Assembly: GCA_027604005.1 (NCBI GenBank)
Contig: JADGJT010000129.1
Coordinates: forward strand, 1 to 50,381
Origin: Dinochytrium kinnereticum
Taxonomy: Eukaryota > Chytridiomycota > Chytridiomycetes > Chytridiales > Chytridiaceae
Reading direction: 5' to 3'
Length of the DNA: 50,381 nucleotides
The position numbers were made by a program, and so were the translations under genes. The stretch's first letter is position 1, and each line of letters opens with the position of its first letter. The notes under the pieces are model-generated. The model worked only from the letters and a program-made list of their open reading frames with translations. It was not told the origin of the DNA and made no database searches. Below, in pieces: positions 1 through 50,381 of this stretch.

Positions 1-620
1 TAAGCGGGTTCTACTTTATCTCAAAGGCACCTCGGATCTTGCTCTTACCTATTCTCGGACCACCACTGAGGACCTGAATAGCTACAACTTTGTAGAATAC
101 AAAGGTCCTAGCAAGAAACAGCTTCTCAAACAGCCGACAGTTGCCCTTTCCAAACTGTCAGCTGTTTGCGGGAATGCCAGCTGATTGCACCACCAAAGAG
201 AAGAGTGCAAAAGCCACAGGCAGAACGGGGGTCATTGATGCATCCAGCCCAGTTGGCATCAGTAAAAGAGGTAAGAGAGCGATTGTGGATTTTGAGAAGC
301 TGAGTATGTCCAAAGGTGCACGGGACATTTTTTGGCTTCGTCTTCTCTTATCTGGTCTTGGTCTCCCTCGCGTCGGCCCTACGAGTCTTCTTGGGAACAA
401 TCAGGGCTGCAATGCTGTTGCTCAGAATCCCAAGGAACATAATCGGGTTAAACACATCGACATTTGGCATCTCTTCATTCGTGAACGCATTGCTTCTTGC
501 GAGGTTTCTGTTGAATACTGTCCGACGAAAGTTATGGTCGCTGATCTCCTTACCAAACCTTTACCGGCGGCTGATCATCTCCTTCTTTGCAACTCTATTG
601 GACTTGGGGGGTGTTGTTGA
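1..620 (+). mobile_element. Decayed Ty1/copia retrotransposon, RNase H end of the polyprotein
   Basis: This is the C-terminal end of a copia-type pol polyprotein. Positions 2-110 read in frame 2 as RVLLYLKGTSDL, the segment leading into RNase H, followed by KQPTVALS. The reading then moves to frame 3, where from about 300 to 620 it gives IFWLRLLLSGLG, NNQGCNAVAQNP, KHIDIWHLFIRE and VADLLTKPLP, the classical order of the copia RNase H C-terminus. The frame change near 110-210 and loss of the central segment show the copy is broken. The window starts inside the element, so its 5' part is not visible. Family assignment is firm; autonomy is excluded. Confidence 0.82.
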
Positions 621-673
621 CACGTACTTATACTACTTGTCACTTGTCTTCATCTCCTTAACACACACGTTGT

Positions 674-775
674 TACCTGCAGAGTATCTTTTCTTTCCCT
701 ACTCTGCAGGTATGCCCCTCCTTATGTCGTGAACAGCTAGTCATAATAAATATCTTTTCTTTCCCTACTCTGCAG
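674..775. repeat. Palindrome plus 25-bp direct repeat downstream of the copia remnant
   Basis: A perfect inverted repeat with 13-bp arms lies at 674-686 and 700-712 (arm TACCTGCAGAGTA) around a pyrimidine loop. A 25-bp direct repeat, starting TATCTTTTCTTTCCC and ending CTCTGCAG, occurs at 685-709 and again at 751-775. A third, slightly diverged half-palindrome follows near 790-800. It sits just past the pol stop, where the 3' LTR would begin, so it may be LTR debris. No complete LTR pair is visible. Confidence 0.6.
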
Positions 776-1346
776 TTCTTTATTATTCCTACAGAGTATT
801 ACACAGTTTATGTTTGTCCACGCACGTGGCAACACAGTGTCGTTCTACAGACTGTCCATCAACCTCAGTGCTATCCTTCTTTGTGATATCCTCAGAATCT
901 GAAGATTGTAGTTTTGTAGAATACATTGTGTTATGGGCAAACATAAGCCTGTCTGCATAATATATCTTGTTTGATGTGTTTAACACGGTGGTGATGATCG
1001 CGATGTCAATCGTGGAATTGTTATCTTGATAAATTTCTAACACACCGAGATGTGTTATGCGTGATTCATTCATCAAGTTTTGATTACGTCTCTACAGTCT
1101 ATACAGTGTGTAAAATATCTTTCCTTTATTCGAACACGGACCAGCCGCTGTCTGTGAGATGCGGCAAATTATCAGAACAATCATCATTCAAACATCAATT
1201 TTACGTAGAATATATGTCAGCTTTTAATGGGTTAATAGGATGAGGATAAATGAGAGCATCAAAACTTTAGCTAAGCTCTCAATACTACGAGAAACACTAT
1301 TGTTTCACTTGTTAACAGAGCAGGAATTTAATTACTTTTCTTTATA
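776..1346. other. Gene-poor AT-rich stretch, no supported gene
   Basis: About 570 bp between the retrotransposon remnant and the stop of NAE1. A minus-strand open frame at 789-1076 contains the words IYQDNNSTIDIA, which loosely resemble the copia RNase H signature, but the rest does not align by eye. I see no promoter, RNA gene or splice-supported exon. It is best treated as decayed repeat plus NAE1 3' flank. Confidence 0.4.
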
Positions 1347-3489
1347 TTAGAATTTGTGGGTCCAGGAGGTGGAGCGGATGCCATCATAAATGAGGGTGTT
1401 GTTTAAAGGAATGTACTGATGAGTCAAAATCTTGATGACCTCCTGCGAAACAATCCCTCCCATAATACCCGCCATAGTTGGAAGCTCTGCTCCCCCACAT
1501 CGTACACTATAAAAGAGATGTCAGCTTTTAACACATCGCAAATAACTCACATCTCATGAATATAATCGTCCGAGACAGTAGTCGCATTGAGCTGCCACTT
1601 ACTCAGCAGAGCCACTACGTTTTTCTTCAAATGGCCGATATCCATATCCAAATCTTCCAAATATGCGCCTAGAGATGGGGAAATTCAGAAAAAGAACAGA
1701 ACAGAAGCGAATGCAACAAACTCACCAGGAAGCTTCCGCTGAGATTGCTGGAACCTATCTACAGCACGTAGAAGCACATAAAAGATGGCGTGGCTGTCGA
1801 GATCATCTAAAAATCGTCCTAAAGGGATAAGATTGGAAAAAATAAGGATTCTACCTAAATCATGAGCAAGAGATCCAGTCATATTATATTCATCCTTTAA
1901 TGATCGATATCGTATGACTTGTGTCAATGATGCATTCTTGCAGAACCTGTCGATTTCCTCCTGGGGAATACTATCCGGCGCTTTATCAATCGTTGATAAG
2001 ATTGCCTGAACTCTAGAACGAATATGATTTGCATCCTCCCTTGCCTTTGCTCGGAACCTTTAAACATGGCAATGTTATCGAAATATCCTTAGAAGCAATG
2101 AACATCCCAGAGAAAAGGAGCTTACAATGTTTGCAGCTGAACATATGTTTCTGTGTCAGATTTCATGTCAGGCACAGTCCCCACAACAGGCAATTTTCCC
2201 TTTCCTTCATTTTGGACAAAGTCTCGCAGCGCCCGGACTAAAACCCAAAAGTTTGCTGACTAATTGATGTTAATAAAAATGCCGATGAGATGATTGATAT
2301 TGACCTTTGACGACAAATGAGACGCACATGCATCATCTAGAATACTTTGAAGGTCTTTTCCCACCTTTTTTTTAAAAAAAAATTAACCATACAAAAGCAT
2401 ATGAAGCCTAAACATTACCACTGTTGGAGAACAGGCTCGATGGACAAAGGCTATTGCTTCATCAAAGTTTTCTGCGTCGTCAGAAGCCGATCTTCTTTTT
2501 GAGTTTATGAGATCTTTAAACTGCGTTTTTTCCTTGTAATTTTGCGGGCTCTGACCATTATGCTATGAAGGAAATTAAATTTTCTCATCGAAGAGCTTAA
2601 ACCATACAGTCTTTTTCCACTCCTCGAGGCACTGAAGCAAAATTACGGGGAAAGGAACATGGGCAAATTGCATAGAGTCCAAGGCATTGAGATTTATGGA
2701 CTGCGAAAAATGCAAAAGCTCCTCGAACGGACAATCCAGCCGAAGATCGATCAGTTGCTCGGGATGAGTCTCCACCACTTTGGAAAGCATTAATTAGTAC
2801 CACCCGCTTGCTTGAACAGGACCAACCTGTATGCTCAGGAATAACAATTCGCAAATAGCCCACGAAGCCATATGTGCGGGCAACAACGAGAGGAACATTA
2901 TATTGCCAGCATATATCAGCGAGTTTCATCAAAGGGCCTTCGGGCAAATTGCAGGAGATGACGATGGAGAATTGTTTAAAGAATTCTGGTCGAGATTCAA
3001 TTATCGAAATTGGGTCCTGAAGCGTTAATTAATAACAATAGGTGTGTTTTGTGTTTTACCTCATCAGAATGATGCGCGGCAACTTCCTCATTCAGCTCTC
3101 CCAAGAGCTCTGCGGCGCACTTGGCTCGCTTCTTTCCGATAGAACTTTGTTCCAGGAAGAAATTGCAGCCCACATCACTTCCATCAACAGTCTTTCCGTC
3201 AACCAAAGTGAACGACCCAATTCCTGATTTTAGAGCCGAGCAGAACTCGAGGGTTGGTTGCTTTTTGCAAAATTGGGCTACGCGCACTGCTCACCTGGCA
3301 GGACAAGGTTCTTGAGAATCTCGGTGCCCGTTGCAGTACCGTTCAGCAAGCAGACACGAGCAGTCTCCAATGCATGCTGACCATGAGCCTGCCAAAGGCT
3401 TTCCTGACTTTAGAATACTGGCAAGCCTGGAGTTGGGCCTACCGAAGCTGTCGGTCATACTTTTGGGATTTGTCCACCTTCCCCTCCAT
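1347..3489 (-). CDS. ULA1: NEDD8-activating enzyme E1 regulatory subunit (NAE1/ULA1/APP-BP1)
   Basis: This protein pairs with UBA3 to adenylate and activate NEDD8 for cullin neddylation. The start at 3489 gives [17 protein letters not shown] short intron then restores [12 protein letters not shown], followed by [20 protein letters not shown], the nucleotide-fold start of the ThiF domain. Later segments are [57 protein letters not shown] and a C-terminus with [20 protein letters not shown] and IYDGIRSTS. All occur in the order found in animal NAE1. Several introns of about 35-100 nt interrupt it. As expected for this subunit, no catalytic Cys motif of the UBA3 type is seen. Identity is confident; internal splice sites were only partly resolved. 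Confidence 0.9.
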
Positions 3490-4249
3490 AAAAAAAAATC
3501 TCTGGAAATAAATGTAGGAAACGCAATACGTACAGTCCCAAGCATATGAAGGCTTTGAAAGCCTCAAGCTGCCTTAGTATGCTCTCCTCAATGTGTAAAC
3601 AAATGCTCTCTAGTCCAGTCAACTCCCCAACATAAGAGCAGTCAGTGTTGCTGCACAGCAAATAAATCGCAGTTGAATTGATAGAAAAGTGATGGAACCA
3701 AAGGGTCTAAATAAAATAGCAAGTCATCGCTGATAAAATTGTATATTCAGCAGTGAATATGAAAGCCAACTCGTAATTCAGTCCCATCATTTAAGAATCG
3801 CTTGCGCACGGCCATGCTGTCGTCCACAACGAGTAAAGGACAAATAAAAACTCCCAGACTATCCTGCGCTTCCAGCGCAAAACTTCAACATCATTAAATT
3901 ATTCACTTATCAACCCCATTATTGACTATGAAAGACGATCACCATGCACAAGGTTTTTTTAACAAACTTAACCGTCTATTTTCATTTACCCGAAAATATC
4001 AGTTGGTTATGCCACCTTAAAACGAGCTGAGGACAACTAAGTTACTGCAGTAGATTTTAGTGCTCCATGGAAATCCTTCTTGATGTCGAGCTTACAGCCA
4101 TCAACGAACTCTGCCAATTGGAGTTTGTCAAAAAGAAACAATTCTTCCTTTTTTTTAACATATTCATCCACCTCCAATGTATTCAATGTGCTGCCTGGTT
4201 GCTCGCACATTTCCTCCTCGATTCCTTCCAACTCGGAGCTTCTACACAT
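3455..4249 (-). CDS. Unassigned small gene upstream of ULA1, structure uncertain
   Basis: Three coding-looking segments on the minus strand could be joined. 4249-4046 is acidic, with LNTLEVDEYVKKKEEL. 3863-3771 gives VFICPLLVVDDSMAVRKRF and NDGTELR. From 3707 a segment gives TLWFHHFSINSTAIYF. Further downstream, SICLHIEESILRQLEAFKAF continues in another frame, which needs an extra intron of about 49 nt (GTGCAG...CTAGAG). The last open frame overlaps the first 35 nt of ULA1. I do not recognise the family. The 4249-4046 segment also lies antisense to the start of the mL58 gene, so it may be spurious. The 3863-3560 part looks most gene-like. Confidence 0.3.
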
Positions 4250-4623
4250 GGCATATACCCAAGGACACCAAGCGAATTAAGCTCGACGATGGGAGCACTC
4301 TCATATTCAAGCGGAAAGAAGCACCGACACCCACAGTTGAGACGCTGCCTCCAAGACTTCGAGAGTACCCACAACGTTCCATTCTGACGAAGGAACAGAT
4401 CGCTGAGGCCAGAAGACTACGAAATGAGGACCCTGATACTTGGACCATTCAGCAGCTTGCTCGGAGATACAACACCTTCCCTGGCTTCATTATGAGAATC
4501 GCACCTATTCCCGAACACAGGCGGCAGTTCCTGGCAAAACAAAGGGAGGACGAGTTTAACAGGTTGACGATATCAAAGAAGATGACTTTGATTGATCGCA
4601 TGCGGAGGAAGGCCTTATGGTAG
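4177..4623 (+). CDS. MRPL20: Mitochondrial large ribosomal subunit protein mL58 (MRPL20 family)
   Basis: A single-exon protein of 148 aa. The N-terminus MYSMCCLVARTFPPRFLP is basic, lacks acidic residues and fits a cleavable mitochondrial presequence. That supports the ATG at 4177 over the upstream ATGs, which lie in other frames. The mature part carries RLREYPQRSILTKEQI, EARRLRNEDPDTWTIQQLAR and RYNTFPGFIMRIAP, ending in a basic helix (DRMRRKALW). This matches the fungal mL58 pattern, in which an 'RRLR.EDP..W....LA..F..' core is followed by a charged C-terminus. Its role is structural, in the mitoribosome. The gene is convergent with RPS11, with about 200 bp between the stops. Confidence 0.8.
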   Translation: MYSMCCLVARTFPPRFLPTRSFYTWHIPKDTKRIKLDDGSTLIFKRKEAPTPTVETLPPRLREYPQRSILTKEQIAEARRLRNEDPDTWTIQQLARRYNTFPGFIMRIAPIPEHRRQFLAKQREDEFNRLTISKKMTLIDRMRRKALW

Positions 4624-4820
4624 ATGGGGGAAAGGATGTTGTTACGCCAAATGAATGAGGCGAAAGTGAATTAAATGATACGTATCTGTAGAACTAGTTC
4701 TGTCAATAAGAAATGCAGCCATAATAATCAACGTAATAGAGTGCGCATCCTCAAATAGTGATTTATTTACTCAGATGCATTGGGCCAACTCAAACACAAC
4801 CATCCATCCAACCAAGCTAC

Positions 4821-5633
4821 TTAGAACTTAGCGAACTGCTTGCCACCAGCGCCCTTGATGGTCTTCTTCTGGACCTTGAGGACGTTGAACCTAACAGTCT
4901 TGGACAGCGGCCTGGAATGAACAAAAAAATTAGCAAGATTTCAATGAAAATGAGATCGAAATTGATAACATGACATGATCGAACATACCGGCATTGTCCA
5001 ACAGTCACGACATCTCCGGCCTCGACACCGATGAAGGCAGGGCTCATGTGGGCAGCCAAGTTCTTGTGACGCTTCTCGTATCTGTTGTACTTGGGGATGT
5101 AGTGAAGGTAGTCACGGCGGATGATGATGGTCCTCTTCATCTTCGTCGACATGACAACACCAGTAAGGATGCGGCCACGAATGCTGACTGATCCGGAAGT
5201 GAAGGGGCACTTCTTGTCAATGTAGGTACCCTCGATAGCCTCCTTGGGGGTCTTGAAGCCAAGACCGACATCGTTGTACCAGCGCTTCGGCCCACCCTTC
5301 TTCTTGGCAGCCAACTTTGAGTTGAGGAAAATCCCGGCCTGACGTTGGAAAGCCTTCTCGGTCTGAAAGATATGGATGATGGTGAGTGGTTGCGCGGAAA
5401 GAGTATTATAATGCTCTGAGTCCAGCATGAAGATCCAACATCCAAATCCAACATTGAAATACAAATTCGAAATCCAACTCCTCATAGCACTGTTCATACA
5501 TGTGCCTTTATCCCTCCCGCGCACCCGCCGTAGCGGTCGATCCGTCCATCATGCATCCATCTCTCTCATGGCACCCGCCCGGGGCAGCATCCCACTGTTG
5601 TTGAACGAGCAGCATACGCACCTGTTCAGCCAT
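4821..5633 (-). CDS. RPS11: 40S ribosomal protein uS17 (RPS11)
   Basis: A cytosolic small-subunit protein of 158 aa, the same length as human RPS11. Exon 1 is only 12 nt (5633-5622, MAEQ). Exon 2 is 5362-4989 and exon 3 is 4911-4821. Recognisable stretches are [82 protein letters not shown] and [20 protein letters not shown], covering the full family. The large 5' intron (5621-5363) after a tiny first exon is typical of ribosomal protein genes in intron-rich fungi. It diverges from MoaC across about 136 bp. Confidence 0.96.
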
Positions 5634-5769
5634 TTTTACAAAGTGGTTCCTTGGGGTGGAAGAAAAAAGAGACTGAGCAACCAAAATTCAAAATCCAACT
5701 TGTCCTGCTGGCTGCGCCATACCCCTTTCTACCATTCCCAGGGTGGAAACGATTATAGTGGAAACTCTG
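5634..5769. promoter_or_regulatory. Bidirectional promoter between RPS11 and moaC
   Basis: The only DNA between two oppositely oriented start codons (RPS11 ATG at 5633, moaC ATG at 5770) is 136 bp, so it must carry both core promoters and both 5' UTRs. No clear TATA box is visible. RPS11 regulation may also draw on its 259-nt first intron. Confidence 0.5.
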
Positions 5770-6294
5770 ATGCTGCCATGCAAGAGACTGCAGAGGGCCG
5801 TCGCGGGGTCGTCAAGGGCATCATCGACCCTTTCGCATGTCGACGCTTCCGGCAAGGTTTCGATGGTCGGTGTGGCTCACAAGTCTGAAACGCATCGGGT
5901 GGCAAGGGCTTACGGGCGTGTCCTGTTCTCCGATGCCCATGCGTTCTCCCTGCTCAAGGAAAATGCTATTGTTAAGGGTGATGTTCTCACCGTATCGAAG
6001 ATAGCCGGGATCAATGCCGCGAAGGCAGCAGGTCAGCTTGTTCCACTTGCGCATCCGCTGTCGCTGTCACGCATAGCCTTGGATCTATCATTGGTGGATG
6101 AAGCACAGGCCGTTGACATTGTTTCCACGGTGGAATGTGTGGGTCGGACAGGCGTAGAAGTGGAGGCCATGGTGGCGGTCTCAATAAGTGCTTGCACAGT
6201 CTTTGACATGTGCAAGGCCGTTGATAAAAAGATACGCTTGACTGACATTCACGTCACGCACAAGACAGGTGGCAAGAGTTCAACAGCCGTTTAA
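5770..6294 (+). CDS. Cyclic pyranopterin monophosphate synthase MoaC, stand-alone
   Basis: MoaC converts the product of the radical-SAM enzyme MoaA into cyclic pyranopterin monophosphate, the first stable molybdenum-cofactor intermediate. The full family core is present in order: LSHVDASGKVSMVGVAHKSE, VKGDVLTVSKIAGINAAK, LVPLAHPLSLSRI, GRTGVEVEAMVAVS and the signature CTVFDMCKAVDK, then KTGGKSSTAV at the end. The open frame extends to a GTG at 5743, but the first ATG is 5770. It gives MLPCKRLQRAVAGSSRASST, a basic Ser-rich stretch consistent with mitochondrial import. There are no introns; 174 aa. No MoaA domain is attached. Many fungi and animals encode MoaA and MoaC from one gene (cnxABC, MOCS1), so separate genes are notable. 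Its stop lies 20 bp from the stop of the convergent flippase gene. Confidence 0.92.
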   Translation: MLPCKRLQRAVAGSSRASSTLSHVDASGKVSMVGVAHKSETHRVARAYGRVLFSDAHAFSLLKENAIVKGDVLTVSKIAGINAAKAAGQLVPLAHPLSLSRIALDLSLVDEAQAVDIVSTVECVGRTGVEVEAMVAVSISACTVFDMCKAVDKKIRLTDIHVTHKTGGKSSTAV

Positions 6295-6314
6295 CAGCAT
6301 TTATTGTGTATGTC

Positions 6315-9300
6315 TTATTGTGGGGCCGTGTTAGTACGTACAAACAGAGGTGTTGAACTTGTTCTCTTTGGTACTTTGGGAGGATCTTGGATCTCCATCT
6401 CAGCAGCACAGACGCTGTGCCTCCCCATAATGATATCCCTCGCGCCAGGCGATTGGGAAAACGAGTACCCTCTGTTCCTTAGCATCTGGCCAGTCTTCAT
6501 GACAGTCAGCATGTTGACCTTTTCCACTGGTGCTGATAATGCGTCATCATTGAAAGCTTGTTTAGCGGGTGTCCGTGCAACCGATGCCATGGAATACATT
6601 GACCCAGAACTGTGTTGCCTCTCCACCTCTACTGCTGTCAGTGCAATGGCTGGGATATCTGGCTCGCTTCGCGCTGATCTCGGTGGTGGCTCAAAGTCCG
6701 GAGGTAGGCGACTGCCGGACGAAAAGCGTGGCTCATCAATTAACATCGGCTTACTGAGCTGTTCTCCAATGCTTAGAGCTTCATGTTTAAAATCGCTTCC
6801 GATACTGGGTCTGTATTCACTGCTCCGAGCCATATGCTTGAATGATACAGGTTCGATGGCAGCTTGACTTCGTTCAAAACTCATAGCCCTGCCACAATCG
6901 TCCATGGTGACAGTGTGGCCTCTTCTTTCTTGAAGAATGTGCACATCCGTCGGGAAAAAACTTCGTTTCCCGTACAGAAAGATGATTCGCGGGAATTGGC
7001 AAAGAAGCGAGGTGATCAACAGGTTCAGCCAAAATAGCGGAGATGCAAACAGAGGTCCTACGATTCCAGGAACAAGTGAGAAGGGGAATACCGAATATAT
7101 GGCCGTGTATAGGAACGGAAGTGCCTGAGTGATGACCATAGTGGCTATGGATAACGAGTTCCAGCTATTCATGTTCACCGCAATAAACGCATTGGCGTTC
7201 AAAACTGCGACGATGGAGAGTACCACTGAAAGTTCTGGTTTCTCCAGAAGGCGCCCACCAGAATCGAATGCAACCTCACCAAATCCAAAAAAGATGAAGT
7301 AAAAGCAGACGATTGCCTGATACGCAGACTCAACCACGAAGCATGTGAAGCGAAGAAGTGTGAATGGGGCGAATCTTCTGTCGGCTCTGTAGGCCATGGG
7401 GAAAGCAAGAGCGGTGATGTCTGAGATGTCTTGATCAAAGACTCCCATGGCGATAACTGGTAGTGACGATAGCACCACATTGTACAATAGCCTGAGATTA
7501 TGTCAGAAATTGATAGGAAGTAAATCATAAAGTTGAAGCCTTACATGAACGTCAGATCCAGATTTACCTCGGCCGAGAACCCACAATAGATCTGAAACCA
7601 GAAGAGACAGAATCTAAAGGAATCGAAGTCACTTAATAACCTTATTCACAGAATTGGAATCCAAAAACTTATAACATACACCCAAATTAAGCTCTTAAAG
7701 AAAAAGTTCAGAATCATTGACGCCGTTCTAACGTAAGACCAATGCCCATGCACAAGAAGAAGACGTAACAAAAATCGAAACTGCCCGATCGCATAATCGG
7801 ATGCCATGACAGCCTGCAATCCTTCCTCTCCCGCAATGCCAACACCAACATTTGCCGCCTGGATCATGCTCACATCGTTTGCGCCATCCCCAATAGCAAG
7901 GCAAAGTGCATTGCGCCGTGACTTGACCATTTCAACCACTTGCGCTTTTTGCAATGGTGATACTCGGCAACAGATCACTGCCCCGCAGCGAGTTGCCAGT
8001 TCCAAAAACACCTCTATTGTAGATGGATCTAAGGCGTAGACAAGGGCGCTTCCATCGATGACCAATCCATAAATTTCTAAGAGAGTGTCAGGATTTTTGC
8101 CTGGTGCGATCGCCTTGCCATCCTTTGAAAAGGAAAAATCCCAAAAGCGTGTCAAGGCGTCAACAATTTGTTGGTGGATGACGTCTCCCCTTAGATCCTT
8201 CCCATTTTCTCCTTTGATTAGTATAAGATTCATGTCCTTCGTAAGCAGATTACAGGATAATCCAATGTTGATAGCAGTCTCCATCTTGTCACCCGTAAGG
8301 ACCCACAACTTTATTCCAGCCCGGGAAAGCCGCTCTATGCACTCTGGCACCCCATCCTGGAGTTTATCTTCGATGGCCGTGGCTCCTATTAAGAGCATGT
8401 TTTGCTCAATCTCCTCGGCGACGGCATCTATTTTTTCCTCCCGATCGGATAATGAGATAGCTGCTTCGTGATATTTCTTTGACCATTCCGAGTAGACACC
8501 TTCCGGCAGTATGCTATATGAAATGCACAAAGTCCTCAAGCCTGTAATAAGAATCGTTAGGAAAGGTCAAGTAAGGGTATGTATATGTTTAAAATAATAT
8601 CTTGCCTTCTGTTGCAAAAATTTCCAGATGACTCGCTGTTATATCTTTTATAGCCTCTTGCCCGGGCATTAACCTCTCATAGATTACCGAATCAGCCCCT
8701 TTACAGTAAAGTACAATCTCCCCCGCGGGCCGCCTAACGATGACGCTCATGCGCTTTCTGGTAGAATTAAACTCAATGATGTTGAGCATGGTACAATTCT
8801 CTTGCTCGCCCAAAACATCAACCGTTATAGAAGACTCTGCTCGCGACAGAAATACAAACCCAATATCCTTTGCAGCCTGCACAAGAGCAGCCTCATCCGG
8901 ACTTTGAGAAAGGTACTTTATCGCATTAGGACCGTTTGAAATGTCACCGGAGACCAGCACCGAGTGGCAGACGGCTAAAGAGGTGAAGAAATCTCGTATC
9001 GCGCTGTATTGCCCGCATGCTACGTTCGTGATCTCACTTTGAAGTCGGGTGTCAAAGAAGGCTGGCTCTTTTTTAATGTCTTCGTCGAATGAAAGAGTTT
9101 TCCCGGGAGGGGCGGCAGAGTCGATTGGTCTATCTAACACAGGTGCTATTCTCTTCTTTCTCGCTCGAATACGGTGTCGAGATTTCATGGATACTTTTGA
9201 GATCCTATGACCTGCTGCGATAGAATTGCGTCCAAGCATATCACCCGAATGTCTCAACGCGATAGCTGTTAATGTTGTTGTGGAGCTCCGAACAGAGCGG

Positions 9301-11163
9301 TGAAAGTTGAATACTGTAGGTAGAGCGCCACCATATATAACACCATTGATGGAACATTTTCGGAATTGCATGATATTTTGTGTTAAAGTTCCTATTTTAA
9401 AATTATTAGCAGAGCCCATTATCTTTTTCAAAGTTCACCTGTCTTGTCGCTAAAAATGTAATCGATTTGGCCTAAATCATCCGCTAGATTCCAACTTCGA
9501 GGGAAGCAAGGCTGGTCAATTTTCTCGAAATACATCTCCAAGTCCATAGAAATGAAAAATGCCTTCCGAAGCAAACAGTCAGCATAATATTTGGTACTCA
9601 AAAATAGCTTACCTGAAATGTCTTAACGATTTCTAGTGTGATGTACAGTGATATAGGTACGATGTTTTGAAATGTGATGAGACTTGCCCTTTAGTCATAA
9701 CTTTGATTAGGTACGGCAAAGTTTTTACATTAAATACCAAAATGCTATGAACCCTTCCCATACCCAAGATATAGGTGATGCGCTAAAGCTACTAGTTAGC
9801 CAGAGCGGCTTGATCGCGCCTTGGAGATGACGCCATTCATCATACGGAGTCATAAAACTCATTAATATGCTTAAGACTCCCAAGATGACGAGATTTGCTG
9901 TGCTATTCGGATAGTCATTTTTTGTATATCAAAGGAGTTCATAATCTCTAGGGGGGTTTACAAAGGCGACTTACACTTGATGGTTCATTCCGATATCAAT
10001 CCTCGATTGTTTCGATGGTGTTTCTCCAGCATTCAAGCATATCTTGGTCTCCTCTCCAGTAAATATCACTAGACCTATCAACCAGTCTGTATTCCGAAGC
10101 ACGCAACCTCGAAGAAGGTACCCGCTCATACTCAGTGGAACACTAAGCAGCTGATTCGAATCCTCAAGATGAATCGTATTCACTTCGCTCTCCCAAACAG
10201 AGCTCATACTCTGCAAACAAGGCGACATGCTATCATGTCCCAACTTCTCAGCTACAAACGAAATGGTAGAAGGTGTGAATATGGCGGTACTCTTGAAAGA
10301 GAAGAGGTTCGAATTGGGTGGCTCAGATTCGATACGAAATTGGAGTTTATCAAAGTCCTTCATCGACTTTGGGTCAAGAAAAGATGTTTCGCTGAGACCT
10401 TTTCGGATCTTAAGGTTGGTTTCTCCGTCAAGGTTCTTAGTCTCTACATAACAGAGGCACTCTGGCTCTGAGGTCGCTAAAATCGCAACATCCGCAGGTA
10501 TCGCTTCGTCGTTACGAAGCAAAACAATGTCTCCAACCTTGACGGAGCCCCACATTGTCTTCCTCCATGCTTCCGGCGTCGACCCCGGTTCAAGTTCCTC
10601 CTGTTTCAAATTTAAGCTTTTCGTCACTGATGCAGGCGGCTCGGTCGACCCGGGAGGTCCCTTGCATTTATGGAAGGGTGCGTTGGTGTTTCGCCATGAA
10701 CCACTTAAAACCGACGATGCCTGTGAGTTCATGGCGATGTCCGACTTATGCCTCTTCCAATCTTCCATTCCATCCTTTGCAGCCGTCATCAAAATAACCG
10801 CAGTGAGAGGTATAGCGGCAACAAACGGGTTGATTGTTTGGTACTCTGGAAAGAACTGCAAGATCACCAAACACAGAAAGAACATGTTCGCTATCCTCCT
10901 ACGCATCGAACGAATAATCAATTACTTTAAGCCACTATATTTTATAGAGTTTTCATTGGATCTCACCTGAACTGCTCATAGAGATTCTTAAAGATGAAGG
11001 TGAATACTGTGTACTTGGTCGTTCGAATAGAATTCGGCGGAAAGCTTTGCACTGGCTTCCCGCCCTTGAACAGATCCTCAGAAGGCTCAATATTCACAAA
11101 CACCTTTCGCGGCGGACGCTCCTTGGCCGCATTCGGACTCATCTGCTTAATGCTGGTGGCCAT
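6315..11163 (-). CDS. P4-type ATPase, aminophospholipid flippase (Dnf/Drs2 family)
   Basis: A lipid flippase that moves phospholipids to the cytosolic leaflet. The N-terminus from 11163 has KVFVNIEP and NSIRTTKYTVFTFI, typical of P4 enzymes. The actuator domain has NLDGETNLKIRKG (P4-type DGET). The phosphorylation motif DKTGTLTQN is rebuilt across an intron that splits DKTG|T near 9408-9443. The nucleotide domain has LSQSPDEAALVQAA and LYCKGADSVIYERL. TGDKMETAINIGLSC and the hinge GDGANDVSMIQAANVGVGI follow. Then come six C-terminal membrane helices and a long Ser/Pro-rich cytosolic tail of roughly 200 residues, probably regulatory. About 1,450 aa over around nine exons. All catalytic residues are intact. 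The exact subclass is not decided, and no CDC50 partner lies in the window. Confidence 0.93.
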
Positions 11164-11245
11164 TCACTTGCCATTGACAAGAGCCGAGGAGGTTCAACTT
11201 AAACAAATCCTTGTCAGAAAAATCAAGTGATAAATATTTGACAGT

Positions 11246-13683
11246 CTATTGTGAAATTTCAAAATGAGTGATGCGCAGGCCTTCTGAGGGGACCGCATCC
11301 AACGTTGGGTTGAGTGAGAGGATGAGGCGGACGATGGCCGTTGTTTGCATCTTGCTGTCTGCAGTGATAATCTCGAAAGGATAGTCGCCGCAGACCTCGG
11401 ATTGACCTGCAAAGAGCTCGGCCAGCGATACGAGGGTTTTGCCGATCTCTTTTTCGTAAGCAAGCACCTTTGAAAACAACACTTTTGAATTCGAAAGACA
11501 GGTGGTTAGTCATTACGCCACTGTCTTTCGCTAATATAGCTACTACCTTCATCGTCAACCACCTTTTTGTTCTTTTGATTTGGGTTAGGTTTTTTCTTAT
11601 CGGTTTTCTTTGGTGCGGAAGGAGGAGGAGGCTTTGCTGGTGTCGCACTTGCTGGTTTGGCTTCGCTCTTTTTCAGACCACTACCAGGCCTTGATCCGGT
11701 GGGCTGTTCAGGTGCTGCAAGAGTACCATAGTCATTCTCCCCTTCCTTATTCTCTTGGTTCTTGAAAACATATGTATGCCGTTGTTCAAACAATCTCAGC
11801 ATCAGCCCGCCTGGGTGATTGGATTTGGTCAGTTTTCCAACCACGCAGAAAGATATACAGTAATTTAGAGTCAAAAGTTCGTAACTCACTCTCGACGGCA
11901 TCCCGGAACTCTTTTGAGACAACAGCGTCGATACTGGTCTCATCCTTGAAGTCCATCAGCTCCTCTTGCCATGGCAACGCGACACTTGAGAACTGGAAGT
12001 CTGGATGTTTCTCGAAAGATACATGGATAAAGTACCTGACCTCGTCCGCAGGTTTCTCATCAGTAGCCTCGATTTCAGGTTGCTTTAGTGATGTCATTTC
12101 TTGGAGATGAAGAAGCAATTTAATGCCTTAGTTGATGTCAGTGTCTATATATGTCAAGGCTATCTTCCTAACGGGCAAAAGAGGACTCACTGGTCTTTTC
12201 CGACTCCCCAAACTTCTTTCTGGCCAGAGCCGCCCTTTCGAAATTGGTAACGCTCACCTCATCCAACGAGATGAGTTTCCAAAGCCGCGAGACAATAGTC
12301 GTTCGATACACCTTCAGAAGAGATATGGGATTTTTCTAAAAAAAAAGGCCCAACCAAGGATACAAATACATCATTACAACATTTAGAAGAGTTCAAGAAG
12401 ACATTATCACAAAAAGAGTCTTACCAGAAGCGACAGTATTTTCAAATTCCTGGCATTCTCTAACGTCCCAACGGTCTCATCGATATCCACAAGATTGTTG
12501 CCTGAGAGATCAAGCGACACAAGGCTATCAGGAAACCAGAGGTACGGATCATCCAGAACGGGATCATTACATCTCATAGACGAGATGCAGTTGTATCCAC
12601 AGCCTATGTGAACAAGCTTTTTAAGATGCGACAGATTCGGGCATGCAGTGAGGCTAAAATGGCAATAGAACGCACGTGTAATAGAAGAAAAATAAGCTTA
12701 CCATTTCACTCTAACGAAGCAACGAAAAGCCGTAAAACACACTCACCAATTAGCATTTGCATGAAGGATGTGAATATCCTCCGGTAAATTGCATAGCCGT
12801 TCAATAAAGTTTCCAGTTACGGACAGCTCTCTAACATTCCTCAGTCTCTCGACCCCCGCATCAACCTCACCAATCCCCAGCCCAACTAGCCTCAGCGTCT
12901 TAAAAAACTCAAACAAAAATTCTTCCGTAAAGCTCCCTTGGGCGTTATCAGCCATATCTTCAAGGGTTTGCTTGGCGGTAGTGAGTTGAGTGGTGGAGGT
13001 GGAGGGTTGCTGACCTCTAAGTAGAAGCTCGTGAAGTTGTTTATTAATCTCGGCGAGGTGGCGATGGATAAGGAGTTTGGATTTACGGTCTGATATATGC
13101 TTAATATGCCTGAGGTTTTGGGCTTCGTCGCTCCAGTCTAGAGCTGTGTTTTTTCATGAAAAGTTGGTGAGAAAAAATATGCTCTAAAAAAAGTGAGCAG
13201 GTGCTCATTATTTACTAGAGCCTTTAAAAGAATGCAAGAAAGCCTTTTCAATTTATAGAGCTCACAGAATTCGGAGGAACGTTTGATACTGACTCCACAA
13301 AATACATGGAAAGACAGAAAAAGAAAGAAAAGGAACCAGTCACAAAGACTAAGATTCAATTGCAACCAACCTTGCCTGCCCCCATCAAGAAAACAATCCT
13401 CAAAAACCCCCTCAGCATCCTCATCCTCCAAGTCTGCTAAAGTAAGCGGTACCCTCGGCACATGCAGTGCAACCGTATTAAATGCTGAATCCGTTCTATT
13501 CTTAACCTTTCCCATTGGTGTTGTCGGGGCAGGCGATACCACATTGCGTTTGGCAGGGAGTGGTTTTAGTTTTGATTGATTTGAGAGAATAGGGATGGTA
13601 GGGGGTAGGATTGGAGTGCGAGAGGGGATGATGCCGAGGTCGCGGTTGAGGAGGTCCAAAAAGGCTTGGGAGAGGGTCACCAT
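11246..13683 (-). CDS. LRRC43-like leucine-rich repeat axonemal protein
   Basis: The start at 13683 gives MVTLSQAFLDLLNRDLGI. After a Pro-rich linker and an intron comes FLFEFFKTLRLVGLGIGEVD, leading into LRRs (LRNVRELSVTGNFIERL; SLVSLDLSGNNLVDIDETV). The cap is NPISLLKVYRTTIVSRLWKL, with ISLDEVSVTNFER. This mirrors animal LRRC43 (SYFRSLRVIDKKVTLVD; LVSLDLGFNDLTDL; NPLALVPYYRG; LCVLDDITVSPNE). A second half follows: YFIHVSFEKHPDFQF, a Lys/Pro-rich linker (APKKTDKKKPNPNQKNKK), then EIGKTLVSLAELFAGQSEVC, again in the LRRC43 order. LRRC43 is a cilium/flagellum-associated protein, so it marks a flagellated organism. Six or more exons. The gene lies head-to-tail with the flippase, 82 bp away. Confidence 0.82.
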
Positions 13684-13684
13684 G

Positions 13685-14003
13685 TCAACCTGCTGTATTT
13701 CGGATTGATTTTACTGTAAATTTTGAAAAGTGACAGTTTGAATATGGACAGCGCAGAAGGACGCTGCAAGGTGCAGCAGTGCTTGCAGTACCAGTGCCAA
13801 CTGAGGGATAAGCAGCAAGATATTTACTGTAAAGCTTTTCGAAGGTTTTTCCTGATGTGAGTTTCTCTTTTTTTCTGTCTTTTTCTTCGCTTTCTTTTTT
13901 ATCCTTCATTGGTTTCATCTTAACCATTTTTCTTGGTCGGCTGTAAACAGGTGTGGAGAGGGATCGTCGTTGGAGATGTAAGCATAAGTTTAATCGAGTA
14001 TGG
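13685..14003 (-). other. Spacer upstream of LRRC43 with a basic open frame
   Basis: The minus strand is open from 14032 to a stop at 13685, immediately before the LRRC43 ATG. It contains a Lys-rich run (KDKKESEEKDRKKEKL) and then YSKYLAAYPSVGTG. A good pyrimidine-rich acceptor (CACACCTGTTTACAG) lies near 13950. It could be a terminal exon of a small gene or 5' UTR of LRRC43; neither can be settled. No family was recognised. Confidence 0.25.
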
Positions 14004-14460
14004 CTAAGTGTATTTTCCAACTGCAGCACCAAGGATCAAGCTCGAAAAGTCATGTCCTCCCGCATTCCAATCACCACTTCCTTCATAAGAGATTGAGGCC
14101 AAGATGTCGACTGCTTGGCCCTTCAAGAAACCTTCAATTGCTTTCCTCAGACCAAACTGTATATGATACCCATGTTTTTATGAACTACCCAAAATACAGA
14201 GTTACATGCATTCTCCGTCAACCTTACAAACCCTCCAAAAAAAAAGCAAGTCGATCGTATCAACGAACAGTTGAGAGTGTGACCTGGATAACAAATTTCG
14301 TTAGATAAGATGAAGGAAAAGGCTTAAAAGGAGTATGAACGTTCCCGCTCGGTCAGTGCAAATACGATGCCAAGTAAATCTTGTGGGGGCAAGAAATCCA
14401 CCGCTGTCGTATGGGACTGAAGTTTAATAGTCACAACGTTTTTCTTTCTTGGACCAAAAA
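14004..14460 (-). CDS. Unassigned exons between ATG7 and LRRC43
   Basis: Two minus-strand segments look coding and can be joined in phase. From 14460 the reading is SNEIVFGPRKKNVVTIKL and then VDFLPPQDLLGI. A GTATTT donor and an ATATACAG acceptor near 14155 connect to FGLRKAIEGFLKGQAVDI, ISYEGSGDWNAGGHDFSS and LILGAAVGKYT with a stop at 14004. Residue composition and the WNAGGHDFSS turn look like a real folded domain, but I do not recognise the family. No start codon was located; the 5' end may lie in 14461-14813, where only short frames are visible. Confidence 0.35.
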
Positions 14461-14813
14461 CGATTTCATTACTCTGTACTCTTCCAAATACATATTATTA
14501 TAAAAAAATAAAAACATTATTTGAAGATATGAAGATGGATAAGAAGTAAGGAATTCTCGCTCTTTATCGCCTCAGAGCGTAGTCTCTATAAAACTCCTCA
14601 AAGGATACTTAAAAAAAGATAACAAAAACAAAACACCGCACCCCTCACTCAATACCATTCGGCTACATGATATCGCTCAAACCTCAAATAGTTATATTCA
14701 AAACATAAAGATAACAACTTTTCTAGCATAACTTCCCTACCCAAAAACAAAAAAGAAAAAAAAAAGAAAGATAAACACTAATTCAACTGACTACGACATA
14801 AGGTTATGTGATA
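14461..14813. other. Intergenic, AT-rich
   Basis: About 350 bp downstream of the ATG7 stop, with long A and T runs. One short minus-strand frame near 14570-14610 reads FEEFYRDYALRR before a stop and could be a tiny exon; support is weak. No RNA gene or repeat seen. Confidence 0.35.
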
Positions 14814-17800
14814 TCATTCATCCTCCCCTTCCATCCACTCAACATCTCCGGCATCGGTATCGTTGAATAGTTCCAAAAGCCCCGTCACCTCTTCAAGATA
14901 CTTTGGGGATGCAATAACTTTTTTCATGAATCCATCACGGTCAAGGTCAAATTCGTTAAGAATCTATTAATATATGGGATTCAAAAACAAAAAAAAAAAG
15001 AGGTTATCAGACTAAACACTCAAAGCAGAAAAAATCAAGAATTAAGGTAAAAAACAAAAGCTATTAATCATCGACTGCGATATCTTTCCACCGTTTTCCC
15101 ACCCTGGCCACATGAAAGCAGAGAAAGAAAAAGAGCATAACAAAAAGTGTAGGTATATCCATGCCAATGTAAGTAAGCAAATCACCTTATCTGAGCAAGC
15201 AATACAGCGGTCATACCCCTGTCCCGAAATCAACAAATTCGTAAAATGTGCCAAGAACCCCCTAATCTGATGTGGCACCAATCCAAAGAAATTCGGAGTA
15301 GGCTCCGTAGGATCTAGCGGTTTATCAGCGTCCGCGAGTGCCCTAAAGATTTATAGTCGTAGTTGAGGGGGATGTAATTAATAAAGAAGGGTTGCTCTAA
15401 GTTCTGCTCTGGATAGAGTGGGGAGAGAGAGAGAGAACAAATAAGGAGGAGAGGGCGGGGCTGAATACATGATTTCTTACCCGTCAGGATGGTTTAAAAT
15501 AGATACTAGAAGCTCTACTGCTTGTCCACCAGCAAGTAAAGCCAAGCCCGGTCTAGAAACAGTACACTGCTGGTCTAACGTTCGATCGCTCAACGACTAC
15601 AAACCAGATAGATAAAGGAGTTAACGTATCGACGACATGATAAGGAAGACACATCAAAAAAAAATTAAAGAAATAGGAGAAAAACAGAAACGACAGCCGA
15701 GATATCTAACGGAAAGAAACAAAGACTTACGTCTCGTGGCGCCACGACGTCATTACAGAAATAGCATCCAAGGTTTTGAGTTTGCCCCTCGATACCACGC
15801 ATTCCATGCCGCATAACGACAAATGTATCAAACCCTATCGCAGCCGTAATAACAATCTGTAGAAAAGGAATGGAAACGATTCAGCCTGAAAACAAAGTTC
15901 AACCGATACACCAACCGAAGGATCAAAAACTCACAAAGACTCATACTGCAAAACAAAAAAAGAAACGGCTCCTTATAGAAAAACAATTGATACCTTCTTC
16001 ATCTTCGCGCCTAAAACCGTCGGCAACCACCTTGCTTCTCGGCTATCAGTCAATAAAAATACCGCATCATGTTTGTCAATGAGGCTTGATAACTCATCAA
16101 CACCTTTCATAAGTGCTTCGTCCGTTGAAGCGGCATGGCCCGGCATGGGAATCGACATTGAAACACCTTCAGTCACCTATGCAACCAGATCCACAAAACA
16201 AAAAAAATATTCAGGGTTAATCCAAAACAAGGGACATGATCCAACCACCCGCCCATAAAACAAGTGAAAAGCAATGATATAAAAGGTGGCAAGAACTAAA
16301 ATAGACATAATTCGTCGAAAAAAAACAAAAGAAAAAGAAAAAAAACAACATAGATATATATCTTACCACTCCCGGAAACACCCTCTTTAAGCCATCCGCA
16401 GCAGCCTTAGCCTTAGGCTTTCCACCGTCCAAGCAATCTTCATAAGTGAAGAGGGGTTGGCGAACCGGGTTAGAGAAGGAGACGGTACCGTTATCAACAA
16501 ATGTGACGTGTCGAACGCCCCAAGCCTGGCAAAATAGACAAACCGAATATCAAGTCAAAACAATTTGATGACATAGGTTTAAAAAAAAGATTCAGAGAAA
16601 ATCCAGTAAGGGCTTCTACTGCTCTTTACTAAGAAAGAAAAGGGAGCTTCTGAAAAAACACGATTGATTAGGGTTATGGTTACCAGCAAGGCTCGAGCGA
16701 CATAGCATCCGAGAGTGCCCGATCCGAGGAGAAGGCATTTTGTGCCAGCAATTTTTTCGAGATTGATCCCGGGCATGATGCGCCATCTCATCAGCTTTAG
16801 ATTAAGGTCGACGGCCGTATCCGCAAGTCTGGGTATAAAAAAGGGGTTTTTTTTTTAAAAAAAAGGTGAGTACGCATTACAACTATAGTAAAACAGCAAA
16901 TGAAAGAATAGGCTCTTACTTCATAGGATCCATTAAAGGCGCCAAATCAGCAACCCTCGGCCCCAACTTGCCACCACCATTTTTTTCCCATCCAACACAT
17001 TTCGGCATCTCATCCGGCAGGTCTCCTCCAGGCATCTCCACCTTCAACCAAATCGTTGGCGAAATATCGCCCCCATGCTCCCTAAAACAAACTACCTGTA
17101 CCCTCGACACATCAAAAGCATCTTTCATTAACGCCAAAAAATTACGAAGTGGCCATCCAGGGTTTGAAGGAAGACTGCTGGGGTCAAAGAAACCTATTAT
17201 GCGGTCCTCTGGTGGAGTTGCTGAGAAAAAGGATTGAAAGCTTGAGAGGGAAGAAATTTGGATTGTTGAGGAGTCAGGAGTGGTCTTCAGAAGGAAGAAG
17301 GGGGATGATTCGGGAGTTGCACGGAAGGCTCTTATTGTGGCGTGGAGAGATGTAACCTAAATATACGACATACAAGCGTGAATAAGTTACGAATATATAA
17401 CTTTGCAAGCAAAAAAAACTGGGAGTAGATCATACCTGATCAGCGGTCCACACGTCTTTCAGAGGTCTGACACGTTCCCCAGGAGCTAGCGTAAAAAGAT
17501 CGGGAAGATTGAAGGCTGGGAACGCAAACCAAAAGTAAAACTTGTACTTTTTCAAATCAGCAAATGTCAACAAAAGGAATTTGGTGAGAATCGATGGATC
17601 CTTCAAAGCTTCTTTGGACTTAATTGCATCCCATATCTACAAAGAAAAATGAAAGAAAAAAAAACAAAATCAATATTAAAAAAAAACGCCTTGGCGGTTA
17701 AGAAAACCTTTCTTCCGACCGAAGCAATTGCTTCTGCTTTGTCAATCGCTTTAAAATCTTCTATGGTATTGGTGTTCAGTAAAACGCCGGGTGCTTTCAG

Positions 17801-18374
17801 AGAAAATGGTGGGAGACTGCTGTCAAAATGGCTTTAGCTTCCAAGATAAACAGATGTTCAACAACAGAAAAGCATGTGAATCAAAAATTCATCCATGCAA
17901 GGAACCTGAAAAGAATTTAATATATATATGCCCCTTGGTGTGCATCGCTCGTATTCCATAGTAGATTCCCAATAGAATCTTTAATGCAAGAATGAAATGT
18001 ATATAGTCCCTTTCGCGCGAGGAAATGCTCGCCTCCTTCCTGGCGCATTTCCTTTGGGCAGAAATAGGAAGCTTGGATGGCATGCTTTCTTCGCTCGGAA
18101 ATGGTACTCACCCATCGGTATCAAAAGCTGAGTGGCCAATACACAAACGCGCGGGCAGAGCCGGGGAGGCAGTTCGAGTGGGAGAAGACGGAGCAGAGAG
18201 AATAGCCGAGGAGGAGGAGGGTGCACCACCGATAGAGTAGTATCCTTTTATTTCTCTCTCGGTGTCATCCAGACGGAACAGCTCGACCTTACGAGAGGCG
18301 AGAGCATGCCAGAAGGTAGCGTCGACGGCGGATGCGAATGCCTCGAATTGGAGGGGTGGAGGAGTTGACGGCAT
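14814..18374 (-). CDS. ATG7: ATG7, E1-like enzyme of autophagy
   Basis: Atg7 activates Atg8 and Atg12 and passes them to Atg3 and Atg10. The start at 18374 gives [20 protein letters not shown], then [17 protein letters not shown] and EIKGYYSIG, the Atg7 N-terminal domain that binds E2. The E1 part has [20 protein letters not shown] with [16 protein letters not shown] (nucleotide-binding Gly loop), [39 protein letters not shown] and the catalytic segment [17 protein letters not shown]. The active Cys codon is at 15564-15566. [13 protein letters not shown] and a C-terminal acidic tail ([17 protein letters not shown]) close the protein. About ten exons with small introns. All key motifs are intact. 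It is transcribed toward the 14004-14460 exons. Confidence 0.95.
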
Positions 18375-18898
18375 CTGAGAAATTTGCTGAAACGGACAAG
18401 TGTGTTGTTTCTCATGTCTGGTCAAATAGTTTATCGCCTCTTGTTTACCTCTGCTGAAATGTACTAAAATAAATACTTTCATCTGGATTAGCGAGCCAGG
18501 GTGAAATGCTCAAATCTCCCTGTGGAAGTATTTACGAAAACAAGAAGAGCCGAGCTATGTTTATTTATTTGTGTTTTGCCCATTGCATCCAACGAAGTGC
18601 AAGGGAGGGGCTTGAAGAGTCTGCGCACGCATGACTCAATGATGCCTGCTCTTGCTGGGAGCAGCTTATTACACCCAAATCCGTGTAGTGTTATTGTTAT
18701 TAGCTGTTGGAGGTGCTTAAGTGCATGCAGCTGACTGGACGGACTTTGACGCCGATCCATTATTGCGGATAAACTGGATCTGACAATTCCATGGGACTCG
18801 ATATCCTCGATCGGCACCTCCTATTTATTTGTCGNNNNNNNNNNTTGTCGAACGTCCATTCCCCCACCGTTTCTGCAACTGCTCACTCGACGTCGATA
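18375..18898. other. Divergent intergenic region between ATG7 and the SRPBCC gene, with assembly gap
   Basis: It holds both 5' flanks. A minus-strand frame of 109 codons (18488-18817) has no recognisable family and no splice signals, so I do not call it. Ten N at 18835-18844 interrupt the assembly. The same TTGTCG word stands on both sides of the gap, so the true gap may be very small or negative. Confidence 0.5.
18835..18844. other. Assembly gap (10 N)
   Basis: Ten undetermined bases; a scaffolding gap of unknown real size. Confidence 0.99.
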
Positions 18899-19756
18899 AT
18901 GGTGTTTGACTCCTTCAAGACCATCAGGATTAGGGGAACTCCCGGTAGGCTTTCATTTACTGCCCATCCTCCATGGTGTCCTCGTTCATTAAACCATTTG
19001 GATCTGATCATTTTGCGATTGAAACTAACTCACTCTCACACTGCTTCCTCATTCATACATTCATCCTTTCACCCATCCATTCGTACATCCTTTCTCCATA
19101 CTCTTGCACAGAGAGGCTTTTTTCTATCCTTAAGGACGTGGAAAAATGGCCTGGTAAGTACCCACTCGTTTTTCATACTTCCATTTTCATCTCTGCTTAA
19201 TATTCTTTATTTTGTTATCATCAACAGTTTGGGATGTTGATCTAAAGGTCGTCAAGCTCAACTCGGAAAACAAGAACCCACCTTCCCTTGAGGGGGCCAC
19301 TGGAAACCTCACTATGAACAACGGCCGGTCCTTTGATTTCACAATTCATGGCATCAAGGAGAATCGCTACGTTTCCTACCTAACAAAACTTCCCGGGGCA
19401 GATGCTGACTGGTGAGTTGCATTTTGAGTGACACGTCTATATATTTTTTGTCTTCGAGAGCATAACTAGAATTAAGCCAAGAGTATCCACTTGTTGAAAG
19501 TCAACTAAATACTTCCTTTGCTCTATCTAAAATATGCATTATAAAAAATAGGTACTGGGACTTCAACCAAGCCGCTGACAATACCGCTGAGACCGAACTT
19601 AAGATGGGAGTCCGCTTCACGGGTGGTGCCACATTTCTTTACAAGTTTCTTTTGGGTGGCATGTTGGGTCCCGCTTTCGAAGTTTGCACAAGGAATCTGA
19701 AAACCTTAATTGAGGATGGAAAGGTTGATGGGAAACCTCACCAGGTGGGACTTTAA
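18899..19756 (+). CDS. SRPBCC (START/Bet v1-fold) family protein
   Basis: Four exons (18899-18944, 19112-19153, 19228-19411, 19552-19756) join in phase to 158 aa. The N-terminus MVFDSFKTIRIRGTPERLF followed by SILKDVEKWPVWDVDLKVVK is the classic SRPBCC opening: a first strand, the two short helices 'P.E.lf..l.D...W..Wd', then strand 2. Later parts are GRSFDFTIHGIKENRYVSYL, WYWDFNQAADNT, LKMGVRFTGGATFLYKFLLG and a long C-terminal helix, completing the helix-grip fold. Such proteins bind hydrophobic ligands or act as cyclases or dehydratases; substrate and pathway cannot be told from the sequence. No signal peptide. The gene is convergent with CFAP70. Confidence 0.75.
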
Positions 19757-20070
19757 TACGCGAGCGGTCTAAAGGCTGCAAGCAGTCTCTCGAACGAACC
19801 GAGGTAGTTAAGCAACCTGAAGAGTGTATTCTCGCAACGGGGCAATATTATTCATTCATTTGCGGGAGCGAGGCAGAATTTTATTCGTCTATATGTTGTT
19901 TTCTCCTAATCACAGTCATTTTTATCTGTAATTTCCAATATCAAATCCCCATAGCCTTTTCTCTCTACTTCTTTGAGTCAGCTTCCTCTTCCTTTTGGTA
20001 CTAATTGATTTATTGCAAGTAAAAGAAGACAATCCCTTGAAAGACGATTCTCAGTAATGTAATTTTAACT
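19757..20070. other. 3'-3' intergenic spacer
   Basis: 314 bp between the stops of the SRPBCC gene and CFAP70. It holds T-rich sequence and presumably both polyadenylation regions; no RNA gene or repeat was seen. Confidence 0.5.
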
Positions 20071-23000
20071 TTAAGCACCAGCTTCCAAACCCCTCTCTCT
20101 ACCGACCAAAAAGCTTCCACTAAACTCTTCGCCTTCCTCACCGTCTCCACGGGCCGTCAACTCTTGCGCCAAGAAGTCTCTGGACCCCTGCGCAATAGCC
20201 TTCATAAACAATTCCTGAACAGAGGTATCGGATGGGTCCAACTCCATTGCTACTCTCAGGCACTCTGCAGCAGACGATATGTTACCGAGTGCGTAGAAGG
20301 CTGTGCCGGTTGTTCTTAACGGACATAGATTAGAAATAATGTTTTAAATTAAATAAGATCATAAGAAGATTGATGGAGTTGGACTTACTTTAGGGCTTCG
20401 GCGTCTTTGACACCAACTCGTAATGCCTGTGCGATGGCTTGGTTGGCTTCGAACGCACGGTCTAGGCAGAGACAAAGGAGGGCCAGGTAAGCCCATACTT
20501 CACCATCACGATTGTTTAGGACGTTGGCTTCCTAGTAACTCAACATCAGTAAAGGAACTTTCTCACGTGACATCCTCTCAGAAAAAGGAAAACACTTTAA
20601 ACCAAACCGAAGTAAGAAATAAAGCAACTAGTTCCCAAAAATGAAGAGCACCGCTCCTCTTCCTTAGGCATCTGTCCTCTACGAGAAAATAAACCGCAAC
20701 CAAACAAAACTAGAAAGCAGAGAACACGAAGCGAAGAAAGAATGCCACAGCAAACAAGAAAAGTTAAAAAATAAAGTACGAACCGACAACGCATCCTCCG
20801 CCTCCCCAAACTCTCCAACAGCAAGACAAGCCTTCCCAACACCCAACCAACTCTTAGAGCTAGGTTTCATCTCACAAGCCCTCAAAAACATTGTTTTGGC
20901 CATCCGAGCCGCGTTCAATTCAATTTGGCTCCTGTCGGCTCTTTGAATGATTTTGGAGGAAGGTGTGGATTTAGTTGCGGGGAGAGTGATTTGGATCAGG
21001 GATTTGATAGTCGTCAGATAGACTATGCCGAGACGAATATAGACTTTAGGGAGGTCCTTCGGCTCTGTTGAAAACGGAGAAAAGTTAGGGGTGCAATTGA
21101 CACACTAATAAAGAAAGTGTGGTAGAATGAAGAAAAGAAAAGTGTATAAAGAAGCCAGCCCCCTAGACAGAGCAAAGGAAAAGGATATAAGAATCGCTTT
21201 TCCAACTCAGGAGCCTTATCCTACCAAAGAACCAATTCCGAATCACCAAAAGAAAGGGGAAGATGGCAAAAACAATAGCACCACCAACCTACCTTCAGGC
21301 AATGATAGAACCGTCTCAAACCCAACCCTTGCGTCCCCCCATTGCTTTAACACGAAATGTGTGTTTGCTAAAAATGCCCAAGCATCTGGATCATCCTGTC
21401 TAACCTCTAGTGCCTCCCGAATGTGTTGAAAAGCGAGCCCATGATTGCCTCTTTGGACTTCAAGGCGTGCTAGAAGAAGATAGGGGCGTACTGATGGGCC
21501 TGAGAGAAGGAGCTCTTGGGAGAGAGCGCGTTCGGAGAGTTGGGGGGCGTGAGTTGAAACGAGGAACTCGGCTGCGGCTGTGAAAGGGGTTGTCGGGTCT
21601 TTGGTTTTTTGTTGTTTTGTCGTTAGTTTATACTGGGTACAGGAGGCACACAAGGTAAAGGAACTAAATGAGGTGAGGAAATATTTTTTCCAACTTACCA
21701 TTTGGATCACTTTTACTCAACTTTATCGCCTCGGTTAAGTACTTTTCCGACTCCATCTCTTCCCCAATAATGTCATAGAATAATCCCTGGACAAAATGAA
21801 TGCCAGAAGTCAGTTTCATTATTGAAACCTTTTTTGCGAGCAGTTTTCTGTATACAAGGGCAAAGAGGAGCAGATGAGGACTTACCAAAATAGTTAGCCC
21901 TAAAACATACGTAGGCTGAAGCTCTGCGGCGGTTACGAGGAAAATTCGAGCTTCTTCGTATTTCTCCAGACCCGAGCAGATAGAACCGTAGGCTAGTAAA
22001 CTATACGGTGGAAAAATAATAAAAACCCAAGTACAACTTTAGTTAGATGCGGATGAAAAAATCTATCGTATTTGCAAATCAAATTAAAACGTTTCCGAGT
22101 AGAAGAAGGAGAAAGGTCTTTTAGGCAAGGAGAATGTTGTAACCGGGGTAAGCTTAATACCTTGGAATGTGCTTGGAGTTTCGGGAAAGCACTTCTTTAA
22201 AACACTCGATTCCTTTAGATGACATGGAGTTCCGCATACAGAATGTTCCGTAATCGAACCTATTCGCCCAGACAGGCACGGTATCAAGATTTAGCAACCA
22301 AATCGGAGGGAACGAAATGACATTAAAAAACGTTCAAAACGAAATCCCTCCTTCGATGATACTGGCTCCCAAGAATTTTACACAAGAACGCAAAAACAAC
22401 AATAACAGAACCTGCAATAAACAGCAGGGGAAAAAAGATTTTACCAGGCCTGGAAGCTATCCTCGAATTTAGCAATCCTTTCTTGATGATACCCCATGGC
22501 AACCATGACATTATGATCCTCCTCAGCCTCCTCAGCAAATCTCTTCAACAGATTAAAATCGGCCGTTTTACATGCCGTCGGATCCGCAAATGCCGCGTCT
22601 TTATCGTTGAACATCTTGATGTTACAAATTAATTCAATGTTAAAACGCTTTATGTTGTAATTAAAGGATGGGGTAAAACGGCATTAGTATTTGTTTTTTC
22701 ACCTTATTGATGGCAATATGCATTTGATCAACAAGGTAAACGTATACTTCGCTCATGAAGAGTTGAATGTCGGATTTAGAGGCGAAAGGAGATTTTCGTT
22801 GAAATCTCTGATGAAAAAAACAAAACAAATGAAAAGTAGGTAATTAGATTTAGTCGCATGTTTAAAATAATGGGGACTGCACCTCGCGAACAATATCGAC
22901 AACGGCGGTCTTGAGGCGTTCTTTGAAACTAAAATAGGACCCGTTTTTGTTCAGGTGGAAAAGAAACCGTTTTTTGCGCTGCAGGTGGATATTGAGAGAA

Positions 23001-25534
23001 AATTTAGTGCTGTACATATTTCTGTAATCACGAACCCCAAACCAACCATACCAACTTCTCCCCACCAAAATAAAGCAACATCAGGAATAACAGAAACACA
23101 GAACTCTCTTACCATTCCCTCCTCTCCCACATCTCGGCTCGTAATGCTGATTGTTTCCTCAACTCCACCACCGTCCACATTCAAATTTTGAGCAAACAAA
23201 TTTGTCGCTAAAGCATGCTGATACTCCCCGACAAGGCACCGAACAATCTCTTGAATCTGAATACGATAATCTTCATCGGCCTTTAATGACCTTTTTTCAA
23301 AAACAAGGTCGTCAGGGATGATGCGATGGGGGATAAAGTCCGACACGGATTTGGTTATCTGGTTTTACAGCGGGAGTCCGGTTTCATAGGTTGAATATGT
23401 TAGTTTTGGACGATACAGGGAGTAGAAAGTATGGTTAAGGACTGAAAAGTGAATAAATAAACAGAAGAGAGATGATTTTACCGGCTGTAACTTCTTCTTG
23501 TCTAGCAATGGCTTTTCGAGCATGATTTCAACGCCAACGCTGGTTCCAAGCGTCTTGTAAAGGTGAACATCAACTAAATAAGAAGTAAGTTAAATTAACA
23601 ATACAAACGGGTAAGGTAGGTTTGGTGGACAACACTCCCTCTCCTTAAACCAAATCCCTACAATGCATTTTTTTAAAAGAAAAAAGACTCACTCTCGTCC
23701 TTATTGCCACGACCACCTTTCGTCTTCCCCCCACCAGCCCCACTATCAGCAACAACCGACCCAGCGTCGCCAGGGCTTCCAGGGGCTTCAAAAACATCAA
23801 GCGGGAATCGTCCTGGAAAGAATGCAGAAGGAAGAGGAAGAAGGTGTTAGTATGTCAAAGAAATGAAGTTCGGGGTAGTATGACCTACCTTTTAAACCGA
23901 TAACACGCGGGAAGAGAAGGCTTGAAAAATCCAAGAGCGCTTTGCCACGGTATTTGCTAGGGTTGGGATCGACGAGGTGGGAAAAGCGAGGTTGGAATTC
24001 ACGGATAAACTATTGGTGGGGATAGATTGCAAGTTAGCGTGGGTATTCATGGGTATTGTAGATGGACATCTTTGAAATAGAAAGTAGTAGAAAAGTGGAG
24101 CCAATCCTGCAAAACAAATCAAAACATAACCGGACCGAACCTCAATCTCAATCAATTGCTTCGCCAAAATTTTCTCCCTCAACCTAATTACACTCTCAGG
24201 CGGCAGCCAGATCGTATGTCCATTACTCCAAGAAACCTTCTTAAAGCTCTGCATAGGAACCTCAACATTCGCCCCACCATTTTTATCCGAAGCAGCTCCA
24301 GGTGTTTGTGGGGCAGTTCCGTCTAGTTTCGATACCTCGGGACCGAGAATATCACTTATGGTGGGGTTTCCGGCTGGGTCAGGCGGCTTCGCGAGGTAAA
24401 TAGGAGTTGCGCCGAATGCTGGGGATTCTAAGGGGAAAGTTAGTTTTCAAAGATATGTGGAAGGAAGAAGGAGTACCTAGAGCCATTGGGACTTCGCAAG
24501 TCGTGAGAGAGCCTCCAGTGATTGAAATTAGACGCTCAAGGGTTGTTTCGGCGGGGACGAGGAGGTTGAGGCTATATGTGTAAATATCTAAAAAACAAAT
24601 ATTAACTGATCTTTTGATCTATAAAAGAAAATAGACAAAGAAAAATCAACAATTCCCGTACTCGAATTCAAATCTTTCTCCGTCCCCTCCTTCAAAGTCC
24701 ACTCATCGGGAACCGGAAAGACATCATCCAGTTTAATCGTAACAAAATTCCCGTTCTCAACCACTTCTGGCGATAAAAGAGGTCTCGACAATGACACCTC
24801 AAACAAAATCTCGGGTTGATTATTGGGCTCTCCTTCTTTTGATGGAGCGGGGAGAAGCCTTGCGTTCAAGTACCCTATTGGAAGCGATTCTTTGAATGAC
24901 AATGGCGGTGGGAGGAGCGGGGCTTCTGGTGGAGCTGCTGGATCTCGCGGTTGGTATTTAAGAAATGTTGAAGCGAAGCATATGTCGGCTGTTCCGAGTA
25001 TTTGGGTTTTTTCCTTAGGGAGGGACTCGATGAGGGTGAATGTGGCTCTTTTGTTTGCGAAGGTGTCAACTAGCCCCTAATTATACGTGTGAGCAATATA
25101 AAAATGAGAAGACCAACTGATTTCATACCTCATCTACGTGAAGACTTTGCTCCACATTGAAGTTATATTCTGGGCTGCCACTATCAACCACTACTTGAGA
25201 CTTCAGGTCAAAAACAGCGATGGTCAGGAACATTACATATCGCACGCCCCCCCGCCCCAAAGGAAACAAAAACACTTACGTCCTTAAAATCGAAGTCGGC
25301 GAACTGCACCCGCACAAACGTATTTACATGCTCCCCCTTTGCGCCTCTCACGTTCCTTGCCGAAATGACCCTGATGCTCAAAACCACACAGTCCTCACTT
25401 GAAGCCGATATTTGAGCGCCGTCCATTTCTTCCAGGGTTCCTTTTCCAGTCATCGGGTTTGAAGGGGCGGTTGAAGCACCTTTGTGGCTCGTAGCTGTTG
25501 CTGGTTGCTTTGAAGTGCTGGCGGGGGTGGCCAT
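20071..25534 (-). CDS. CFAP70: CFAP70, cilia- and flagella-associated TPR protein
   Basis: CFAP70 is an axonemal protein tied to the outer dynein arm base. The first in-frame ATG is 25534 (MATPASTSKQPATA); an earlier in-frame TTG at 25594 is unlikely. The N-terminal C2-like part has VVLSIRVISARNVRG and FVRVQFADFDFKD. The middle part has TIWLPPESVIRLREKILAKQ (compare the animal 'W.LES...DP.AV..F'), then FKERLKTAVVDIVRE (animal FKEQLKHAVVKIVRE). C-terminal TPRs follow: YLLLARLEVQRGNHGLAFQH, DDPDAWAFLANTHF and SSKSWLGVGKACLAVGEFGE with AEDALS. The last matches the human CFAP70 ending ([20 protein letters not shown]). Many exons with short introns. Outside flagellated lineages fungi lack this gene. 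Confidence 0.9.
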
Positions 25535-25927
25535 TGTATGAACGGTTGGTTTGTTTTGTTGGAGTTTGACAATTCTATTCCTTTTGGAGGACAACTGATT
25601 TACTATTTATTACACATTTGAAACATTCAAAACAGTTGGGAGAGTAAGTTCGTGCCGCCAACAACAACGACAGGAATGAATGATCATGGTAGAAAAGAAA
25701 GGAAGGAAGGATGAGTGGAAGAGAGGGTTAGTACATAAATTTCGGTAGATTGAAGGAAGGAGGACGGAAAGGTGAGCGAGATGTTGTGTACATTCCTTGA
25801 CCAGGCAGATGCCTCACATGTCTGACTTTGGTAGGTCGTCGGTCCAAGTGCAGGGAGGTGGGGCAAATGGTGAACTGGGAAAAGAAGAAAAAACATACCC
25901 GTTAAAGGACAACTAGAGAGGCCTTGA

Positions 25928-25953
25928 GGCCCATTCAACTAAGAGAATGGGCC
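25928..25953. repeat. Small perfect inverted repeat
   Basis: Arms GGCCCATT (25928-25935) and AATGGGCC (25946-25953) are separated by 10 nt and would form a stem-loop. Confidence 0.6.
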
Positions 25954-26216
25954 CAAAGAGAGTTTCTGTCCTGCTCTCCTTTTTATACGTGAAGGAGAGT
26001 TTTTGTCTCCAACTTCACCCACATCTTTTCTTTGATTGGTGGGTCACTTGCCAAGAGAATTAGATATGACAGATAGTCGCAAAGCAGCAGTGTTGACTTC
26101 CCATATATGCGTGGCCTTTCTCCCATGCCTTCTTCCCACAGCTCTTCCCATAGCCTCCCTCTCCACCTCCTAACTCTCCGGTCTGCATGTGACTTCTTTC
26201 CAACACAAACAGAGTA

Positions 26217-26267
26217 CCGTTGGGTCTGACTCCACCCCTTGCTCCTAAGTAACGTCAGACCCAACGG
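26217..26267. repeat. 14-bp perfect inverted repeat
   Basis: Arms CCGTTGGGTCTGAC at 26217-26230 and its exact reverse complement at 26254-26267, with a 23-nt spacer. It could be a transposon terminus, a foldback or a protein-binding palindrome. No target-site duplication is obvious. Confidence 0.75.
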
Positions 26268-26398
26268 AAGTTGGGTTTTTTCTTCATAAGAAATCGCTTT
26301 TCTGAGACCACAAACTATCGTGTTTTCATCAACCAAAGCATGTTCTGAAAATAGGAAGAAAAACGGCCCAGCGGTTCGTCCAAAACTTCAAGTTGAAC

Positions 26399-26614
26399 AT
26401 GAACCGTCAACAAAGGATCACAACACCACCTCAACTGCCGAGCAAGAGGAGGGCCATTCTATCTAACAACACCAGAACGAACCTCCTTTAGCAGTTCCTT
26501 AAAGAAAAGGAAGAGACTGCTGTCCCTGGCAGGCAGCTTGCCAAAAGATGCAACATTGACCCTTCCAATTTAAGGAAATGGATTCAGCGCTCGGAGGAGA
26601 TGGCCAAGGCCTGA
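26399..26614 (+). pseudogene. Broken helix-turn-helix fragment, transposase-like
   Basis: From an ATG at 26399 the frame reads basic sequence ending RRAILSNNTRTNLL, then an in-frame TAG at 26489-26491. It continues QFLKEKEETAVPGRQLAKRC and NIDPSNLRKWIQRSEEMAKA to a TGA at 26612-26614. The second part has the pattern of a CENP-B/Psq-type HTH found at the N-terminus of pogo-like and related DDE transposases ('..R.LAk.fnI..s.l..W...'). The stop codon and absent downstream catalytic domain mark it as dead. An alternative is a non-transposon HTH protein fragment. Confidence 0.45.
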
Positions 26615-26784
26615 AACCTGGCTAAAAGACTCTAGCCAAGGTTCTAAAGCAAAAGAGAGATGAAGAAGGGCTTACCTGAAGCTTAATAGGTACATGTGTA
26701 TGTCATTGGTGCTTGCTGATGAAGCAAAGACTTCGTTGAGATGAAGATTGCTCACCAATACTGGCTGCAATGGCCATTTCAATA

Positions 26785-26827
26785 AAGGACCTTTCTTTTC
26801 TTGGTGTCTCAAGAAAGAAAAGGCCTT
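26785..26827. repeat. Imperfect foldback
   Basis: AAGGACCTTTCTTTTCTT (26785-26802) and AAGAAAGAAAAGGCCTT (26811-26827) are near-complementary around an 8-nt loop. A second imperfect hairpin lies nearby at about 26616-26644. Confidence 0.5.
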
Positions 26828-27766
26828 AGATATCTGTTAGGAACGGGAATGGTCTAGAAGAAAGATGAAGAAAACACAGAGGAAGAGCTCTGTTCTCCGC
26901 GCGCAAATCAGGATGAAGATGTTATGCAAGAATGCTCGCCCTTTATTGTCCTACGAAAAAGTAGGACTGAGGTGTATTTGTTCAGCCCGGAGGAGATTGT
27001 GTTGAAGGCCCTGGCGTCGCGGTCGTCACTGATGAGCAGCGTGTTCAGGCTGCCCATACTTTCAAGATGAAAGAATTGTCAGATTTTTTTTGAAAAAGGA
27101 GGTGGGGCAATATGAAAAATGGCAACGCAAGTAATACGGTATTAATTTAGAAAGTTGAGTGATAAGCAATTGATAACAACAGCAATCTACCTGACTCTTG
27201 CATGGCTTTATACGCTCTTCATAACTTCGGTTGTTGGTGTTTTCAGTCTCGCCAAAGTCCCGCCTTTTTTTGCTGAGTATCCTCTCAACTCTCCATCAAG
27301 TCAGGGTGCTCTGAACTGGCTCTGAACAATGATGCTCTAGGGAACTTCGTTGAAACCTGCTCCGCCCTCACAGGGTAAAGATATTTTCATTTGTTTCAGC
27401 CTAGGTTCATTGTTCAGGTTGGGCATGGGCCAGTGGTTGGAAACTACTGTGACGGACAGAAACAAAGCTTAACCTTATCTTTCTTTATTTTCACCCAATT
27501 GCTAATACACCTTTACGTATTACTTCAATCTGCGACATAAGAATATATGGTGAGGTAATTCTGAAGAGGTCATGATTTATTGATTGACTTGTAAGATCCA
27601 ATGAAAAAAAAGGCCTTTTTATTTCGAGGGCGCAAAGGGTGGGAAGAAACTAATTGAGATCCCCTCTGAAGAATGAAAAGGGAAAAGGAAAAACAATAGA
27701 AGAAAAAATAGAGAAAGCACTGAGTAAATCAGGAAAAAAGCAACTGGCAAAAACTAACGTTCACCC

Positions 27767-29239
27767 TTAGTGGATCATTGCCAAAACAACGACAACAGCA
27801 GCAGGCATCCAGACACCAACGGCCGACTCAATTGCTCCCGAAGGAACGATAAGGGATCCATCAAGGGGAGGCTTGGTGGCTCCAGCACCGTACCCAGTCT
27901 CAGTGGCAACTGGGCCTGACGAGGTCTTGCTAGAAGCAATAGATTTCGTCCTCGTCTTAGTGGAGACTTGACAGACGACGGTTCCATCGACGGCCACAAC
28001 ACAGTCATTGCACTTCACGGAGCCGTTGGGAAGGGTTTCGCAGTTCTCACCAGGCTTCTCGTCGTCGTCGTGGGAGCCGCAGTGCACTTCGCCATCGGCA
28101 TGAACATGGCTTTTGACGGGAGAAGAGAGATTACAATATCAGTTAGGACTGGGTCTTCGTCATGATAATAGGAATATACCAATCATCGTCATGGTCGTCG
28201 TGGTCGTCATGGTCGTCATGGTCGTCGTGGTCGTCATGGTTATGAGGAGTGGTGCTTGCAGCTGGGGCAGAGGTGGTGGTTATAGTGACGACGCTGGTTG
28301 CAGTGATAGATGCAGAAGTAGTAGACGAAGTGGTAGGAGCCGTGGTTGCAGTAGGAATCTCGCATTCCTTGTTGGTGCTCTCAAACTTTTTTTAATTATT
28401 AGTTTAGAACCTACTCTTAACAGAAAGCGAATTACCGGGACATCACTCACCATCACCTTGCCGATCTTGCAAACATCATCAGCGTACTTGTATGCCTCTT
28501 TGATGTACTCGTCAGGTTTGGCACCGCAAAAGTTTTTCCCCTCAACACACTTGCGAATGGCGTCACGAGCCGTGGAGCTGCACACGCACTTGAGTTGGTC
28601 GCAAGTCGGCGTCGCGAGCAAATCCCAGCCGGTCTGGGGTCCGCAAGGGGCGGCGGCATCAAATGTAGCTGTGTAGGAGCACTCGTCGAAGCAATCTTGG
28701 TCTCCAATCGGAGGGGGTGGCTTGTTGTTAGGGTCAGGCAGAGGAACCCAGGGGAGCCAGCACTGGTGGGATTTTCCATAGGACTCAGGAGGGAACTTGA
28801 ACCCGACAAATAGAAAAAAACTTTCGTTTAGAAGGAGAACACATCCTGAAGAAGCAGAGTTGGATAACAAGAGAAGGTCACGCATATATCTGAAAGAACT
28901 TACATGGTCAACTTGGTGTTCGCAGAAGTCCTTAGCTCTCTTCAAAGCAAAAGCATCATCTCCGCATTTCTCTCTGCGATTGCACTCGACCACCTTATCC
29001 CACCAATCAGTGTGGCAGGAGCACTGATAGGTAGAGCATAAGCCATGATCGGACATCTTTGTGGAGGTGCCGCACGGGGAGCTGGCAAGGTCGGCGGCGG
29101 CCTGGAAGCATTTTCTAGAAAGACATTGGTTTGCAGATTGCTGACGAGCGAGGAGAATATGGGTAGAGGCATCGCCAGAGGCGGCGGAGGCGACTTGGAT
29201 GACAGCAAGAGCGCTGAAAAGAGAGAAAACGAGATTCAT
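27767..29239 (-). CDS. Secreted GPI-type Cys-rich protein with (His-Asp-Asp)n tract, candidate metal-binding
   Basis: Four exons (29239-28904, 28795-28451, 28379-28180, 28109-27767) join in phase to 407 aa. The signal peptide is MNLVFSLFSALAVIQVASA. Module 1 has nine Cys, including CSC, CNRREKC and the ending CEHQVDH. Module 2 has CFDECSY, CVC and further Cys but lacks the His-rich ending. A Ser/Thr-rich stalk follows, then six HDD repeats, DDDCHVHADGEVHCGSH (a dense His/Cys cluster) and a C-terminus GAIESAVGVW followed by a short hydrophobic tail, typical of a GPI signal. The module pattern is CFEM-like (CxC-x9-C-x5-C-x13-C) but the spacing differs from canonical CFEM. No known family was recognised. 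It diverges from the multi-module gene at 30155. A cell-wall or membrane-anchored metal binder is the best inference. Confidence 0.75.
28184..28243 (-). repeat. 9-bp coding tandem repeat, (HDD)n
   Basis: About six copies of a GAC-GAC-CAC/CAT unit read on the minus strand encode alternating His-Asp-Asp. The array lies inside exon 3 of the 27767-29239 gene, next to an intron, and is prone to slippage. Confidence 0.85.
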
Positions 29240-30154
29240 TTTCAGGGGCAGAAAGGGTGGTAGAGAACGGGGGGGGGAAGACGAGGGAGGTTCTTTATAA
29301 GAGGAATTCGAGAACGGCAGAAACCTCATAAAGTGAAAGCAACCCTCCTGGTGGCCTTTCGCATTTTCTTTTTCCCCTCGGCCGCATGGCTCTCTCTGTC
29401 TTCTCGGTGTGAGGGTTCACTTGCAGTGACATCCGGCCGCTTTTTTGACTCTTTTTTTTCTATGTTTTTCCCCAATCACCCATGAAAAGTGAAAAAGAAA
29501 AATGAGAACGGAGTAAAGAAAAAGCAAAAAAGCAAAAGAAAAAAAGAAAAGGTTGAAAAGGCTGGTTAAAACACAAAGGACACCCACTGTGAACAGAATA
29601 TTCCCCGAGTGTTGCTAACTCAACCCCAAAGGTACTTCCTGCGTACCCTCCTGGCCGCACCAATCAGCGTGCTTTCTTGTGATGAACACAAGGCTGCAAC
29701 CGAAAAGTAAAGTTTATTTAATCCTCACAAGGCAAAAGGGCTGACCAATCATAAAATTTCCTGTCAATAGTACTAACACGACCAGCAAAAATCCACCGAG
29801 AGTTTAAGCATTCATTTACTCGTTTATTATTAAGCATCAGATGTAAACATGCAAATATCTACAAGTTCAGTGAATGTTGCGTAATGTCAAAAAAAGGAAG
29901 AAAAAGAAAAGAGGCAAAATCAAAGAATAATTGCAGTGCTACCATGCAGAGAGTGATGAAAAAGACACGGATGAAAGACAGCAAAACAGTGCAAACGAGG
30001 GCACCCTTCCGGCTGGAATGGCAACTATGCACATACAATTAAATCATACATCCCAAATAGTTCGGGGTTAATGCCAAAAAACTCTTATAAGTAGCGCGGT
30101 CTTCCACGTTCTTCGTCTTCACCAACCTCAATCCTTTCTCCTTAGAACGCAGAA
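29240..30154. promoter_or_regulatory. Shared divergent promoter region of the first secreted pair
   Basis: 915 bp between two divergent starts. A TATA-like TTATAAA on the minus strand (29294-29300) lies about 55 bp before the ATG at 29239. TTATAAG on the plus strand (30085-30091) lies about 64 bp before the ATG at 30155. CCAAT words occur near 29660 and 29742. I searched by eye for the yeast Zap1 zinc-response palindrome (ACCTTNAAGGT) and did not find an exact copy. Confidence 0.55.
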
Positions 30155-31138
30155 ATGCAGCTCTCTTTGATCTCCACCTTCATTGCCTCTTTGGCAGCTT
30201 CACAAGCCTTTGCCCTTCCTCAGGCTACCGAGACCACTTCGGTCGAGGCGCCTCTCCCTACCTCAACAGAGACTCCTGTTGAGCCCGTCCCTGTTTACCC
30301 TTACATTGCCGACTACGACACCAGTAAGTCTTTTTCCCAGTTCAAGTGCATTGTTTCCCCTTCACCCATCTTATCCCTCACACTCATTCGTTTCACTCTT
30401 TCATCACAGCGGTTTCCGAGTGCCTTTACAGCTGCTACTTCCAATCCACTTGCCAGGAGATCACCAACGCTGGTGGAAGCCTTCATGATGAGGACGAGGC
30501 CGTCAGGGACTGTGTCTGTGGTAGCTCCTTCTTGAGCTCTGTTGCCGCCTGCGACGTCAGCACCTTGTGCCCTGAAGCCCGGTCCGAAATCGTCGCCAAG
30601 GTCAACGACTTGTGTGTTCACGTAAACGAGCACCTTGAAGAGGACCACGACCACGACCACGACCACGACCATGACCATGACCACGACCCCAAGCCCACCG
30701 CCACTACCACCGAGGTTCCTGTCGTCCCCACCACCACTATGGACGCCACTCCAGTCCCGACCGAGACTCAGAGCCCCGTCGAGCCCGTCCCTGTTTACCC
30801 TTACATTGCTGACTACGACACCAGTAAGTTTTGACAGTTCAAGTACATTGTTTCCCCTTCACCCATCTATCGCTCACATTCATTCGTTTCACTCTTTCAT
30901 CACAGCGGTTTCCGAATGCCTTTACAGCTGCTACTTCCAGTCCACTTGCCAGGAGATCACCAACGCTGGTGGAAGCCTTCATGATGAGGACGAGGCCGTC
31001 AGGGACTGTGTCTGTGGTAGCTCCTTCTTGAGCTCTGTTGCCGCCTGCGACGTCAGCACCTTGTGCCCTGAAGCCCGGTCCGAAATCGTCGCCAAGGTCA
31101 ACGACTTTTGTGTTCACGTAAACGAGCATCTTGAAGAG

Positions 31139-31173
<35 letters not shown>

Positions 31174-31679
31174 TGTCCACGACCCTAAGCTCACCGCCGC
31201 TAATATCGAGGTGGGTGTCGTCACCCCTATGGACGCCACTCCGGTCCCGCCCGAGACTCACAGCCTCGTCGAGCCCGTCCCCGTTCACCCTTACATTGCC
31301 GACTACGACACCAGTAAGTCTTGACAGTGCAATTACATTGTTTCCTTCTCCTTCACTCGTCGCTGAATATCGCTAAATATTTTTTTCTTCTTCTTTCATC
31401 ATTTTAGCCGTCTCTGAGTGCCTCTACAACTGCTACTTCCAATCCACTTGCGTGGAGATCACCAACGCTGGTGGAAGCCTTCATGATGAGGACGAGGCCG
31501 TCAGGGACTGCGTGTGCGCAACCCCTTTCTTGAGCTCCGTCTTTACCTGTGACAGGAGGTCCTCGTGTGTTGAGTCTCGCGCTGAGATTGCTCTCAAGGT
31601 CAACGACTTGTGCGCTCACATTAACGAGCACCTTGAGGAGGACCACGACCACGACCACGACCACGACCACAGCGCCTAA
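30155..31679 (+). CDS. Secreted three-module Cys-rich protein with (Asp-His)n tails, candidate zincophore-like protein
   Basis: Four exons (30155-30323, 30410-30823, 30906-31313, 31408-31679) join in phase to 420 aa. Signal peptide MQLSLISTFIASLAASQAFA. Exons 2, 3 and 4 each encode one module: C-x3-C-x5-C-x19-C-x-C-x10-C-x5-C-x14-C in exons 2 and 3, ending C-V-H-V-N-E-H, or C-A-H-I-N-E-H in exon 4. A tail of 7, 6 or 5 Asp-His pairs follows. Modules are linked by Thr/Pro-rich spacers ending PVEPVPVYPYIADYDT. Exons 2 and 3 and their preceding introns are almost identical, a recent tandem exon duplication; exon 4 is diverged. It has no membrane anchor, so it is probably released. His-rich tails and position near a ZIP transporter suggest zinc or copper binding. 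No named family recognised. Confidence 0.8.
30324..31313 (+). repeat. Tandem duplication of intron plus exon
   Basis: The block from 30324 (intron 1, exon 2) is repeated from 30824 (intron 2, exon 3). The first about 230 nt of the two exons differ at only a few bases, and the introns share long identical runs such as CATTGTTTCCCCTTCACCCA. Divergence rises toward the His tail and the linker. Confidence 0.9.
30642..30683 (+). repeat. (Asp-His)7 coding hexanucleotide tract
   Basis: Seven GACCAC/GACCAT units. Equivalent tracts with six units (about 31139-31174) and five units (31641-31670) close the other two modules of the same gene. Confidence 0.9.
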
Positions 31680-32633
31680 ATGTGAGGCTTTCCTTTGCCT
31701 GATCAGTTATTGAGCTGTACGCCTCTTTCCCTGTATAAGACCAGCGATGGGCCTCTTTTGATTTCCGTAATCAAGTTCAATAAACTATGCTCTATTGATA
31801 TGAACATCTAAATGTCATCTGCTGTCTTTGTGCATTTTGTCGATATACTGATTATGCTTGGGATCAGAAGACTATTCACATCACATTAGGTAAAAACCGA
31901 TCAAGTACATTCATTCTGCTAACGGTGATAAAAATCGCCATCAGCCTCAGGAAAACTTATTTGCAGGTATTCTGTCGGGGTTTATTGAAAGTAGGCGTTG
32001 GAGGTCACCAACGCAAATCAAATAACTGGTGTCCATTTCCATCATTGAGCACCTTCCTGGCCTAATTTTTGAGGTTGTTGTATTGGCGAAAGACAAGCTG
32101 TTGTTGGTGTGAAAAGTGAAAAAAAATGATGACAACTGCAACGCTCTTTGTGTGTAGGATTTAGGTGAAAACCACATCCTGGAAAGTTTTCCAGTGGTAA
32201 TCCTGAGCATGGATCAATATCTTGCTAGTGCAGAATAACGTTAATTGTATTGTCATTCAGAATTCGTTTGATCATTATCAACTTGCGGCAAAGTTTTACA
32301 TTCGTCTAGAGTTGGGACTGAAAATGATGGTTCACTCTCAATACTAATCTTCAACTCTTTGATATCAAATGGAAAGAAAAGACAAAAGGATGAATTAGAT
32401 GATAGCTTTATTTCAAGTAGAATTCTCCAAATAACAAACCAGCCATCATTTAGGAGCCACAAAAATAAACCAAAATCAAAACTCAGAAAGTAGGAGAAAG
32501 GAAAAGAGGTCCGCATCAAATTCCGATGAAGTCTTAACCGAAAAATTGTTATTGAAATGATAAAAAAAATGGCCATCCATATGACCTCAGAAGTCAGTCC
32601 AGCAAGAGCCCTCAGCTCATCGAGAAGTTTGGC
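31680..32633. other. Convergent intergenic region
   Basis: About 950 bp between the stops of the two convergent secreted-protein genes. Short minus-strand frames (31947-32210, 32253-32576) have no signal peptide or recognisable motif and I do not call them. No repeat or RNA gene seen. Confidence 0.5.
31779..31784 (+). terminator. Polyadenylation signal AATAAA
   Basis: AATAAA lies 100 nt after the stop of the three-module gene, in T/A-rich sequence. Confidence 0.5.
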
Positions 32634-33470
32634 TTAGAACAAATAAACCCATGACAAAACAGCTGTGGCGAGACCAAATGCAGCAGCGCCAAGAGATGCC
32701 GAAGCACCAGCACTCGACGGCCTAGAAGAGGTGGTGGCGGCGGTAGTCGCCCCTGGAGCCACATTGGTAGGAGAGATCGTGGTGGTTCCGGCGAGAGTTG
32801 CAGAGCCGGAGGGCACAACGGTCGAGGGGAGGGCAGACCCCGTACCAGTGGCAGAAGCGCCAGCTGCGGAAGAAGTCGAGACAGCGGATTCAGGGGCAGT
32901 GGTGATGCCAGCAGGGGCAGAAGTGGCGGGTCCTGGGACTACGGGCTCAGGGGCGTTGGAGGTAGGAACAGGAGCAGGAGGAGCGGCAGTGGAGGTGGGA
33001 CCGCCGTCGACACCCGTGATCAGGGTACCGTCGTCATTCCACTGGATTAGCAGGAATAAAGAAACGAGCATCAGTATCAAGAGCATGAATGCGCACTCGG
33101 TTATTGGTGTTGACCTCGTTAATTCAATTCTATTGAAAACAAGACTTACGTGCTCTCCAAGATGTGCGCAGTCATCCTGAGCCATAGACAAGGCTTCACT
33201 TCCAGCGGCCGCGGGAGAAGAAGCGTCAGAGCATTGGCGGGTGATGGCACATTGGGTGGCGATCTCCAAGAACCTGGCTGAGCATGAGCACTCAAAGACG
33301 GGGCGGGATTCATGATCATTAAGGTCAAGGCCGGGGCTGCAAGGAGGCGGAGCGGTCCTGGCAGCCTGATTGTAGCACCTGCGCATGCAGAGCCTGTCAA
33401 TGGCGGCGAAAGCCGACGACGAAGCGAGTGCGAGGACAAGGAAGATGGCAATGAGGCCGCGGGAGAGCAT
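32634..33470 (-). CDS. Secreted GPI-type single-module Cys-rich protein, paralogue of the 27767-29239 product
   Basis: Two exons (33470-33150, 33041-32634) give 242 aa. Signal peptide MLSRGLIAIFLVLALASSSA. The single module runs CMRRCYNQAARTAPPPC, then FECSCSARF and further Cys, ending DDCAHLGEH. This aligns with the first module of the 27767-29239 product (CLSRKCFQAAADLASSPC, CSCH, DFCEHQVDH). A long Ala/Ser/Thr/Pro-rich stalk and a hydrophobic C-terminus (FGLATAVLSWVYLF) fit a GPI-anchored wall protein. The intron is exactly 108 nt, lies after the same module residue and in the same phase as intron 1 of the paralogue, and is stop-free in frame. There is no His-rich tail. It diverges from the ZIP transporter gene, with about 410 bp between starts. 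Confidence 0.75.
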   Translation of the reverse strand: MLSRGLIAIFLVLALASSSAFAAIDRLCMRRCYNQAARTAPPPCSPGLDLNDHESRPVFECSCSARFLEIATQCAITRQCSDASSPAAAGSEALSMAQDDCAHLGEHVSLVFNRIELTRSTPITECAFMLLILMLVSLFLLIQWNDDGTLITGVDGGPTSTAAPPAPVPTSNAPEPVVPGPATSAPAGITTAPESAVSTSSAAGASATGTGSALPSTVVPSGSATLAGTTTISPTNVAPGATTAATTSSRPSSAGASASLGAAAFGLATAVLSWVYLF

Positions 33471-33879
33471 AGCTGATGGTTCAAACTAGAGGAGGGAGGG
33501 TGGGCAGGGAGGTATGTGACGATTTAACCCCAAGGCAGAAAGTCCCTCTTTTTAAGGCATGGGGAAGACGAGGGTTGGAAGACAAGCGGGTGAGAAGGCG
33601 GATAACCAGCCCGTCCTCAAAGCACAAAGCAAAGGACTTGTATCACAGCATGGGTGGGACAACAGTGGTACAAGGGTTATGAGTACCTCTCTGGTTACAC
33701 CCCTTGTCGCTCCGAAGGGAGGAGAAGAGGAAGGAGAAGAGGAGAGGAGGAAGGAGGAGAGTGCGAAAGTTTCGGTGTTGTTGCCTGCGGGGAAATAAAT
33801 AGAGCTGCCATCCCCCACTTTACCATCACCACTGATCCCTGACCCTCCTCATCTCCTACACCATCACATCTCCCTGTCA
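33471..33879. promoter_or_regulatory. Divergent promoter between the GPI protein and the ZIP transporter
   Basis: About 410 bp with a purine-rich (GGAGGA/GAAGAGGA) run near 33710-33770. TTAAAAA on the minus strand lies near 33550 and AAATAAATAG on the plus strand near 33793; both are possible core promoter elements. Shared control of both genes is an inference from the layout. Confidence 0.45.
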
Positions 33880-35937
33880 ATGCCCTCCAAATGCCTTGCT
33901 GGCTGGGGCCGTAAAGGTTAGCAGCAGTCAACTCTTGCCAGCGCTCGCTCTTGTCTTTGTACTGCGACATCAAAGACAGGCTGTACTAATCATATACATT
34001 TTCCCACATCCTCTGCACTGCCAGCCCTCGTCTGCTGCCTCGTCAGCGCTGCCGCTCTCACCCAAGTCTCGGCACAGACTCGCGGCGAAGGCCACAACCA
34101 TGATGGCCACGACCATGACCACGGTTCCGAATCAAAAGGCAACATCATTGTCGAGCACAAGCTGAACCCGGCTGCTGAAGGCTTCACCCCAAGAGACTTC
34201 GTCGCTGACATGTTCGCTGAGTTTGGCTCTGGCTTTGGTGCTTCCCGTGCCATGACCCTCGACAACATGGTCCGCGTTTACCAGGCCATGTCCATCATTG
34301 GCGGAGAGTCTGAGGTGGACCCCCATGCTGGACACAATCATGGCTCTGCTTCGAGGCTTCACAAGAGACAGGCTGGTCCTTCGAATGCGAGCGACGTGCC
34401 GGAGTATGATCCTGTAAGTTCTAGCTTGGCACAATTTCTTCCTTTCAAAACTGCCTCAAGACGGCCTCTGGCGTTATTTGACCATTTTTCCCTTCATGAA
34501 AACCCCAGTGCCTTCTCCCTTATGACCTCATGACCATCTACGGCTTCAACACCACTTCAGGTGTCACTCTCCCGCAGTTCCAGGAGCTCACCCCCGCACT
34601 CGTATACGTCTCCTCTGCCAAGCTCTGCAAGAACAAAGTTTTTGCCATGAATGAGACTGAAACCAGTACCAAGCCACGACCCACTACCACTCAAGTATGG
34701 CTCTACTCAATTGCTGCCAACACCATTGTCACTTTGAGCTGCATGATCGGTATTGCTTTTGTGCCCTTCATGAAGAAGTCGCCGTTCATGGCTGATTTGC
34801 TATTGTCGCTCTTCATTGCCCTGGGTGCTGGAACCTTGATTGCTGACGCGCTCTTACATTTGATCCCCCAGGTGATTTTCTTTTTGTTTCTAGTCATCTC
34901 TCGCTGAGCAGAGTCACTCACATCCTTCTTGTTATCAGATCCTCGGTCTTCACTCCCACGCCATCGGGGAGGAGCACGACCACGACCACGGCTCCATTGA
35001 TTTTATCAAGGATTTCCCTTACATCTGGAGTATGAGTCTTGTCATGCTCGGTCTTTACATTTTCTGGTCTGCCGAGCAAATACTCAACTACATCCACTCC
35101 ACTTACTCTCACAAGCACATGCATGCGCATGCTCATTCTCACTCCCACAACCACGCAGTCGTCTCCTCGAACGATACCGCTGAGGAGAAAAAGGGTGAGG
35201 TCAAAAAGATCTCATTGTGGCAGGAGATCAAGACCGTCAGACCCGTTGCTATCTTGATCTTGTTGGGTGATTCACTTCACAATTTTGTTGATGGGATGGC
35301 TATTGGTGCTTCGTTCTCGATCAGTGTCAAGCTTGGGTTAACTACTTCAATTGCTGTTCTCCTTGTAAGTTCCCCTTTTTTCTCTTTTCATTATTTCCTG
35401 ATTCGTCTTTCCCTTTTATGTGTTTTCTCCTTTGGATGGCAAATACTAACAACCCTATCAATATCTACATGCATCCAAATGCAACAGCATGAGATGCCCC
35501 ACGAGCTCGGAGACTATGCCATCCTTTATTCCTCCGGTTTCTCGGCGCTCCGAGCTGGTCTTCTCAACGCCGCCTCCAACCTAACCTCCTTCGTCGGCAT
35601 GGCTCTCGGAATCCTCGTCTCAAATGCTGCCGCGACCCACCAAAAGTCACAAGAAACCATCTTCGCGATTGCTGCAGGCATGTTCCTCTACATCTCTCTC
35701 TCAGATCTCATGCCCGAATTGAAGGCGGTACACGCCGTCTCTTCTCAAGGTTACGTGGAGGTTGGTGGGGAGAAAGCAAAGGATACCGTCGAGCTTGAGA
35801 TTCAGGAGGAGGCGGCTTTAGTCGAGCCTATCCACCCATTCTCTTGGCCCAGGATCTTCGCACAGCATTTGGGTCTTGCCCTTGGATGGTTGGTGATGGT
35901 GCTTATTGCTCTGTACGGAGAGAACATCAAGGTGTAA
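33880..35937 (+). CDS. LIV-1-type ZIP (SLC39) zinc transporter with His-rich segments
   Basis: Five exons (33880-33916, 34025-34413, 34509-34871, 34939-35364, 35488-35937) join in phase to 554 aa. The first exon is inferred: MPSKCLAGWGRK spliced to ALVCCLVSAAALTQ gives a signal peptide. The extracellular part starts with HNHDGHDHDHGS, has HAGHNHG, and carries TPALVYVSSAKLC just before the first helix, resembling the CPALLY/PAL motif of animal LIV-1 ectodomains. Membrane motifs are DALLHLIPQ, HNFVDGMAIGASF in TM4 and HEMPHELGDYAIL in TM5, an exact HExPHExGD LIV-1 signature. A cytosolic loop has HKHMHAHAHSHSHNH, and MFLYISLSDLMPEL follows. It should import zinc (possibly Fe or Mn) into the cytosol. 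Beside three secreted metal-binder candidates this suggests a dedicated uptake locus. Confidence 0.9.
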
Positions 35938-37018
35938 AATGACATGCCATTCATTTACTTGATTCCTCTCCTTCTATCAAAGTCCAATTATTTACTTCGC
36001 TTTTCATGAGTTTTATGGCCTCCTTGTTTGGTTTCGCTCATCATCGTTTATTGAATTCCTTCTGTTTTTGTCCTGTGGTTTGTCATTTGGTTTCTTTGTT
36101 GCGACCTCGTCCCATTAATAAAAAAAGGTGATCGATGATGATACTGCAAAAAAAACCCCCTCCACCAGTGGCTTTCACAAAGATCGAGTTCTCGTTTAAG
36201 GGCCCTTGAGATGAATATTTTCTAGGAGACCCTGTCAGATGCCTCGGCCTTTGGGCCTTCCAAAACAGCCAATATATTTATTTTCCAATAATAATAACCA
36301 AGGGGTTGCACAGATGAATATCTTGCGACACAACATCCATCAAGAGCCCTATTCGCTGTTCAACAACAGAATAGGCAGGTCCCTAATAATATTAGCAGTG
36401 TGAAGATTGAGGTCGAGAGGGATGGCAAATCACTCTGTGTGTGAAGGGAACTAGTCTCAGTGGAACTGTCGTTCCTATGGAAAGACTTAGGTGGATATAT
36501 AGGTTTCGGAGAAAGGAGGGACAATGAGAAGGGTTTTGATGGAAAATCATAAGGCTACAGCGGAGTAGGAGCGACAGATGACGCCAAGGACTGGGGTTTT
36601 GGTGGTAGAGAAAAGAGCCAGTGCCTGTAACCACGCGCAGATGGTGAACACTATCCGGCCTTGGAGAGGATGGAGCGGCGCAACGCCAACTCATGGAGCA
36701 GCAGCAATGGACGTGCAGCCGTAAACATAAAACTAGGTACAGGCAGTGTCATACAAAACCGTAAGGATTTTGCCCAGTCCCAAACTTAGAAGCATAGAGT
36801 TTGGCATGGCATAAAAAAATAAAGTTGAAAAGCGTGAAGGTTGGCTGTTGAGATGAAACAATCAAAATCGCCAAGTCTCTACTACTGATGTTCAATTGCA
36901 GTTATATAAGCTGCATGCAGACTTGAAGGCATCTAATATCACCAAGTTTGCTGCCGTTGACATCGGAGCCGAATAGAATCCTAAGTTCTCAATTCTACTT
37001 CTGCCGCCTCATCCAATA
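35938..37018. other. Intergenic region, no supported gene
   Basis: About 1.08 kb. A minus-strand frame (36392-36694) rich in Ser, Pro and His has no recognisable domain and is probably chance. The last 100 bp hold the 5' flank of the DUF998-like gene. No repeat, RNA gene or transposon motif was seen. Confidence 0.5.
36117..36122 (+). terminator. Polyadenylation signal AATAAA
   Basis: AATAAA lies 180 nt after the stop of the ZIP gene and is followed by an A run. Confidence 0.4.
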
Positions 37019-37705
37019 ATGCAGGATCCACTCGTCGTCGCCTTCATGGTGTTGTCTTTGGTCCTCACCATTGTTGAACTTGTGGCGCGAGTTGCTGGCC
37101 ACTTCGACCCCGCTGCCAGAGGCCTCAACCCCATCATCAACCCGCTCTCCGAATACGCCGCCCGCAAAAACTTGAAAAAGTACTTTACGCCTATGTTTTG
37201 GTTGGGAATCTTCAGCTCTCTCTTCTTCTTCCTGGGCATCCTCATATTCTACATTCGCTATAGCCCAAACCTCAACGAACCGCGAGTTATTCTTAGCCTT
37301 ACTATGTTTGGCATATGTCCGGTGGCGGAGTTTCTGACCTGGGCGTTACCCCTCCGCATTAAGGATCCCGGTCTGGAGGGCGATGAATCCGAACCTGTCA
37401 AGTACAATCACGACAGCAGAGTCATAGACTTTCTCCACTGGGTCTTTGCAGTCATTGCCTACGCCAGCTTTCTCGTCGGTGCAAGCAACCTGCCACGAAC
37501 ATTTTACCTATTCCCAGGGACATACCTAGAGCAGCAAGGAAAGTTGTTGAGTTATCTTGCATATGCCGGGCTGGCATCGATTGGAGTGATGATTTTCTTC
37601 GGCCACTGGTTGAAGGTATTCGGATTGTTCCAAAGGCTGTACACAGAAATCTGTACTGTTTGGTACATAATCATATCTGTCGTAGTAATCCGCGACACTG
37701 TTTAA
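37019..37705 (+). CDS. DUF998-like six-helix membrane protein
   Basis: A single-exon protein of 228 aa. Hydrophobic segments are at about residues 6-25 (VAFMVLSLVLTIVELVA), 60-80 (FWLGIFSSLFFFLGILIF), 92-112, 135-152, 178-196 and 205-223. The loop after helix 1 has LNPIINPLSEYAARKNLKK, and the end has GLFQRLYTEICTVWYIIISV. 'Npl.SeyA' after TM1 and 'Gl.eRly....'-type text near the last helix are how DUF998 proteins look, so I assign that superfamily tentatively. Function unknown. It lacks the His motifs of the neighbouring ZIP, so a link to metal transport is not supported. Confidence 0.55.
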   Translation: MQDPLVVAFMVLSLVLTIVELVARVAGHFDPAARGLNPIINPLSEYAARKNLKKYFTPMFWLGIFSSLFFFLGILIFYIRYSPNLNEPRVILSLTMFGICPVAEFLTWALPLRIKDPGLEGDESEPVKYNHDSRVIDFLHWVFAVIAYASFLVGASNLPRTFYLFPGTYLEQQGKLLSYLAYAGLASIGVMIFFGHWLKVFGLFQRLYTEICTVWYIIISVVVIRDTV

Positions 37706-38261
37706 GGCAGCTTGCTCCTTGCTCTTCACTTGGTTCTCTTCTCTCCTCTGCTATACCACCTACTTTCCACGCCAATGAGACAGGAATAATGCTTTATCAG
37801 TATCCCCACCCTTTATGTTTTTTAGTAAAATCTATGTGAATATATTAAGATTGAGCTCCATCTACCTTGATTAGCCATTTGTCGCTGTGGAAGCTGTTGA
37901 CTCTATCGCTACTGCTGCACACCTAATGTCAAGTTTTCAATGAGGTGGCGCTCTGGTTGTTAAGAAGAACATGGAAGCGAAAAATTGGTTTGATGGAGCC
38001 CAACAGGCTCCAGTTCCATGTGTGCATATCATTGCCCTTCACCTACGGCAGCAGTCCGAGCGTAAGATCCAAGACTTTCAATAACGAGACCTTCTTTATT
38101 TAATATAAACACATAATCTTCTTTCTGCCTTCCCATGAAGAGGTCCTGGAGTCTACGCTTTTAGCTCCTTTCCAAACAATGCTCTCTTTTACGAGCGATT
38201 CAGATATCAAGGTGTCCTTCTTCGAAGGTCCTTCTATTGGATAGTTTCGTATGACAAATTC
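37706..38261. other. Intergenic, threonine aldolase 5' flank
   Basis: About 550 bp. The frame of the aldolase stays open for some codons upstream of its ATG, so a further 5' exon near 38150-38260 is possible. No other feature seen. Confidence 0.4.
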
Positions 38262-39636
38262 ATGCCGAACATGATGTACTCAAACGATACCTTCTCTTCG
38301 GACGACGCCTCATCGCCCCAAGTCTATGACTTCCGCAGCGATACCTGTGCGTATTCATACATAAATTTATGACCATCGATCCACTTATCAAGTCTATCAG
38401 TCACAAGGCCAACCGCAGGCATGCGTCAAGCCATGCTAGAAGCAGAGGTGGGCGACGATGTCTTCCAAGAAGACCCGACCATCAATAAGCTTCAGGACTA
38501 TATCTGCGAGATAACAGGGGCAGAGGCAGCGTTGTTTTGCACATCAGCCACGATGACTAACCAGGTTTTGAGAGCGAGGCTTCAAATGAAGATTGATGCT
38601 TTTTCTTTAAGCTCGCTGTACGATGCTTGCTGGAAGTTCCGCCTTATACTGTTTTGTGCGATCGAAGAGCACATGTCTATACATACGAGGCTGGAGGGAT
38701 TAGTTATCATAATGGGGCTCAGGTGATTCCTGTAGAACCCAAAGAAGGAATGTCGCATTTGACAGCGGATATTGTTGAGAAGAACCTTGTAATCAGCGAT
38801 GATGTACACCATGCGCCAACGAAGGTTATTTGCCTGGAAAATACGCTTGGTGGAGAGGTTGGCGATATTGTTTTCCGAGCTGCCTAGTCGTTCTCTTTAA
38901 ACTGTGTTTTTTAGGTATTCCCGCTCGAGGACATTAGAGAGATTTTGGCGCTCGCGAAGAAGCACGGCATCAAGTGCCACCTGGATGGATCAAGGCTGTG
39001 AGTTATCCTCAGCGTAATACTGACTAAAGTTTGATATTAGGTGGAACGCGAACATTGCCACAGGTATCCCGCTCAAAGAATACCTTTCAGGATTCGATAC
39101 CGCCACTCTTTGCTTATCAAAGGGCCTCGGAGCCCCCGTCGGCTCAGTGCTCGTCGGCTCGGCAGCAACCATCAAGAAGGCGAGACACTTCCGCAAGATG
39201 TTCGGTGGAGGGTAAGCAAAAAAAAAAAGAAAGCACCCCTGATATCCCCACCTAACACCTCCGCTGCATTTCCGTCCTCTCAACAAAATTAAGTTGGCGT
39301 CAAGCTGGTGTCCTCGCTGCCGCCGCCCTCTATGCCTTGGAACATCACTGGCCGAATATGACCTCCGACCATGAGAACGCCAAGCTTCTCGCCACAGGTT
39401 TTGAGAGCATGGGATTTAAACTTGTCAAGCGTTGCGATACGAACATGGTTTGGTTGGACGGAAGCGCTCTCGGGATCACCGCAAATGATCTACGTGACGT
39501 CTTGAAAGAGAACGGCATCCTCATCTTTGGTGGTGGGGCAGAGTCGCGTTGGGTTTTACATCATCAGGTACATCGCAAGGGTGTTGAAAAGGCTTTGGGT
39601 GTTGTTAAAGAGTTTTTGGCCGCAAGGAAGGCGTAA
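38262..39636 (+). CDS. L-threonine aldolase (PLP-dependent, GLY1 family)
   Basis: Cleaves L-threonine or allo-threonine to glycine and acetaldehyde. The ATG at 38262 gives [20 protein letters not shown] and then [20 protein letters not shown]. Next are [32 protein letters not shown] (by splicing out GTTTTGAGAGCG...CTTTAAG), [31 protein letters not shown] and the PLP-lysine segment [38 protein letters not shown] and a C-terminus [17 protein letters not shown] finish the fold. Six exons with short introns. All active-site segments are intact. The initiator is slightly uncertain because the frame is open upstream. Confidence 0.92.
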
Positions 39637-39949
39637 AATATTGGTTCCTTGAGGATGAGATTCATGGTTGAATAGGTGTTTCTTTCATTATTTGTGATAT
39701 GACTTCTAATACTCCTGGTGCTCTCAATAAATACTGATCTAAAATATGCGATTGCTCGTCGTTCCTAATCTGCTGTTTCGGTAGCGGAACTGACAGAGCT
39801 AAGTTGCTTGGTATGAACTCTCCTGGGGCGCTCTTCAGGATTGAATTAGTTTCAAATATTTGAAAAAAGAATCCTTTTGATTGAAATGACAGCAAAACAA
39901 ATAAACAAAAAAAAAAAAAAAAGAAAAACGAAAGGAGGAAGGAGGAAGG
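39637..39949. other. Convergent 3' spacer
   Basis: 313 bp between convergent stops, with a long A run at about 39907-39930. No gene seen. Confidence 0.5.
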
Positions 39950-42406
39950 CTAACCATCATTATGAAAGGACTCGAGTGCAGTTAAGAGATCCCACATTTG
40001 AATCTGTCCGTTACTGTGACCAGAGACAAGCAGCCTCCTCGGCCTCGACCCCAACCGAGACGGATGATCCGACTCAAGAACTTGGTATGAGGTGATTTGA
40101 GTCCCATCGATCGAAGTGACACTGCAAACCCTAGTAAGACATGTCACATACACCAATTGTCAGATACACCAATCTGCCAAGGATGATCAGCTATGGTATA
40201 AATCTTACCTTGCCCCAGAAAATGACTTCACAACATTAAGCTGATCCGGACATGTTTGGTTTCGATAGACAAAGACCTCGGGGGTATCTGACCCACCATA
40301 TGGGCCTATTAAAAGGGGGGTCAGAAAAATCATTCAACCAAATCTACCAATGTTGTTGGATTTTAGGTCAGTTGCAGGGATCCGAAAGCTAGAAATAGGC
40401 ACGGTGCCGGGTTGAGTTGACAGCCTGCCCCGGAAGCGATGAATTTTCCAAGTTCTGACATGGTTTTCGTTCTCGCATACTATCCGTTCATGTTGATGTT
40501 GAAGGATAAAAGGAGGAAAGAGAACAAAGAAAACAGATTAGTCAAATAATATACATAAGAAGTAGCAAATAGAATGAGTTAATCATGAATACGTACCACT
40601 AATTAAAGACTTCTCACCCAATCTGACCTTACTCACAGCTTTCGTATGAACCGCTAATGTCTGAAAAAGCATGGGACTCCTTCCAACAGACTGTGGATGC
40701 TCAATCACAATCCTTACTGTTCCATCAGACGATCCGTAAGCTAATTCAATAAAAGTATCCGGAGAAGCCGACGAAAACGGTGTTAAATACACCGAAAGAG
40801 AGGTAACGGCAATAGGCGAAGGAGATTGAAAAAAGTCGTTAACCAACAACGAGTCATCTGAGAGCCGGAGTGGAAACTTTTCAATGTTAATGTAGGAGAT
40901 CCTGCCGTCGGTTCTGCCTAGAAAGAGAAGACTGCCTGAGGTATCGAAACTCGAGATTCCGGTAATATCTTTAACCAGCCAGGACTGCGTGAATGGGTTC
41001 CAAAATCCAACGCGGCCAACTTTAGACAGGACTATTAGGGATGAGCCGATGAAAAAGAGACCGTCGATTGGGGCTTCTAGGTCTATTCTTGCTGAGACCC
41101 GCATTGTTAAAAGGCATAGAGTTTAGATTTAGCTCCCAGATAAAAATAAATCGAACGGAGGAATAAATAGATAAGGCAAGGAAATAAAGTCTGTCGCGTA
41201 CATAATTCCCCGCGAGCTCCAGACCACAGATAAATTAGAGAGCTGCTTGATGCTGCAACAAGAATACTCTCATGACGCCCACAAATCGCCACCTTTTCAA
41301 TTCGTCTCAGCTGAAATGTAGGAGTTGGCCTTGCACCCAGCCCCCCTCCACTTTTGTTTTGATCCTTTTCTTTTGGCTTCAACTTATGACTATTTGGGGA
41401 TGGCGGGGAGATAGATGTCGGGGCTAGCGTTGAGAGATTTTGAAACTGAAGGGTTGGCAAGGACGTGGAACTAGCAGAAGCATTGGGGAACAATGAAGCA
41501 TCCCACTGGATAACACTAGAAGTGTGCTTTAGCGTCCATCCAAGCGTGTCCGAAAAGTTGAAGAGACAAAAAAAGTTTGCATAGGCGACAACGAGATGAC
41601 CTGTATTATCACCGGCCATCGCCACCACAGCCTGCTCCTTCCGGCTGTAAACACCTTGAAAAAAACTTCAGACAGAGTAATCAATTCTGGCTCGTTTTTA
41701 CCATTCAGCGGATTGAAAAGGCCGCAGAACATAACCCCTCCACACTTTCCCTCATCGGAATTTGATGACTCTGAGATGCATAAGACTGTCGACATGTGAT
41801 TAGACTGCAAACTGTACGGAGCAACGCACTCACGCAGTGGTTGGAGATTGAAGTACTCGGCCTCATCCTTCAACGTCTGTATCGATAACCTATTATTTAA
41901 TTATTACTCAATAAAATATACAAGACTTTTATTACCCGTCGGAAAGACATATCTTTTTGCTCCGAAGGAAGGTCAGAATGCAACGAAAGACAAGAGGGTC
42001 TCGGTCAATGAAGATCTGTCAACAGGCATAGTGAATATACAGTAAAGAAGAACAATAGCTGGCATGTGTATGGAAATATACTGCCCAAAAATCTAAGGTA
42101 AAGAAGGAACTGCACTTGGGGGTAACGAAAGCTTACCGCTCCAGAGTCATCGCATGTCACAGCAAAGTTGCCACTCAGGATCTTTGAGAAGAACGAGTCT
42201 GTGCACCACAGCAGAGTCTCCGGGGCCGTCATAAAAGTCGTCCCACCCACATTGAGCTTAACAATGTCTCCAATGACATACGATGGTGTCGACAGCTCTG
42301 GAGTCGCTCCATCGAGCGAGTCCATGTTCTGCCACCGTCGAGTAATATTTTTTGTTTTGAAATGTGATTCTGGGATTCGATTGTCCTGCAACGTAGGGAT
42401 TTCCAT
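39950..42406 (-). CDS. KCTD3/SHKBP1 orthologue: T1-type BTB domain plus WD40-like propeller
   Basis: The N-terminal BTB/T1 domain reads [39 protein letters not shown] and [12 protein letters not shown]. After a gap of several exons come propeller segments [71 protein letters not shown] and [18 protein letters not shown]. The end is [20 protein letters not shown] and [10 protein letters not shown]. This is the order of human KCTD3 (e.g. 'GPQLFQTFTVHRSPVTKI', 'MGSRPRRYLFTGHTNGSI'). KCTD3 and SHKBP1 act as adaptors (HCN3 channel, CIN85 binding in animals). The role in fungi is unknown. The start at 42406 ([10 protein letters not shown]) is chosen; 42325 ([10 protein letters not shown]) is possible. 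Confidence 0.87.
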
Positions 42407-42538
42407 TGCCTTGCATGGCCACTTCACCGCGACGATCCGAGGCCTTTCCCGCGCTGCTTGCTCTATAATCTACGACTACTCATCGCTGCCTGCAACTGAA
42501 CAAATCTCTAAGCCGCTGACCGACGGAATTCCCGAGCC
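42407..42538. promoter_or_regulatory. Compact bidirectional promoter
   Basis: 132 bp separate the divergent start codons of the KCTD3-like gene and the SAXO5-like gene; both core promoters must lie here. An RFX-like X-box was not identified by eye. Confidence 0.45.
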
Positions 42539-44227
42539 ATGCCGCCGTTGTGCAAGCTTAAGGAAGGCGACGTGGATGTCACGCCGGTGTTTAAGAAGGA
42601 CGCGCACGATGTCGCTGCAAACACCATTGTTCAGGTGTCGAGTGGACCCCCGATGGACCCTCGCTTCTTTTATGCCACCACCCACTCCACCACTTACAAG
42701 CCGATGGAGAATGCCTTGCTCAAGTCCCCGATCAACGGGGTTGACTCGGATTACCTTCAAATGAGGATGGGCCTCATGAAACTCAACTTCAAGAGAGGAG
42801 TGAAGCAAGGAACTGGATACTCTAAGAATGTGCTGCCCTACGTTGAATATGACAAGAAGGTTGATGAGGGACCTCACTTTAGGTACAGAAGAGATGTGAT
42901 TTTAACTCCCGTTTATTTCTTTCCGCTATGACCTGACCCCTTTCTCCCATCAGCAACCCTGCTTCCAAAAGTGTTACTATAGACCATTATCAAACGCCTA
43001 AATATCCGCCAAACGCCTTGAACAATCCGGACCTTGGTATCGCACCAATGGTAAGCTCTGGCTTCACAAGGTTGCCAAAGTTCCCCGTAACTGAGGATGG
43101 AACGGTAAGTTTCTGTGATTTTATGCAGTTATCGCAACTGATGATGCTGTCAATCTAAAACCACACATTCATTTTATAGAATCACCGGGAAAAAGAGTCT
43201 GAGATGAAGTCTAGCTATGCAGAGAAGAGGCTCCGATTGAAGACTGCAGCATTTGACAAGAGAAGAATCACTTCCTCCGACAGCGCTTTTGTGAACGACG
43301 TGGGAGAGATAAAGAGCCTCGGAAACCCAAATGAGCCGGATTTCAATCGATATGCTGTGAGTTTGGCTTTAGACCTAAATATAGAGTTTTACGATGCTTT
43401 TATTGCTGATAATATTTCTCAGCCAACCCCAGGGCCTAATCCTCCGCCTGACTGGAGAACACTTGCGCCTACCAAAATGACTGATGACGGATACTCACGA
43501 TCTACACGACCAGTGGATCCCCTTAAACGAGACCCAGATAGTTTGATTAATGCACGATTTGCTGAGGAAAAAGCTAATTCGGGCCTTCGACGTCGAGATC
43601 CCGCAGAGTGGGTCCACAACCAGGACCCAAGAGCAAAGAAGAGCCTGTCTCGGTAGGCGTCAACATCATTCGAAAGCTGAAAGTTTTTAGCGTCATTCAT
43701 GTGCCGCTGGATCCTTTAGATGCGGTGAGGGCGGCTCATAACCCCTCTACTGCAAAGATTGGGAGCAAGGAGCCCACAGGTGCTGTTCAAAACAATCCAA
43801 AGTTTGTTTTTGTGAGTGAGCCTTCACCGGCCGAGAGATTCTCAACAGAGACGGAACGAAGGTATTCAGTCTCTTTCATCTTCATCTGCAATACATTCTG
43901 ATGCATATTTTTCCTCTACAGGTTCCAGGCACCCGTAGACCCTTTCAGCTTCAACGCATTAAAATGTAACTACGTGACGGACTCTGGGTTCACTAGTGGT
44001 AACAACTTCCACTACACGCCTAAGGCCAAGTCCGACTCTGATATCGTAAGTTCCGTATGTCCCTTGACGTTTTGCGCCTCTCCTATAACATCCCCTGATG
44101 ACTGACCTCTTCATGCGCATAGTTTGGAGCGATGCATCCAACGGTGGCCAAACACAATTGGATTCGCGAGCGTGGCCTTCACACAGTGAAGCCAAACCGC
44201 AACAGCTTTGCCTATAGCCTCGTCTAG
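42539..44227 (+). CDS. SAXO5/PPP1R32-like axonemal microtubule-associated protein
   Basis: Seven exons (42539-42882, 42954-43104, 43180-43356, 43423-43652, 43691-43861, 43922-44045, 44123-44227) join in phase to 433 aa. The protein has repeated short aromatic motifs and no globular domain: PMDPRFFYATTHSTTYKPM, KQGTGYSKNVLPYV, KSSYAEKRLR, TDDGYSRSTRP and the highly similar KEPTGAVQNNPKFVF, then DSGFTSGNNFHYTP. Human PPP1R32 has DPLKFYATSYCTAYG, GTGYKSNFQPVV and KKEPTGFSLNNPMYV in the same order. Such proteins are inner-junction or lumenal microtubule proteins of cilia. This gene fits the other flagellar genes in the window. Orthology is likely but rests on short motifs. Confidence 0.75.
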
Positions 44228-45383
44228 ATATGAACCACTGACGCAGAGGCCGGTGAGGCTTTAACAACTAGTTATATATAAATCTTTCGGTAAAAAGTTG
44301 ATAACCTTTTCAACTGATTTACAATTCACGAATGTTAATATCAATTATAATAATAGTGTGCTCTCTTATGGCATCCAATAGTCAAAAGATGGCATGCACT
44401 AAATTCGTGATGAACCAATATGCATCTATATCAAACAGATAGGTTAAGATGCCAAAGGCAAAAAAATGGTGCAAACAGCTGCAACACATAAAAGGCATAA
44501 AAGGGCGATGGGTTCTTCATTGCCAACAATATGTGCCTCACCGCGGCTTCTAGAAAACCATCCCTGTGGGTGGCCTCTTCAAGAGGGTGCTAGAAGGCAT
44601 CAGTTACAGTGACAATGCTAAACTTGGTCCAACCCTTCCCCCCTTTGATCCATATGAGTGAGACAATCTCTTAAAAGAGCTAAAGTGGCTAGACAGCGAC
44701 TACAAGAACTGGCTAATGTTTTAAGTGATGCGTCGAGGTGCCATGATGGGTGGCCCACCCTACACGTTATGTATGAGGCTGAGGACAGGTTATCCAAAAG
44801 GGTATTTGAAAGGCATATCATGGGTATCTACAGATTTATCATGAGGTCTCCAGGGTGACAGCATGCATCCCCTCAAAATCTAAAGTGATGGGGTGCTCAC
44901 CCGAGCAACCCATGGCAGCAGGACTATAAGTAGCCAGGGTCTGTCTTATGCCTACTAACAACACACTACATTAAACCCTCCTTGAACCTCCATTCTGATG
45001 CTACGAACGACTGTATTTCGATGCTATCATCATTGAGTGTGATGAAATTCTTATAAATACGTGAAGGTTCTGTACTCTGTCCTCGAATGACATTCAATAG
45101 GTATACCTAGTGACTGTGACGACTCAATTCAGGTCGCAACCGTTGGCCCGGGCAATGGAATGCAGGCGGTCCCGACATTGGTTATAAGAAGAAAACCAGA
45201 GTTACAATATCCATTCAAATCTTATAGATATCCAATAAATAGTATGGGTTAACTGGCGCAACGTGCGTCTGAGGAATTGATATTCTCTGATGGTTTGGGT
45301 CGTTTTGTGAAATCCCAATTATTAAATATTAAATATTATTATTTTAAAAATAATACAACGGTTGACAAGGTGCAGTTGCAGTA
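44228..45383. other. Repeat-like intergenic region, possible LTR debris
   Basis: About 1.15 kb with no intact gene. A stretch around 44640-44860 is open on both strands (plus frame: RAKVARQRLQELANVLSDAS) without a recognised family. Near 44925-44995 a CTATAAGTAGCC element, then CTTATGCCTACTAACAAC, resembles the TATA/R region of an LTR. I found no matched second copy inside the window, so the repeat status is unproven. Confidence 0.35.
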
Positions 45384-48300
45384 ATGTCAATTCCCTCCAG
45401 AGGCCAGGTGCAGGAGCACCACCTGCTGTCGACCAGGGATCCGCAAACAGGAGTCATCTTCAAGCGAGGAGGTGATGTATCGGCACAACGGATTTCGGGA
45501 GACAGGGCCTCATCGCTCGACTCGGATGTTCGGGACATGGCTGTAGCAGCTCTGACAAACGACTTTCTGACCGTGAGTCTTTGAACGATCGGCAAGCATT
45601 CAAAGTCTTGCTCTTCTGCAAGATCCGTAGCTGATGACAAAAATGACAGGTCTCGGATTTGAGTTTGGATCTAAGAGCGTACCTTGTTGAAACCACTCTA
45701 CCGACGGCCGTTCTGGCGCTGGAGAAGCTCATCAAGGAGGTTGAGAGGAGAAGGCTTTTGGAGGATGGTGCGAAGCTCACACCAGCGGGTGGGGTTGCGC
45801 TTGCAGCCGAGGACACTACTTTGGAACCGCAACCCGATAAGCCTTTGGAGACAACATTTAACCCGATTAACTGGCTGGGTGGGTCCCTCGTCTTCCTGCT
45901 GTTTTACAGTCTTCTCTTTCTCTGGATATAAAAGCAAACTGACATAGTACTATGATCCTCGTAGCCCAATATTTGTACAGAAACAACCCCAGATATTCAA
46001 ACTTTACCGAACCCCTTGTTGCACCTTATATTGCGAGTATGAATCAGATTGGAGATCACCTTAAGGCGAGGCTTTTTGAGCTTCATACCAACAGACGAGC
46101 GAGGTTGCATGCTGAAGAGTTGGCACGGAAGCGTGAGGATGAACGGATGCTCAAAGCATTGCAATTGAAGCAGGAAGAGAAACGAAATATGTTCACGGAG
46201 CTTTTGGCAACCGTTTTCAAAAAATGGTCTTCAAAGAACTGGCGAATGGCACCAGGGTTTCTTTTGAAGGCCGAGATTGTGAGCGAACATTTTCCTTTTT
46301 TTTAGTTCACTCTCCCTAAATGATATTCACTCAACAACTCTTGTTAGATCGAAGCCCTCCGTGCAATTTTACACGCTGATTCCATCCAGTCAGACGACTC
46401 GCTGATCAACAAATCTTCATTCCTCCTCAACGCATTCTCTCTCTCCCCCGAAGTCTCCGAAAAGGCCCGAACATCTCATGAAGAGCAGCAAAAGGTAGAA
46501 GGGGCGGGGAAGACAGGTCTCTGGCGTGGAGCAACTCCTGGTTCCAGACCAATCTCCCGAGGAGGGTTATTTGGACCAAAGGGGTACGTTCCAGCCGAGT
46601 TTTTGGCAATGCAGATGTGGACACAGGAGATGTTTGTTGAGTCGATGCTGTTTGTTATGGATTCGGCGGAGCCTGAGTGGACACAGGAAGAGATGGGGGT
46701 GTTTCTTCAGGTTTTGTCGACTCATGTCGATGAAAGGGCTGACAGATTATTGGAGGAATTTAACCAGAACCTGGTGGTTCCAAAGTTCTCCAAGCTTGGT
46801 CAAGAGATTGGCAAGACTGGATCCTCAGCTTTCTCAACGTCAGCTCCCAACACCCCAGCAGCTGGATCACAGTCAAAAGATGCTCCACTTCAGGAGTTTT
46901 CTCCCGCCTGGGCAGAGGCCATAAGGGAAGATTGGAAGCGACGGCTTGGTCGACTCGTGGAGGGCCTTATGAATGGAGAAGAGGTTGACCCTGACCTTGA
47001 TGTAGCCGAGATCAAGGCTAGCATGTTGGATTACAGCCATGGGCTTGTCCGCGTCGATCCTGGCACGCCGTCAACTTTAGGGGTGACGAGAGCTGGAACC
47101 GCCGCTGTTGTTTCATGGAGGGCTGGGTCGGTGAGCGGAAGCGTTTTAGGACAACAATCGGCACTGAGCACGCCAGATTACCGTGGCGCGTCGTCTCAGG
47201 GGAGACCAGAGGCTTCGAGCGCTTTCGAAGCGACAAGTGGTATTCTTCCGGCATTTGTCTCTGGGACTGCTGACTCGGAGGCGGTGGCTAGTCGTTACAA
47301 TAAACCGGAATCCGTCATCACGCTTGCTGGGGTCACCAATGAAGTTGAGGAAGAGTACAAAACCTACCTTCGCGTGATGATTGGACTTCAGGGGATACGA
47401 CCCTTCAATGTTCTCATGTCTTACATGCGTAGAATGGTTATGGAGCAGGATGCTTACCTTGATGGGTCTTCTCCCGCTGCACAAGGGGAGGTATTGACGG
47501 TGGCTGATAGGGAGAACGCGCTCCTTGACGCCTTTGCTTTGTTCATTGGAATCTCAAAGCCGGTCGCCAAGGGGGTCAAAGACGATTCCTTTGAAGAGCA
47601 GGAGGAGTCCCAGGATTTGATAGCGTTTAGGGAGAGAGTGCTTGCGGCCGTTGCCGACGTTCTTCAGCTTCAAACCACCATTGACATGATTCTGGACCGC
47701 GGTGGAAGGGATCTCGACGCGCGTTTAAGAACCGTATTAGAGAGCCTGCGTAAACTTGATGAGGCCATCGTTTCCAGAAGGGTTGTGACTGGGAAGGAGT
47801 TTGTGGAACTTGCTTTGAAGGGATGTGAGGCCCTTAATGACCCTGGGTTCCGTGAGCTCGAGGGAATCCTCCGAAAGGAATTCCAGGAGGCTGCAGTGAC
47901 CTTTTCTGCTCTCATGCAGCAGCAAACCCCCGGGGAAGCTCCGGCCGATGAAGCATCAAGCGCAAAGATCAACAAAGAGCTTGATCGTGAGAGGATTGAG
48001 CGTAGGGCGCTGAGTGAGATTGCTAGGTTGGCAAAACGACCCTCAATCAGTATACGAGAGGCGGCCGATGAATCCCTTCACGCTCTCACTTCAGCTCTCA
48101 CAGCACTTCACCCGGCCCACGTGGTCAGAGGTCGATTGGCCGTCGCGGATCACGGACAAGACGCCGCCGCCTCAGCCACCTCGACAACATCACCTTTGTC
48201 AAGCCCAGGAGGCGCTGTGGACCGGTTCTTCAAGTTCCTCGCGTGCTCTCCCGACATCAAAGAAGGGTACCTGAACACCACTCTGTCGATCGATGGTGAA

Positions 48301-50381
48301 GAGGTTGAGGCAAAGGTGCTTCGGTCCAGCAAACTACTGAGGATTGAGACTGGGGAGGACAATGAGGTCGTGAGGAAGGTGGAGGCTGGGACACCGGTTT
48401 CGCCAAACTCTATATCAAAGTTTCTTGGGGTGCCGATGCTTTCACCTGTTGGGCCTGCTCCGAGGTTGGTGGGTATGATAGGGCTTACTCTTTCGGGGGA
48501 TGAGGATGGAGGATTTGTTGATCCGGATGTGAAGTTTGTTGAGGTGAGAGAAAAAAAAACTTGGTTCTCCCGCCCCGATTTTTTAAACATCTTTGTCCCC
48601 GACTTTTTTTATATTATTTTTTTAGACGGCCTCTAGTGCGATCCTGGAGACCATGGACAAAGTGGATCGTCGCCTGAAAGCCATCGCGCTGGCAGAATCC
48701 TCTCTTAAATACGCTCGAGAGCTCGGTGACGGTGAGGTCAACATCTACCTAAATGAACCCGAATCATGGAACGATCCACCCAAGTTCTTTAAAGTGGAGA
48801 GTTTTTCCCCCAATGCCCCTTTCATCGTGGAGGTTGAGGAAGGCGGTAAGGCCACGGATCGACCGAAATCTCCAAAGGTCTGCCCAATGGCTGAGGATAA
48901 TCCCATAACGTTAGTATCGTGATTTCTGTTCATCTCATCAAAAACTGACTGGTTTTATCTTTTGTTTTATTTATTTTCTTTTTTACCGCTTCTCTGTCTC
49001 TCTCACTTCAATAACGCAGTGATATCTTGGTGCAAACCGCAACGGAGATGGACTTGATCGATTACCCTGATCCTGATGGAAGGATCACGACCTACATTCC
49101 AGTTATTGACGCAGAGAAGCACGTTGTGGCTGTCATGACTGTTCGACCGTTGCCTGGGAAAACTGGGGAGATGAACCCAGAGGATCTTGATGATGTTCGA
49201 AGGGTCACCTCTGTTCTTGCCTCGGCTTTGAATCAGATTGAGAAGGAGAGGTTTGGGGAGAAGGATGAGTTTGCGTTGGGTACGTAACACGTTCTGTCTC
49301 TCTCTCTCGTGTTTCATTCTTTTCCTTCCTTCTTCTCAATTCGGTTGTAGTTGGGAGGCTTTTCTTCTAACTAAGCACTTTTTTTTTTCTTTCTTTCACT
49401 TCGTTGCTGTGTTTTGTTTGATAGAGGGTGAATGGATCGATGAGGATTCACGACGCGGGCTCTTATTCTCCAAAATGATGCTTCTAAACGCCAGAGAGTT
49501 GCTTGGAAAGTTGGACAACAGGGCTTTAGCCGAGCTTCGAAGTTACAAAAAGCCTCCCGCGATCATTCACAAAGTGTTAAAGGCCGTGCTATACGTTTTC
49601 GGAAGATTGCCAAAAGAATGTAAGGGGTTCATTCATTGAAAGTTTTTTGATGTTGGTCAATCAACTGAATCACATCCCGCGGGAAAAAAAAATTATTATA
49701 GTGCAGAATTGGGCAGAGACCGTCAAACTCATCAACGCGGATCTCTTGAAAACAATGATCAACTACGACCCCACTGCTATACAAAAAAAGATCAGATTCA
49801 AACGCTGCAACCGTGTTCTAAAACGTGCGTAACCTCCCCCCCCTCCCCCACCTTTTAATGCGTATATTTGGTTGCTGGTGTATTCCTTCTCATCCTCTCC
49901 TTTCTCTCTCTCGCGTCCTCATTCATTCATTCCTCCCCTCCCTCTCCATTTCGGCCACTCCATCAACTTACTCTCCTTTCTCTCCCTCCCTCCCGTCCTC
50001 AACTCATCCTTTCCTCCCCACCTTCTCGATTTCGGCCAAAAATTCCTAAAACATCCCACACAACCCCTCCCCCCAGGCGTGCCAAGAGGCGAGGTAAAGA
50101 ACCGCGGCTCAACCCCAACAATGTACATGCACGAATGGCTCCTCATCTCCCTCGACCTCCGCCGTCTCGCCATCGAAGCCCGAAACCGTCGTCCAGAGGT
50201 CTACCAAATCCTCCAACAATCAACCCTGAAAGGAGGCGTGACGGCCGGAGACGATGACGACGATGACGGCGACGGCGATGGCGAGGGCGACGATGAGTCC
50301 ATTCGAACTGGAAGCGCGGATTCAAAGGCTTCAAAAGTTGTCACCGGGGATTTGGGTGAGGTTGCGGGGGCTGGGGCTGGG
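45384..50381 (+). CDS. EFCAB5-like axonemal protein with GAF-like domain, 3' end beyond window
   Basis: At least nine exons (45384-45572, 45650-45882, 45948-46278, 46348-48543, 48626-48909, 49020-49279, 49425-49619, 49702-49824, 50077 onward) stay in phase for about 1,372 codons. The N-terminal helical part has LRAYLVETTLPTAVLALEKL and MILVAQYLYRNNPRYSNF. A charged helix (RARLHAEELARKREDERMLK) follows, then a large exon with VEEEYKTYLRVMIGLQGIRP. A GAF-like region spans SNGIS-type strands to VIDAEKHVVAVMTVRPL. The C-terminal helices LRSYKKPPAIIHKVLKAVLY, WAETVKLINADLLKTMINYD and YMHEWLLISLDLRRLAIEAR look like the dynein-stalk-type segment of animal EFCAB5. An acidic Asp/Gly run (DDDDDDGDGDGEGDD) leads off the edge. 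No EF-hand loop was seen in the visible part. Assignment is from memory of domain order. Confidence 0.65.
49825..50076 (+). repeat. Pyrimidine-rich intron with a partial tandem duplication
   Basis: The last visible intron of the EFCAB5-like gene (252 nt) is almost pure C/T. It contains two imperfect copies of a unit of about 65-70 nt, each starting TCTCCTTTCTCTC and ending ATTTCGGCCA (near 49896-49960 and 49972-50038). Confidence 0.65.

Follow-up and report, generated by a model that had tools for sequence, protein, structure and literature searches.

Four neighbouring genes of the aquatic chytrid Dinochytrium kinnereticum (Chytridiaceae), here called A to D, probably form an extracellular zinc-capture system that works in the manner of Pra1-Zrt1 and is built from unrelated parts. 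The reading draws on linkage to a ZIP transporter gene, the clustering of related modules, residues of metal-ligand type, an arm motif in gene A and a zinc-type motif in gene D. New here are an Asp and two His residues that are invariant in eight of nine modules, and a Pra1-like arm in A.

Gene models and protein architecture

The window, the whole stretch of D. kinnereticum contig that was analysed, is 50,381 nucleotides long; this source agrees with the zoosporic-fungal origin inferred in the preliminary description. Splice signals were used to rebuild the gene models (Table 1), and all 11 introns begin with GT and end with AG. A (minus strand) and B (plus) are followed by C (minus) and D (plus), and the rebuilt models thus retain the two divergent pairs, back to back, of the preliminary description. 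The model of C is identical to the public protein HDU67_001219 and that of D equals HDU67_001220 at 100% identity over 100%; protein searches returned no public D. kinnereticum protein for A or B, which are known from our models alone. A hydrophobic N-terminal segment is found on all four proteins; that of B is the weakest, with a best mean over 15 residues of 1.59. The C-terminal sequences of A and C have a GPI-type hydrophobic tail and that of B has none, the pattern expected from the earlier assignment of B as a released and A and C as GPI-type proteins.

Table 1. Positions of genes, exons, tracts and motifs in the window
Feature	Position	Strand	Description
Gene A	29239 to 27767	minus	4 exons, 409 aa, secreted GPI-type protein
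Gene A exons	28904-29239, 28451-28795, 28180-28385, 27767-28109	minus	splice-signal model
Gene A exon 1	28904-29239	minus	signal peptide and module A1; HQVDH directly before phase-0 intron
Gene A exon 2	28451-28795	minus	module A2; Cys pattern kept, Asp and H-x-x-[ED]-H residues absent
Gene A (HDD)n tract	28180..28246 (approximate)	minus	end of exon 3
Gene A CHVHADGEVHC, Pra1-like zinc-arm motif	28079..28109	minus	sequence motif
Gene B	30155-31679	plus	4 exons, 420 aa, unanchored secreted protein
Gene B exons	30155-30323, 30410-30823, 30906-31313, 31408-31679	plus	splice-signal model
Gene B HVNEH after eighth Cys of module B1	30619..30633	plus	motif type also in B2 and B3
Gene B (DH)n tract 1	30643..30690 (approximate)	plus	sequence
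Gene B (DH)n tract 2	31139..31183 (approximate)	plus	sequence
Gene B (DH)n tract 3	31642..31670 (approximate)	plus	sequence
Gene C	33470 to 32634	minus	2 exons, 242 aa, secreted GPI-type protein
Gene C exons	33150-33470, 32634-33041	minus	splice-signal model
Gene D	33880-35937	plus	5 exons, 554 aa, LIV-1 ZIP
Gene D exons	33880-33916, 34025-34413, 34509-34871, 34939-35364, 35488-35937	plus	splice-signal model
Shared 14-mer CCCTCGTCTTCCCC	29274..29287	minus	just 5' of gene A
14-mer CCCTCGTCTTCCCC, second copy	33561..33574	minus	upstream of gene C
Variant of CCCTCGTCTTCCCC word	30111..30123	plus	just 5' of gene B

The product of gene A comprises, in order, a signal peptide, modules A1 and A2, a Ser/Thr linker, an (HDD)n tract, three hairpins (copies of C-x4-[DN]-G-x-V-x-C) and the GPI-type tail; intron 3 (28110-28179) splits the first Cys codon of CHVHADGEVHC. 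Gene B is a threefold repeat of a module plus EED(HD)n, each unit with its own intron, and gene C encodes a single module ending in HLGEH, a Ser/Thr/Pro-rich stalk and the GPI-type tail. The longest His/Asp run is 19 residues in A (one (HDD)n tract) and 15 in B (three (DH)n tracts); C has no such tract, its longest run being 2, so that two of the three secreted proteins carry these tracts, as described earlier. The tracts of B are near-pure (GACCAC)n hexanucleotide repeats, which could expand by replication slippage. Elsewhere in the genome a BIM1-like protein of copper type also bears a His/Asp tract, and such tails are therefore unspecific for zinc.

Upstream of A and C the same 14-mer occurs, with a variant before B (Table 1). 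With up to two mismatches allowed, the two divergent promoters contain one Zap1-type zinc element, in the A/B promoter and with two mismatches, and 24 occur window-wide. This scarcity in the divergent promoters counts against a zinc-capture reading.

The eight-cysteine module, the arm of A and the linked ZIP

Judged by their sequences, the eight-Cys modules of A, B and C are homologous beyond chance. Searches of the D. kinnereticum genome with C as query found A at E 2.4e-4 and B at E 3.7e-4 to 8.7e-4, all six listed matches up to E=10 falling within the window. A as query found C at 6e-5 and B found C at 0.02 only, again with all matches (four of four in either search) within the window, and at the sensitivity of these searches there is no convincing module outside the cluster in the 22.4-Mb assembly. 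Comparison of C-type with B-type profiles gave a probability of 89% (E 2e-6, 52 columns), which together with the genome searches bears out the relatedness of the Cys-rich modules noted in the preliminary description. One intron of A and the single intron of C also coincide in position, both immediately following the H-x-x-[ED]-H codons and in phase 0.

Identity among the paralogues is about 20-31%, and conservation is confined to Cys and residues of metal-ligand type. Cys aside, the gap-free columns of eight of the nine aligned modules are invariant at one Asp and two His only. The His pair stands in Cys-x-His-x-x-[Asp/Glu]-His, and four further columns hold Asp or Glu exclusively. A2 is the odd module out; it has none of these ligand-type residues, which counts against a zinc-capture reading. 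The Asp and HxxxH pair of the other eight strengthen the earlier reading. No Pfam model calls the module, in scans of the proteins or of the modules apart. AlphaFold2 predicts all-helical modules (about 90 pLDDT for C, residues 31-110; 72.5 for B). In the predicted C module the first His of the pair falls within the last helix and the second does not, which counts against a zinc-capture reading. Fold searches with the predicted modules gave no PDB match above noise, a further point against it, and no CFEM chain among the matches listed.

CHVHADGEVHC in gene A has six of the seven fixed positions of the Pra1 arm CHTHXXGXXHC, with V replacing T. The motif arose in none of 200,000 shuffles of whole A and in 9 of 200,000 shuffles of its His-rich tail; a CHxHxxGxxHC arm is absent from B, from C and from all 97 other proteins compared. 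In the portions available of a study of the Candida zincophore Pra1, the protein has a zinc-binding arm motif, a peptide of the motif binds zinc and some ascomycete Pra1 proteins have lost the arm (PMC12663325), so that the arm is not strictly defining for Pra1. The arm in A, a sequence motif in a protein otherwise unrelated to Pra1, strengthens the earlier reading. Pfam scans of A (residues 1-295 and, separately, its tail), of B, of C and of the modules found no HRXXH domain (PF13933), in agreement with the independence from Pra1/Aspf2 proposed earlier, at family level; a search of the D. kinnereticum genome also gave no match, but neither did any control genome, and this result is thus no evidence that the genome lacks the domain.

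D contains a Zip domain (PF02535, E 1.5e-58, 199 bits with a cut-off of 35.1) and an EF-hand_Zip domain (PF21116, E 1.8e-7; the PAL-motif ectodomain), and its ectodomain matches ZIP4 (PDB 4x82) at 6e-4. It carries TPAL at 170, HNFVDG at 377 and HEMPHELGD at residue 406, with His-rich segments in ectodomain and loop. HExPHExGD is the signature of the LIV-1 subfamily, and the His, not Glu, that opens the motif in D is presumably of zinc type rather than ZIP8/14 type. Zip domain, motifs and ZIP4-type ectodomain confirm the LIV-1 identity first given to D. The four module-linked ZIPs all have HELGD; among six other chytrid ZIPs, four have HELAD and two fall outside the search pattern.

Parts of the cluster recur in two other genera. 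In Chytridium lagenaria the B orthologue P0001 and the ZIP P0005 both list a longest contig of 124,683 bases; P0001 has four modules where B of D. kinnereticum has three, and CLHIQEH plus an E(HD)n tail are kept in every one. In Phlyctochytrium planicorne the C orthologue HDU97_008195 and the ZIPs HDU97_008196 and HDU97_008197 have consecutive tags and list a 9,107-base contig. B is unanchored in both species where it was found, and no A orthologue was returned outside D. kinnereticum. The synteny anticipated in relatives therefore holds for gene-plus-ZIP linkage (B in one genus, C in the other) and not for the full set, as all four genes are known together from D. kinnereticum only. This restriction, like the missing His/Asp tract of C, weakens the earlier reading. 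The cluster and its partial retention in two related chytrids suggest a route of zinc gathering in early fungi that is so far undescribed.

Alternative readings

It is rather unlikely that the cluster mainly protects, buffering or detoxifying zinc, copper or cadmium at the wall under excess while D recovers some of the metal. Capture for uptake and capture for sequestration are indistinguishable from sequence, multivalent (HD)n tracts with GPI-type anchoring would suit a wall buffer, the repeats of B have multiplied, to three in D. kinnereticum and four in C. lagenaria, a change of the kind that selection for dosage would favour, and the BIM1-like protein has a His/Asp tail too. However, in each of the three genera seen the membrane gene in the linkage is a ZIP of importer type, and an unanchored B suits foraging.

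Many fungal wall proteins have stalks rich in Ser/Thr and tails of GPI type. A, B and C could be ordinary cell-surface cysteine proteins, adhesins or wall proteins, that lie by a ZIP gene with no functional connection to it, the tracts, in B near-pure hexanucleotide repeats, being slippage products. This we consider improbable, since linkage to a ZIP turns up again in other genera, with changed partners, the paralogues conserve Cys and residues of metal-ligand type alone, and the zinc-arm motif of A is not a slippage product.

That the modules are divergent CFEM domains of haem or iron relay proteins, with a ZIP that imports iron or is incidental, is very doubtful, as zinc fits the invariant His pairs and the (HD)n tails better than haem does. 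The CFEM fold is a helical basket, with the consensus PxC[A/G]x2Cx8-12Cx1-3[x/T]Dx2-5CxCx9-14Cx3-4Cx15-16C. The eight Cys of C-type modules show C-x3-C, x11, CxC and x10 spacings within this consensus, and C, A1 and A2 agree with it for x8-12, CxC and x9-14. In contrast, C3-C4 is 16-19 residues (with an extra Cys inside in A1 and A2) against about 5-10 in CFEM, C6-C7 is 5-6 against 3-4, C7-C8 is 13-20, and C2-C3 of B-type modules is x5. CFEM (PF05730) was the sole Pfam family matched in nine separately scanned modules, yet in one of them only, from P. planicorne, at E 0.05 and 14.1 bits against a cut-off of 22. None of 25 Cys-fixed shuffles matched CFEM, but six further families were matched at E 0.1 or below, each by one shuffle, which places the E of 0.05 near noise. 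A survey reportedly found no CFEM in the Chytridiomycota that it covered. The Candida haem system, as far as the available accounts go, likewise mixes secreted and GPI-anchored modules.

The proposed zinc capture and known systems

Under the zinc-capture reading, B would be secreted and released, with three disulfide-rich helical modules, each with an H-x-x-E-H candidate site and a flexible (HD)n antenna, and might thus offer several zinc sites per molecule. A and C would carry the same kind of module, tethered by GPI anchors to the wall or to the outer membrane, A adding its (HDD)n tract and CHxHxxGxxHC arm, and could hold zinc or pass it on near D, a putative plasma-membrane LIV-1 ZIP with a His-rich ectodomain that would import it. 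We infer that the metal is zinc, that the proteins bind it, that D imports it, that it is relayed from B by way of A and C to D, and that the genes are co-regulated. If true, early fungi would have solved zinc capture separately from Dikarya, in Chytridiaceae by linked genes unrelated to those of the published locus, and an i,i+4 His pair and a CHxHxxGxxHC arm would be parts which evolution reaches repeatedly. Named genes in three chytrid genera make zinc capture in zoosporic fungi directly testable.

As in PRA1-ZRT1 and aspf2-zrfC, the gene of a secreted protein with a candidate zinc site is divergent from a ZIP gene. Pra1 and the chytrid proteins share an i, i+4 His pair (HRXXH in Pra1, HxxEH in the modules) and flexible His-rich arms, with CHTHXXGXXHC in Pra1 and CHVHADGEVHC in A. 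Unlike Pra1/Aspf2, the chytrid scaffold is a repeated eight-Cys helical module, and two of the partners are GPI-type; C and D do form a divergent pair, but the ZIP in it is of LIV-1/ZIP4 type and not ZRT1 type. In the available parts of earlier studies, direct ZRT1 orthologues alone are reported as syntenic with PRA1 (PMC3386192), two chytrid Pra1 proteins are described as having no CHTH arm, and PRA1 is present but non-syntenic in a chytrid, the PRA1-ZRT1 locus having arisen in Dikarya (PMC3386192, PMC12663325).

D resembles animal ZIP4/12/6/10 in its Zip domain, EF-hand_Zip/PAL ectodomain and HNxxDG and HExPHExGD motifs. Unlike the animal proteins it is linked to module genes and belongs to a chytrid lineage, grouping in a midpoint-rooted tree with other chytrid and blastocladian ZIPs and separately from those of animals.

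Bacterial ZrgA/ZnuA, as reported, similarly combine a structured zinc site with a disordered stretch rich in His and Asp, next to an importer. Pfam ZrgA matches B at 1.6e-4, below cut-off, through a likeness between its His-rich tract and the (DH)n tract of B that is limited to low complexity; the BIM1-like tail also gave one (0.078), and such tracts tend to do so. There is no common domain, and the bacterial importer is of ABC type rather than a ZIP. In Vibrio cholerae the His-rich loop is described, in the material available, as not essential.

Bacteria and Dikarya are reportedly two earlier origins of a zinc scavenger with a linked importer. Chytrids may be a third and independent one, a tentative proposal in which a CFEM-like scaffold, otherwise known from haem relays, would have gained HxxEH and (HD)n, B, a released multivalent carrier, would feed the wall-anchored A and C and these an animal-type D, and both Pra1 zinc motifs, the i, i+4 His pair and the CHxHxxGxxHC arm, would be convergent. 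In the Candida CFEM relay (Rbt5, Pga7, Csa2), as portrayed in the parts available, Cys-rich modules, secreted and GPI-anchored, likewise move a nutrient through the wall, and the Cys spacing is alike in part. The chytrid modules differ in being uncalled by Pfam CFEM, in their long C3-C4 loop, in the added HxxEH and (HD)n and in a linked membrane gene that encodes a ZIP. The cluster may do for zinc what the CFEM relay does for haem.

Gene content of the locus

The assembly of Dinochytrium kinnereticum was searched as its own genome (22.43 Mb in 558 contigs, the window being contig C129). Four spliced genes, here named A to D, occupy positions 27767-35937, with B and C convergent; the two divergent gene pairs of the preliminary description, A with B and C with D, are borne out. 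All 11 introns of these genes start with GT and end with AG. The public protein HDU67_001220 is 100% identical to D over its full length and HDU67_001219 is identical to C, which confirms the rebuilt models of C and D. Models of A and B are based on splice signals and open frames, and for the third intron of A one of the GT/GC-AG choices tried preserved the frame. C and D lie on a public D. kinnereticum contig whose listed length is 55,219 bases; the window contig has 50,381. A second D. kinnereticum LIV-1 ZIP, P0007 (HDU67_009634, on a 6,883-base contig), has D as its sole match in the searched assembly; this assembly is therefore incomplete, and statements that something occurs only here are valid for it alone.

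Coordinates of the four genes and other features in the window
Feature	Position	Strand	Remark
Ribosomal protein S17	4817-5524	-	near the MoaC-type frame
MoaC-type molybdenum-cofactor reading frame	5743-6294	+	PF01967, 3.9e-44
P4-type flippase	about 6315-10921	-	in pieces; near the MoaC-type frame
Degenerate CCCTCGTCTTCCCC pattern	23718		1 mismatch
Gene A	27767-29239	-	secreted, GPI-type
Three C-x4-[DN]-G-x-V-x-C hairpins in a row, gene A tail	27971-28109	-	His ligands in first hairpin only
Gene B	30155-31679	+	secreted, unanchored
Gene C	32634-33470	-	secreted, GPI-type
Gene D	33880-35937	+	LIV-1 ZIP
Reading frame downstream of D	37019-37705	+	same strand as D; DUF998 25.6 bits, sub-threshold (30)

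Cysteine modules and histidine-rich tails

Related Cys-rich modules had been proposed for three of the proteins, and both cross-matches in own-genome searches and a common intron site support this. Modules of the A, B and C types are only 20-31% identical between types, yet they retrieve each other in whole-genome searches: C matched A and B (6/6 matches inside the window), A matched C (4/4 inside), and B, with 4/4 matches inside, reached C only at E 0.02. One intron each of A and C lies at the same phase-0 site, directly after the HxxEH codons. Module proteins of relatives gave some matches outside the cluster, two of four for P0003 (E 0.024, with internal stops, and 0.22) and two of seven for P0001, the Chytridium lagenaria orthologue of B (E 5.9e-5, where a BIM1-like protein has its His/Asp tail, and 0.034). 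Nine Cys were counted in each of the two A modules and eight in B1-B3 and in C, and the first module of P0001 is without the first Cys.

Nine modules were aligned: C, its Phlyctochytrium planicorne orthologue, A1, A2, B1-B3 and, from C. lagenaria, two out of four; each omitted one is 98-100% identical to one of those included. Over eight of these rows (A2 excluded), the gap-free columns contain as invariant non-Cys residues an Asp in the C3-C4 loop and His at C8+2 and C8+6, together with four further columns of Asp/Glu only; several rows are closely related (B1 and B2 at 98%), and the weight of this conservation rests on types A1, B and C and the orthologues. A2 has lost the invariant Asp and the two His. 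AlphaFold2 predicts all-helical modules, with both His on the last helix at i and i+4 in a B module; in the predicted C module the helix terminates between them. A search of the PDB with the module profile returned nothing convincing (best E 0.039). Within B, B3 is 75-76% identical to B1 and B2, while modules 2-4 of P0001 are mutually 98-100% identical and its module 1 is 68-70% identical to these. Between the two species, B-type modules share 52-61%. Modules are closer within species than between them, which indicates that each lineage amplified or homogenised its repeats independently. Below-cut-off Pfam matches of B to PAN_3 (6e-4, 20.0 vs 21.1 bits, a 25-residue stretch where module 3 begins), ZrgA, Med8 and HEAT were set aside, as were those of P0001 to Mucin (6e-8, 33.2 vs 34.7 bits, Thr-rich linker) and weaker ones; an NCBIfam scan of P0001 gave nothing near cut-off.

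A C-terminal hydrophobic tail is present in A, in C and in the P. planicorne orthologue of C and absent in B and its orthologue, in agreement with one released and two GPI-type proteins. The His/Asp tracts described on two proteins were likewise recovered, as (HDD)n in A and as EED(HD)n after every module of B; in P0001, E(HD)n follows each of the four modules. The run in A is followed by the three hairpins, of which the first reads CHVHADGEVHC. The Candida zincophore Pra1 has a C-terminal CHTHXXGXXHC, a peptide of which binds zinc, and the two chytrid Pra1 proteins are reported without it (PMC12663325). This arm motif arose in 0/200,000 shuffles of whole A and 9/200,000 of its His-rich tail. 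It was found in 0/97 fetched proteins and in none of the six-frame readings of the window and loci, where A's own copy is invisible, its first codon being split by an intron. The A tail matched itself alone in its own genome, and PDB hits to it were unconvincing (best E 0.16). The Pra1-like arm of A possibly derives from local repeat divergence of the hairpins.

Elsewhere in the genome (C410:13310-16513, match at 14810-15013), two secreted BIM1-like genes of the copper acquisition type (PF20238) stand in tandem. Segments of the first copy reach 27.4 and 24.2 bits, the cut-off being 27, and the second copy was identified by eye. An HDHDHD tract precedes a GPI-type tail in the first copy, so this genome has His/Asp tails on a further extracellular protein of metal type.

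Importer, synteny and promoters

The LIV-1 ZIP neighbour is confirmed in D by Pfam Zip (1.5e-58), an EF-hand_Zip ectodomain (1.8e-7) that reaches the ZIP4 structure 4x82 at 6e-4, and the motifs HNFVDG, HEMPHELGD and TPAL. Another ZIP, on contig C502, was set aside as a second LIV-1 copy for its motif HNLPEG, which we take to be of ZupT/Zrt3 type. In a midpoint-rooted tree of 25 rows hand-picked out of 94 listed, ten chytrid ZIPs group (100/98) with other zoosporic-fungal rows, separate from animal LIV-1 ZIPs. In both Dinochytrium and Chytridium a second paralogue occurs, for which no linkage to module genes was seen; these cluster with P. bullatum (96/98), and the tree does not resolve the branching of the module-linked ZIPs.

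Chytridium and Phlyctochytrium belong, like D. kinnereticum, to Chytridiaceae. C. lagenaria has P0001, with four B-type modules, and the ZIP P0005 (65% identical to D over 84%); the longest contig listed for each has 124,683 bases, from which we infer that they share one contig. In P. planicorne, the tags HDU97_008196 and 008197 come next after the C orthologue HDU97_008195 (module identity 55%), and all three list a 9,107-base contig. These two LIV-1-type ZIPs with consecutive tags (P0006 and P0013) suggest that the importer gene was duplicated here. Of 31 database candidates for B one was returned, and of 5,256 for the profile of A and C two; no A orthologue came from these searches, which depend on 5-residue words in common and on similar length. 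Among the genes returned, synteny is partial: B plus a ZIP in C. lagenaria, C plus a ZIP in P. planicorne.

The longest word common to both divergent promoters, CCCTCGTCTTCCCC, has three copies in 22.4 Mb, two at this locus, compared with one copy of the reversed word as control. The promoters share three 12-mers, a number reached in 0/200 Markov shuffles. A variant of CCCTCGTCTTCCCC lies upstream of B, and D has neither form; a degenerate pattern has three exact matches in the window, partly circular since it was built from the sites themselves, and one more with a mismatch. The third CCCTCGTCTTCCCC copy (C484, locus L035, 3027-3040) follows a TATAAAAGG box by about 25 bases and precedes an NMT1/THI5-like gene. 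Word and TATA-like box stand in one order at A/B and in another at C. We read CCCTCGTCTTCCCC as a core-promoter or paralogy feature and not as a zinc element. Zap1-type ACCTTNAAGGT, allowing up to 2 mismatches, has 24 sites in the window, one of them (2 mismatches) in the A/B promoter and none in the C/D promoter.

Proposed zinc capture and comparison with known systems

Candidate HxxEH sites and flexible His/Asp antennae on the released and anchored proteins may capture zinc, which would be delivered locally to the adjoining importer D with its His-rich ectodomain. Such capture and delivery match the layout of sites, tails, anchors and importer. The boldest step is a putative relay from released to anchored protein to importer, modelled on haem transfer in Candida. 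For Pra1, its authors propose that flexible C-terminal arms may forage for zinc and load the His triad (PMC12663325). Zinc is the favoured metal, given the kind of ZIP and the motif of the arm. Copper is a less favoured candidate, to which the similar tail of the copper-type BIM1-like gene could point. The interpretation as a zincophore-like system is partly supported with zinc as the favoured metal, and strengthened in places by the Pra1-like arm in A and the invariant Asp and His pair.

Among open-access papers found on chytrid zinc acquisition, zincophores, CFEM, fungal LIV-1 ZIPs and this species, judged by titles, abstract openings and selected passages, none describes the locus. A and B, like Pra1, pair a core with arms; their scaffold is unrelated. 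The locus would work like PRA1-ZRT1, but the domain defining that family was not found in its proteins; a PF13933 search of the D. kinnereticum genome was silent, as it equally was in control genomes. With CFEM haem relays it shares the layout and part of the Cys spacing, the module scoring below the CFEM cut-off; CFEM is reported absent from surveyed Chytridiomycota (PMC4530338). Judged from its sequence, the locus appears to be a new variant of the scavenger-plus-importer arrangement.
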